Below, piece after piece: positions 1-36,546 of a stretch of 36,546 bases of DNA. The DNA comes from a virus. The stretch is taken from IMG/VR virus record IMGVR_UViG_3300033145_000380, positions 1 to 36,546 of that record. One strand, given 5' to 3'. Position 1 is the stretch's first letter. Each line of letters starts with the position of its first letter. The position numbers were made by a program, and so were the translations under genes. The notes beneath the pieces were generated by a model. It ran no database searches and had not been told where the DNA came from. It saw only the letters and a list, made by a program, of their open reading frames with translations.

Positions 1-2
1 GA

Positions 3-80
3 GTAAAGGGCGAATTATATCCTTGCAAGCCCGATATATTCGCGCTGACCTATGAAAAAGTAGAAAGAGAAGATCAATGA
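3..80 (+). CDS. C-terminal end of a phage protein (5' end outside the window)
   Basis: An open frame enters from the left edge and ends at TGA 78-80. Its last 25 residues include VKGELYPCKPDIF followed by an acidic tail. I recognise this ending from many small phage proteins whose function is not established. The stop overlaps the next start (ATGA), so the genes are translationally coupled. Nothing can be said about the missing N-terminal part. Confidence 0.6.
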   Translation, partial: VKGELYPCKPDIFALTYEKVEREDQ

Positions 81-226
81 CAGGTGACATACCTCTCGAA
101 GATGCAGTAAGAAAGGCGACCGAAGAACTGCGCGGCAGAATTCTTGCGTTACGGGAAGACTTGGCCGACGCCCAGAGCGAGATTGAGGCGTTGGAAGAAC
201 AGTTATCTGCTATCAAGGAGAAGTAG
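77..226 (+). CDS. small coiled-coil protein, 49 aa
   Basis: ATG at 77-79 overlaps the stop of the preceding gene. The frame encodes 49 residues ending at TAG 224-226. From residue 10 on the protein is almost entirely Glu, Lys, Ala, Leu and Arg with regular hydrophobic spacing (for example EIEALEEQLSAIKEK), so one continuous amphipathic helix or coiled coil is predicted. There are no catalytic motifs. The next gene begins immediately after its stop, and its ribosome binding site lies inside this frame, so the three genes form a tight operon. The function is unknown. Confidence 0.6.
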   Translation: MTGDIPLEDAVRKATEELRGRILALREDLADAQSEIEALEEQLSAIKEK

Positions 227-538
227 GTGCCGATACGTCCAGAGAACAAAGACCGCTACCCGAAGAACTGGAAGGGTATTAGGTGGAAAATCTTACAGCG
301 GGCGAATAATCGGTGTGAATGGTGTGGAGCAGAGAACGGCAAGCCGCACCCGGTAACGGGGAGCAAGGTGGTTTTGACTATCATGCATCTTGACCATACT
401 CCGGAGAATTACTCACCGGACAATCTGAGGGCTGCCTGCCAGAAATGTCACAATTCCTACGATGCGGAACATCGAGCAGAGACACGACGGGCCACGAGGG
501 AGAGAGCGCGAGACGAAATTCAGGCGAGATTATTTTAA
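227..538 (+). CDS. HNH endonuclease, small phage type
   Basis: 103 residues. The start is GTG 227-229, with AAGGAG at 215-220 seven bases upstream. The protein has the HNH fold with a zinc site: CEWC at residues 30-33, HLDH at 54-57 (metal and catalytic histidines) and CQKCH at 71-75. A basic C-terminal tail probably contacts DNA. Stand-alone HNH proteins of this size are frequent in phages, where some act in packaging beside the terminase and others are general nicking enzymes. Here it lies far from the terminase, with small early genes, so a role in DNA metabolism is more likely. Family assignment is secure; the exact role is not. Confidence 0.9.
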   Translation: MPIRPENKDRYPKNWKGIRWKILQRANNRCEWCGAENGKPHPVTGSKVVLTIMHLDHTPENYSPDNLRAACQKCHNSYDAEHRAETRRATRERARDEIQARLF

Positions 539-616
539 GCCCTTGCCTCGTATGAGGTGGGTATCTTATTAACAGGAGTTACTATCTGCTTTTTTCGGAT
601 ATGTGCTCGGGAGGGG

Positions 617-688
617 TTGCCTATAGTTTATAAGATTTGGTTACTAGCACAGCCGGGGGTATGTCGAATCGCTTCAACCGCCCCCGGC
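617..688 (+). promoter_or_regulatory. promoter with a 5' hairpin before the DUF261 gene
   Basis: TTGCCT (617-622) and TTACTA (641-646) are 18 bp apart. The expected transcript would start near 652, exactly where an 8-bp hairpin begins: GCCGGGGG at 652-659 pairs with CCCCCGGC at 681-688 across a 21-nt loop. The ribosome binding site AAGGAG (694-699) follows directly. A stable hairpin at the very 5' end could protect the mRNA or control initiation. The hairpin is clear; the promoter boxes are weak. Confidence 0.4.
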
Positions 689-705
689 ACTTTAAGGAGA
701 CAAAA

Positions 706-1158
706 TTGATTCTACAAACAGATCCGATACTGAATGAGTACATAAATAAATACGGGTGTTACTTCATGAGTATCCTGTTTCTGGTAAACAAACATACGAG
801 CCGCGGATTCGACCGCGCAGATATTAATCATATTTATGATCGGCTTACAGACCCGAAGATCGCAAATAACTGGATGACGGTAAAATGTTTCCTTAACAAT
901 CCGCAGGTAATATTTACATTCTTAGGGTTGCCGATGGCCGGCGTTATGAAGGCACATCCAAGATATGATACATCCGCGGAACAATTAGAAATCCTGCGGT
1001 TCGAGCGGTCGTACACAAACAGGGCCGGCGAGCTCATTACCTACGGGCATTTCGTCGCGGGAAACGGTGACGGACATATCGCCTACGATCCAGCCGGAAA
1101 CAGTAACGCTGTGAAATACGGGTTCCTCGAAAGTAAACGAATTTTTACAAGGAGATAA
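706..1158 (+). CDS. DUF261 family protein, possible papain-like fold
   Basis: 150 residues. The start is TTG 706-708 because AAGGAG lies seven bases upstream (694-699); a longer frame upstream runs through the leader hairpin and is unlikely. An early Cys in KYGCYFMS (about residue 14) and a His in YGHFVAGNGDGHIAYDP near residue 115 are arranged as in cysteine-peptidase-like folds, and the C-terminal GNSNAVKYG segment is typical of the DUF261 family. I recall that family from Borrelia plasmids and phages. Enzyme activity is unproven. It could be a peptidase, amidase or an inactive relative. It precedes the PC4-like gene by two bases and shares its transcript. Confidence 0.7.
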   Translation: MILQTDPILNEYINKYGCYFMSILFLVNKHTSRGFDRADINHIYDRLTDPKIANNWMTVKCFLNNPQVIFTFLGLPMAGVMKAHPRYDTSAEQLEILRFERSYTNRAGELITYGHFVAGNGDGHIAYDPAGNSNAVKYGFLESKRIFTRR

Positions 1159-1160
1159 AA

Positions 1161-1367
1161 ATGATACCAGTACCAGAAAACGCGAAGAAGGCGACCGGCG
1201 ACATCGTTGTGTACGCTCACGAGTTCAAGGGCAAAGAGTATATCAATGTCCGAAAAACCTACGTCGACAAAGAAACCGGCGAGCTCGCAATCGGCAAGGG
1301 CCTCACTTGCCTGCGCGAACAATGGGAGGAGATCGTTGCTGCCATGACAGGACTGAAGAATGAATGA
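1161..1367 (+). CDS. PC4/YdbC-like ssDNA-binding protein
   Basis: 68 residues with AAGGAG upstream of ATG 1161. The segment from about residue 25 (EYINVRKTYVDKETGELA) to the C-terminal helix with EQWEEIV matches the PC4 (transcriptional coactivator p15) fold: beta strands carrying the Arg-Lys-Tyr pattern, a Gly-Lys-Gly turn, then a helix. Members bind single-stranded DNA as dimers, and bacterial or phage versions are thought to assist replication, recombination or transcription. Its place upstream of the helicase, exonuclease and RecT genes fits a recombination accessory role. Fold assignment is from motif recognition only. Confidence 0.7.
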   Translation: MIPVPENAKKATGDIVVYAHEFKGKEYINVRKTYVDKETGELAIGKGLTCLREQWEEIVAAMTGLKNE

Positions 1368-1713
1368 CAAATTCTATAAACCGGCCATTGCGCATTTTAT
1401 GTTTTTTATTAGTGGCCTATGTATCGGTCTCGGCGGCATGGGCATCTACTCCAATTCCTGCCTCGACAACAGCAACGACATTATTCAAGGAATTGAAGCA
1501 GAAAATATCGACCTTAAAAACCGACTTGGAAACATACAAACAGCAGTTGATAACCTCGGAACAGGAATTGAGGGATCTGCAGCATCGGCTGGAAACATTG
1601 CAGATGGAATCGGAGGGGTTATCACGGGAATTGACGAAAGCATCGCAATCCTCGGCGACCTTATTGGTTTCGTTGAGCAAATTGAAACAATCCTTATTGT
1701 CGGAAACCCGTAA
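1360..1713 (+). CDS. possible overlapping frame: membrane protein with heptad-like repeats
   Basis: 117 residues from ATG 1360, overlapping the next entry in another frame for its whole length. It has one predicted membrane segment (about residues 10-30, AHFMFFISGLCIGLGGMGIY), then a Gly/Ile-rich region with regular hydrophobic spacing (GTGIEGSAASAGNIADGIGG, then GIDESIAILGDL). Codon choice (many GAC, AAC, ATC, GGA) resembles neighbouring genes, which is why I list it. The overlapping frame is longer and fills the space to the next promoter. Either may be the only real gene, or both may be, as with nested Rz/Rz1 spanins. Confidence 0.35.
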   Translation: MNDKFYKPAIAHFMFFISGLCIGLGGMGIYSNSCLDNSNDIIQGIEAENIDLKNRLGNIQTAVDNLGTGIEGSAASAGNIADGIGGVITGIDESIAILGDLIGFVEQIETILIVGNP

Positions 1714-1807
1714 ATGCACCTATCAAAAAATCATCATCGGAGTATCCTGTACTTTGTCCGGGGTTGTCCTTGCTCTCGCTGGTTTTTTCGTTGCTTCTTT
1801 ATTCTGA
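1364..1807 (+). CDS. secreted/anchored coiled-coil protein with signal peptide and C-terminal membrane helix
   Basis: 147 residues starting at ATG 1364, inside the end of the PC4-like gene. Residues 1-28 form a Sec signal peptide (basic NRPLR, hydrophobic ILCFLLVAYVSVSA, cleavage near AWA). Residues about 40-110 form a long heptad coiled coil with Leu at a/d positions. Residues about 122-146 (IIIGVSCTLSGVVLALAGFF) form a membrane helix. Two membrane-directed ends joined by a periplasmic coiled coil resemble a spanin linking envelope layers, but no lipobox cysteine is present, so this is only a suggestion. The stop lies at the edge of the helicase promoter spacer. Confidence 0.6.
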   Translation: MTNSINRPLRILCFLLVAYVSVSAAWASTPIPASTTATTLFKELKQKISTLKTDLETYKQQLITSEQELRDLQHRLETLQMESEGLSRELTKASQSSATLLVSLSKLKQSLLSETRKCTYQKIIIGVSCTLSGVVLALAGFFVASLF

Positions 1808-1819
1808 TTGTATTACATT
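1791..1819 (+). promoter_or_regulatory. promoter of the helicase gene, leaderless geometry
   Basis: TTGCTT at 1791-1796 and TACATT at 1814-1819 are separated by 17 bp. The -10 box ends six bases before ATG 1826, so the transcript should start at or within a base or two of the start codon, giving a leaderless mRNA. No ribosome binding site is visible. The TACATT box recurs upstream of the HNH-AP2, RecT and IS110-like genes. Confidence 0.55.
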
Positions 1820-1825
1820 ATAAGT

Positions 1826-3268
1826 ATGGAAAATAGACAGTTTCAGCTTGACGCCCGCCGGCAGATAAACACTCTGCTGAACGCATCCAGACATCCGGTA
1901 TATCTCGCACCATGCGGAACCGGGAAAACCTACACCGCGGCACAAATCATTGCCGACCGCATATCCCTTCAGCGCAGAGTATACGTCCTGGTCCCGCAGG
2001 TCGAAATATTCGACGAATGGATGAAAGTCCTTTCCGAGTTCGGCCTGAATCCCGGATACATAAACGACGAAGGCGTCCGCGGTAAGAATCGCGGTGTCTA
2101 CGTGTGTATGACCCTTTCCTTGATTAACCTTCTGCCGGTCCTCCCGGAGTCGATCTACCCCGATGAAATAATTACCGACGAGATGCAACATTCCTTGGCC
2201 GCGTCATGGGAACAGGTATACCAGCACTTCGGCCAGGCATTACGAATCGGCCTTACCGCTACCCTGTACCACGGAAGCCTGCGAAGTTTCGAACACCTGT
2301 ATACCGATGTTGTCCAGACCATTTCAAAGTCTCAGGCAATCGATCAAGAGTATATCACGAAGCCGCTGCTGGTAATTCCGGAAAAGTGGGTAAGCGACGT
2401 TCCCATGAACGGCGATGATTTCGATATAGAAGAACAGGCTAAGATTTTAGGCAAGCCGAAGATAATCGGGAACGTGATCGACTTCTACGAACGTACATTC
2501 GAAGGAAAGCCGGTAATCGTACCATGCCCGACATTCGGCCTGTCAAAAACAGTTGTGGAGGCGTTCGGTGAACGAGGATGGAAATTTGAACATCTGCATT
2601 CGGGGCTGGGAAAGCATGAAAGGAAAAGAATCCTTAGAAGTGTCGCGGCAGGCAAGATCAATGGTATTTGTACGGTGGGCATCGGGATTGAAGGTATGTC
2701 CATCCATGGCCTATATGGCGTCCTATGGCTCAGAAGAACGGCTTCGCCGATTATCTGGACGCAATTCAACGGCCGCGCCGAACGAGTAGTAAAGGGAAAG
2801 AAATATTATATCTGCGCGGATTTCGTAGGAAATTCCGTAATCCACGGAATGCCGGACCGGGATCTATTCTGGACCTTAGAACAGGATGATAGAGAATTAC
2901 CGGAACCCGACGATGAACGGCCCGTGATGGTAGAATGCTGGCATTGCGGTGTCATGAATTCCGGACTGAACGAGATATGCCATTTCTGCGGGGAACCGCT
3001 GCAGGGTGAGTTGACCGACGGTGACGACAGAGAACAGAGTTTCCCGGCCATCGAGGACGGCGAACTCGTAGTACTGGAATCATCCGGGGAAGTCACGGAA
3101 GCGCGGCAGATCCATACCGAGGAAATAAAAGAAGAACAGCAGGCGGCCAGGCTACAGGCCCCGCTACAAAGCATATCCGACCGTGACCGTGTTCAAATAC
3201 TGCGGAAGGGAATATTTGCCGGCGGGCGACGGAAACTGTTTGATGAGACCGTTAAGGATTGGCTGTAA
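1826..3268 (+). CDS. superfamily 2 DEAD/DEAH-type helicase with C-terminal zinc ribbon
   Basis: 480 residues from ATG 1826. All SF2 hallmarks are visible: Walker A PCGTGKT (29-35), DEMQH motif II (118-122), TAT motif III (144-146), motif V around GIGIEGMS (285-292) and motif VI QFNGRAER (313-320). After the helicase core a zinc ribbon holds Cys at about 371, 374, 385 and 388. It is an ATP-driven translocase on nucleic acid. Beside a YqaJ exonuclease and RecT it probably unwinds or remodels phage DNA during replication and recombination. A TTG 18 bases upstream is in frame, but I prefer ATG 1826, just downstream of the promoter. Confidence 0.9.
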   Translation: MENRQFQLDARRQINTLLNASRHPVYLAPCGTGKTYTAAQIIADRISLQRRVYVLVPQVEIFDEWMKVLSEFGLNPGYINDEGVRGKNRGVYVCMTLSLINLLPVLPESIYPDEIITDEMQHSLAASWEQVYQHFGQALRIGLTATLYHGSLRSFEHLYTDVVQTISKSQAIDQEYITKPLLVIPEKWVSDVPMNGDDFDIEEQAKILGKPKIIGNVIDFYERTFEGKPVIVPCPTFGLSKTVVEAFGERGWKFEHLHSGLGKHERKRILRSVAAGKINGICTVGIGIEGMSIHGLYGVLWLRRTASPIIWTQFNGRAERVVKGKKYYICADFVGNSVIHGMPDRDLFWTLEQDDRELPEPDDERPVMVECWHCGVMNSGLNEICHFCGEPLQGELTDGDDREQSFPAIEDGELVVLESSGEVTEARQIHTEEIKEEQQAARLQAPLQSISDRDRVQILRKGIFAGGRRKLFDETVKDWL

Positions 3269-3271
3269 TGC

Positions 3272-3300
3272 TTGACATCCCTATTACAATACATTACATT
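3272..3300 (+). promoter_or_regulatory. strong sigma70-type promoter before the HNH-AP2 gene
   Basis: TTGACA (3272-3277) and TACATT (3295-3300) are separated by exactly 17 bp. A ribosome binding site (GAGGTG, about 3307-3312) lies before ATG 3317. This is the best match to consensus among the rightward early promoters. Confidence 0.75.
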
Positions 3301-3316
3301 ATTATCGAGGTGAATT

Positions 3317-3784
3317 ATGGACGTTGTTTATAAGGGCCATGACATAAAAATAGACAAGGGGGACTTGCCTCTTCTCCAAGCGCACAACTGGCAGGTGCAC
3401 AAGCATGTCCGCGGATCGTTCTACTTGGAAAGGATTGAAACGAACAACAAAAAGCACCAAGGCTTTGCTCTCCATCGGGTCGTCGCCGGAACCCCGGTCG
3501 GCATGATAACCGATCACATAAATCATAATACTCTCGATAACCGTAGGAAAAACCTGCGCGTCTGTTCTCACAGAGAAAATATGTTCAACCAAAAATCGAA
3601 AGTTGGGACCAGTAAATACAAAGGAGTTGGAATGTATAGAACCGGAAAGTGGCGGTCATACATATGTCAAAACCGGAAATATTATCATTTGGGATATTTT
3701 GAAAACGAAATCGATGCTGCAAAAGCATATGATATAGCGGCACGAAATATGTTTGGAGAATTTGCGGGGGTAAATTTTGCGTAA
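3317..3784 (+). CDS. HNH homing-type endonuclease with AP2 DNA-binding domain
   Basis: 155 residues. The HNH core is DHINHNTLDNRRKNLR (residues 66-81), with the first His of the DHINH pair as general base. The C-terminal AP2 domain (about 98-150) contains KYKGVGMYRTGKWRS, then a YFENEIDAAKAYD helix. HNH-AP2 proteins are free-standing mobile endonucleases common in phages. It sits between the helicase and the exonuclease, has its own promoter, and its stop overlaps the exonuclease start by a few bases. It may have inserted into the recombination operon, bringing or capturing a promoter. Family assignment is secure. Confidence 0.92.
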   Translation: MDVVYKGHDIKIDKGDLPLLQAHNWQVHKHVRGSFYLERIETNNKKHQGFALHRVVAGTPVGMITDHINHNTLDNRRKNLRVCSHRENMFNQKSKVGTSKYKGVGMYRTGKWRSYICQNRKYYHLGYFENEIDAAKAYDIAARNMFGEFAGVNFA

Positions 3785-4934
3785 CTACTGGTACATTACC
3801 GGCGACTTCCTGAAAACACGTTCCCGCAGAATTGGCGCGTCCGACATTCCGGCGCTGATCCCGAATCCTGAGAAACCTACTGAATCTCTGGCCGGCTACG
3901 GCAGAACGCCGGTCACGGTTTGGCAGGAGAAGACCGGCAGGAAGGAACGAGATCCGGCGGGCCTACCCGCCGAAATGGGACACTACCTTGAAGAGAAAGC
4001 GGTTGAGTTGTTTGTCCGTACATATACTTCTAAGGAAATTGCCCAGGCCCACATCCACGACCGACGCACATACGAATTTGCAACCGGCCAGGCAGGACAG
4101 TTTCAGAACACGGTATTCCGGCACCATGTCCAGTATTACCGGGACGGTATGATCTGTCACCCGGATGGCCTGTATGATCCAGACGTTGCCTTCTTCCCCG
4201 GACGAGAAAAACCTGTGCCGCATATGGGAATCAAGGTGAACTTTGAAAAGCCGTTTCTCATCGAGGCGAAGTCCGCGAATTACTGGTCTGCAAAACGCCC
4301 CGAGGGTTCGATAGTAAAAGGCTATGATCCAAAACTGAAAACGTGGCAAGGCATACCGTTGCAGCACTACATGCAGACGCAATTTCAAATGGGGCTCATG
4401 GAAGTTGACGTATGTTATCTCGCGCTGATTTATAACACCAACCTATTCGACGTGTGGGAGATCCGCGCAAACAAAAAGCACATAGGCCGCCTGGTCGATC
4501 TTGCCGGTAACATGGTCCACCGGATCAAAACCGATACTGCCCCGGCGGACCTTGCCATGAACGTACAGGACGTAATGGATCTGTACCCGGAAGTCGGTGA
4601 CGATTTCGTTATCCTGAACGGCGAAGAACGAGACAAGGCAATCGAGATTGCCCGGACATTCAAGAACGCCGGGAACCAGGAAAAACGCTGGAAGGAAAAA
4701 AAGGACGATGCCAAGGACGCCATGGCGGTATTACTCAAGGATCGCCCGGAGTTGCGCGACGGTGACGGCATCATCGGTAAATGGCGCGTAACCAAGGGCA
4801 GCGAGAAAATCACGGCGTTGTCGAAAATCAAAGAGGAAAACCTTTTAGCGTACCGATATCTCAAGAAAAAGGATCTGCTGTATACCAGCAAAGAATCACG
4901 CACGGTTACTATTCCGTGGAAGGGCGAGGAATAG
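3777..4934 (+). CDS. YqaJ/lambda-type recombinase exonuclease
   Basis: 385 residues, start TTG 3777, overlapping the HNH-AP2 stop by 8 bases, with a G-rich stretch (about 3764-3770) as a weak ribosome binding site. It has the YqaJ nuclease pattern: RRIGASDIPALI near residue 18, GHYLEEKA (68-75), CHPDG with the metal-binding Asp (about 130), then IEAKS with Glu 163 and Lys 165, and a following Gln-containing helix HYMQTQFQMG. These form the PD-(D/E)xK active site of lambda exonuclease relatives. It should resect dsDNA ends 5' to 3' to give 3' ssDNA for the RecT-type protein encoded next. Confidence 0.9.
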   Translation: MRNYWYITGDFLKTRSRRIGASDIPALIPNPEKPTESLAGYGRTPVTVWQEKTGRKERDPAGLPAEMGHYLEEKAVELFVRTYTSKEIAQAHIHDRRTYEFATGQAGQFQNTVFRHHVQYYRDGMICHPDGLYDPDVAFFPGREKPVPHMGIKVNFEKPFLIEAKSANYWSAKRPEGSIVKGYDPKLKTWQGIPLQHYMQTQFQMGLMEVDVCYLALIYNTNLFDVWEIRANKKHIGRLVDLAGNMVHRIKTDTAPADLAMNVQDVMDLYPEVGDDFVILNGEERDKAIEIARTFKNAGNQEKRWKEKKDDAKDAMAVLLKDRPELRDGDGIIGKWRVTKGSEKITALSKIKEENLLAYRYLKKKDLLYTSKESRTVTIPWKGEE

Positions 4935-4963
4935 TTGACCATTCCCTTTAATTACATTACATT
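4935..4963 (+). promoter_or_regulatory. promoter before recT
   Basis: TTGACC (4935-4940) and TACATT (4958-4963), spacer 17 bp, start only two bases after the exonuclease gene ends (TAG 4932-4934). The ribosome binding site GAGGT (4971-4975) precedes ATG 4981. RecT can therefore be made independently of the exonuclease. Confidence 0.7.
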
Positions 4964-4980
4964 ATCATAAGAGGTAAAAT

Positions 4981-6270
4981 ATGTCAGAAACAATTATGTG
5001 TTGCGGAAAGCCCGTTACAAAAGCAAAGTCCGCGCAGACCGGAAAATTCTATGTCAGGTGCCAGATTTGCAAAGCATACACCGAGGCAGATACCGCCCCG
5101 GATGCTATCGCCTTGTTCAAGAAGCTTCTCATTGAGAAAACGAAACAACCCGCGCAGAACCCGCCCCAAAAAAACAACCAGGCGCTATCCGTACTGCCGA
5201 CCAGTGCCGGTGCGCTACCCGCGTACATGGCCGCTCACATAGCAGACATTGCCGCGCTTACCGTGCCGTTCGTGGCCCAGGATAAACCCGCGCTTACCCG
5301 GTTACTTAAAAACAACATTCGGCACGTCCTGCTCCGATCCAAGGATAAAAACTTTGCCGCTGTCTGGCAGACACCCGAGGGGCAGGAATCGATTATCTAT
5401 GCCCTTGAGGAAGCAATGGGCCTGGGTGCCGAACTCGGCAAGATGGGTTCACTCGTTCCCTTTGGAGGGACCGTGGAATTCATACCGGCAATCGAGGCAT
5501 ACGAATTCGCCCTTACCAATGGGGGCAACCCGCCGTTTTCCTGGATACAAATCGACATGATCCACAAAAACGACATACGGAAAATATCACGGGTTGACGG
5601 CGCCTTCTCCTGTACTATCGAACCCGGCGTTCCTCGTGGGGATCTGGTTGCAGTCGCGGTCTATGGAAAAAACAATCGGCTCGGCAAAGTCATCGGGGAA
5701 CTGTATGATACGGAACGGTTGTTAGGGAAAGCGGAACGGCATTCCTCATCCTACAAGTACTACCTGCAGGATCTAAATGCGTTTAACATCGCCCGGACGG
5801 AAGGAACCGTAAAGATCGAGGGTTCCAGAGAATTCATCATAAAAAAGATGTTCAAAAAAGGCGGCGCTACCTGGGACAAGAAACTCTATCTTGACGAAAT
5901 CACCAATCCGTATGAAGGACCCGATCAGCCTGAAATGCTACGAAAAGCCGCCGGCAAGTCCTTCCTCGGCAAGTACGCGAAGGTACGGAACAGCGAAGCG
6001 GCCATGGAAGAAATGAAAGGATCGCCCGAAAAGGAAGTCGAGAAAACCATTGATGCCAGTATTGACGCGGCGTTTGATATTGTTGAACAGGACGCGGACA
6101 ATCAGGACGTTTTCACCATGGATGTCCCGGCAAATAAACCAGAACCCGTGGACGATTCACTCACCGGCGAGTTCAAAAAGAAAGCGGCCGAGAATGCCGA
6201 AGACATTTCCGATGAACTTGACGAACTTACGCCCGAAGCTGGTGAAGGCGACGAGTTGGATATATTTTGA
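4981..6270 (+). CDS. recT: RecT-family single-strand annealing protein
   Basis: 429 residues. It directly follows the exonuclease, as in Exo/Bet and RecE/RecT pairs. The core (about residues 75-330) carries RecT-type patterns: a helical start with AHIADIAAL, then LKNNIRHVLLRSKDKNF, EAMGLGAELGKMGSLVPFGG and EFIPAIEAYEFA. A short N-terminal cysteine pattern (CC at 7-8, CQIC at 27-30) suggests an added zinc-binding segment. A long acidic C-terminal tail (about 340-429), rich in Asp and Glu, resembles ssDNA-binding-protein tails that recruit partners. It should coat and anneal ssDNA during phage recombination or concatemer formation. Confidence 0.85.
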   Translation: MSETIMCCGKPVTKAKSAQTGKFYVRCQICKAYTEADTAPDAIALFKKLLIEKTKQPAQNPPQKNNQALSVLPTSAGALPAYMAAHIADIAALTVPFVAQDKPALTRLLKNNIRHVLLRSKDKNFAAVWQTPEGQESIIYALEEAMGLGAELGKMGSLVPFGGTVEFIPAIEAYEFALTNGGNPPFSWIQIDMIHKNDIRKISRVDGAFSCTIEPGVPRGDLVAVAVYGKNNRLGKVIGELYDTERLLGKAERHSSSYKYYLQDLNAFNIARTEGTVKIEGSREFIIKKMFKKGGATWDKKLYLDEITNPYEGPDQPEMLRKAAGKSFLGKYAKVRNSEAAMEEMKGSPEKEVEKTIDASIDAAFDIVEQDADNQDVFTMDVPANKPEPVDDSLTGEFKKKAAENAEDISDELDELTPEAGEGDELDIF

Positions 6271-6488
6271 TGGCTAAACCAAAGGCCGTAAAATGCTCGA
6301 TTTGCGGGGAAATGATTGAGCCGTTCCTTGACTGTGGCGAATGGAGGAGCGGAGCCGCAGGACCGGTCATGCTCCATGACAACAACGGCAAATTAAAACC
6401 GGTCGGGGGTAGATTTCACATGGAATGTTTTGAACATGCCGCGCTGTGGAAACGCATACGAGCATTGGAGGACCATTGTGGGAATTAG
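6270..6488 (+). CDS. small zinc-finger protein, 72 aa
   Basis: ATG 6270 overlaps the RecT stop (TGATG). The protein begins with a CSIC pair (residues 9-12) and ends its core with HMEC (50-53), a probable treble-clef or ribbon zinc site. There is no enzyme motif. Overlap at both ends with neighbours points to one coupled operon. Small zinc proteins recur in this genome, and this one may bind nucleic acid or a partner of the recombination machinery. The exact role is unknown. Confidence 0.65.
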   Translation: MAKPKAVKCSICGEMIEPFLDCGEWRSGAAGPVMLHDNNGKLKPVGGRFHMECFEHAALWKRIRALEDHCGN

Positions 6489-6786
6489 AAAACAAGCAAC
6501 CTTCACCGAGGACGAATTTGAACGGGCGGCAATCGTCGCTCGTTATGAAAACCATACCTTCTCTCGGTTCATTGTCCATTGTGTCAAGAAAGAGACTGAC
6601 AGGCGCTACTCGGACGCAATGGGTAAATTATACAAGAAAGCAGATAAAATCGATTGTAGGCCCCTCCCGGCGCCGGGAAACGAACTCTACGACAGTATTG
6701 AGGATTTAGAAAACGAGATTTTGGCAATAAAGCAGAAAGTAGCCGATTTCTTAGCTAAGGAACGTTTACCAGACGATCTATCGTAA
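6478..6786 (+). CDS. conserved phage protein with N-terminal DNA-binding-like helix, 102 aa
   Basis: GTG 6478 is chosen because GGAGG (6467-6471) lies six bases upstream. The frame overlaps the end of the zinc-finger gene by 11 bases. The N-terminal part (RKQATFTEDEFERAAIVARY) resembles the strand-helix start of ribbon-helix-helix or MobC-like accessory proteins, and the C-terminal part (EDLENEILAIKQKVADFLAK) is a coiled coil. Function unproven. Its last 32 bases overlap the last gene of the leftward late operon, so this is a tail-to-tail junction of two transcription blocks. Confidence 0.6.
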   Translation: MGIRKQATFTEDEFERAAIVARYENHTFSRFIVHCVKKETDRRYSDAMGKLYKKADKIDCRPLPAPGNELYDSIEDLENEILAIKQKVADFLAKERLPDDLS

Positions 6787-7078
6787 ACGTTGCTTCCGCG
6801 TTTTGCGGGGTTGAACTGCCGCCGTAGATTGCTTTCACCGTCAAGACGCGATCAATATTGTATGTATCGAGAACCGAGAGATCCGTACCCGATAGGGTTA
6901 TGGTTATCGCCGTAGCCGGTGTTACCACCGAAACATTTGATACGGCGTTTATAATCGTCCCGTCGGCATCACTTACCGAATACGTTATTGAAGTAGGAAC
7001 TACCGAGACCCCTGCCTTGGCAAACGAAACGGGAATATCCGCCGATCCTCTTTCTGGAAAACTACCTAAGAATGACAT
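6755..7078 (-). CDS. beta-rich Ig-like phage structural or accessory protein, 107 aa
   Basis: Last gene of the leftward block. ATG 7078 follows GGGGAGGT. The protein is dominated by Val, Ser, Thr and alternating hydrophobics (for example TYSVSDADGTIINAVSNVSV), with a final strand EATFTIDRL, an all-beta immunoglobulin-like pattern. Comparable small proteins lie at the ends of tail modules and may decorate virions. Its stop overlaps the convergent gene by 32 bases, and no terminator is evident in that overlap. Confidence 0.65.
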   Translation of the reverse strand: MSFLGSFPERGSADIPVSFAKAGVSVVPTSITYSVSDADGTIINAVSNVSVVTPATAITITLSGTDLSVLDTYNIDRVLTVKAIYGGSSTPQNAEATFTIDRLVNVP

Positions 7079-7209
7079 GCTACCTCCCCGAAGGTTATTT
7101 CTAACGTTTCTGTGTCACCAATACTGAGCACTAGTCCGGCGTCATCGCCGAACGTTATGCCCAGGAGTACCGGATCTCCTATCGTGAGACAGTAGGCCAC
7201 GTCAGCCAC
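7066..7209 (-). CDS. very small phage protein, 47 aa
   Basis: GTG 7209 to TAG 7066-7068, 47 residues. It has an internal near-repeat: LLGITFGDDAGLVLSIG followed by TLEITFGEVA, both forming a beta strand plus Gly-Asp turn. The first 8 bases overlap the preceding small gene and the last 13 overlap the next start, the compact packing seen across this lysis/tail-end cluster. A GGAAG about ten bases upstream may serve as the ribosome binding site. Function unknown. Confidence 0.55.
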   Translation of the reverse strand: MADVAYCLTIGDPVLLGITFGDDAGLVLSIGDTETLEITFGEVACHS

Positions 7210-7327
7210 GGTTAATCAACTTCCTGCCTTGGCCCGTTTTTTTCTGCCGGGAGGGAGGACATCCCCCTCTCCCCTTATTAGCTCGCCGACCCTTTCCACT
7301 TCCATCTCGTTTTGGTGTATTTTTCAT
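7202..7327 (-). CDS. 41-aa basic Gly/Arg-rich phage peptide
   Basis: ATG 7327 lies immediately after the stop of the upstream membrane-protein gene. The sequence starts MKNTPKRDGSGKGRRANKGR and continues with GGCPPS and a Gln/Lys/Gly-rich tail. I recognise the PKRDGSGKG...ANKGRGGC pattern as a recurring tiny phage protein of unknown function. It is highly basic (about a third Lys/Arg) with one Cys, so it may bind nucleic acid or be disordered. Translational coupling is likely because no good ribosome binding site is visible. Confidence 0.6.
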   Translation of the reverse strand: MKNTPKRDGSGKGRRANKGRGGCPPSRQKKTGQGRKLINRG

Positions 7328-7510
7328 CTAGTCAACATCCGGGTATACAAACGTAAACCCAAGCGCACCAGCAACTACCGCGACTATGTTCATCACACTT
7401 GCTACCCATTCCGGGGTCACGTCCCACCCGATAAAAACAGCCGCACACAATGCGAATCCTGCCGCTGAAACTGCAAATCCTACGCCTTTCTTTTTTCTTG
7501 TAGTCATCAT
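7328..7510 (-). CDS. two-helix membrane protein, holin-like, 60 aa
   Basis: ATG 7510 (or 7507) follows GGAGGGG. After a basic start (TTRKKKG) there are two hydrophobic segments, about residues 10-28 and 36-56 (VASVMNIVAVVAGALGFTFV). Two membrane helices, small size and a charged N-terminus fit class II holins or antiholins. It overlaps the upstream two-helix protein by 4 bases, so the two are probably made together as a holin/antiholin-type pair. No endolysin is recognisable beside them, so the assignment rests on topology. Confidence 0.6.
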   Translation of the reverse strand: MMTTRKKKGVGFAVSAAGFALCAAVFIGWDVTPEWVASVMNIVAVVAGALGFTFVYPDVD

Positions 7511-7704
7511 TGCCCCTCCGAAGATCCAAAATAATAATTTACGGTAGTCACAAAAGCGCCACCGAGAAAACCTACTAAAACTTTGAGAATGTCGGCGTTG
7601 CCTGCCGGGACCGGAACGAACAGCATAACGCCAACCATTCCGAAAAACCCTATCCCTGTAAAAATCGCAACGACCAATTTCACTTGCTGTTTTGATAACG
7701 CCAC
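7507..7704 (-). CDS. two-helix membrane protein, holin-like, 65 aa
   Basis: GTG 7704 is in frame. An overlapping ATG in another frame is not used. The protein has a short N-terminus with KQQVK, a first membrane helix (about 9-30, VVAIFTGIGFFGMVGVMLFV), a Pro-Gly-Asn turn, and a second helix (about 40-58, VLVGFLGGAFVTTVNYYF). It is similar in size and topology to the next gene, with a 4-base overlap. Together they are the best lysis candidates in the window. A role in lysis timing is inference. Confidence 0.6.
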   Translation of the reverse strand: MALSKQQVKLVVAIFTGIGFFGMVGVMLFVPVPAGNADILKVLVGFLGGAFVTTVNYYFGSSEGQ

Positions 7705-7705
7705 A

Positions 7706-7978
7706 TTACACCCCTGGAAAAGTTAATTTCTTAGTACTCGGATCACTTACGTTGAAATCTGCCGCCGCCGTTTCTTTTCTGCCCCTCGCCCATGCCAGGA
7801 CTTTGTTGTAGCACGACTCGCAGAGATCCGCCTCGACCGCTTCCAACGGTTCTCCCGTTTCCTTCCAGACAGCAAGCCGCATATTCACTACGCCTCGTTC
7901 CCCGCCTGCGGTAGAAAAAGTCGCGGGCGTGAAAACCGCCTTGCACAAATCACAATAGTTTTTCTTTACTTCGCCCAT
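7706..7978 (-). CDS. zinc-binding phage protein, 90 aa
   Basis: ATG 7978 with AGGAG seven bases upstream. Two CxxC pairs, CDLC (residues 9-12) and CESC (about 52-55), separated by about 40 residues, form a likely zinc ribbon. The middle holds a beta-rich segment. The gene lies between the tail hub protein and the holin-like genes. I do not recognise a function. It may be an assembly or regulatory factor. Confidence 0.6.
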   Translation of the reverse strand: MGEVKKNYCDLCKAVFTPATFSTAGGERGVVNMRLAVWKETGEPLEAVEADLCESCYNKVLAWARGRKETAAADFNVSDPSTKKLTFPGV

Positions 7979-7990
7979 ACAAAACTCCTC

Positions 7991-9442
7991 TTATAAGAAC
8001 TTTATTCCGAATGTCAGCGTAGGCACACCGGTAAGATCCCACGACTTGCTGGTAATGTAACTCAGGGTAGTACCCACCATGCCGGATTTATTCGGCCTCA
8101 CTATCTCGACGAAAACAACGTCGCTGATTCCCGTTGCATAATATATCATAGGGACGGTGATATTCATATCTCCTGTCAGAACGCCGTTTATGTCCATGAA
8201 TTTCGATGCCCACGGAGTAGCAGCAGTCGCGGTCAAAGGAAGGTCAATGCCGTGTTCTTTGTAAGTTTTATACAGGGTGTAAATTGAGTCTTCATCATCA
8301 TCATCGGTGAGATACGAGTATACCGTTTGCGTCGTGGTCCAGGTCGGCGCGTAACCGACTTTCACCGATGACACGATTTCGGACGGGTCGTAGATAATCC
8401 GGCTTTTTGTAATGATGTCATCTGCTCGGATGATAACGCTTGAAGTCGTGGCGTCGTGGTCAACGACCGAGGCCGTATATTTCCCGTCTGCCGTGATCCA
8501 GAAGTTTATAAATCCGGCAGCCGCGATGTCACCGAGTACGTCGATCAACGGTTTCCCGGCTTTGTCACCGTCAAGAATGCTGGAATCATATGCAACGGTA
8601 TAATCACTCGATGCGGTTTCCGCAGCGGCGAAGGCCGTCAAGTCAAAATAGTCCGCGGTATAGGGTATAGAATAGTGTTCAAGAAGTAACGCCTTGATTG
8701 CAGAGATCGGGCTTTGTGCCGACAGTTCGGACTTTGATTCTTTGGTGAGTTGTTTCCGTTTATCGGCAACGGCGAAGGTAGCTTCATCTTCCCCGATATC
8801 GACGGACTCAATTACCCCAGTATAAATCTGTTCATAGCCGTCGTAATCCAGATCGGCGTACCCGATGTAGATCCGTACCGGATTGCCGTAAAGCTCGTTG
8901 TCCTCGGCGAACGTGTCAAATTCCCCGTCGGCATTATTCAAGTCGACGGCACCACCGCCATAGGTAAGCACGCCGTAGTATTGATTGTCCCTTGCTATCT
9001 GGATGGACGGCACAGAGATCAGCCTGCCCTCGTAGGGCACCGGAACCGATGGCGGCGTAAACTCGTTGAAGGAATATCCATAGACCACGCCGAGAGTTAA
9101 TTCATGAATTCCCGGTTCGTCATATTCGGTGAGGCATACCCACAGTTTCCGGTCGTCGGAATCGTAGTACCAGGAATCGGTACTATCGGTGAGTGCGGCG
9201 ATTGAGGTTGTTTCTGAAAGGAGTAACCCGTCACGCTGAACAGATCCGATATGCCCGAAATCCTGCGCCGAAAATCCCTCTTCGAGGAGGGTTGAGTCTA
9301 CCCATGAATAAATATTCAAGGCGTCAACACACCAGATACCGGCACCGTTGTTTACCCATTGGAGATTGAAAAAACCGATGTCGAGTTCAACCAGGACTCT
9401 GGCGTCTGAGACTGATTTTTCTGTGTAGTCAGAGAAGGTCAT
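7991..9442 (-). CDS. tail tip/hub protein
   Basis: 483 residues, ATG 9442. The N-terminal half has a beta-rich domain with RLISVPSIQIARDNQYYG followed by GGAVDLNNADGEFDT and PVRIYIGYADLDYDGYEQIY, the pattern seen in phage tail-tip (gp27/hub-like) proteins in which measured geometry residues recur. Residues about 230-340 include a helical stretch with SPISAIKALLLEHYSI, typical of hub domain insertions. An acidic run, DDDDED, near residue 383 is encoded by a GAT-rich repeat at about 8285-8310. It follows the fibre-like proteins and precedes the lysis cluster, so it is part of the tail end. The assignment to tail tip is moderate. Confidence 0.6.
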   Translation of the reverse strand: MTFSDYTEKSVSDARVLVELDIGFFNLQWVNNGAGIWCVDALNIYSWVDSTLLEEGFSAQDFGHIGSVQRDGLLLSETTSIAALTDSTDSWYYDSDDRKLWVCLTEYDEPGIHELTLGVVYGYSFNEFTPPSVPVPYEGRLISVPSIQIARDNQYYGVLTYGGGAVDLNNADGEFDTFAEDNELYGNPVRIYIGYADLDYDGYEQIYTGVIESVDIGEDEATFAVADKRKQLTKESKSELSAQSPISAIKALLLEHYSIPYTADYFDLTAFAAAETASSDYTVAYDSSILDGDKAGKPLIDVLGDIAAAGFINFWITADGKYTASVVDHDATTSSVIIRADDIITKSRIIYDPSEIVSSVKVGYAPTWTTTQTVYSYLTDDDDEDSIYTLYKTYKEHGIDLPLTATAATPWASKFMDINGVLTGDMNITVPMIYYATGISDVVFVEIVRPNKSGMVGTTLSYITSKSWDLTGVPTLTFGIKFL

Positions 9443-9457
9443 TTTTGTTCTCTACTC

Positions 9458-9850
9458 TCAATACCACATCAAGTCTTCGTTTCGTTCATAGACTACACCA
9501 TATGTCGCATCATACCATAAGGCTTCATATTCTACGACAGCATGACCCCTCCCGTTTTCATAGATAATAAGCATAACAGGATAGATGTTTAATTTCTGTC
9601 CACATAGCGCTATTAACAAAGCTGCAAAATCCTCACAATCACCCTGGCCGATAAATAACGTTTCTTCAGCAGACTGTGTTTTTGAAACAATATCAGAAAC
9701 ATACTCTATATTTCTAAAGACCCACACGTTCAAGCCCTTTATAGATAAGTAATTTTCGGGTATTTCTACTTGCAGGGAATCGTCTACGAAACAGTTGCTT
9801 AAAAGCCCGCAAAACAGCAAAACGAAAATAAGACTAAAGACCTTTATCAT
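9458..9850 (-). CDS. lipoprotein with transglutaminase-like cysteine protease domain
   Basis: 130 residues. The N-terminus is a lipoprotein signal peptide: hydrophobic VFSLIFVLLFCGLL then lipobox LLSNC, lipid-modified Cys 20. The mature part carries a transglutaminase-type triad: Cys 72 in GQGDCEDFAALL, His 103 in GRGHAVVEY and Asp 114 in LWYDATYG. An anchored peptidase or amidase facing the periplasm is predicted. It lies between fibre-like and hub tail genes, a place where some phages carry lipoproteins that block superinfection (for example Ltp of phage TP-J34). Local AT content is higher than its neighbours, suggesting separate acquisition. Confidence 0.75.
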   Translation of the reverse strand: MIKVFSLIFVLLFCGLLSNCFVDDSLQVEIPENYLSIKGLNVWVFRNIEYVSDIVSKTQSAEETLFIGQGDCEDFAALLIALCGQKLNIYPVMLIIYENGRGHAVVEYEALWYDATYGVVYERNEDLMWY

Positions 9851-9854
9851 GTTT

Positions 9855-10568
9855 TTATTCCCCTGAATATATTATGACAATCCAACCTCGGTTATAGCTG
9901 GTTGAATTAAAATCCACACTATCAAAAGTACCAGCATCTTCTCTGCTTAGGGTTATATCGGTTGCGCCTATATAACCAGAGCCGGACATGGCAACCCCTC
10001 CTGCTACGTAGGGAAATTGATAATGAACTGTATCCGCATCATTTCGTACTGTAATAGCTACCGATCTAATATTTGCCAAAGTAAGCCCATGCGCGACAGT
10101 AGTGGTCCCATCGTTATCCATATTCCAATCACCGATATCAATTACTCTCCGTTGAAATCTTTCGGTGGTAAGGACAAACTTATCCTGATAAGAAGTAGCG
10201 CCGCCCTTATAGCACCCACCGATATACCGAATCGAAGAACCGGCCGTGAAGTAGTACCCCTGCTTACTGTCTGACCATTCAGGTGCAGTTTCCGACCATT
10301 TGGCCGTAGCCACCTGCGAACCAGCCGCCCCGGATGGCGTCAAAGTGATATATGCTGTTTTCGCCGTAGTTATCGCAGTCCAGGTTGTTGCCTGTGGGGT
10401 ACAGTCAGTTCCAAAAGTGAAGAAGGCTCCAGCCAACTCACATTTCGACCCGGCAGTAATTACCGTTGCCGCGCTGGTGTCCATGTTCGACAATGATATT
10501 GCTTGCCAGCCCAAAAGCCCGGAACTGATAATAGTGACACTGGTACTTATTTGCGTCGCATTACCCAT
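9855..10568 (-). CDS. tail fibre or distal tail-associated structural protein
   Basis: 237 residues from ATG 10568, chosen because GAGGAGG lies just upstream; a longer frame reaching 10643 would overlap the previous gene. The protein is rich in Thr, Ser, Ala and Gly, with a central ATTWTAITTAKTAYITLTPS region, a segment with TTVAHGLTLANIRSVAITVR, and a C-terminal strand GWIVIIYSGE. Such HGL-type beta modules occur in phage tail fibre and receptor-contact proteins. It follows the large lectin-like tail protein and is probably the host-contact component. No catalytic residues are evident. Confidence 0.55.
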   Translation of the reverse strand: MGNATQISTSVTIISSGLLGWQAISLSNMDTSAATVITAGSKCELAGAFFTFGTDCTPQATTWTAITTAKTAYITLTPSGAAGSQVATAKWSETAPEWSDSKQGYYFTAGSSIRYIGGCYKGGATSYQDKFVLTTERFQRRVIDIGDWNMDNDGTTTVAHGLTLANIRSVAITVRNDADTVHYQFPYVAGGVAMSGSGYIGATDITLSREDAGTFDSVDFNSTSYNRGWIVIIYSGE

Positions 10569-10569
10569 A

Positions 10570-12489
10570 CTATTTATCCTCCTCAAGAACCAAACCGTAA
10601 GAATATTTCTGCCGGCCACCGTGCGAAAATGTAAGATTCCCAACGATACTACAATATACTGGAGAAACGAGGGTGTAGTCTCTCAGTGTATCAAAGTTAC
10701 AAAATATCACACTTCCATGATTCCCGACTTCATCGTACATCGTTTGTATCGAGGTAACCATGGCATCATTTGTTTTGGGAAACTCAAGGTTGAACCTTCG
10801 CCAGCCGGTACCGACGTTTGCAAATTTCTGCCGGTTAATCCCATATGCTACCTGGTCGGATCTCATTTTTTCTACCGTGAAATTATCAAGACTCGAAGGA
10901 TCAATATCGAGGTACGAGCCTACCCAAAAACGGCCTATCTTCACCACGCCGGAATCGTTGTTCGGGTCGTCGATCGTGAACTTGACATACTGTTTTTTCG
11001 TCTTGGTAATCATCTTCAGGATGGTTTCGCTGTCCCATGTCAGGGAGTGCTGTATGATCGACGAACCGGAACCGTCAACATAATTCCATTCGTTCCAGTC
11101 GTTCGCTTCCATTTTTATGTCAGCGCCTTCGCCGATGTTGTGCCCGAGGACGGCGACGGTATCGAAATTGAATTGGCCCTGATGAGTCTGATCTAGAATG
11201 AGTTCGTGGTCATCAAGAGAGGCGTCTATTTCGGCTTCTGTCGTCAGGGATTCTGTAATAGAAAAAACACCGCCATAAATCCGTAAATGACGAAAGACTC
11301 CATCTAATTCACCATTCCCTTTGGTGTGACCTTCGTCTATTACCAAATATGTAGTATTTAATAATTCATCTATGGCAACATCCCATGCCGTGCTTTCAGA
11401 AATACTACCTTGATTTCTTGGTATTATTATAAGTCTTGATCCTGTTGTTATCGATCCTTCTGATATATCTATTGATGCAAGGATGCGTATGGGTTGGTTA
11501 ATAGTTCTCAAAGTACCATCATCGAATGCTGATGAGTTAAGTTGGGCCGCTGATCCACCATCATGCCAATAGATGCTTATGGTATCGCCAGCAGCTTTAT
11601 AATATATTGCAAGCTGATGTGTAGAATCAACATACCATGAAGCTATTTGCGGATTAGCTGATGTGTCGTATTTGAAATAAGGAAATAACTCTATATCGAG
11701 TATTACCCTTCCCGATGGCGGCAGCCTGAAATTGTAGGAAGTGTTTATCGCCGTCCTGGATGTTGCTACGTATGGCACGGGGTAGGTGTTGTCGATTGCC
11801 ATGGCCGCGGTGAAATAAGTGTAGTATTGAGTAGCAGGCCCAAGGCTATTTATTTGGAATCTATTATCATTTGCCGGGATAAGCCCGGTTGTTTTTATCG
11901 TTAATTTTACAGTGTCATCGTCGATCCACTCCGAATAGCCGCCATCGCTGCCAACGTCGTATACAATTACCTTCGTTGAAAAAGTGACGGTTGCCAATGC
12001 TCTTGTAGTAGAACCATCGTCAACGTCATATACTCGGAAACTTGCGCTTGCGGCATTACCCTTTCGCATGAGGATCATGATGTTGCCGGTAGTTGCCGTA
12101 AACCCAACATCCGCCGCGCCTCGGATATAAGAAACTGCGGTTGCCTGAGTAAATTTATTTAACTGCACACCCAAAATGGTGCCAGCGGTAGTAACGGTAC
12201 CTCCGGTCTTTGCCCAATCAGCGGTAGTAAAATCCTCTGAACTTGCTACCAAATTCGTCGCCGCACTCCCGGTAACCAAGCCCGAGCCAATACCATTTGT
12301 TCCGGCTTCCGTCTGAGATATACCGTTTGCATTAAACCGTATTGATTCATCCGTATCGGTAGTCGTCCACCATTGGGTTGTTAGCCGTTCGTCGATTACG
12401 TTCGTTGCGGCATACAATGGGTTTGCTGTAGTTACTGATATATATGATGCTGGAAGAACGTCTAATTGGTTGTTGTACAGAATTCTCAT
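10570..12489 (-). CDS. large tail protein with a discoidin-like core split by a LamG-like insertion
   Basis: 639 residues, ATG 12489 immediately after the tape-measure stop. The N-terminal 50 residues (NPLYAATNVIDERLTTQWW) look like the first half of a discoidin/galactose-binding jelly roll. The matching second half (FDTVAVLGHNIGEGADIKME and the final 200 residues) appears only after about residue 420. In between is a Ser/Thr/Asp-rich module with concanavalin/LamG-like character (TSYNFRLPPSGRVILDIELF and HQLAIYYKAAGDTISIYWHD). The insertion has lower GC than both flanks. It is probably a tail-tip or side-fibre protein that binds cell-surface glycans. The domain split is inference from motif order. 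Confidence 0.6.
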   Translation of the reverse strand: MRILYNNQLDVLPASYISVTTANPLYAATNVIDERLTTQWWTTTDTDESIRFNANGISQTEAGTNGIGSGLVTGSAATNLVASSEDFTTADWAKTGGTVTTAGTILGVQLNKFTQATAVSYIRGAADVGFTATTGNIMILMRKGNAASASFRVYDVDDGSTTRALATVTFSTKVIVYDVGSDGGYSEWIDDDTVKLTIKTTGLIPANDNRFQINSLGPATQYYTYFTAAMAIDNTYPVPYVATSRTAINTSYNFRLPPSGRVILDIELFPYFKYDTSANPQIASWYVDSTHQLAIYYKAAGDTISIYWHDGGSAAQLNSSAFDDGTLRTINQPIRILASIDISEGSITTGSRLIIIPRNQGSISESTAWDVAIDELLNTTYLVIDEGHTKGNGELDGVFRHLRIYGGVFSITESLTTEAEIDASLDDHELILDQTHQGQFNFDTVAVLGHNIGEGADIKMEANDWNEWNYVDGSGSSIIQHSLTWDSETILKMITKTKKQYVKFTIDDPNNDSGVVKIGRFWVGSYLDIDPSSLDNFTVEKMRSDQVAYGINRQKFANVGTGWRRFNLEFPKTNDAMVTSIQTMYDEVGNHGSVIFCNFDTLRDYTLVSPVYCSIVGNLTFSHGGRQKYSYGLVLEEDK

Positions 12490-12490
12490 T

Positions 12491-15052
12491 TTATACCACC
12501 GCCCTCGCATCGATCAAAATAGTTCCATTTCTTGAGGCAGGAAAAATCTTTTCGAGTATCGGTTTCGAATCCATGTTCACCTGCAATCTGATATCCCCCT
12601 CTATGCCAGCAGCCGACGGTACCGATGAAATGATATCACTCAGGCGGTCTAATGGGAATATGACTTCCGGAGATCCGGCTTCCGCTACGGTAACCGGTAC
12701 GCCGCCGGTCCTTGGCATTACGACGCCGCCCTTGGCGAGTGCTGGAAGAGGTGCCGAATTGATCGCCGCAATCTGAGCCAGTCCGATCACGCCCGCTATG
12801 CCTGACAGGAGATATCCAGCCACGCCTCCAGGCTTCGCCAGAAATCCGATAATGGCCTGTGCTGTTTTAAGCCCAACATCGAACATTGCGTAATTCTTTG
12901 CTGATTTCGCCTGCTCGCGCAAGATTCGCTTTGTTTCTTTGGCGTTTCCCTCTGCCGCAGCTAATTCGTTCGCGTAACGAGTGTTTGTTATATTTTGAAT
13001 TGCCCCAACCATGGAGGCGGTTGTGCTGATTGCAAACTCTGCATCCTGGAACCGCAGCTCCCGCGCTTCTTCGCTGTCTTTTATTCTGTTTTGCCGTTCT
13101 TCTTCCCTTGCAATATTTGCGGCATAATTTACGCCCATGATAGAATCAATGGCGATGTTCTTGTAATCCTGCATACTGAATGTAAGGTCTTCTACGGCAT
13201 CGTTGCTTTCATAAACCCCGTCGGTAAACTCGTCCATTGCCAGCGATGCGTTTAGCATCTCCCCGGCAATCTCTCGTTGTCGGGCAGCGAGAAAACCGAG
13301 TTTTATAATCTGTTCTTCCGTCGCCTCGGTTTGTTCTTCCGTTGCCTCAGTTTCTTCATAAACGCCGTCGGTATATTCGTCACGGGCCAGCGAGGCTTCC
13401 AGCATTTCGTCTGCAATTTCTCGTTGTCGTGCAGTCAAAGTACCAATGGCGATTAGTTGCTTTTCCTCGGCGGTAAACAGATCGCTATATTTGGAAAGTA
13501 TTGATTGTATCCCCTCGCCCTGAACGGTGAATCCGTTTTCTATCAACTCGTTTATGGCATCCAGGACCAGCTTTCTTTTTTCTTCTTCAACGCTGAATTC
13601 TTCTCCCGCTATTTTTGCCAGTTTTGCTTGTTCTGCAATTTGCTTAAACCCCTCGGCGATATCTTTGTTTGCAGCAATGACTAGCTTTTGATCATCTGTT
13701 AGCGCACCTTTGCCACCTTTCCCGCCGTAGTTCGGCTTGCTTCCAATCGAACGCAAATTCTCAAGCGCCACTTCTATTTCTTTTAATCGATCAACCTGCT
13801 GGGCATATGTTTCGTTTTCTTTTTCTGAAAGGTCTATGACCATTAGCCCGTCATTAAGGCGCTTTTCATTTATCGCTTTGGTTGCTTCATATATTTCTGT
13901 GCTTGTTTTAAGCAGGGATTTTTCTCGCTCTAATTTTGCTATTTCCATTTCCTTCAAGGAAAGAGCGCCCCGATCTAAGCTTTCGTTGAATCGGTCCTGT
14001 TCATCGGCCGCCCCTTTAGTGGCTTTTCTTAGGGCAATAAATCCAACGGTAAGAGCCACGACTGCCGCAACAACTAGAAATATCGGGTTTGTTAGCATCG
14101 TCGTGTTGAGCGCCAGCATAGCAATCCTTGTTGCAACAATCGCACCCTTAACAATCCCGAACGCGGTAACGAGTTTCGACATAATGATAAGAGTCGGCCC
14201 TATCGTGGCGGCTATAGTTCCCGTAATCACCAGAAACTTTTTCGTACCATCGCTGAGATTATTTACCCATTCAACCAGATCAAGTACCTTGCCCAATACC
14301 TTTGTGAATGCCGGTAACATTTCCTCGCCGAAGGAGGTGGCGACATCCAGCGCCCGGGCGCGGAGAGTCCGCATGGTATTGGCTGCTGAATCGCTTGTTC
14401 GTATAAAGTCGCCCTGTGCATCCGATGACTGCTTGACTACCAGAGCAAGCGTTGCCTCTGCTCTTGCGAGAAGTAACGCCTGCCCTTCTAGTTTTTCTTG
14501 TCCTCTGAGTCGCAATTCCTGCTTTACGTTTTCCTCGGATACTTTGACGCCAAGAGAAGTTAGAGCTTCCCGTTCTCCGAGCATTGCCCTGGTGAGAATT
14601 GCGGAAGCCCGCGCACCGCCGCCCTGAAGGTTATTATAACTAGCGAGGTCTACGGAAAGTGTCTGTACTTTTTCTGATAAATGAAGGGCCTCTTCACCTG
14701 ATGCACCGAAACCCTTGAGCAAGTCGCCGGTGCCGGAAAGCAACGCCTCTGATTCTTGAAGTGAAAGCCCGTAATTATCGGCAAGGTTCTTAGCGGTCTT
14801 GTCGGCCTCGTCCCTTACGTCCCGGAACGCGGTCCCAAACTTCGCGCTTGTTTCCTCGGCATCAACGGCAAACTTTATCATCGCCGCGCCTGCTGCTACC
14901 AATGGGACGGTGACATACTTTGTCAGATTCTTGCCGGTTTTCTCCAGCTTTTTCTGAAACCCGTCATACTTTTTTTCTGATTTATCTATCGAATCGTCGA
15001 ATTGCTTATTGTCACCAACAATCCGTACGATCATATCACCCAAGGCCGGCAT
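12491..15052 (-). CDS. tail tape measure protein
   Basis: 853 residues, the longest gene here, located just after the frameshifted chaperone genes as in most siphophages. Early residues give GDNKQFDDSIDKSEKKYDGF then a hydrophobic VPLVAAGAAMIKFAV segment. Long helical stretches follow, and hydrophobic membrane-like segments lie at about 262-345 (VITGTIAATIGPTLIIMSKL, then IFLVVAAVVALTVGFIAL). A 49-residue tandem repeat lies near residues 535-615. The length sets tail length, roughly 1.5 angstrom per residue in known phages. The start was chosen at ATG 15052 directly after the chaperone stop. Confidence 0.9.
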   Translation of the reverse strand: MPALGDMIVRIVGDNKQFDDSIDKSEKKYDGFQKKLEKTGKNLTKYVTVPLVAAGAAMIKFAVDAEETSAKFGTAFRDVRDEADKTAKNLADNYGLSLQESEALLSGTGDLLKGFGASGEEALHLSEKVQTLSVDLASYNNLQGGGARASAILTRAMLGEREALTSLGVKVSEENVKQELRLRGQEKLEGQALLLARAEATLALVVKQSSDAQGDFIRTSDSAANTMRTLRARALDVATSFGEEMLPAFTKVLGKVLDLVEWVNNLSDGTKKFLVITGTIAATIGPTLIIMSKLVTAFGIVKGAIVATRIAMLALNTTMLTNPIFLVVAAVVALTVGFIALRKATKGAADEQDRFNESLDRGALSLKEMEIAKLEREKSLLKTSTEIYEATKAINEKRLNDGLMVIDLSEKENETYAQQVDRLKEIEVALENLRSIGSKPNYGGKGGKGALTDDQKLVIAANKDIAEGFKQIAEQAKLAKIAGEEFSVEEEKRKLVLDAINELIENGFTVQGEGIQSILSKYSDLFTAEEKQLIAIGTLTARQREIADEMLEASLARDEYTDGVYEETEATEEQTEATEEQIIKLGFLAARQREIAGEMLNASLAMDEFTDGVYESNDAVEDLTFSMQDYKNIAIDSIMGVNYAANIAREEERQNRIKDSEEARELRFQDAEFAISTTASMVGAIQNITNTRYANELAAAEGNAKETKRILREQAKSAKNYAMFDVGLKTAQAIIGFLAKPGGVAGYLLSGIAGVIGLAQIAAINSAPLPALAKGGVVMPRTGGVPVTVAEAGSPEVIFPLDRLSDIISSVPSAAGIEGDIRLQVNMDSKPILEKIFPASRNGTILIDARAVV
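13211..13445 (-). repeat. 147-bp tandem repeat inside the tape measure gene
   Basis: Copies at about 13211-13298 and 13358-13445 are offset by 147 bp (49 codons). They encode nearly the same block (ARQREIAxEMLxASLAxDE, then a TDGVYE end). An extra TEATEEQ duplication lies in the spacer. Whole-codon repeats lengthen or shorten the tail ruler. Confidence 0.75.
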
Positions 15053-15054
15053 TA

Positions 15055-15309
15055 TTATATCTCCCCGTATTTTTCTCGCAGTTCATCCCGGATTTCTACG
15101 AGTTCTTCATGGGATTTATCCATTAGGCTGTCTTTGTCTTTTTGTGGTTTTGGATATTTGATTTCCAAACCAAGGTTATGATACATGACAATTTGCCCGA
15201 TGGTCATTTCCCATAGTAGATACTCTTTTGTTGCCCATGGGTACAGGAGCGCCATGCTTACAAATAGGCGGCCAAGTTGGATTTTTCCATCCCCTTGACC
15301 GCCCTTCAG
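15055..15309 (-). CDS. tail assembly chaperone, frameshift (gpT-like) extension
   Basis: Translated as the continuation of the upstream chaperone after a -1 shift at GGGAAAC. From the slip point the frame reads LKGGQGDGKIQLGRLFVSMA, then ends at 15055 after 84 residues, giving a fusion of about 203 residues. Reading upstream of the internal ATG 15255 stays open and protein-like back to the slippery site, so the internal ATG is not the natural start. In lambda the long gpG-T form binds the tape measure protein, which is encoded next here. Confidence 0.8.
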   Translation of the reverse strand: MKGGQGDGKIQLGRLFVSMALLYPWATKEYLLWEMTIGQIVMYHNLGLEIKYPKPQKDKDSLMDKSHEELVEIRDELREKYGEI

Positions 15310-15665
15310 TTTCCCTGGTACGCCTCTGTCCCAGCGTAGGACTTCAGTAGCGTTCCTTGGATGATTTCGACAAGTTTATTTATCTGGACTGCGCCGGTGT
15401 TATCGCGGAACCATTCGACGGTCATCTCCGGGTGCTTGTGTGAACAGAAAATTGAGCATAATTTCAGGGCAGTATCGAACGCCCTCTTGCTTTCCTCTCC
15501 GCCCTCTTGCACCGTGTCTAGGTCGTATGTCGTTAGTTCATTTACGAGCCCGTCTACTTCGAAGGTAATTCCGCACGGGATGAAGGAAACGTCTATTTCC
15601 TTACCGGCCAGCTTTACAATTTTTGGTTCAGGTCTTAATACATCCAGGTCAACTACTTCTGCCAC
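15306..15665 (-). CDS. tail assembly chaperone (gpG-like)
   Basis: 119 residues, ATG 15665. An acidic, helical chaperone encoded between the tail tube and tape measure genes, the standard position of gpG. It begins MAEVVDLDVLRPEPKIVKLA, followed by a beta-rich N-terminal part and a C-terminal helix. The last sense codons before TGA 15306-15308 form the slippery heptamer G GGA AAC, so a fraction of ribosomes continue into the extension. It helps load the tape measure protein with tail tube subunits. Confidence 0.85.
   Translation of the reverse strand: MAEVVDLDVLRPEPKIVKLAGKEIDVSFIPCGITFEVDGLVNELTTYDLDTVQEGGEESKRAFDTALKLCSIFCSHKHPEMTVEWFRDNTGAVQINKLVEIIQGTLLKSYAGTEAYQGN
15309..15315 (-). promoter_or_regulatory. 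-1 programmed frameshift slippery site GGGAAAC
   Basis: On the minus strand the codons CAG GGA AAC TGA contain G_GGA_AAC, an X_XXY_YYZ heptamer, immediately before the stop. After slippage, reading resumes at CTG AAG GGC and stays open for 84 codons. Lambda uses the very similar GGGAAAG between genes G and T. Confidence 0.85.
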
Positions 15666-15677
15666 TCATTCACCCCT

Positions 15678-16235
15678 TTAGGTTACGATGGTACGCGTAA
15701 TTTGAAAAAGCTGAGATCCGGCGGTCTTGGTAGCGTCTACCTCTGCCGTAATCGATATCGGCATGATGTTGATCGGGTCCGTGTCGTTATCGCCTTTTGA
15801 CGTAAACTGTACGCCGGAATCAACCGTTCCCTTGTATACGGTTACGATGGTCTCGCACGTTGTGCCGCTGATCGTCCTCGTATTTGTCAGCCTGAAAGCA
15901 CGCGGGGTGAGAACCTGATTACCGCCGCCGTTGATGGTAGAGAGACTTGACGTGCTTGACTCCGTGATCGCCCCGCACTGGATCGCGGAAAGTACCGAGC
16001 CGTCATACTCCATCATTTCGAAATTGATATGATAGGTTTCCTTTGAGATTCCCTCGATAGGATCGGGGGCGTTCCCGGCCTGGACATCATACTTGTCGTA
16101 ATCATGCCCGTGGTCCGTCAGCATTCCCGCGCCGAGGTTCACGTAAGTTCCGCCACTCGAAGCGGCGGTTTCGATTTTGTAGTTACCCAGGATCAGCTTA
16201 TTACTGGCCACTGTACTGTTTTGGTATGTAGGCAT
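15678..16235 (-). CDS. major tail (tube) protein
   Basis: 185 residues, ATG 16235 with a strong AAGGAGG ribosome binding site. A beta-rich protein starting MPTYQNSTVASNKLILGNYK, with YHINFEMMEYDGSVLSAI centrally and a C-terminal strand pair with DPINIMPISITAEVDATK. Size, beta content and its position between the tail terminator and chaperone genes fit the tail tube subunit of siphophages. It polymerises on the tape measure. Confidence 0.8.
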   Translation of the reverse strand: MPTYQNSTVASNKLILGNYKIETAASSGGTYVNLGAGMLTDHGHDYDKYDVQAGNAPDPIEGISKETYHINFEMMEYDGSVLSAIQCGAITESSTSSLSTINGGGNQVLTPRAFRLTNTRTISGTTCETIVTVYKGTVDSGVQFTSKGDNDTDPINIMPISITAEVDATKTAGSQLFQITRTIVT

Positions 16236-16247
16236 TTAATGCCCTCC

Positions 16248-16655
16248 TTAACTCACCGTCGATGACGGATAGACTATTGTGATTGCCACCGGGACATTAT
16301 ACACAGAACCCTTCGCTTCTGGAATAAGTGCCGGCGGTGCCGATTGGAACGCCCTTGATATATCGAATTCGTTCACGGTGCCGAATATCCCTGTTGAAGC
16401 CGTTCCATGGAATAAATCGACAACGACCCGCGCAAGATCCATTGCCTTATCGAAAGTCTCTGCTCGGCAACTGATCGTATACTCTTGGTTTTCCATCCCC
16501 GTCTGCCGGAGCGGCCCACCAATCTCGAAGAATGCAATGTTTGGCAATGTGGGAATCTTCGGCCTCAAGGAATGGAAGATCCGCTTCCCTGACATACGCT
16601 TTACCGCTGAATTGTTTTTCAGCGCCCACATTATCGCCTCGTGCGGCTTACTCAT
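16248..16655 (-). CDS. tail terminator/completion protein
   Basis: 135 residues, ATG 16655, overlapping the upstream neck-protein gene by 4 bases. N-terminal helix with HEAIMWALKNNSAVKRMSG, then RPKIPTLPNIAFFEIGGPLR, YTISCRAETFDKAMDLARVV and a final strand NVPVAITIVYP. This pattern (helix, strand, DKAMDLA helix, strand) matches the DUF3168/gpU-like tail terminators that cap the tube. Position just before the tube gene supports it. Confidence 0.7.
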   Translation of the reverse strand: MSKPHEAIMWALKNNSAVKRMSGKRIFHSLRPKIPTLPNIAFFEIGGPLRQTGMENQEYTISCRAETFDKAMDLARVVVDLFHGTASTGIFGTVNEFDISRAFQSAPPALIPEAKGSVYNVPVAITIVYPSSTVS

Positions 16656-17077
16656 ATCGCCGGCCTCAAGTATTCCTTGAACTGCGCCCTGCCGTTCGAC
16701 ATGAAAACAGTCAAGGTTTTTCCTTTCGCCAAGGCCAGTGATGGACGGAGGAACGCCTGCGCCTCCGCTCGGTTTGTCCCGAACTCAATATAGGGCCCGT
16801 ATTCTACGGGAGTGCCTACAAAGGTTTCCATGTCGTTCTTGGGCGAACCGATCAGGTCTGTAGGTACGGCGCCCTTGCCTCTCGGTGAAGTTCCCATGAG
16901 TCGCGCCTGAGTCGTTATACTCGCTGCCAGCCGTCCGGTTTTTATCGGAGTAAGAAGTTTTGCCTGCCCTTCCACGACCAGACCGACCTCGAAGGCAGAT
17001 TTATTCATGACCTTAGATCCACGAATCTTTACTTCTTTCCCGCGCCATACGGCTTTGTACTGCTGCTTAAAACTCAT
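16652..17077 (-). CDS. head-tail joining/neck protein (HK97 gp10-like)
   Basis: 141 residues, ATG 17077, overlapping the upstream connector stop by 4 bases. It contains VEGQAKLLTPIKTGRLAASI followed by FVGTPVEYGPYIEFGTN and AQAFLRPSLALAKG. The TPIKTGRLAASI and YGPYIEFGT motifs are characteristic of HK97 gp10-type neck proteins, which link the portal/connector to the tail terminator. Length is typical for the family. Confidence 0.85.
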   Translation of the reverse strand: MSFKQQYKAVWRGKEVKIRGSKVMNKSAFEVGLVVEGQAKLLTPIKTGRLAASITTQARLMGTSPRGKGAVPTDLIGSPKNDMETFVGTPVEYGPYIEFGTNRAEAQAFLRPSLALAKGKTLTVFMSNGRAQFKEYLRPAI

Positions 17078-17712
17078 TTCATGTACGTCCCGTATGTCGG
17101 CCTGGTGTAGTGATATAGTTGCCTTACCAGTTCACGCGGATATCCGTATTCGCCGGCGAATTCTTCGTCGTCCGAAGCGTCCGACCATGTACCGCGTTCC
17201 TGGTAATCGTACTGAATCATACTGGCAACAATGGGCTTGATATCGTTCGGCCAGTTGACGACCGAGAATGTAATAGTCGCGCCGGTCCCCTCGTCCATGA
17301 ACGCATGAGTTCCTTTAGCAGCCCCGACAAACGAATAGCTCGAAAGAACCGTCATGGATGAAGTTGAAACGCTCGATACCTCGTAGTAGCCGTCATTCAG
17401 GAAACTACCCGATATCAGCACGTCGTGTCCGCCGGCAAACAGTGCCGAGGCAAAATTAGAATCCGTAGCCACTACCGTAAGGGTTGATGCCGTGAAAACC
17501 GCTTCTACCTGCGGAATGGAATACAGATCGGGGTCTCCGTAGTACCACGTCCTGCGCCGCGTGTACGATACTGGTTGAACGGAAAAGCTGGCATTGCACA
17601 GCCTGCGCAGCCTCTCGGTAACAACGGGGATCAGGACCGCGATGCGCCGGTCCTGGTCGTCCTCGTCATAGTTTAGAAACGATTTTACTTCTTCGACCGT
17701 TATTAATGGCAT
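17074..17712 (-). CDS. head-tail connector protein (gp6-like)
   Basis: 212 residues from ATG 17712, which has GAGGAAAC upstream; a longer frame would overlap the preceding gene by about 100 bases. The N-terminus ITVEEVKSFLNYDEDDQDRR and VLIPVVTERLRRLCNA is the typical helical start of gp6/gp15-like connectors, and RQLYHYTRPTYGTYMK forms the end. The middle (about 55-130) carries an inserted beta-rich module with SGSFLNDGYYEVSSVSTSSM, which makes the protein about twice the usual length. It forms a ring beneath the portal. Confidence 0.75.
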   Translation of the reverse strand: MPLITVEEVKSFLNYDEDDQDRRIAVLIPVVTERLRRLCNASFSVQPVSYTRRRTWYYGDPDLYSIPQVEAVFTASTLTVVATDSNFASALFAGGHDVLISGSFLNDGYYEVSSVSTSSMTVLSSYSFVGAAKGTHAFMDEGTGATITFSVVNWPNDIKPIVASMIQYDYQERGTWSDASDDEEFAGEYGYPRELVRQLYHYTRPTYGTYMK

Positions 17713-18236
17713 CAAGTTTCCTCGATGTAGAATATTTTGATTATGGTCCGGCAGCTTGCGGCATCTGAAGTAAATTTCAAAAGGTATTTCGTGCTTGCCG
17801 CGAGAATCCATTCCCGGCTCAACATGCTACCGCCAGAAACACTTTTCCATCCGGTATCACCCAGGAGGGCAACACCTATTGCCGTTCCGTTACTGACTAT
17901 AGTCGGGTCGGATGCAACTACCGCACTGGATACGTTAGTACTTGAACGGTAGGCATTTTTCGCGGTGATTACTGTCCCTCCGGTTGCATTTGGTGCCTCA
18001 AAAAACTGCCCCAATCCCGGCCCGTCAGTACTTACGGTCTGTGAGAGATGTATCCCTCCGTTTGCCGGTGTAGTCATCATAACCGACAACATGCTCCCGG
18101 CCCCTATGATTTCATATTTCGCGGCGCGAAAAACCTCGCCGTTGTGTATGGCTTCGTGAGCGAAGTCTTCGGTCAGTCTTCCGCCGTGAGGACCCATAGG
18201 GAGTAATGGTTCTATCTGCTGTGATGTGCCAGACAT
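17712..18236 (-). CDS. structural protein near capsid genes, possible virion decoration, 174 aa
   Basis: ATG 18236 with AAGGAGG just upstream; its stop overlaps the connector start by one base. The N-terminal PLLPMGPHGGRLTEDFAHEA is followed by repeated beta segments (SMLSVMMTTPANGG, AAVVASDPT-like stretches) and a final RTIIKIFYIEE. I do not recognise the family. Its place between decoration-like and connector genes, with a Ser/Gly/Thr-rich beta composition, suggests a virion surface or attachment protein. Lower certainty on function. Confidence 0.6.
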   Translation of the reverse strand: MSGTSQQIEPLLPMGPHGGRLTEDFAHEAIHNGEVFRAAKYEIIGAGSMLSVMMTTPANGGIHLSQTVSTDGPGLGQFFEAPNATGGTVITAKNAYRSSTNVSSAVVASDPTIVSNGTAIGVALLGDTGWKSVSGGSMLSREWILAASTKYLLKFTSDAASCRTIIKIFYIEET

Positions 18237-18248
18237 TTTGGCCTCCTT

Positions 18249-18279
18249 TAGGCTGGGGCCTTTCGGCCCCTATTGCCTA
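18249..18279 (-). promoter_or_regulatory. compact intercistronic hairpin with GAAA loop
   Basis: On the minus strand TAGGC, a 4-nt bulge, GGGGCC-GAAA-GGCCCC, then GCCTA forms a two-part stem with a GNRA tetraloop. It lies at the stop of the 18277 gene and directly before AAGGAGG of the next. No T-run follows, so it is not a terminator. It could block or protect the mRNA, or regulate the next start. Confidence 0.6.
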
Positions 18280-18630
18280 GTACGGAGTCAAGTACCCGAC
18301 TTCGAAGGTTGCCGTTCCAGCGGTCGGTACGGTAATCACGATAGTCCCGGCGGTTGTTTTGAACCGCGCCGAATCCCACGAGGCCCCGAAGTACTGAGTC
18401 TGCGAGGTGGTCAGGGTTATTGACATCGCGCCGATGCCTGAAGCGATGGCCGGATCTGCTCCCGCGCCAACGCTGAGAATAACCGATGCCGTGGTGGACA
18501 CATTCGTCGCCCGGACAAAGGTCCTAGACAAATCGGTTACCGCGATAGTCACTGTTTCCGCAGTAGAGGTGATGGGATTGTTCTCAACCCCGCTTCCAAT
18601 TACTGTTATGCTTGTTAGTGTATCAGCCAT
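18277..18630 (-). CDS. small beta-rich decoration-like head protein, 117 aa
   Basis: ATG 18630 with AGGAGGG upstream, directly after the major capsid gene. It is almost entirely Ala, Thr, Ser, Val and Gly in alternating strands (SITVIGSGVENNPITSTAET at the start, then VSTTASVILSVGAGADPA). That composition, size and position fit capsid decoration or cement proteins. It is probably added to the mature head surface. No cysteine or catalytic residues. Confidence 0.6.
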   Translation of the reverse strand: MADTLTSITVIGSGVENNPITSTAETVTIAVTDLSRTFVRATNVSTTASVILSVGAGADPAIASGIGAMSITLTTSQTQYFGASWDSARFKTTAGTIVITVPTAGTATFEVGYLTPY

Positions 18631-18641
18631 TTCATGCCCTC

Positions 18642-19481
18642 CTAGTTGGCGGTCTCGGACAGATAGGCGCAGCCTAACATATCCGGTCTTACGACTTTGG
18701 CCCCGTATACCCAGACACCATCGATATTATCAGCTCTCTGCTTTTCGGCGGGGAGAATCCTGATATCACCGCTTATGGCACCGGCATACGCGATCGCCTC
18801 CCGGCCAGAACTGGCAAGGATGGTCGAGGTGGTAGTGTTTACCATGGTGACATTGTTCGATTCATAGATCCGCTGGAATCCGGCAATCGGGCCAACATAT
18901 CCATTCTGGAAAATCTGGATATTCGGCTGCGCGAATCCGTAGCCAGCAAGCGACAGTTTCGTCATCACCCACGGTGGCACGGTCAACCAACGGTCCTGCT
19001 TGGGAACGTTTGCCTCGGTTAGCACTTCGGCGAACTCTACCAAGTGCTGATAGATGGACCCGCTGGACGATGCCTTCGGGGAGCCGGAGCTGCCGTAAGT
19101 GATTCCGGCATCGCCATATTTCCCTGAAATGAACTCGTCGATACCATCCGCTACGCGGTAGGCGCCTCGGTTCAGCCCCGCGCTGACCAGATTGTTCTGA
19201 ACAAATACGGCATCGGTTTCGTCAACCGTGAACGCGATGTATTTCTTCTGGTCAATCTTGAGGGTCAACTGATCGTCACCCAGTGTTTCATGTGTCATGT
19301 CCGTCCCAGCAACATAATCAGTTACCGCGACCTCGCCTATTTGTGTTATCTTTACCGTCCCACCTATTCGGGCCTCGCCTTCGTAGGTGGTATTGGCAAT
19401 ATCAGAATACACAAGAGATTTCTGTAAGGCAATCTGAAGGCGATTCGCCCAGATTGTCTTTCTTAAATTAGCATAATTCAT
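18642..19481 (-). CDS. major capsid protein, HK97 fold
   Basis: 279 residues, ATG 19481 with GGAGGAAT upstream, immediately after the scaffold gene. N-terminal ANRLQIALQKSLVYSDIANT and EARIGGTVKITQIGEVAV, then DQKKYIAFTVDETDAVFVQN, WLTVPPWVMTKLSLAG and a C-terminal RPDMLGCAYLSETAN. The strand pattern and DxWLxVPP-type loop match P22-type/HK97-fold coat proteins. It makes the icosahedral shell, with the preceding scaffold as assembly core. Family fold assignment is strong by position and pattern. Confidence 0.85.
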   Translation of the reverse strand: MNYANLRKTIWANRLQIALQKSLVYSDIANTTYEGEARIGGTVKITQIGEVAVTDYVAGTDMTHETLGDDQLTLKIDQKKYIAFTVDETDAVFVQNNLVSAGLNRGAYRVADGIDEFISGKYGDAGITYGSSGSPKASSSGSIYQHLVEFAEVLTEANVPKQDRWLTVPPWVMTKLSLAGYGFAQPNIQIFQNGYVGPIAGFQRIYESNNVTMVNTTTSTILASSGREAIAYAGAISGDIRILPAEKQRADNIDGVWVYGAKVVRPDMLGCAYLSETAN

Positions 19482-19503
19482 CTGCTATTCCTCCAGGATC
19501 AGA

Positions 19504-20154
19504 TTATTGCTGAGAAGCTAAAAAACTGAGAGAAGCGTCAACCTTGCCCTGATTGTCGAATTGTTCCTGCGGAGACATCCCCATGATCTGTTCTGCCGTG
19601 AAATACTTCGCGGCATTATCTTCTGTCTCGGTAATGACCCGACCGTTTTCCTTGAGAATCTTTTCGGTAATAGACTTCTCTTGTGTCTCTAAAATACCAG
19701 CGAGGGAATTCACTCTCGCGGTGGTAGTTTCAAGATCGTCGGCCATGGCCATATCAAGCAGTTCGGAAGGGAGTTTCTTCTCTGTCATAAGTTCAACAGT
19801 CGAAGTTCTTAATTCGGCCCTATCGGCACGCGTTTTGTTTTCCTTGGATTCGATTTCCAGTGCCTTGATTCGCTTCTGCTCCTCGGTTTCGTCCGGGTGT
19901 TCCTTGGCATATCGCTTTTCGTATTCATCACTGACATGCTTCTCAAGATTGTTTTTCTTCCAAGATTCGAGCCCCGTACTCATCCGTTTGTCAAGAACTT
20001 TTTGCAGGTCTGGATTCCTGCTGAGTTGTTCCGTAAACCCCTCATCAGTAATGCCGGTCAGAGGATTAGCGCCAGCCTCGACTTCCCCGATAAGGGTATC
20101 GAGTTCGGCGTGTTTCTCTTCCGGTAACATCGCTTTCAGTTCTTCTAATGTCAT
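19504..20154 (-). CDS. capsid scaffold protein (DUF4355-like)
   Basis: 216 residues, ATG 20154. Very helical and highly charged (ELKAMLPEEKHAELDTLIGE at the start, then KRIKALEIESKENKTRADRA), with a C-terminal short helix DNQGKVDASLSFLAS. This composition, the TLEELKAM start, and its place directly before the capsid gene fit phage scaffolds. It lines the procapsid interior and is lost or cleaved on maturation. No protease motif of its own is visible. Confidence 0.85.
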   Translation of the reverse strand: MTLEELKAMLPEEKHAELDTLIGEVEAGANPLTGITDEGFTEQLSRNPDLQKVLDKRMSTGLESWKKNNLEKHVSDEYEKRYAKEHPDETEEQKRIKALEIESKENKTRADRAELRTSTVELMTEKKLPSELLDMAMADDLETTTARVNSLAGILETQEKSITEKILKENGRVITETEDNAAKYFTAEQIMGMSPQEQFDNQGKVDASLSFLASQQ

Positions 20155-20159
20155 TTCCT

Positions 20160-20235
20160 ACTCCCGCAGACGTACACCGCCGTCTGTATTAGTTTTATAA
20201 CTAACAAACATAATGCGAGTTGCGGAATATTGCAA
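20160..20235 (-). promoter_or_regulatory. promoter for scaffold and capsid genes, with two inverted repeats
   Basis: Minus-strand boxes TTGCAA (20230-20235) and TATGTT (20207-20212) are 17 bp apart, just after the terminator of the repeat array. Two inverted repeats follow in the leader: TTAGTT/AACTAA and CAGACG/CGTCTG. The promoter restarts transcription of the head genes after the array terminator. The repeats could be operators or leader hairpins. Confidence 0.55.
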
Positions 20236-20241
20236 GGGCAT

Positions 20242-20266
20242 AAAAAAACCCCGGATTTCTCCGGGG
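20242..20266 (-). terminator. rho-independent terminator of the IS110-like/array unit
   Basis: On the minus strand AACCCCGGA-GAAA-TCCGGGGTT forms a 9-bp stem with a GAAA loop followed by seven T. The last array unit runs directly into it with another GCGA. It is one of the strongest terminators in the window, making the array the 3' end of its transcript. Confidence 0.9.
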
Positions 20267-20271
20267 TTCGC

Positions 20272-20487
20272 TCGAAACGGCTGGGTTCCTTGTCTGGCGT
20301 GGCTCGCTTAACCTTTATGGGTTCCTTACTGAACCTGACTCGCTTATCGCGGCTGGGTTTCTTGTCATTAATGACTCGCTAGCCGGGAATGGTTTTCTTT
20401 TATGTTCTGGCTCGCTAGCACAACTTGGTTTCCTTCTGCTCCCTGGCTCGCTTCAATACGCTGGGTTCCTTATCGAGAATGACTAAC
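20272..20487 (-). repeat. array of six 36-bp units with two constant blocks and two variable segments
   Basis: Read on the minus strand, six units of exactly 36 bp lie end to end: 20452-20487, 20416-20451, 20380-20415, 20344-20379, 20308-20343 and 20272-20307. Each is GCGAGYCA, 8 variable bases, AAGRAAMCCA, 9 variable bases, then a constant A. The first unit starts GTTAGTCA and overlaps the stop codon TAG of the IS110-like gene. The 8-base segments are TTCTCGAT, GGGAGCAG, GAACATAA, TTAATGAC, GGTTCAGT, CGCCAGAC. The second segments are GCGTATTGA, AGTTGTGCT, TTCCCGGCT, GCCGCGATA, TAAAGGTTA, GCCGTTTCG. No two are alike. It is not a standard CRISPR because repeats and spacers are too short and alternate twice per unit. 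Frames across it contain stops, so it is not coding. It ends in a terminator, so it is transcribed as a 3' RNA. A two-segment guide role is inferred from the IS110-like neighbour. Confidence 0.9.
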
Positions 20488-21394
20488 TAATCTTCCATCC
20501 CCTTTCTGCGGGGAGAATTATTCCTTGATGTCCTAGCCGTTCCTCAACGTACAACGGCGTGGTATCCAATCCCCGCGCCGTCCTGCCGACCATCCAATAA
20601 TCAGCCAGGATATGCTTCATCACTGCCCGGAGGGCGGCACCGTGTCGATGGCATGGTTTCGTGTCCTTCCACATAACCTCGACTAGCTTACCCTGAGTGT
20701 TCCTTGACTTCACTATTTTTTCGCTAACTGAAAGCCGGTCCTTTGTGCGGTCGTAGACTTCCCGATAAGCGCCGCGTGTTTTCATCATTGAATCGGCGGT
20801 TCTCCATAGCGCAGTTCTCAGTGTCTTATTCCCGCCGCCAGCCTCGCCTTTCGTGTACCGATCTCCTGCCGCACAATGCAATCCCGCATAACTCCACAAA
20901 GAGGAGGCGTGTCTTGCTTTTTCGAGATCCACATACACGGTAAGATACGCTATGGTCATTTTCCCCAAACCGTGAACATTCATAGCCATGTCAATGATAG
21001 TATCGTCTTTGCGATGTGCCGTTACCCATGTATCGATACTTTTCTCTGCGGCTACCAGTAGAGGCAGGATTTCATCGACCGCGTTACCCAGGTGTTCCTT
21101 GGTTTCCGGCCTTTCGTAATCGGTGCGGCGTTCAAACGATAGGAGTTGATTCTGAATTTTGTTTTTCAGTTTCATCAACTGTTCCCGGTCGTCTACTAAC
21201 GCTTTCAATTCATCATGGTCCTCTTCCCGGAGGCGCAAAGTACCATGAAGCTCCATGTGTTCAATCGGGTCAACTACGTCGTAATTGTCCGATTCATACG
21301 TCCCGCCATTCGCTTTTGGGTTTAGGCGGTGCGTGTCTTTTAGCGGTAAGTCAGTTGTGACTCCTTTCGCTATTTTTAATATTTCTTTTGCCAT
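20483..21394 (-). CDS. IS110-family-like protein with Transposase_20-type C-terminal domain, lacking the RuvC half
   Basis: 303 residues, ATG 21394. Residues about 1-60 are unlike transposases (TYESDNYDVVDPIEHMELHG), 60-130 are helical coiled coil, and about 132-267 match the IS116/IS110/IS902 C-terminal domain: helix-hairpin-helix VHGLGKMTIAYL, then SSLWSYAGL (164-172), GGGNKTLRTALW (186-197) and HGAALRAVMKHILADYW (251-267). The IS110 N-terminal DEDD (RuvC-like) domain is missing. The usual catalytic Ser region before GNxxLR is shorter and has no Ser (AAGDRYTKGEAGGGNK), so normal recombination activity is doubtful. Its stop lies inside the first unit of the array. A promoter abuts its ATG and a terminator ends the unit. 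It probably binds the array RNA; that is inference. Confidence 0.85.
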   Translation of the reverse strand: MAKEILKIAKGVTTDLPLKDTHRLNPKANGGTYESDNYDVVDPIEHMELHGTLRLREEDHDELKALVDDREQLMKLKNKIQNQLLSFERRTDYERPETKEHLGNAVDEILPLLVAAEKSIDTWVTAHRKDDTIIDMAMNVHGLGKMTIAYLTVYVDLEKARHASSLWSYAGLHCAAGDRYTKGEAGGGNKTLRTALWRTADSMMKTRGAYREVYDRTKDRLSVSEKIVKSRNTQGKLVEVMWKDTKPCHRHGAALRAVMKHILADYWMVGRTARGLDTTPLYVEERLGHQGIILPAERGWKIS

Positions 21395-21401
21395 GTATTA
21401 T

Positions 21402-21430
21402 AATGTAATACCGTACCACGCCAAAATCAA
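21402..21430 (-). promoter_or_regulatory. promoter of the IS110-like/array unit, leaderless geometry
   Basis: Minus-strand TTGATT (21425-21430) and TACATT (21402-21407) with a 17-bp spacer. The -10 box ends seven bases before ATG 21394 (bases 21395-21401), so the mRNA should begin at the start codon. There is no ribosome binding site. The TACATT box matches the early rightward promoters, unlike the late-gene surroundings. The -35 overlaps the stop codon of the minor head gene (21427). Confidence 0.65.
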
Positions 21431-22371
21431 CCTTTATATTTCCCCGCCTTACTTAGATCCGGCCTCCACTCAGAATACGAAACATACGGAATAATCCCCT
21501 GGTCTCGGGTCCGGCGAATTCGCGGTTCATATCCTTCGACCACATACCGCAGCCTACACCGGCAGTTAATCACAAAACTAGCTGGTCCTGCCATGAGCGG
21601 CCCCGGAGTAGAAACCAATTCGCCGTTGTGCATGACGGTCCATAGTCCACTTGCCGGTCGCCGTTTCCCGTCCAATGTTTGATGTGACGGCCTAGTATCA
21701 CCGTCGAGTGTTGCGTCCCATACGTCGTACCCGCTGACACCGTTCTTTTCTGCCCTCTCGTAATTCGCCATGGTTCCTTCTGAAACCGCCCGCTGCCCCT
21801 CGGTTCTGGCGATCCGCATTGCCTCGTAGGTATTGTTCGCCATGGCGGCACGGATGTCTCTCATCATTCGTGTATAGGATTTCCCCTGAAGCAATCCTTG
21901 ATGAACAGATGTTCTGATCCTGTTCCGAGTCGTTACCGCAAGAGTGTTTTTAGATATCAGATCAAGCGGATTCGAGGCAACCGCTTTCATTGCCGCCTCA
22001 TCGACCGGCCCCCAGGTAAGCGATACCTGGCTGTTCTGGTCGAATGCCCAGCCGTAACGGAAATACGACGCGTCGTACATTTCCGGTGGTATTCTCTTTA
22101 ATTCACCGGCGACAATTTTATAATTATTATTCATGATCCCGGTGATTTCTTTATCGAGAGTATTGTAGCGGTTGTACTTCGTCATTTCGGCAAGGGTAAG
22201 TTTTCCGTCCGGGTCCTTTAGTTTCTCGTAGAGTCGGCCCATTTTATTCCGAATCTCTTTTAACGAATTGGCATAAGCAATCAGTATCCGACGTTCCGAA
22301 GCCGACATTGTTTTCCGAAGGGCCGCCTGTACCTGCCGGTCAAGGCTACTCCAGTTCGTTTTCGGCATCAT
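21427..22371 (-). CDS. minor head protein (SPP1 gp7/Mu gpF-like)
   Basis: 314 residues starting at ATG 22371 (a TTG three bases upstream and an ATG three bases downstream are also possible), overlapping the portal gene end by about 26 bases. A helical N-terminal half is followed by ARTEGQRAVSEGTMANYERA, then the C-terminal head-morphogenesis motif: DVWDATLDGDTRPSHQTLDG, a GP-rich GPLMAGPASFVINCRCRL with Cys pair, and YVVEGYEP. This is the Phage_Mu_F family, usually encoded after portal. It helps portal assembly and may remain inside the head. Its last bases hold the -35 region of the next transcript. Confidence 0.85.
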   Translation of the reverse strand: MMPKTNWSSLDRQVQAALRKTMSASERRILIAYANSLKEIRNKMGRLYEKLKDPDGKLTLAEMTKYNRYNTLDKEITGIMNNNYKIVAGELKRIPPEMYDASYFRYGWAFDQNSQVSLTWGPVDEAAMKAVASNPLDLISKNTLAVTTRNRIRTSVHQGLLQGKSYTRMMRDIRAAMANNTYEAMRIARTEGQRAVSEGTMANYERAEKNGVSGYDVWDATLDGDTRPSHQTLDGKRRPASGLWTVMHNGELVSTPGPLMAGPASFVINCRCRLRYVVEGYEPRIRRTRDQGIIPYVSYSEWRPDLSKAGKYKG

Positions 22372-23797
22372 CAAGGCCCTTTAAGATTTCTTGCATTTCG
22401 GGTCGTTCCTCCTTGAACTTCTCTGCCAGTTCTACGGGATTGTCGATAAATGACATCAGCCCGTATGCCGTATCCAACGGTAACACTTCCATGGCCTTTA
22501 CGAGTGTATCGATTTCCATGTCTACGTCCTTCGGGAACTTCCGCGTGAACGTGTACCTCAGATCCTTCGGGTCGATAATTATCTTTTTCATCTGCGCCCA
22601 AAACTCAGACAACAGCTTGAATTGCCGATCGTATCCTTTCTTGAACTTCCGTTCCGTAACGGAAGCAGACATTTCGAGGCGGAGCAATGACACCTGCCAG
22701 CCGATAACCCGCATGTCTCCGCCCTTATCATTTGACAGATCCATCGATTTTGAAAAGGAATAAATGTTTCTTCGGATTTCCTCAAGTACTGAATTCACAA
22801 ACTCGGCGGCGCCGCTCAAATCTTTTCCGGCGAATCCGATCTCGCCGTCTGCGGGAAGAGGCCAGATTCCCGTCTGTGAAAGCTGGTCCTCTAAGTCCTC
22901 GTCAAGTTTCATTCCGACACCGCGCGCCCACATGTAGGCCATACGGAGCTGCTGGATCTCGTTGGTAGCATCTGAAATAATGTCGTTGTATGCGTCTATC
23001 AATTCGGTTGCTTTCTCCGGTTCGCCCTTATCCTCTTCATTGTTCTGAAACTCGATGATTGGAACGCCGGTAAAAAAATGTGGCTGCTGTCCGGTATGTG
23101 CAAACGCCCCGGTCGCGGGTAAGGCAAGGTCTATCGTGAAAATACCGTCCTTATTTTCCCGGTAATAGGTGACGGTCTCGGAATCGTACAACTCGACACG
23201 GTACCTTTCCGTCGCGTCAACTTTGTTTCCTGCAGCAATGTCGATGTCGTATTCTCTCATAGTGAAGTACCGCATCCCTATGGTCGGTTCTTTCAGACTG
23301 GCGTCGCGGTACAGTACCGTTTCCCACGGTTCCGAGTTCATCAAGGACGCCTCTCCGTCCTCGGCAGAAACAAACAGGAGGCGATACATTTTGCCCGTAA
23401 CCGCCGCCATTTTTACGAGCTCGGAGTTCAGGTCTCCTGTATGGTTTTCGTGGGCGAAATCCTGCAGGAATTCACTCTCATTTTTTGCTTCGTCTGCATT
23501 AACTTTCCGTTGATCGATCTCTATAACAATCTCGTTGCCCATGTAACCGGTTTTTAGATCCACGATATCGCCGTAGAAATCATTCGGTATTTTGTCGTGA
23601 ACCTTTTCGTAGCTAGCGAATTCCTTGGAGAAGATGGGGACGCCTTCCTTGTCCTGCTTGTATCGCAGGTACAGTTTTCGCGTCCTGGCCCCCTCGGAAA
23701 TGTCATGTTCTTTGATGAGGTCATGGAGCATTTTCGAAACGATTAACTCGTTATCGGCCGCTATCGCATTTACTATGTCGGTGGTTGTCTGGGGCAT
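22346..23797 (-). CDS. portal protein (SPP1 gp6-like)
   Basis: 483 residues, ATG 23797 with GGAGGTAGTAAC upstream, directly after the large terminase gene. It contains RTRKLYLRYKQDKEGVPIFS at the start, then AVTGKMYRLLFVSAEDG, MAYMWARGVGMKLDEDLEDQ centrally and an acidic C-terminus with EMQEILKGLDDAENELE. The pattern and length fit the SPP1/DUF1073-type portals. It forms the dodecameric ring for DNA entry and exit and contacts terminase, tail connector and minor head protein. Confidence 0.9.
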   Translation of the reverse strand: MPQTTTDIVNAIAADNELIVSKMLHDLIKEHDISEGARTRKLYLRYKQDKEGVPIFSKEFASYEKVHDKIPNDFYGDIVDLKTGYMGNEIVIEIDQRKVNADEAKNESEFLQDFAHENHTGDLNSELVKMAAVTGKMYRLLFVSAEDGEASLMNSEPWETVLYRDASLKEPTIGMRYFTMREYDIDIAAGNKVDATERYRVELYDSETVTYYRENKDGIFTIDLALPATGAFAHTGQQPHFFTGVPIIEFQNNEEDKGEPEKATELIDAYNDIISDATNEIQQLRMAYMWARGVGMKLDEDLEDQLSQTGIWPLPADGEIGFAGKDLSGAAEFVNSVLEEIRRNIYSFSKSMDLSNDKGGDMRVIGWQVSLLRLEMSASVTERKFKKGYDRQFKLLSEFWAQMKKIIIDPKDLRYTFTRKFPKDVDMEIDTLVKAMEVLPLDTAYGLMSFIDNPVELAEKFKEERPEMQEILKGLDDAENELE

Positions 23798-23801
23798 GTT
23801 A

Positions 23802-25094
23802 CTACCTCCGGGGTCTATATCCCCTGAATCCTGGTTTGATTATCGGGGCGGAGTTATAATCTAACTCGGTTATAATATATCTTAAAACATCCGGCCCGTC
23901 ATCGTCCACCTTCAGCGGTTCTTCCTTGTACGGTTTTCCGTCCTCGTATGGCCGCCACCGATAGGTTCCAATCTGACGTATCAATTCGGTGCACGTATCG
24001 AAAATCATCACGCGGGGCCTGCCGTCGATCTGTTCTGCCATTCGTTGCGCGGTGTATTCAATCCCCAGCTTCACTGCCTTATTTGCCGGTTTTGTCGAGA
24101 TATCATGAGACTCATATTCAAGCCGTTCCTGCGCGTCATGATCCGAAACAGTCCAGATATATTTTTCCCCTTTGTCGATAATCTTGCCATCTGCGTTTTT
24201 CTTTTCGCCGGACAATTCCTTTATCTTTTGGGCATGGTCATTTATCAGAGTATGTGATTTGAAGTACTCGCGGTAGATATAGAGCCTGCCGTCTGGATCT
24301 ACCGCGCCCCACAACATGACAAACGGATGGACGGTCCCGAAGTCGATACCGCGGACTCTCTGCCAATCTGCCGGAATCTCGAACGGCTTACAGGTATGCT
24401 TATCTCGTTCGAATCCTTCGTAGATTATTCCCTCGGCAGCTACCCATAGGCCCTTGATTCTACGGTCATACCACATGCCTTTTGGTGTATTCCGTTTTAC
24501 GGTTTCCACGTATTCAGCGGAAAGCGTTTCATTGTCTTCGAGGTTGAAATGGAATGACTTGATTGCCAGGTTGCCGTTGACATCGGTAAGTCCACTCCGG
24601 TCTACGTAATCGGTCTTGACTGTATGATAGGGATGGTCCGGGTTTGTGTCCCAGAATATCCTGGAACCGTTTCCGCTGCATCGCTGGAACGCCTCGACGA
24701 TACTATTCGGATGGTGAGTAGTTACCTCGTTCGCATACCAGCCATACCCAGTCATTCCTTGCATGGGCTTATACGAATTCTCTTTATCGGTTCCGAAACA
24801 ATTCACTTTATGAGGGCCGAGATTGAATCTGCCGAATTGATCCAGGGTGATATTCTTGCCGGTAATATCTGCCAGCGGCTTTACTATGTTTCTCTCAACC
24901 GAACCGATGGTATACCCGGTAACAATAAAATCCTTTGATGGCTTTTCGAATGAGTAAACGTGCGACAACCACAACATATTATCTGCATGGGTTTTGCCGG
25001 AACGGACAGCGCCTTCAAGGATAAGATGGCGCGGCTGATGGGCATTGAAATACTTGATAATCTCGTATTGTTTATCGCAAAGAGGGCCTTTCAT
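23802..25094 (-). CDS. terL: terminase large subunit
   Basis: 430 residues, ATG 25094 overlapping the small terminase stop by 4 bases. ATPase: Walker A GAVRSGKT (28-35), a Walker B-like region around YGWYANEVTT (about 120) and a following SRIFWDTNPDHPYH coupling segment. Nuclease: RGIDFGTVHPFVMLWGAVDP (about 240), then a second acidic region near DHDAQERLEYESHD and a late DDDGPDVLRY. This is the usual two-domain order of headful-type TerL proteins. It powers DNA packaging into the head with the small subunit and portal. Confidence 0.95.
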   Translation of the reverse strand: MKGPLCDKQYEIIKYFNAHQPRHLILEGAVRSGKTHADNMLWLSHVYSFEKPSKDFIVTGYTIGSVERNIVKPLADITGKNITLDQFGRFNLGPHKVNCFGTDKENSYKPMQGMTGYGWYANEVTTHHPNSIVEAFQRCSGNGSRIFWDTNPDHPYHTVKTDYVDRSGLTDVNGNLAIKSFHFNLEDNETLSAEYVETVKRNTPKGMWYDRRIKGLWVAAEGIIYEGFERDKHTCKPFEIPADWQRVRGIDFGTVHPFVMLWGAVDPDGRLYIYREYFKSHTLINDHAQKIKELSGEKKNADGKIIDKGEKYIWTVSDHDAQERLEYESHDISTKPANKAVKLGIEYTAQRMAEQIDGRPRVMIFDTCTELIRQIGTYRWRPYEDGKPYKEEPLKVDDDGPDVLRYIITELDYNSAPIIKPGFRGYRPRR

Positions 25095-25579
25095 TTGCTC
25101 TCAATGGTTCCGATTGCGCGGACCGCTGCCGCCAGTTCTTTCGCGGTGTCATCGTAGCTGTTCAGGACTTCCTGGCGATCGCGCCAATCTTCGGGCAACC
25201 TGTTCTTCAGCCAGAAAATTAAGCTGGTTGAGTTTTCCTTAATCCATTTTCGCCGTTCTACAGATCCGGTAACTTCGCCGTCCGCATCATAAAACGTTTC
25301 GGTTTCGACGACAAAATACCCAAGCCCTGACTTTAGAAGTGCCGCTATCGCCTTATCGTCGGGGGTTTCCTTGCCTCTCTTTAGCGCCTTCCTGAACTCG
25401 GGATAATCTTTTTTCCATTTGTGAAAAGTAGATTCTGCGATCTGAAACCGAACCGCCATGTCCTTGTCGATCATTCCGTGCATAGCCATAAGTTCAACGG
25501 CAAGCGGCGCATACTTGGCATGATACACAGTCGGCCTGCCTGCCTTCTTTTTCACGGCTGGTTTTTTCTTTTTCGCCAT
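25091..25579 (-). CDS. terS: terminase small subunit
   Basis: 162 residues from ATG 25579. An upstream frame with ten more residues has no ribosome binding site. A basic start (MAKKKKPAVKKKAGRPTVYH) leads to a helix-turn-helix: AVRFQIAESTFHKWKKDYPE, where the AESTFHKWK helix reads DNA. The C-terminal part has RKWIKENSTSLIFWLKNRLP, an oligomerisation segment typical of TerS. It recognises phage DNA and hands it to TerL. The gene opens the packaging operon from the divergent region at 25580-25709. Confidence 0.85.
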   Translation of the reverse strand: MAKKKKPAVKKKAGRPTVYHAKYAPLAVELMAMHGMIDKDMAVRFQIAESTFHKWKKDYPEFRKALKRGKETPDDKAIAALLKSGLGYFVVETETFYDADGEVTGSVERRKWIKENSTSLIFWLKNRLPEDWRDRQEVLNSYDDTAKELAAAVRAIGTIESK

Positions 25580-25593
25580 AACAAAGAGTATGT

Positions 25594-25622
25594 ATACAAA
25601 ACTACACATTTACAATAGGCAA
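25594..25622 (-). promoter_or_regulatory. possible promoter before the terminase genes
   Basis: Minus-strand TTGCCT (25617-25622) and TTGTAT (25594-25599), spacer 17 bp. The transcript would start near 25587, only about 8 bases before ATG 25579, so the leader would be very short. The region also holds the palindrome-like GTATAC. Moderate match only. Confidence 0.4.
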
Positions 25623-25651
25623 AAGAATTCGAATTATTTTTCATTAACCTA

Positions 25652-25680
25652 TTGACGTTTACCGTAATGCAATATAATAT
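25652..25680 (+). promoter_or_regulatory. promoter of the inverted small gene at 25710
   Basis: TTGACG (25652-25657) and TAATAT (25675-25680), spacer 17 bp, in an AT-rich stretch. It faces away from the terminase promoter, making a divergent region. The ribosome binding site AAGGAG follows at 25698-25703. Confidence 0.6.
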
Positions 25681-25709
25681 AATAGATAACAATGATTAAG
25701 GAGAACGAA

Positions 25710-25898
25710 ATGATAACGCAGACTTTTGAAAACAAAAGGCTTGGCTTGAAATCACATGTAATTATGATGAGGTTCAACAAGAAAATTCAGTATGGCGTGG
25801 ACGTATTCAATACCGCAGAGCATGAGTTTATTCCGCATGTTGAGTTTTTTCCTACTGAAAAGAAAGCAGTTCGATATGCCAAGATTTGCGTAGTGTAA
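25710..25898 (+). CDS. small inverted gene between DUF115 and terminase genes, 62 aa
   Basis: ATG 25710 is preferred because AAGGAG lies at 25698-25703; an ATG at 25692 lies upstream of that site. The product (MITQTFENKRLGLKSHVIMM, then KKIQYGVDVFNTAEHEF) is a compact alpha/beta protein with no known motif. It is the only rightward gene inside the leftward late block and has its own promoter and terminator. That is the usual form of a moron, expressed apart from lytic genes. Function unknown. Confidence 0.6.
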   Translation: MITQTFENKRLGLKSHVIMMRFNKKIQYGVDVFNTAEHEFIPHVEFFPTEKKAVRYAKICVV

Positions 25899-25904
25899 AG
25901 AAAG

Positions 25905-25942
25905 AGCCCCCGGCTAAACTGGGTCCGGGGGCTGCTTTTTTT
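25905..25942 (+). terminator. rho-independent terminator
   Basis: AGCCCCCGG (25905-25913) pairs with CCGGGGGCT (25925-25933), 9 bp, then GC and seven T. It ends the inverted small gene. The T-run touches the last base of the DUF115 stop codon on the other strand, so little bases are left between the two convergent genes. Confidence 0.9.
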
Positions 25943-27431
25943 ATTCTTTGTTTTTATTCCACGCTATCAGCTGCCGAACGCGTCGCATATTTTTGTCAAT
26001 GTCAACCGAATGTTTCTTCTCCAGCTTTCCTTCTTTGCAGTTGGGGCATTCATCGCCTGAGTGATCCTTGCCATCATTGGGCATGGCTTCTATTCCGCAT
26101 TTCGCGCAAGTCAATTTCGTATTCATCTGGACCATAAAATTATTCAGTTCGATTTCCGGGTTCTCACTTTCGATAAAATTGTATCCTACGGGATCGTCTG
26201 CCGTTTCGATAACGTAGCAGCCGATGCTGGCCAGGTACCGATCCGCATGTTTATGTACCCATTCCTGTTTTCGCTTGGTGCCTTTCCTGCCTTGAGTGAG
26301 CACGACTTTATTCACGTCCATGTAGGGCATTTCGGTAATCGTGCCGTGGTCCGTGGTATACGCCGAACTCCCGAGTAGCCGCCATGCCGAGATCATATTT
26401 TTCTTGTAGAAATTCATAATCTTGGTTGAATGTAGTCCGTTATTACTCATGACGGGCTTGTCTTGGTTCCGGCGGATCTCTTCCGGCGTGGGCGGTACGA
26501 ACGGGTGAATATGTTCTTCCCACTCGCACGGTATCACTACCGGAGGTGCATTCCCGCCCAGTTCTGCCACGGTTTCCGGTGTTTTGACCGTGTAGCTGGT
26601 AAACCTTGATTTGCCCGAATGGAACCCAAAGTCACAACCGGCGAGAAACATAACGCCGTACCCGAGGCGGTCGGCAGCAAACAACTGCAACGGCGGGCTA
26701 CAGGCGAAGATTGTAACCTCGGTACGTATCAGCATATTGAATATGGCCTTGTTTCGATCCCCGACCCGTTCGGAATACATATTCCGCTGTGTGGTAGCAT
26801 AAAACGAATCGGGCCTTCCGGAATTCTGCCGGTACAGGAGTATGTCATTCGGCCATTTCTCGATCAGATCCGGCCATACTCCCGGATGCGTGATAAGTTT
26901 AGTCCTGGTACGCGACCAGTTATAACCCTCAACTTCGGCCCAACTCTCGAACGGATCGAGTGCCACAATGTGAGTCGGTTCTATGCCGTGATACACCAGC
27001 GAGAGGGCATGAGAAGGCGAGCAGATAATCCCGCCTTGCCACAATTTCAGCGCCGGCATTGCATCGTCCAGGCTAGGCCCCGATCCGATGATGAAACACG
27101 GCACACCGCCAACCTTCGGTTCGTCGTTCAGATCCCTTGCGCGGCCGTCGGCAATCAGCCGGCGGATGGTATGCAGGTTCACCCCGGAATTATATTCCTC
27201 GTGGATAAGCTGCTTAGTAGCTGTCCCGGCGTTGTATGTGTCCGAATTGCTTCGGATACTGGACTCGTTGTGCATGTCGTTAATTGTTTCTACGATTTCT
27301 GTTTCGGGCCTGCCAAGTTCTTTTTTCAACGCGGCGTTCTCGTTTTGTAGTCTTTCTACCCCGTCGCCGATAGTGTCCAGTTTCGAGAGAATGACTTCCC
27401 CCTTTTCTTCAACGCTACTTTTCTTTGCCAT
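25941..27431 (-). CDS. DUF115 (MptE/Maf-like) protein with C-terminal zinc ribbon
   Basis: 496 residues, ATG 27431 with GGAGG twelve bases upstream, overlapping the cytidylyltransferase end by 17 bases. Residues about 110-160 give PCFIIGSGPSLDDAMPALK, then a SPSHALSLVYHGIEP helix and IVALDPFES, the DUF115 signature (GSGPSLD at 116-122). Family members are Maf-like flagellin glycosylation factors and MptE. The C-terminus has a four-Cys zinc ribbon (TCAKCG, then DECPNCKEG). Next to a CMP-sugar synthetase a nonulosonic-acid transferase role is attractive, but inferred. The N-terminal coiled coil (10-45) is an addition. Confidence 0.75.
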   Translation of the reverse strand: MAKKSSVEEKGEVILSKLDTIGDGVERLQNENAALKKELGRPETEIVETINDMHNESSIRSNSDTYNAGTATKQLIHEEYNSGVNLHTIRRLIADGRARDLNDEPKVGGVPCFIIGSGPSLDDAMPALKLWQGGIICSPSHALSLVYHGIEPTHIVALDPFESWAEVEGYNWSRTRTKLITHPGVWPDLIEKWPNDILLYRQNSGRPDSFYATTQRNMYSERVGDRNKAIFNMLIRTEVTIFACSPPLQLFAADRLGYGVMFLAGCDFGFHSGKSRFTSYTVKTPETVAELGGNAPPVVIPCEWEEHIHPFVPPTPEEIRRNQDKPVMSNNGLHSTKIMNFYKKNMISAWRLLGSSAYTTDHGTITEMPYMDVNKVVLTQGRKGTKRKQEWVHKHADRYLASIGCYVIETADDPVGYNFIESENPEIELNNFMVQMNTKLTCAKCGIEAMPNDGKDHSGDECPNCKEGKLEKKHSVDIDKNMRRVRQLIAWNKNKE

Positions 27432-28215
27432 ATTCGTAATAAACCTCCGGGCCTCGGCCCTTTAATATTTTGTGTTCCATGAACAATTCCACCATCTCTA
27501 AATCCTGATCATCGTCTATGTCATAAGTCTGCCACGCCCGACACGGCACGTAATACAACATCGCAGTACCGAGGATCATTGCATAAGTGACAATATCCCC
27601 GTCAACCTCGTCGTCCTTTATCGCCGTGGACTCGAAGTACCATTCTACCTTCCTGTTCGATTCCCGGTACCTGTCGGCCCACATGATATTCATGGCACCA
27701 GCCGGGATGATAGCCTTTTTACTCTTGTCAACATAGTGCATTATGCAGATTTTTTCTTCCGGCTTCCGTATCCGTCGGTACGAAACTACTTCCTGGACCT
27801 CTGCGCCCAGGACCACCTGCTTGCCGACTCCAATAGGCATATCCTCGGCCTCCTGGAAACGTTCATACAAACGGTCTATGTCATCGGGAAACAGCAACGG
27901 GCTCGTTGCCAATTTGCACAGAAACGGCTCATGTGTGGTATGAAGATCTAGAACGTCGAGCGCGTGTTCAAACGGCACGTTTGCCGCGAACGCCTTATCC
28001 TGTAACCATCCCGGCCGCCAAATAATCTTCGCGCCGTACTGTTCACATATCTCCGCGATTTCGGGCGACTCGGTACTGACATACACCTCATCGATACAAT
28101 GGGCAGCCTTTGCTTGGATGACCGACCACGCTACAAGGGGAATCCCGCAGATTTCCCTGAATGCCTTACGCGGTAGCCTGACTGATGTCGCATGCTGTGG
28201 GATAATGCAGATCAT
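27415..28215 (-). CDS. CMP-sugar synthetase (acylneuraminate/KDO cytidylyltransferase family)
   Basis: 266 residues, ATG 28215, overlapping the upstream gene by 4 bases. The N-terminus has the cytidylyltransferase pattern: IIPQHATSVRLPRKAFREIC with the RLPRK nucleotide loop (14-18), then GIPLVAWSVIQAK and VYVSTESPEIAEICEQYGAK. Such enzymes activate sialic, legionaminic or pseudaminic acids, or KDO, with CTP. I cannot tell which sugar. Its coupling to the DUF115 gene suggests the two modify a glycan or protein, possibly a host surface structure. Length is slightly longer than the family minimum. Confidence 0.85.
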   Translation of the reverse strand: MICIIPQHATSVRLPRKAFREICGIPLVAWSVIQAKAAHCIDEVYVSTESPEIAEICEQYGAKIIWRPGWLQDKAFAANVPFEHALDVLDLHTTHEPFLCKLATSPLLFPDDIDRLYERFQEAEDMPIGVGKQVVLGAEVQEVVSYRRIRKPEEKICIMHYVDKSKKAIIPAGAMNIMWADRYRESNRKVEWYFESTAIKDDEVDGDIVTYAMILGTAMLYYVPCRAWQTYDIDDDQDLEMVELFMEHKILKGRGPEVYYEYGKEK

Positions 28216-28646
28216 TTTTTAGCCGTTTTCGGTTTCGGCTTGTCGGCCTTCGGTTCGGGCGCGTCCGGTTCCTGGATTGGTTCGGGGATCTCGTTGCCGA
28301 CCGAGATGATATACATACCGCCGCAGTGCGGACAGATGTGAAACCCGTCTACCGCCGCCTTGATCCAGTCTTTCTTCGGTGTAGCCGTCCCGCAGGCCAC
28401 ACACTTGAAATAATCATCGTTCTTGAATTTCTTCGCCATACCCAACTCCCATGTACTAGATTTTGATACCTTATTTCCAAGCATCACGAGCATAGAATCC
28501 ATGTGTTGCAACAATTTTCTCGCGATGGTTTTTTCCTCATCGGTTTGCCCGAATTGCGTTCCAAGATTCAAGGCTGTTTCCAAAGCATCCCACGCCATCG
28601 CCTTGATTACGTGCGTTTCGTTCGGTGTAATTTGGTGACTGCTCAT
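28212..28646 (-). CDS. zinc-ribbon protein between permease and cytidylyltransferase genes, 144 aa
   Basis: ATG 28646 with GGGAGGGG upstream, overlapping the MalG-like gene by 4 bases and the cytidylyltransferase by 4. The first 70 residues are helical (MAWDALETALNLGTQFGQTD), then a zinc ribbon: FKCVACGT and HICPHCGGM (CxxC and CxxC). The C-terminus is Pro/Lys-rich, PEPIQEPDAPEPKADKPKPK. I do not recognise it. It resembles phage zinc-ribbon proteins and ties the sugar module to the phage operon by overlaps. Confidence 0.65.
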   Translation of the reverse strand: MSSHQITPNETHVIKAMAWDALETALNLGTQFGQTDEEKTIARKLLQHMDSMLVMLGNKVSKSSTWELGMAKKFKNDDYFKCVACGTATPKKDWIKAAVDGFHICPHCGGMYIISVGNEIPEPIQEPDAPEPKADKPKPKTAKK

Positions 28647-29455
28647 TTCTCAACCCCTCCCAGGACAGTAGTAAAATACTTATTCGCAACCGCAAATATC
28701 AGAACCAGCGGCAGTAACAAAACAACACCCGCCGCCAAGGATTGCCCTATCGGATTCAGATTCGTCTCAGATCCGCCACCTCGCAGCATTACAGTTCGTG
28801 TAAGCCCGACAAGCAACGTCTGTACTCGCGGTCTCTGCAATACCAGCATTTGCCACATATAGTCTTGTAGGCTGGCAATCGCGGCGAACAGGGCAAGTGC
28901 TGTGATTATCGGCCTGGATACCGGCACCACAATTCGGGCAAGTATCTGTAGTTCAGTGGCACCGTCCATCCTCGCGGATTCAAGAATCGACCCCGGAACC
29001 GTAGAAAAAAAAGCCCGTGCCAGGAACATGCCAACCGGAGAAAACCCCGTGGCGAGAATTACGGCAGTCAACGTGCCGGACATACCGAGTTTATTTATCA
29101 CCACAAACAGCGGTACAATGATCGAGATCCGGGGTATCATAATCCCGGCAAGCAGAAACAGCCAGAGGACTCGCTGCGCCTTGAACTCGTAGAACGCGAA
29201 CGAGTACCCCGCCGATACCGACAATCCTACCGACAATGTTACTGACAACGCAACCGTCAATATCGTGTTGATTGCCCACCGTGGAACCGCGGACTGTCCG
29301 AGCAGCCTGCCGTAATTTTCCAGCGTAGGATCTTCCGGAAATATCCGGGGCGGCATCATCATGACACCGTAGGAATCCTGCAGGCTGCCGGTGAACATCC
29401 AGTAGACCGGCGCGAGGAGGAGGAGGAACAGGATTATTAGGATGGGGCGGGTCAC
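28643..29455 (-). CDS. sugar ABC transporter permease, MalG/UgpE type
   Basis: 270 residues, GTG 29455 overlapping the upstream permease stop by 4 bases. Six membrane segments are visible, the last being VLLLPLVLIFAVANKYF. The conserved EAA loop, which contacts the ATPase, is at about 159-182: ESARMDGATELQILARIVVP. Order and features match the second permease of CUT1 carbohydrate importers. No ATPase gene lies nearby, so it would need a host ATPase such as the shared MsmX/UgpC type. Finding a CUT1 permease inside a phage operon is unusual. Confidence 0.9.
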   Translation of the reverse strand: MTRPILIILFLLLLAPVYWMFTGSLQDSYGVMMMPPRIFPEDPTLENYGRLLGQSAVPRWAINTILTVALSVTLSVGLSVSAGYSFAFYEFKAQRVLWLFLLAGIMIPRISIIVPLFVVINKLGMSGTLTAVILATGFSPVGMFLARAFFSTVPGSILESARMDGATELQILARIVVPVSRPIITALALFAAIASLQDYMWQMLVLQRPRVQTLLVGLTRTVMLRGGGSETNLNPIGQSLAAGVVLLLPLVLIFAVANKYFTTVLGGVEK

Positions 29456-30261
29456 CCTTCAATCCTCCGTTTAACAATCGTCAATCCTGCAGTAACAGCC
29501 AGCAACACAACCGCCTGTGCCGATGCCAGCCCGAACCGCCCGAACTGAAATGCCTCGCGGTAGATATGAAATGTCACCGTTGCAGTATACGAATACGGCG
29601 CCAGGGCATAAATCGTTTCGAATATCTGCAGGCTGGCTATCATCGCCAACAACGTCACCAATGCCAGCATGGGCCTGAGTAACGGAACGATGATACTCCG
29701 CTTGATTCTCGCGCCGGTAGCCCCGTCCATCTTTGCCGCGTCGTACAGGCTGGTATCAATACCGAGAATACCAGCAAGGAGAATAATCGTGGTTCCTCCC
29801 AGTCCTGCCGTAACCACGATCAACGCGATTGCCGGAATCGCGGTTCCTGCCTGCGCGAACCATGCGATACTGTGTTTCCCCAACATCCAATTCACCGGTC
29901 CTTGACTATGGAAAATCCATCGCCATGATTGCGCGATGATAATCCCGGCCGCCAATGCCGGAACGTAGAATATAATCCTTACCGCGTCATGCCAGCATTT
30001 CCGGAAATTGAATACCGACAACGCAACCATGAGCGCGGTACCGGTTTGCCCGACAACCATAATCAGCATGTAGAACGCCGAGTTCAGCCATGACCGCATA
30101 AACGTAGAATCGGTAAACGCCTGGACATAATTCCCCATGCCGACAAATTCCGTTGTGATGAAATTCGTTTTCAACATCGAGTATTGAATCAGGGTAACAA
30201 TCGGCCATGCAGAGAACACAATAGCGAATAGTAGGGCCGGGGCGAGAAGGATGTATTTCAC
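29452..30261 (-). CDS. sugar ABC transporter permease, MalF/UgpA type
   Basis: 269 residues, GTG 30261 overlapping the upstream small gene by 4 bases. N-terminal signal-anchor helix (ILLAPALLFAIVFSAWPIV), six membrane segments, and the EAA loop at about 173-197: YDAAKMDGATGARIKRSIIV then PLLRP. It pairs with the next gene to form the transmembrane channel of a CUT1-type importer. Length is shorter than full MalF and typical of UgpA/MsmF. The sugar cannot be named from sequence alone. Confidence 0.9.
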   Translation of the reverse strand: MKYILLAPALLFAIVFSAWPIVTLIQYSMLKTNFITTEFVGMGNYVQAFTDSTFMRSWLNSAFYMLIMVVGQTGTALMVALSVFNFRKCWHDAVRIIFYVPALAAGIIIAQSWRWIFHSQGPVNWMLGKHSIAWFAQAGTAIPAIALIVVTAGLGGTTIILLAGILGIDTSLYDAAKMDGATGARIKRSIIVPLLRPMLALVTLLAMIASLQIFETIYALAPYSYTATVTFHIYREAFQFGRFGLASAQAVVLLAVTAGLTIVKRRIEG

Positions 30262-30539
30262 GAAAGACCGCCGTGAAAACGTTGATGTTCTGCTTCTAAC
30301 TCTGGATTGCTCCCTTTCTTCACAAAAAACGCATAACCAAATTCATCATGATTGTCCGCGAAGGCATACTTTACCAGTATTTTCTCTCCAAATACGTTAG
30401 CGGGAACCAGTCTTGCATCAACCGGTATTACTGCCGTGCCACTTGGCGTTGCCATTGTTTCACAAAAGAAGCCCTCCGTTGCTTTTACGTAATTGAGCAA
30501 GCCATGATCTATGTTTTCATCAAAATATTTATCGTACAT
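30258..30539 (-). CDS. small protein between binding protein and permease genes, 93 aa
   Basis: ATG 30539, stop overlapping the permease start by 4 bases (GTGA). Beginning MYDKYFDENIDHGLLNYVKA, it has a beta-rich middle (AVIPVDARLVPANVFGEKIL) and an alpha/beta end with FADNHDEFGYAFFVKKGSN. There are no membrane segments. A longer start at 30584 would run through the tRNA-like segment. I do not recognise the family. Coupling suggests co-function with the transporter, or a phage gene trapped in the operon. Confidence 0.5.
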   Translation of the reverse strand: MYDKYFDENIDHGLLNYVKATEGFFCETMATPSGTAVIPVDARLVPANVFGEKILVKYAFADNHDEFGYAFFVKKGSNPELEAEHQRFHGGLS

Positions 30540-30540
30540 A

Positions 30541-30565
30541 CGGCACTCGCGGGAGTCGAACCCGC
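30541..30565 (-). other. tRNA 3'-end-like segment (T-arm plus acceptor strand)
   Basis: On the minus strand GCGGG-TTCGACT-CCCGC (30549-30565) is a perfect T-arm with the TTCGANT loop consensus, followed by GAGTGCCG, an acceptor-like strand. No D-arm or proper 5' acceptor partner lies at the right distance (the best upstream partner gives a molecule about 57 nt long), so it is not a full tRNA. Such fragments are typical of phage attachment sites in tRNA genes, or of remnants carried with captured host DNA. It touches the start codon at 30539. Confidence 0.45.
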
Positions 30566-30598
30566 AGACCCGGCTAAATCTCATTGCCTGTCAGCGCC

Positions 30599-30673
30599 AA
30601 AAATCGGGATAGGATGTATGAAGGGGAGAACGTCTACCCACCCCTTTGTTACCTCCGGGGCATCCCATCCCGA
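30599..30673 (-). terminator. long hairpin terminator or stabiliser after the binding-protein gene
   Basis: On the minus strand 13 bases (30661-30673) pair with 13 bases (30604-30616), one G-U, and five T follow (30599-30603). The 44-nt loop can form CCCC/GGGG sub-hairpins. It starts six bases after the stop of the binding protein. Partial termination here would give more binding protein than permease, as seen in other sugar ABC operons. Confidence 0.6.
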
Positions 30674-30678
30674 ACAAA

Positions 30679-31968
30679 TTACTTCAATGCTTCGTTCAGT
30701 GCTTTCTCATATGCGGCAATCGAATCAGCAGGTGTCATTTCCATGTTTAGGACTCTCTGCAGTACAGGAAAATGCTGTGCTCTCGCGGCCATGTACCTCG
30801 GATTGGTAATGCCGACATCGAACAGCCCGTTGCTTCTCACAATACCCTGGATCTGTGCCGTCCATTCGTCGGTAGGTGAAACCGTAACGTCTTTCCGATT
30901 GGCAAGTACGCCCTGAATCAGAACCGCCGCCGTCTGTATCTCTGCCGAGTTCAGATATTCAACCATCCTCGCTGCCACGGCATCCTCGTCGGTCCCGGTT
31001 TCATGTACAACCATCGCGGCGCAGGAATTATACGTCGGTACAAAATCAACTCCTGGTCCGCGGGGAAACGGCACAAACTTATAATCAAACGGCGCATATC
31101 CCTGTTTGGCTACTACGTCGAAATACGGCTTGATCCACGGCTGGAAAAACGCGGTAGCTGCCAAGTCGCCCTTTGCCCAATCGAGGACATAATCATCATC
31201 CACCTGTGTCGCGGCGTCACCCCGAATGTACCCTTCGTGCATGAGTAGCTGGAAAAACTCGTGAACCGCAGCACCGCCGGTCGAGGCAATCGTAGTTTTC
31301 GAGTAATCCCCGGACGCGTAGAAATCAGCACCGAAGGCAGCAAACCAGTTGTTAATCAGATAATCACCGGACATATTGCCGGCAAACATCCCGGTTGCCC
31401 ATTTTGAACCACCGTATTTCTGTTTTACCAGTTCGGCCATTTCGAGGAAGTCGGCAATGGTCCAGTTATCGGGAACGTCATAACCGATATCGGCCATGAG
31501 CTCTAGATTGATTGCCATGCCTTGAGCAGATCCAGGTTGAGGCAACGCAAGCAGATTCCCGTTCCGGCGATACGGCGCAAGAGTTTCAACAGGATACTGG
31601 TCGAGGTCATGGACGAACCTATCCAGCGGAAGGGCATAATCGGCCACAATGTACGATGAAGCACGGCCTATGTAGTCCATGTAGACATTCGGCGCCTGCC
31701 CCGATGCGAGTAGCGCGGTCATCGTCATCGCCGAACCATCCGCCAGGTCAATCTGCAACTCGGTTATTGTTGCCCCAGGAAAATCTTCCTTGACCCGCGA
31801 AATTGCCCATCCGATATTCGTGCCGAGATCGCCGAGATCCGCGACGCCTGAATACAGGATGGAAATCTCGATTGGGGTAGGTGCCTCCGCGTCTACTTCA
31901 GCGCTTGGCGCCGCGAATACTGCCGCAGCCAACAGAATGAAGAGAAAAAATGTAAAAATCTGTTTCAT
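30679..31968 (-). CDS. extracellular solute-binding protein of a sugar ABC transporter
   Basis: 429 residues, ATG 31968 with AAGGAG. Signal peptide MKQIFTFFLFILLAAAVFAA (no lipobox Cys, so signal peptidase I, cleavage near VFA/APS), typical of Gram-negative periplasmic binding proteins. Mature part has the family-1 (CUT1) fold: IEISILYSG strand, GSAMTMTALLASGQAPNVYM, LPLDRF, NWTIADFLEMAELVKQKYG, GDLAATAFFQPWIKPYFD and WTAQIQGIVRSNG. It should capture a sugar or oligosaccharide and deliver it to the two permeases. It has its own promoter upstream and a hairpin downstream. Confidence 0.9.
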   Translation of the reverse strand: MKQIFTFFLFILLAAAVFAAPSAEVDAEAPTPIEISILYSGVADLGDLGTNIGWAISRVKEDFPGATITELQIDLADGSAMTMTALLASGQAPNVYMDYIGRASSYIVADYALPLDRFVHDLDQYPVETLAPYRRNGNLLALPQPGSAQGMAINLELMADIGYDVPDNWTIADFLEMAELVKQKYGGSKWATGMFAGNMSGDYLINNWFAAFGADFYASGDYSKTTIASTGGAAVHEFFQLLMHEGYIRGDAATQVDDDYVLDWAKGDLAATAFFQPWIKPYFDVVAKQGYAPFDYKFVPFPRGPGVDFVPTYNSCAAMVVHETGTDEDAVAARMVEYLNSAEIQTAAVLIQGVLANRKDVTVSPTDEWTAQIQGIVRSNGLFDVGITNPRYMAARAQHFPVLQRVLNMEMTPADSIAAYEKALNEALK

Positions 31969-31987
31969 GTAATACTCCTTGCCTGAA

Positions 31988-32016
31988 TGATAATGCCCGA
32001 TGTATATGACATTCAA
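31988..32016 (-). promoter_or_regulatory. promoter of the ABC transporter operon
   Basis: Minus-strand TTGAAT (32011-32016) and TTATCA (31988-31993), spacer 17 bp, with AAGGAG before ATG 31968. The spacer contains GTCATATACAT, close to the nearby CATATGACA-like half, but no clear operator is visible. Confidence 0.55.
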
Positions 32017-32036
32017 GACCAAACGTGTCATATTCT

Positions 32037-32126
32037 TCACCGGCAAATTATCAACGTGACCAGCACCAACAGCACCATCGCACACAATTCCCACATGATT
32101 ATTTTTTGGTATAGTTTTAGTTTCAT
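32037..32126 (-). CDS. tiny single-membrane-helix protein, 29 aa
   Basis: ATG 32126 overlaps the upstream stop (ATGA). The protein is a short start MKLKLYQK followed by one hydrophobic helix (about 9-28, IIMWELCAMVLLVLVTLIIC). Single-helix peptides of this kind are common in phages as small membrane factors. No ribosome binding site is needed if coupled. Without homologs this remains a candidate. Confidence 0.45.
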   Translation of the reverse strand: MKLKLYQKIIMWELCAMVLLVLVTLIICR

Positions 32127-32371
32127 GACGCCGCCACAATCCGCTGCACCTGCCGAAGTGACATACCGGACTCTTCGGCACACCGCTGATACGCACTCAT
32201 ACAAGTAGCCCCATCGTTTAAGGACTCCGAAAATAAAGTGATGATAACATTGTTTCTCGTGGGGTCCGGCACCTGGTGCGGCATGTACAAATGCTGTCCG
32301 TGATAATGATTAACAAGTTTCTGAAATGCGTCCTTCCCGATTAAAGAAAGGATATGTTCTGCCTGGTTCAT
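32123..32371 (-). CDS. Mor/HTH-like transcription regulator, 82 aa
   Basis: ATG 32371 with GGAG nearby. N-terminal MNQAEHILSLIGKDAFQKLV and a middle YMPHQVPDPTRNNVIITLFS, then a C-terminal helix-turn-helix: AYQRCAEESGMSLRQVQRIV. The C-terminal helices resemble the Mor activator family (phage Mu middle transcription) and similar small HTH proteins. It precedes the ABC operon, so it may control it or the late genes. It overlaps the preceding gene by 62 bases. Confidence 0.55.
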   Translation of the reverse strand: MNQAEHILSLIGKDAFQKLVNHYHGQHLYMPHQVPDPTRNNVIITLFSESLNDGATCMSAYQRCAEESGMSLRQVQRIVAAS

Positions 32372-32546
32372 TAATTACTCCAAATAGTGTTGGTATTTTC
32401 TTATCCGGGGATTCTTTAATATTCAGCACATAGGTTTTTGTGTACGCGCAATCGAAAAAAGCGGGGAAATCAAACATGAATTCTAAAATGTGAGGGTCGA
32501 CACGATACGAAGTAACCGGTACTGGTTCCTTTTTTTTACGTTTCAT
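32310..32546 (-). CDS. small phage protein, 78 aa
   Basis: ATG 32546 with AGAGGGGA upstream, overlapping the preceding replication-associated gene by 4 bases (ATGA). A basic start (MKRKKKEPVPVTSYRVDPHI) is followed by an aromatic segment (FMFDFPAFFDCAYTKTYVLN) and a C-terminal PTLFGVINEPGRTYPFF. The end overlaps the Mor-like gene by 62 bases, unusually long, so one of the two starts could be wrong. I do not recognise the family. Confidence 0.5.
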   Translation of the reverse strand: MKRKKKEPVPVTSYRVDPHILEFMFDFPAFFDCAYTKTYVLNIKESPDKKIPTLFGVINEPGRTYPFFNREGRISETC

Positions 32547-32893
32547 ATTTCCCCTCTGGCCTTTTTATTTCTGGCAACTTTCATCAGCACAATTTCCATA
32601 AGCTGCCCGACCTCGACCTTCATGTCTCTTGCGCCTGGTTCTGGTAATGCAGGACGATATGGTTTTATTTCATCAGGGTCCGGCCTGATGTCTTTCCTAG
32701 CGACTTCCAGGGTAGCAACATCTGGCGTGAAATTATATTGCGTCGAGAATGCGCGTATCAAGTAATTGGATAATTTATCCAGGTTGTATTCTGGAATAGT
32801 TAGAATATATTCCCCCACCGCCCTACGAAGCCCCGGACGTGGGTACTTTCCGTAATACTCTTCAAGCCATACAAAAAACTCTTTATGATTCAT
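32543..32893 (-). CDS. replication-associated phage protein, 116 aa
   Basis: ATG 32893 with GGAGGAAATATTTC upstream, overlapping the preceding replication gene end by 11 bases. N-terminal HKEFFVWLEEYYGKYPRPGL, then a helical segment ILTIPEYNLDKLSNYLIRAF with QYNFTPDVATLEVARKDIRP. Small helical proteins at this position after an initiator can act as helicase loaders (lambda P/DnaI-like), but no ATP-binding motif is present. Assignment is by context only. Confidence 0.5.
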   Translation of the reverse strand: MNHKEFFVWLEEYYGKYPRPGLRRAVGEYILTIPEYNLDKLSNYLIRAFSTQYNFTPDVATLEVARKDIRPDPDEIKPYRPALPEPGARDMKVEVGQLMEIVLMKVARNKKARGEI

Positions 32894-33731
32894 GAAATAT
32901 TTCCTCCAACATTTTATCATCATCCACGTTCTTCATCTCTTCAGTTTTGAGATGTTCTCGAACACGCGTCCACAGAGAAACAAGTGTAGTAGGCAAGAAC
33001 GGCTGTGTTCTCCAGAATCCCTTCTTTGAATCGTCATCCTCTTTTAACTCACGAAATTTTTTCATCATAGCCTGAAGCACTACCTCGGGTTCGCCTGCGT
33101 CCGAAGAAAGTTTATACAGTCGATTGATTGCGTCAACTTGTTTTGTGTTGTCGGGAAGGAAGGTTCCGTAAACGGTCTCGAATGTTTTGTATGCTGCTTG
33201 GCAGAGTTTTTGATTATTTGAAAATACGCGCACTTTCCCACTCCTGTTTGTGTCTGTGTTAAGGTTACTGTCTATATCTAGTCTGGCTCTAGATAGTTCA
33301 AGGGGCTTATAAGGGGCTTCAAGGGGCTTCAAGGGCCTTATTACTTCGGAAAGGTACTTATACCGATAATTGATGTCGTGAACCGCTTCCCATATTTCTT
33401 CCGGCAGTTCGAGAAGTACCGCGTCAATTCCTTTACGGCAGTTATCGCGTTCTGAAACTCTTTGATGCTTCGGCCACGAAGGAATAATCAACCATTCGCC
33501 ACGCCGATATACCTTTTTTTCTTGTTCAAAGAATTCCCACATATCGAGTATTTCTTTAGAGGAAAAACCAGTATCAAAAGAAATACGCCGATTAGTTATC
33601 TGGTAGATCCCGGCGATATTTGTCAGTGGATTCGACAGCAGGTACAGATAGAATAACTTCTGTAGTTTGGTTGCTTCCTGAACCCATTCGTCATCCCAAA
33701 AACTAGTAGAGATATAGCGTTGTTTTCCCAT
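32883..33731 (-). CDS. phage replication initiation protein (DnaD/O-like)
   Basis: 282 residues, ATG 33731. N-terminal winged-helix region starts MGKQRYISTSFWDDEWVQEA and LQKLFYLYLLSNPLTNIAGI, then EGYW-like wing (GEWLIIPSWPKHQRVSERDN). This wing-helix start is typical of phage initiators fused to DnaD-type C-terminal parts. The middle (RPLKPLEAPYKPLEL) is encoded by a direct repeat that could be origin iterons, as in lambda O. It probably binds and opens the origin and recruits the host helicase. Confidence 0.75.
   Translation of the reverse strand: MGKQRYISTSFWDDEWVQEATKLQKLFYLYLLSNPLTNIAGIYQITNRRISFDTGFSSKEILDMWEFFEQEKKVYRRGEWLIIPSWPKHQRVSERDNCRKGIDAVLLELPEEIWEAVHDINYRYKYLSEVIRPLKPLEAPYKPLELSRARLDIDSNLNTDTNRSGKVRVFSNNQKLCQAAYKTFETVYGTFLPDNTKQVDAINRLYKLSSDAGEPEVVLQAMMKKFRELKEDDDSKKGFWRTQPFLPTTLVSLWTRVREHLKTEEMKNVDDDKMLEEIFHES
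33275..33337. other. origin-like region: inverted repeat plus four direct repeats
   Basis: TATCTAG/CTAGATA flank a 7-base loop (33275-33295). Directly after lie four near-copies of TTCAAGGGGC at 33297-33306, 33307-33317 (11 bp, ATA variant), 33318-33327 and 33328-33337. They lie inside the initiator gene, as origins do in lambda-type phages. Candidate only. Confidence 0.4.
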
Positions 33732-33739
33732 GGGTACGC

Positions 33740-33922
33740 CTAGTCAGTAACAGTTAAACTAACGGCTTCGCTGTATTCAGATGCTTTCCTGGCAATTCCG
33801 GCGTCATCGATACTTTTGTAAAACATATACATGGTAACGCCCAAAAATCGGCAAGCATCCTTTACGTTCATTTCGTTATAAATTCTCTCAAGCTCTGCCC
33901 TCGAAATTGTCTTATGTTTCAT
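33740..33922 (-). CDS. small helix-turn-helix protein, 60 aa
   Basis: ATG 33922 with AGGAG upstream. MKHKTISRAELERIYNEMNV is followed by KDACRFLGVTMYMFYKSIDD, a helix-turn-helix in which the DACRFLGVTMYMFYK pair recognises DNA. It is the first leftward gene from the divergent promoter region and may repress or activate one or both directions. Size fits Cro or excisionase-like regulators, but I do not recognise the family. Confidence 0.65.
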   Translation of the reverse strand: MKHKTISRAELERIYNEMNVKDACRFLGVTMYMFYKSIDDAGIARKASEYSEAVSLTVTD

Positions 33923-33942
33923 GTATTTATCTCCTGTTCATT

Positions 33943-34010
33943 ATCATAATCCATATCACGCCACCCCGTCAAGTAAAATAATTGACAATCCCCACAACAT
34001 GCCGTAATGT
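33943..34010. promoter_or_regulatory. divergent control region with back-to-back promoters
   Basis: Rightward: TTGACA (33982-33987) and TAATGT (34005-34010), spacer 17. Leftward: TTGACG (33967-33972) and TATGAT (33943-33948), spacer 18. The -35 boxes are 9 bases apart, so the polymerases should compete. Both neighbouring genes could carry a regulator. This is the likely main switch between the two transcription blocks. Confidence 0.65.
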
Positions 34011-34037
34011 TAAAAAAATCGCACCGGGGAGTACATC

Positions 34038-34319
34038 ATGCCGGAATCAAAAAGTACCATACCGACTTGGGTCGCGCTTATTTCGATAATTTCCGCTGTC
34101 GCATTCGCTTCATGGACTATTGCTTCCGAGGTACACAATACTAGATTCCGTTCCGTGGCTACTCGTACAGATATCCACGAATTCGCTATCGTGGATCTCA
34201 GGCAAGCCGCAAACGACCGCGCCATTGCCCTTGAACACTTATCAACAGAAATGAACTCGTTCGGCGTAACACTCGAAGAAGTCCGCCAGGACGTGAAGAC
34301 GCTACTTATCGCCCCGTAA
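34038..34319 (+). CDS. membrane-anchored helical protein, 93 aa
   Basis: ATG 34038 with GGGGAG upstream. An N-terminal membrane helix (about 10-29, WVALISIISAVAFASWTIA) is followed by a helical soluble part (EFAIVDLRQAANDRAIALEH). It resembles short phage inner-membrane proteins of unknown role. Promoter TTGACA-17-TAATGT lies just before. Confidence 0.6.
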   Translation: MPESKSTIPTWVALISIISAVAFASWTIASEVHNTRFRSVATRTDIHEFAIVDLRQAANDRAIALEHLSTEMNSFGVTLEEVRQDVKTLLIAP

Positions 34320-34326
34320 AAACTGC

Positions 34327-34355
34327 TTGACAAATTACATTGCAAGGCATTATAT
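34327..34355 (+). promoter_or_regulatory. promoter before the ribbon-helix-helix gene
   Basis: TTGACA (34327-34332) and TTATAT (34350-34355), spacer 17 bp, with AGAGG before ATG 34374. It starts 8 bases after the preceding stop. Confidence 0.7.
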
Positions 34356-34373
34356 TCTTCTCAGAGGTATATA

Positions 34374-34574
34374 ATGTCTAGAGGTAGACCTAAAATCGAT
34401 CCCGCCGACCGAATCGATCAGCGTATCCTTGTTCTGTTCAATGGAACCGACGTTGAACGGATAAACCGGTATTGCGATAACGTAAACAGAGACACCGCTC
34501 GTGGGCATGTCCTGAGACAAGTTATTATGCTGGCGGTGGGAAAATGGGAAAAACGCAACCGCAAGGCCAGCTAA
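34374..34574 (+). CDS. ribbon-helix-helix (CopG-like) DNA-binding protein, 66 aa
   Basis: ATG 34374. A basic N-terminus with RPKIDPADRID is followed by QRILVLFNGTDVERINRYC and NRDTARGHVLRQVIMLAVGK: a strand then two helices, the ribbon-helix-helix pattern. Such proteins bind operators as dimers of dimers and control plasmid or phage genes. Its own promoter suggests autoregulation. The frame overlaps the next gene by 31 bases. Confidence 0.7.
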   Translation: MSRGRPKIDPADRIDQRILVLFNGTDVERINRYCDNVNRDTARGHVLRQVIMLAVGKWEKRNRKAS

Positions 34575-34927
34575 AAGAATCCACGATCCAAGAACAAATA
34601 ATCGAGGCATTCAGCCTACTCGCCCATAAAAACAACTTCATGTTTTTTTCCGTTCCGAACGAACGCGTATTCACCGGCACAAAAGGCCAGCAGATTGCGC
34701 GACTCAAAAAACTAAAGCGTATGGGCCTCATGCCGGGGGTTGCCGATCTCTGCATACTCAAGGGCGGCGCCGCGTACTTCCTCGAAGTGAAGACCGCCAC
34801 CGGAAAACAATCAAACCTCCAGCTCATCTTTATGGAAAGGGCAGTACTGGCAGGATGCCGGTACCTTGTCGTAAGATCCATGCAGGAAGCACTGTCCGCC
34901 CTGAAATATTGGAAAATAATTACTTGA
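34544..34927 (+). CDS. VRR-NUC domain nuclease
   Basis: 127 residues, ATG 34544. A PD-(D/E)xK active site is visible: GVADLCIL with Asp 68, then FLEVKTATGKQS with Glu 81 and Lys 83, and Gln 89 as the VRR-NUC helix residue. Upstream are an ESTIQEQIIEAF helix and the NERVFTGTKGQQIARLKKLK loop. VRR-NUC proteins of this size are structure-selective nucleases common in phages. A Holliday junction or flap-processing role is likely in phage DNA replication. Overlaps the ribbon-helix-helix gene. Confidence 0.85.
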   Translation: MGKTQPQGQLKESTIQEQIIEAFSLLAHKNNFMFFSVPNERVFTGTKGQQIARLKKLKRMGLMPGVADLCILKGGAAYFLEVKTATGKQSNLQLIFMERAVLAGCRYLVVRSMQEALSALKYWKIIT

Positions 34928-34952
34928 CTATCCTATTGTATTGTATTACCAT
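34924..34952 (+). promoter_or_regulatory. promoter before the 34970 gene
   Basis: TTGACT (34924-34929) and TACCAT (34947-34952), spacer 17. The -35 touches the previous stop (34925-34927). A good ribosome binding site GAGGTG precedes ATG 34970. Confidence 0.6.
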
Positions 34953-34969
34953 TGTATCGAGGTGATAAA

Positions 34970-35281
34970 ATGATAAGGTTCAGGAAAAAGCACGCCTATG
35001 TAAGGATCGACACCGAAAACGATATTGACCGCTGTATACATTGGATTGACTATCCATATCAATGTACGAAATGTGGTAAGACTGTCACCGGGAGCGGCTT
35101 TAGTGGTTCTTATTATCCCGAGTGGGACAATAGTAAATGCCTTGGTTCTCCAGAGGCAAGAGAATTGGCAGACGCAAAAATGCTAGTTGAGGCTCAGACA
35201 ACTGGCAAACACAAAGAGGTAATAAACCCCACAAGCGAACTATCTGCCTTCTTTGGCAAGGTATCAAGGGGCAAAAAATGA
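34970..35281 (+). CDS. phage protein with one CxxC, 103 aa
   Basis: ATG 34970 with GAGGTG upstream. Begins MIRFRKKHAYVRIDTENDID, then YPYQCTKCGKTVTG, an incomplete zinc site (one CxxC, with a later Cys near SKCLGSPEA). The C-terminal half is helical. Function unknown. The stop overlaps the next start by 4 bases (ATGA). Confidence 0.6.
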   Translation: MIRFRKKHAYVRIDTENDIDRCIHWIDYPYQCTKCGKTVTGSGFSGSYYPEWDNSKCLGSPEARELADAKMLVEAQTTGKHKEVINPTSELSAFFGKVSRGKK

Positions 35282-35439
35282 GTGACGATCTGGAAGGCGA
35301 TCCCGACGATATGCTCGACGAGGATCAGGACGAACTCGATTACGATGATTGCGTACATTGCGGCGGGTGGGGATACCATACGGAGACTGGTAAGAAGTGC
35401 GGATGGTGCGAGGGTACCGGGAGGGTGCGGCGTGACTAG
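35278..35439 (+). CDS. small acidic protein with DnaJ-like zinc finger, 53 aa
   Basis: ATG 35278 overlaps the preceding stop. The first half is Asp/Glu-rich (DDLEGDPDDMLDEDQDELD). The second half has CVHCGG at 25-30 then CGWCEGTG at about 41-48, two CxxC pairs like DnaJ CxxCxGxG repeats. It may bind zinc and a protein partner or ssDNA. Its acidic tail could mimic DNA. Start and stop both overlap neighbours. Confidence 0.65.
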   Translation: MSDDLEGDPDDMLDEDQDELDYDDCVHCGGWGYHTETGKKCGWCEGTGRVRRD

Positions 35440-35656
35440 CAAGCAGGCTACGTTCTCGTTTCTGGATAATCTGCAAGATGGAAGTCAATTCACCGGGATG
35501 GACTTGTTCGATGTCGTATATGTACGATCGGGCGAAATGCACTACCCCGCGACAACCTTGCGCTATATGAGAGAATACCGCAGGGCGCACAACTGCGAAG
35601 TTCTATGTATCAGCAAAAAGAAATCACTGTACCGAATGGAAAGGAGCGCATCGTGA
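35432..35656 (+). CDS. winged-helix-like phage protein, 74 aa
   Basis: GTG 35432, with GGGAGGG upstream, overlapping the previous stop. ATFSFLDNLQDGSQFTGMDL, then PATTLRYMREYRRAHNCEVL and CISKKKSLYRMER: a helix-turn-helix-like order seen in a recurring small phage protein. It may bind DNA. The stop overlaps the next start (GTGA). Confidence 0.55.
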   Translation: MTSKQATFSFLDNLQDGSQFTGMDLFDVVYVRSGEMHYPATTLRYMREYRRAHNCEVLCISKKKSLYRMERSAS

Positions 35657-35949
35657 AGTATATGGGAAAGGTGTATTTGAGTCGATGGATTGCCGGTGCC
35701 ATTGCGTTGCTGGCATTCGGCGGAATACTCATCATGCAACGAACCGTTTTCACGGTTACCCTCGGCGCGTCGCAATCGGTGCTGCTGGTTTCGGTGTTGT
35801 TTACCGGAATCGCATATTGCCTGTCGTGGGTAATCTCAATGTGCTGGAAAAGCAACCGCGATACAATGATACATGAGATGGGCAACGTTGAACTGAAACT
35901 CATGAAGGGCGTTATTGAACAGGCGATTGCGGAAAGAGAGAAGGAATAA
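35653..35949 (+). CDS. two-helix membrane protein with soluble tail, 98 aa
   Basis: GTG 35653, with AAGGAG at 35641-35646. Two hydrophobic segments (about 9-27, IAGAIALLAFGGILIM, and 37-59, SVLLVSVLFTGIAYCLSWVI) are followed by a charged helical C-terminus (NVELKLMKGVIEQAIAEREK). Unlike the lysis-cluster pair, it has a long cytoplasmic tail. Role unknown; it may affect host membrane processes early in infection. Confidence 0.6.
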   Translation: MKYMGKVYLSRWIAGAIALLAFGGILIMQRTVFTVTLGASQSVLLVSVLFTGIAYCLSWVISMCWKSNRDTMIHEMGNVELKLMKGVIEQAIAEREKE

Positions 35950-35952
35950 ACA

Positions 35953-36198
35953 ATGAGTGAAACCCTGCAAGAAAAAACCGTCATTACGCGCAAACCACAT
36001 AAATGCGAATGGTGCGGGGAAGGGATCGGTGTGCGAGAGAAGGCTATATACGTCGTCAATATTTTTGATGGCGAATTTGGCGCGTATTATCTGCACCCGG
36101 AATGCGACGCGGCTATGGATCGGTGCGATGGTAATACGATGCGAGACGAGGGCTTTGAACCGTATGATCAGACTCGCGGTAAAGCGTGGGAGGAATAA
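35953..36198 (+). CDS. zinc-binding small phage protein, 81 aa
   Basis: ATG 35953 with GAAGGA upstream. CEWCGEGIGVREKAIYVVNI, then LHPECDAAMDRC, giving a CxxC plus HxxC-type zinc site. The pattern KPHKCEWCG...YLHPEC is a recurring small phage protein. Function unknown. Confidence 0.65.
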   Translation: MSETLQEKTVITRKPHKCEWCGEGIGVREKAIYVVNIFDGEFGAYYLHPECDAAMDRCDGNTMRDEGFEPYDQTRGKAWEE

Positions 36199-36201
36199 GG
36201 T

Positions 36202-36546
36202 ATGACTGCGCATGACGTAGAAATGATTTTAACCACGCGTGCGAATTCGAGGTTTGAGTATCGCAGGTGCCTCGTAGTGTCCAATGTGTCATGGGGGTTG
36301 GGTTTACACGAGTGTGATCTATTGGCACTGACAAAATCGGGCTACGGTAATGAAATAGAGATCAAAATATCCCGGTCAGATTTGCTACAGGACTTGCAAA
36401 AACGGCACAAACATCCGGGGGGGGAACTCATTCGACAGTTATGGTTTGCGGGACCAGTATCGATAGAAGGCGATTTGGTAGAATTGGCCCCGGAAAAGGC
36501 CGGGATAATCGTGGTAGATGACTGGCCTAAAATTATCCGCACTGCG
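36202..36546 (+). CDS. MmcB-like PD-(D/E)xK nuclease, 3' end outside the window
   Basis: ATG 36202, open to the right edge (115 codons, no stop). SNVSWGLGLHECDLLALTKS supplies Asp 39 and NEIEIKISRSD gives Glu 53 and Lys 55, the PD-(D/E)xK site. A following SDLLQDLQKRHKHPGG and an RQLWFAGP strand match MmcB-type DNA-repair nucleases. Fourth nuclease-type gene of the early block. The C-terminal part is missing. Confidence 0.7.
   Translation, partial: MTAHDVEMILTTRANSRFEYRRCLVVSNVSWGLGLHECDLLALTKSGYGNEIEIKISRSDLLQDLQKRHKHPGGELIRQLWFAGPVSIEGDLVELAPEKAGIIVVDDWPKIIRTA

What the first reader, a model, noticed from the sequence alone, without database searches (positions are those of the whole stretch)
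20236..21430. IS110-like protein linked to an array of six 36-bp two-segment units: possible guide-RNA array in a phage
Six units of exactly 36 bp follow the IS110-like gene, beginning inside its stop codon region. Each has two constant blocks (GCGAGYCA and AAGRAAMCCA) and two different variable segments of 8 and 9 nt. IS110 recombinases use a bridge RNA with paired guide segments, so a protein with their C-terminal domain beside an RNA with two variable segments per unit suggests a multi-unit, two-part guide array. The variable segments are all different, the constant blocks are nearly fixed, and the array ends in a strong terminator. I know of no described system with this form. Function (targeting rival phages, phage genome inversion, or gene control) is open.
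Basis: partly seen in the sequence, partly recalled or inferred. Interest (0 to 1): 0.95.

Follow-up and report, generated by a model that had tools for sequence, protein, structure and literature searches.

The report
Phage TIGR-TasH RNA-guided DNA nuclease
A phage carries a small protein and a six-unit array of paired guides that together belong to TIGR-Tas, a recently described kind of RNA-guided DNA-cutting system; it is a good, intact new member of that kind, not a new kind of system.

Summary
The locus is a TIGR-Tas system (Faure et al. 2025, PMC12045711), TasH subtype. The 303-aa protein passes NCBIfam's curated TIGR_Tas_endo cut-off (119 vs 100 bits), matches solved TasH by sequence (E 1e-98) and by predicted fold over its whole length (TM 0.88 to 9w04), and is 53.5% identical to Salicola phage CGphi29 SpTasH, the paper's TasH example. 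The array has the same anatomy as CGphi29's: 36-nt units, edge AGCGAGYCA, loop AAGRAAMCCA, two 8-nt spacers, partial end edges, terminator. A blind scan for the array pattern in IMG/VR returned 119 stretches; of 118 loci with at least three units, 96 encode a Tas protein, always on the array's strand and mostly touching it. The N-terminal HNH motif (D20, H22, R23, N37, H46, H50) is intact. Inference: paired-guide DNA cutting, probably against competing mobile DNA. I found no target: self-matches and exact IMG/VR matches are at mispaired-control level.

The parts
20483..21394 (-). tasH gene, 303 aa, TIGR-Tas RNA-guided endonuclease
21242..21343 (-). HNH (beta-beta-alpha metal) nuclease motif, residues about 18-51: D20, H22, R23, N37, H46, H50
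   Evidence: alignment of 18 TasH relatives; predicted strands 20-23 and 38-41 and helix 43-49
21015..21223 (-). long helical hairpin (residues about 58-126), the expected coiled-coil dimerisation region
   Evidence: helices 58-89 and 96-126 in the model; role by analogy to TasR in PMC12045711
20753..20983 (-). IS110-like C-terminal / Nop RNA-binding region core (PF02371 match, residues 138-214, sub-threshold)
   Evidence: (TIGR_Tas_endo covers residues 63-269)
20453..20488 (-). TIGR unit 1: degenerate edge AGTTAGTCA (overlaps the tasH stop), spacer A TTCTCGAT, loop AAGGAACCCA, spacer B GCGTATTG
20417..20452 (-). TIGR unit 2: spacers GGGAGCAG / AGTTGTGC
20381..20416 (-). TIGR unit 3: spacers GAACATAA / TTCCCGGC
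20345..20380 (-). TIGR unit 4: spacers TTAATGAC / GCCGCGAT
20309..20344 (-). TIGR unit 5: spacers GGTTCAGT / TAAAGGTT
20273..20308 (-). TIGR unit 6: spacers CGCCAGAC / GCCGTTTC
20264..20272 (-). 3'-truncated edge repeat (AGCGA) closing the array
20242..20269 (-). intrinsic terminator, 10-bp stem plus T tail

Best explanation
This is a TIGR-TasH system carried by a tailed phage. [quoted passage not shown] A TasH dimer holds one tigRNA through the box C (YCA) and box D (AG) motifs of edge and loop. Spacer A pairs with one strand of a DNA target and spacer B with the other strand next to it; the two N-terminal HNH domains cut both strands. Shown here: the parts, their order, the fold, the family. 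Inferred from experiments on the 53.5%-identical SpTasH: processing, pairing rule, cutting. Not shown by anyone: what this phage's guides aim at; competing mobile elements are the most likely target.
For: NCBIfam equivalog TIGR_Tas_endo above its curated cut-off; phmmer E 9.5e-99 to PDB TasH; predicted model, pLDDT 87, aligns over its whole length to TasH-tigRNA-DNA cryo-EM structures, TM 0.88, and less well to TasR and IS621; 53.5% identity over 99% to CGphi29 SpTasH; CGphi29's array has edge AAGCGAGYCA, loop AAGACAACCA, 36-nt period and terminator; 96 of 118 independently found array loci encode a Tas protein, 96 of 96 on the same strand; HNH residues conserved in the window and in most TasH relatives; published biochemistry of SpTasH: 36-nt RNAs, HNH- and tigRNA-dependent cutting of DNA on both strands.
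Against: No expression or cutting data for this locus. No target found in the phage itself, in 1.1 Mb around related arrays, or above control level in IMG/VR. The position of the usual HNH general base is R23, not histidine, but the same arginine stands in SpTasH, which is active.
Confidence: 0.95

Rival explanations
1. TasH binds and cuts nothing in the wild but is a DNA-binding regulator: the paired guides park the protein on a target to block transcription or replication.
For: Most Tas proteins with this repeat type found here lack the HNH motif (81 of 98 profile hits, some of them fragments), so binding alone must be useful; some TasH relatives (L059, L065) have lost HNH residues.
Against: The window's HNH residues are all kept and the fold is predicted with confidence.
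Confidence: 0.1
2. The array is aimed at the phage's own genome, for gene control or genome processing.
For: Not excluded for poor matches; pairing tolerates mismatches at the spacer edges (PMC12045711).
Against: Own-genome matches are no better than for mispaired spacers, in either geometry; no same-locus excess in the other arrays. The window may lack part of the genome.
Confidence: 0.04
3. An IS110-family mobile element with a bridge-RNA-like array.
For: Weak match to PF02371, E 0.0013 below cut-off, and to NCBIfam transpos_IS110 at 29.5 bits against a cut-off of 140; fold similarity to IS621.
Against: The N-terminus is HNH, not DEDD; curated TIGR-Tas cut-off is passed, IS110 cut-off is not; a bridge RNA is one bipartite RNA, not a 36-nt array.
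Confidence: 0.01

Closest known systems
SpTIGR-TasH of Salicola phage CGphi29 (Faure et al. 2025; PDB 21kl, 9w02-9w04, 9vzx)
   Same: Protein family, HNH plus Nop architecture, strand and place of the array just downstream, edge repeat AGCGAGYCA, 36-nt period, 8-nt spacers, terminator; both genes sit among head genes.
   Different: 53.5% identity; loop AAGRAAMCCA instead of AAGACAACCA; 6 units instead of about 11; shorter N-terminus (lacks the stretch around HCEITGAPL); all spacers different; the rest of the two phage genomes is only distantly related.
TIGR-TasH locus L009 (IMGVR_UViG_3300005915_000106)
   Same: 74% identical TasH, same edge repeat and a similar loop.
   Different: 7 units upstream and 4 downstream of the gene, no shared spacer, and no other window protein matches the 12.6 kb held, so the cassette seems to move between unrelated phages.
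TIGR-TasR (PDB 9mty)
   Same: Nop domain, dimer, dual-spacer 36-nt tigRNA.
   Different: RuvC instead of HNH nuclease, UG/CCA repeats, 9-nt spacers; TM 0.54.
IS110/IS621 bridge-RNA recombinase
   Same: Related RNA-binding domain and two-part guide idea; TM 0.46.
   Different: DEDD recombinase domain, single bridge RNA, transposition.

Membership tests
TIGR-Tas | Tas protein with a Nop-type RNA-binding domain | tested here: met
   NF052498.1 TIGR_Tas_endo 119.3 bits, cut-off 100; TasH/TasR folds
[quoted passage not shown]
   six units; column information profile
TIGR-Tas | 5'- and 3'-truncated edge repeats at the ends and a terminator after the array | tested here: met
   the 5' edge is degenerate and overlaps the stop codon
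TIGR-Tas | Array processed into 36-nt tigRNAs bound by the protein | not testable with these tools
   shown for SpTasH in PMC12045711
TIGR-Tas | tigRNA-guided DNA targeting, one spacer per strand | not testable with these tools
   shown for TaTasR and SpTasH
TasH subtype | N-terminal HNH nuclease | tested here: met
   conserved D-x-H/D-R...GG...N...H...H motif and full-length alignment to TasH structure 9w04
IS110 recombinase | N-terminal DEDD (RuvC-like) recombinase domain | tested here: not met
   N-terminal 50 residues form an HNH-type fold; transpos_IS110 29.5 bits against 140

The most novel reading that the evidence does not exclude
The array is an actively renewed, transferable guide set used by phages against rival mobile DNA, and whole 36-nt units are swapped between phages although no adaptation genes are present. 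The window's TasH has a close relative in an apparently unrelated phage with an entirely different array, and in related TasA arrays identical units recur in scrambled order.
Probability: 0.25. Interest if true: 0.55.

Novelty: new member of a known kind. Interest (0 to 1): 0.25.

Why it matters
It adds an intact, compact TasH (303 aa) with its complete six-guide array and shows, by an array-first scan, that this repeat type is common in phages. The natural targets and the way arrays grow are open questions in the TIGR-Tas paper; collections of related arrays such as those fetched here are the material needed to answer them. The window alone does not answer them.

Tried and rejected
Self-targets in the window, with 9-nt and 8-nt spacers, two geometries, gaps 0-4: no better than mispaired spacers. 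Targets of 1505 distinct spacer pairs in 1.1 Mb of DNA around arrays: no excess at any gap clearly above within-array reshuffles. Exact [B]N0-2[rc A] sites in IMG/VR: 1, 3, 4 and 3 stretches for units 1, 2, 4 and 5 against 9 for one mispaired control; these scans demanded all 18 letters, possibly stricter than TasH needs. A spacer pair recurring in several TasA arrays (GAAGGACAT/TCCTTACRA) hit the start of a phage head gene exactly in three contigs (L147, L151, L163), but the contigs look like one phage, no other unit of those arrays hits them, and unrelated hits were as frequent as chance; not claimed. TasH relatives in one genome per bacterial or archaeal species: none, so host DNA could not be tested. 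A direct protein scan of viral contigs found nothing because its peptide patterns were too specific; the array pattern found the relatives instead. Rfam: no match in the window. PADLOC 2023: no match to the protein.

Full report
What was claimed.

The gene is the minus-strand ORF 20483-21394, 303 aa. Downstream lie six exact 36-nt units (20488 down to 20273), a truncated edge repeat and a 10-bp terminator stem with T tail. Period 36 at this place is the strongest periodicity in the window, 59% self-identity against at most 44% in 100 shuffles. The first edge repeat is degenerate and overlaps the stop codon.

What it is. The protein passes NCBIfam's TIGR_Tas_endo model above its curated cut-off. 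It matches the TasH chain of the Protein Data Bank with E 9.5e-99 and TasR with E 4.7e-10. Its AlphaFold2 model (mean pLDDT 87) aligns over its full length with TasH-tigRNA-DNA structures (TM 0.88), less well with TasR (0.54) and IS621 (0.46). The best relative among cultured phages is Salicola phage CGphi29, 53.5% identical over 99%; this is the locus that Faure et al. 2025 (PMC12045711) name as the TasH example. Its array, read here, has the same edge repeat, a loop that differs by about two bases, the same period and the same ending.

Association tested without circularity. Together with the window and CGphi29, 118 loci hold at least three units. A profile of TasH-type proteins finds a Tas protein in 96 of them, always on the array's strand, nearly always touching the array or within 75 bp. 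Most of the 22 others have the array within a few hundred bases of the end of the held DNA. In about 80 of 98 hits the HNH motif is absent by a simple pattern (solo-Nop TasA type, or fragments); about 17 have it, the window among them.

Anatomy. Over 199 units of 18 TasH-type loci, information falls to zero at exactly two 8-nt stretches (columns 10-17 and 28-35), and both repeats begin AG and end CA. This agrees with the 16 variable nt reported for SpTIGR and with box D/box C anchors placed symmetrically on a dimer. The HNH motif D-x-H/D-R ... GG ... N ... P-x-x-H-M-x-x-H is kept in the window; L059 and L065 have lost parts of it. The arginine at the usual general-base position is shared with SpTasH, which is reported to cut DNA in an HNH-dependent way.

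How it most likely works. By homology to SpTasH and TasR: processing to 36-nt tigRNAs in the edge repeat, a protein dimer on one tigRNA, spacer A on one DNA strand and spacer B on the other, cut 5' of the base that pairs with the fifth base after box C. From that cutting rule I derived that a target reads spacer B, 0-2 bases, reverse complement of spacer A; I also tested the opposite order. These steps are inferred for this locus, not shown.

Targets. None found. The window's own genome has no match beyond mispaired controls. All 1505 spacer pairs against 1.1 Mb of related viral DNA give no clear excess over within-array reshuffles. Exact sites in IMG/VR are at control level. The target and hence the biological role stay open, as in the original paper.

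Spread. The 74%-identical TasH in L009 sits in a contig with which the window shares no other recognisable gene in the 12.6 kb held, and the two arrays share no spacer. So the cassette appears to move between phages. Among TasA-type relatives, whole units recur in different arrays in scrambled order, which suggests exchange of units; the window's units are not among them.

Context. The gene lies between a Mu-F-like minor head gene and a scaffold gene, after portal and terminases, so this is the packaging/head module of a tailed phage.

Verdict. Already explained in kind: an intact new member of TIGR-TasH. Interest is modest.

Noticed in passing
window 25941-32196 (minus strand): Between the phage packaging genes and a DnaD-like helicase-loader gene (32883-33731) lie an MptE-like gene, a cytidylyltransferase (PseF-like), two sugar-type ABC transporter permeases and a solute-binding protein. 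A nearly complete ABC importer inside a phage genome is unusual; no ATPase was recognised.
   Followed up: partly
L038, L064, L090, L046, L112, L060, L047; L019, L028, L116; L021, L043, L027, L078: TIGR arrays of different IMG/VR contigs share whole units (both spacers) but in scrambled order and among many unshared units; one unit (GAAGGACAT/TCCTTACRA) occurs in seven arrays, with variants that differ at positions that could be synonymous in a coding target.
   Followed up: partly
L166 2342-2680 (Mycobacterium phage Tripl3t), L168 2620-2893 (Gordonia phage Morrissey), L169 2581-3022 (Rhodococcus phage Peregrin): Next to solo-Nop TasA-like genes lie rows of hairpins with about 30 nt between the arms, which look like TIGR stem-loop arrays; about 74 Mycobacterium phage records have a related gene. 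These phages are cultured with known hosts, so targets could be tested.
   Followed up: partly
L167 3675-4060 (Microcystis phage Mvi-JY20, PP438412.1): A dual-repeat 36-nt array (ATGCGAGCC / ACGAAACCC, about ten units, terminator) follows a Tas-like gene annotated as hypothetical.
   Followed up: partly
L059 10470-11420 and L065 3110-4027: TasH relatives with degenerate HNH motifs beside intact-looking arrays: natural loss of the nuclease.
   Followed up: no
L147, L151, L163: Exact 18-nt, gap-0 match of the recurring unit to the first codons of a phage head gene (MKDIRKDVV...); three contigs, probably one phage; not above chance on its own.
   Followed up: partly
window 3317-3784 (plus strand): HNH_3 plus AP2 homing-endonuclease-like gene between helicase and RecE-like exonuclease genes.
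   Followed up: no

Follow-up and report, generated by a model that had tools for sequence, protein, structure and literature searches.

A phage-borne carbohydrate importer at the front of a gene cassette with a NeuA/PseF-like cytidylyltransferase and a putative Maf-like transferase: a candidate uptake route for a nonulosonic-acid-type sugar

Phages carry auxiliary metabolic genes, among them pstS, which encodes a transport component. Among the titles and opening abstract lines listed for open-access PMC papers on phages and sugar ABC transporters, none describes a phage sugar importer. In S. pneumoniae, SatABC imports sialic acid with the help of a shared ATPase, MsmK (PMC4519317). For flagellin glycosylation with nonulosonates, which proceeds via NeuB/PseI, a CMP synthetase and Maf, it is reported that the Maf_flag10 domain (pfam01973) resembles Cst-II and that CMP-Neu5Ac is accepted by Maf (PMC11339370). 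Finally, the prophage genes epaA and epaB of Acinetobacter baumannii modify nonulosonic acid that is made by the host (PMC12053666).

Here, we describe a locus in a viral DNA stretch of 36,546 nucleotides (IMG/VR record IMGVR_UViG_3300033145_000380, hereafter the window) that shares with pstS the presence of a transport component on a phage, but differs from it in that all importer subunits except the ATPase are present, together with sugar-activating and transfer enzymes of the phage's own. The importer forms the front of a five-gene cassette, all on the minus strand, that consists of genes for a solute-binding protein (SBP, 429 aa, 30679..31968), a MalF-like permease (269 aa, 29452..30261), a MalG-like permease (270 aa, 28643..29455), a cytidylyltransferase (CTase, 27415..28215) and an MptE-like protein (25941..27431). 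A further small protein, which matches a zinc ribbon weakly and is confined to the closest relatives, is encoded between malG and the CTase gene (28212..28646, minus). Matches to Pfam and PHROG confirmed that the CUT1-type binding protein and the two permeases lie between phage replication and packaging genes: upstream, a replisome organizer or DnaA-like/DnaD-like protein (32883..33731, minus; PHROG 6251, 2.6e-18; PHROG 1701, 2.1e-15) is encoded, and downstream follow the small terminase subunit TerS (25091..25609, minus; PHROG 309, 1.2e-38) and the large subunit TerL (23802..25094, minus; Terminase_6N; 34% to a staphylococcal phage TerL).

The original observation that 4-base overlaps join the importer genes to their neighbors holds for the permeases, with GTGA at the junctions of a small open reading frame with malF and of malF with malG, and ATGA at those of malG with the next gene and of the latter with the CTase gene. 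It does not hold for the SBP gene, which is separated from malF by about 420 nt. This gap contains a stem-loop (30600..30678, minus; MFE -33.8 kcal/mol, z -2.57), a tRNA-like element composed of an acceptor stem, one arm and a canonical T arm (30541..30598, minus; found by strict scan and fold), and the small open reading frame, which belongs to no family (30258..30584, minus; 108 aa, or 93 aa when counted from the ATG that follows 2 nt after the tRNA-like element). A strict scan for the element yielded four matches in 502 kb with 0.0 expected, and it precedes the permease genes in several related phages. Folding z-scores of the copies are uneven (-1.56 in the window, -2.49, -4.45 and +0.23), a relaxed control scan gave three matches in 632 kb of Paenibacillus loci, ARAGORN found no tRNA, and Rfam returned nothing above gathering score.

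The SBP gene starts with an ATG at 31968 that is preceded by AGGAG. Its product matches SBP_bac_8 (4.2e-14) and SBP_bac_1 (3.7e-12), both above the Pfam cut-off, and its AF2 model (pLDDT 90.2) matches carbohydrate SBP folds at Z 32–36, such that both family and fold identify it as a type-1 carbohydrate solute-binding protein. A structural comparison, which had been proposed as a means of naming the sugar, thus established the class of the protein but not its ligand, because the fold is equally close to many carbohydrate SBPs. The best fold matches are binders of neutral oligosaccharides. As a single open reading frame, the MalF-like protein scores 24.1 bits against BPD_transp_1, slightly below the cut-off of 26.4, and exceeds the cut-off in the whole-record search; the MalG-like protein reaches 46.7 bits. 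Accordingly, the window record has two BPD_transp_1 matches above cut-off, and each permease has an EAA loop. The nearest NCBIfam models are UgpA for MalF (3.9e-20) and UgpE for MalG (8.1e-25), with scores far under the respective cut-offs. The SBP carries a signal sequence without a lipobox; the motif was absent from all 16 SBPs checked, and in the alignment the window protein read from 31968 has no cysteine within the first 60 residues. The missing lipobox suggests a diderm host, and we take the style of the signal peptide to be reminiscent of spirochaetes.

As originally noted, no ATPase gene accompanies the importer. ABC_tran has no match anywhere in the window, and in whole-record tests none of 38 records contained an ABC ATPase above the Pfam cut-off, with five weak sub-threshold matches; the dedicated or shared MalK-type ATPase of CUT1 systems was thus found in none of them. 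If the importer works, the host would therefore have to supply the ATPase. In composition, this resembles SatABC, where a binding protein and two permeases rely on an ATPase from another system (PMC4519317). SatABC is, however, chromosomal, whereas the importer described here is phage-borne and permanently linked to a CTase and a transferase, and the phage SBPs lack a lipobox. Membrane proteins for exclusion are often encoded by phages, and SBP and permeases could in principle alter the host surface or cause superinfection exclusion without any transport. We regard this as quite improbable, as none of the three subunits has been lost, signal sequence and EAA loops persist, and the importer genes, with second-position divergence amounting to 0.28–0.44 of third-position divergence in all three, are under strong purifying selection.

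A search of other phages for the same set was successful. The order SBP-MalF-MalG-CTase-MptE/Maf-like transferase, often followed by terminase, recurs in many independent IMG/VR contigs, with importer identities between contigs going down to about 30%, and it is kept on TerL/portal backbones without detectable mutual similarity. The original claim that the locus is not an assembly join is thereby upheld. The AT skew at 29–32 kb is unlike that of the adjacent minus-strand genes, as might be seen in an assembly chimera or a recently captured host fragment, yet the contigs with the same order, together with the lack of a close cellular relative among plasmids and in a genome scan with two peptide patterns, leave this explanation with a negligible probability. 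The best cellular permease found is about 30% identical, the scan of genome contigs gave Paenibacillus only (28–35%), and the best plasmid match shows 24% identity; given the narrow reach of the two patterns, cellular genomes may hold closer relatives. A MalG tree contains few cellular rows and very long branches (L099, L136, L055, L105) and has no bearing on a single phage origin. Among annotated phage records, MalG has 85 matches, all below 60% identity (26–33% and unannotated in the 20 listed), the CTase has a single partial match, to a record that bears the name of the bacterium Moritella viscosa, and SBP and transferase have none. These records yielded no useful relatives. The cassette is known from uncultured phages, and the records are mostly fragments.

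The CTase exceeds the cut-off for CTP_transf_3 (60.4 bits, 2.9e-16; cut-off 22.6) and matches NeuA 9ftb (8.9e-15). With 78.9 bits (4.2e-22) it remains far under the cut-off of 205.7 for the PseF equivalog TIGR03584, against which the enzymes of its relatives score 75–95 bits. KdsB is matched as well, but is outscored by NeuA/PseF in both searches, and judged by these comparisons the CTase is nearest to NeuA/PseF. The N-terminal sequence ARGGS-R-P-KN, which we take to be the motif of CMP-nonulosonate synthetases (NeuA/PseF), is missing in the aligned window protein, which reads PQHATS-RLPRKA; it is retained in most of 12 aligned relatives, and that of L008 resembles the altered form.

The MptE-like protein exceeds the cut-off for PF01973 (48.2 bits, 1.4e-12; cut-off 34.6) and possesses a C-terminal four-cysteine motif; as a member of PF01973 it is just as much related to archaeal HPPK. 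Its AF2 model (pLDDT 83.3) aligns with Maf 5mu5 at Z 20.2 (rmsd 3.0, 234 residues), followed by archaeal HPPK (Z 14.2), CstII (9.2) and ST8SiaIII (8.8). The model thus has the fold of the central Maf domain, which is common to HPPK as well, and the alignment covers this central region only (Maf 238–514). The NCBIfam model FlagModPseD (670 bits) was not reached, the window protein scoring 12 bits (E 0.057) and that of L018 25.3. With its Maf/sialyltransferase-like modeled fold, the protein is a putative CMP-sugar transferase. As in flagellin nonulosonate glycosylation, a CMP-sugar synthetase adjoins a PF01973 transferase and NeuB occurs in some of the phages, but import replaces synthesis in most of them and the phage protein aligns with the central part of Maf alone.

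Whole-record Pfam tests of the 38 records (with L081, 581 bases, and the further CTase loci L109–L144 kept apart) found permeases in 23, NeuB, the nonulosonic acid synthase, in 5 and both in none. Among the 28 records with CTP_transf_3, permeases are present in 22, NeuB in 5, both in none and neither in one, which is cut at the contig end. In the 22 records retrieved with the transferase as query, the figures are 16, 5, 0 and 1 (Fisher p 2.3e-4, or 1.3e-3 in a stricter version), p-values that ignore kinship, the fragmentary nature of the records and their selection partly by importer queries. Ten of the 38 contain neither: G020, G021 and G024 begin inside or just before the CTase gene and G023 and G025 inside the transferase gene, while G032 and G034–G037 hold only distant PF01973 relatives and no CTP_transf_3 match. 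The NeuB match in G031 is weak (E 4e-4); in L059 and the circular G016, neuB lies close upstream of SIS, CTase and transferase genes. Several of the L109–L144 loci, scanned with custom models, encode CTase and NeuB without an MptE-like protein, and in L136 and L141, which have permeases and CTase, the stretches read gave no match to MptE.

These observations bear on what the importer may be for. It had been proposed to be a metabolic set that raises sugar uptake in infected cells or lysogens. Read in this way, a free-standing importer would feed these cells an ordinary carbohydrate, and the CTase and transferase genes would be unrelated to it. Mono- and oligosaccharides are the usual loads of CUT1 systems, the best fold matches of the SBP bind oligosaccharides, and the slot is held by importers of different subfamilies (other CUT1 subfamilies in L055 and L069, so several sugars may be used). 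Nevertheless, we consider such metabolic cargo unlikely, since the linkage to CTase and transferase is fixed even where TerL and portal share no similarity and importer-less relatives have NeuB, which points to acidic-sugar glycosylation rather than carbon supply. Somewhat less likely still is that the importer delivers the precursor of another CMP-sugar pathway, for example a KDO-like one for a host envelope glycan, or that the MptE-like protein is a pterin/nucleotide-type diphosphokinase. The KdsB and HPPK matches are in line with this idea, and so is the presence, close to the cassette of L055, L058 and L059, of genes of the aminotransferase, aldo/keto reductase and SIS types; against it stand the higher scores of NeuA/PseF, the stronger and longer Maf fold match and the identity of the synthase in importer-less relatives, NeuB.

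We therefore favor, at slightly better than even chances, the view that the importer supplies a cassette with which the phage transfers a nonulosonic-acid-type sugar. SBP and MalF/MalG, energized by a host ATPase, would import such a sugar, resembling sialic, pseudaminic or legionaminic acid, or a close precursor; the NeuA/PseF-like CTase would convert it with CTP to a CMP-sugar, and the Maf-like protein would move the sugar onto a protein or glycan of virion or host. Phages without the importer would make the sugar through their own NeuB. More tentatively, and at somewhat less than even chances, we envisage a widespread phage cassette in which a nine-carbon acidic sugar is either scavenged by an importer running on host ATPase or made by NeuB, CMP-synthetase and Maf-like transferase attach it to proteins of the phage or the host in the course of infection, the importer serves as an exchangeable front end, and the tRNA-like RNA element sets separate expression of SBP and permeases. 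The phage genes would resemble epaA and epaB in having host-surface nonulosonic acids as their object; unlike these, which modify host-made sugar (PMC12053666), the phage would bring import or synthesis, activation and transfer. If this is true, some phages go beyond redirecting host metabolism and themselves encode the uptake of a glycosylation building block, de novo synthesis is the alternative used by sister phages, and import joins the known ways by which phages rework surface sugars. Phage-borne ABC permeases would gain a testable role, and importer subunits would be seen to persist in phages while depending on an ATPase of another origin. Since the relatives have either importer or NeuB, the class of substrate can be tested directly on purified binding protein.

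The importer genes of the window, a complete IMG/VR record of 36,546 bases, lie in a minus-strand series that begins in transcription order with the CUT1-type solute-binding protein (SBP, 31968-30679), followed by a 108-aa ORF, a MalF-like permease (30261-29452), a MalG-like permease (29455-28643), a small protein, a NeuA/PseF-like cytidylyltransferase (CTase, 28215-27415), an MptE-like protein with a Maf-like fold (27431-25941) and finally the small and then the large terminase subunit (TerS, TerL). Pfam support is clear for the SBP and MalG; MalF falls just below the cut-off as an isolated ORF and above it in a whole-record search. The EAA loops of both permeases are intact. The 4-base overlaps described in the original prediction are present, except for the SBP gene, which lies about 420 nt apart. 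The remaining genes are clearly those of a phage (helicase, RecE-like exonuclease, tape measure, major and minor head, portal). Within the head gene block, a protein encoded at 20483-21394 (minus strand) matches a PHROG annotated as transposase (1.1e-26).

Scanning of viral contigs, first with single proteins and then with alignments, recovered the same gene set from many of them. The order SBP, MalF, MalG, CTase, MptE-like was found in every contig read that spans the region and carries both importer and MptE-like gene, and an assembly artefact, already considered improbable, is thereby refuted. L136 and L141, two loci on such contigs (L-numbers), encode importer and CTase but gave no MptE-like match. 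Importer identity to the window extends from 69% down to 27%; L009/L010 and L011/L012 each represent one phage twice. Cellular genomes, scanned once with two peptide patterns, yielded only Paenibacillus permeases (28-35% identity), and plasmids SBP matches at 22-25%. Second-position divergence of the importer genes is 0.28-0.44 of that at third positions (window versus three relatives); purifying selection acts on them. Tandem duplicates occur of the MptE-like gene in L016 (14383-15801 and 15932-17329) and of the CTase gene in L020 (8012-8812 and 8790-9575).

The five genes form a cassette and the importer does not stand alone. L068 contains all five (SBP 54%, MalF 50%, MalG 56% identical to the window), although its TerL and portal have no detectable similarity to the window's. 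In L055, whose TerL is 75% and whose CTase is 69% identical to the window's, this slot is filled by another type of CUT1 importer (SBP 28%, MalF 34%, MalG 38%); L053 has the L055 permease type and L069 a third. Different importer types thus occupy one slot among related phages, which indicates that the slot is kept while the importer is swapped. BNR_2 is a domain type known from sialidases, and the BNR_2 protein preceding the L055 importer is no more than suggestive. The same operon (137-10338) also holds genes for aldo/keto reductase and class-III aminotransferase.

With the CTase profile, NeuA is the best match (3.7e-30) and KdsB a weaker one; as a single sequence, the window CTase matches NeuA 9ftb at 8.9e-15, and its top NCBIfam model is PseF (4.2e-22, far below the model cut-off). 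In the alignment, the ARGGS motif is absent from the CTases of the window and L008 and kept by most relatives. A structure model of the MptE-like protein, built from 12 relatives (pLDDT 83.3), matches the Maf glycosyltransferase 5mu5 (Z 20.2, rmsd 3.0, 234 aligned), followed by archaeal HPPK (Z 14.2), SteA (about 10), CstII (9.2) and ST8SiaIII (8.8); Foldseek also places 5mu5 and archaeal HPPK first. PMC11339370 describes the central Maf domain as PF01973 and Cst-II-like, and Maf enzymes as accepting CMP-nonulosonates.

Pfam searches across 38 whole records (G-numbers) detected permeases in 23 and nonulosonic acid synthase (NeuB) in five (one weak match), but never both in one record. CTP_transf_3 is present in 28 of the 38, 22 with permeases, five with NeuB and one, G024, with neither; only 335 bases separate the start of the G024 CTase from the end of its contig. 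When the count is limited to records retrieved with the transferase query, the 22 that encode a CTase divide into 16 with permeases, five with NeuB, none with both and one with neither (Fisher p 2.3e-4; 1.3e-3 once duplicates are collapsed and the weak NeuB match is dropped). These p-values serve only as a guide because the records are related to one another and many of them are fragments. In L059 (1256-11266), NeuB, a B12-type radical-SAM protein and a SIS isomerase immediately precede CTase and Maf-like transferase, and this order recurs in G016 across the circular junction (L146 end, L058 start; 127-base terminal overlap); a class-III aminotransferase is also encoded in both. These clusters apparently encode phage-borne sugar synthesis. 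In L061, MptE-like protein, LegC/PseC-like aminotransferase, SDR and NeuB are consecutive.

In E. coli, structures in the malE-malF gap keep the binding protein in excess. In several of the phages the SBP-malF gap is likewise structured, with strong stem-loops in the window (z -2.57), L008 (-2.87), L009 (-3.57), L016 (-4.42) and L017 (-6.61). It also contains tRNA-like elements, consisting of acceptor stem, one further arm and canonical T arm, 2 nt before an ATG in the window (30541-30598, minus strand), L008 (1863-1934) and L009 (8267-8324); in L014 such an element (12852-12929) precedes the CTase, 13 nt upstream of the start codon. These four were retrieved by a strict scan of 502 kb (0.0 expected from shuffles), while a relaxed scan of 590 kb gave seven (0.4 expected), including one in the L069 SBP-malF gap (5249-5358) with no ORF of 50 or more codons nearby. 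ARAGORN found no tRNA in the window or 18 loci, and in Rfam the L014 copy resembles tmRNA and mascRNA, both below gathering scores. Such elements could possibly be RNA-processing sites.

As the original prediction states, no ATPase accompanies the importer: ABC_tran exceeds the Pfam cut-off in none of the 38 whole records (weak sub-threshold matches in five), so that a host ATPase is needed if the importer functions. A precedent, according to PMC4519317, is SatABC of S. pneumoniae, a sialic acid transporter powered by MsmK, a shared ATPase. The structure predicted for the SBP is of high confidence (pLDDT 90.2) but fits carbohydrate SBPs generally, so its fold names no particular sugar. In the model we propose, SBP, MalF and MalG would take up a nonulosonic-acid-type sugar, the CTase would activate it, and the Maf-like protein would transfer the activated sugar.
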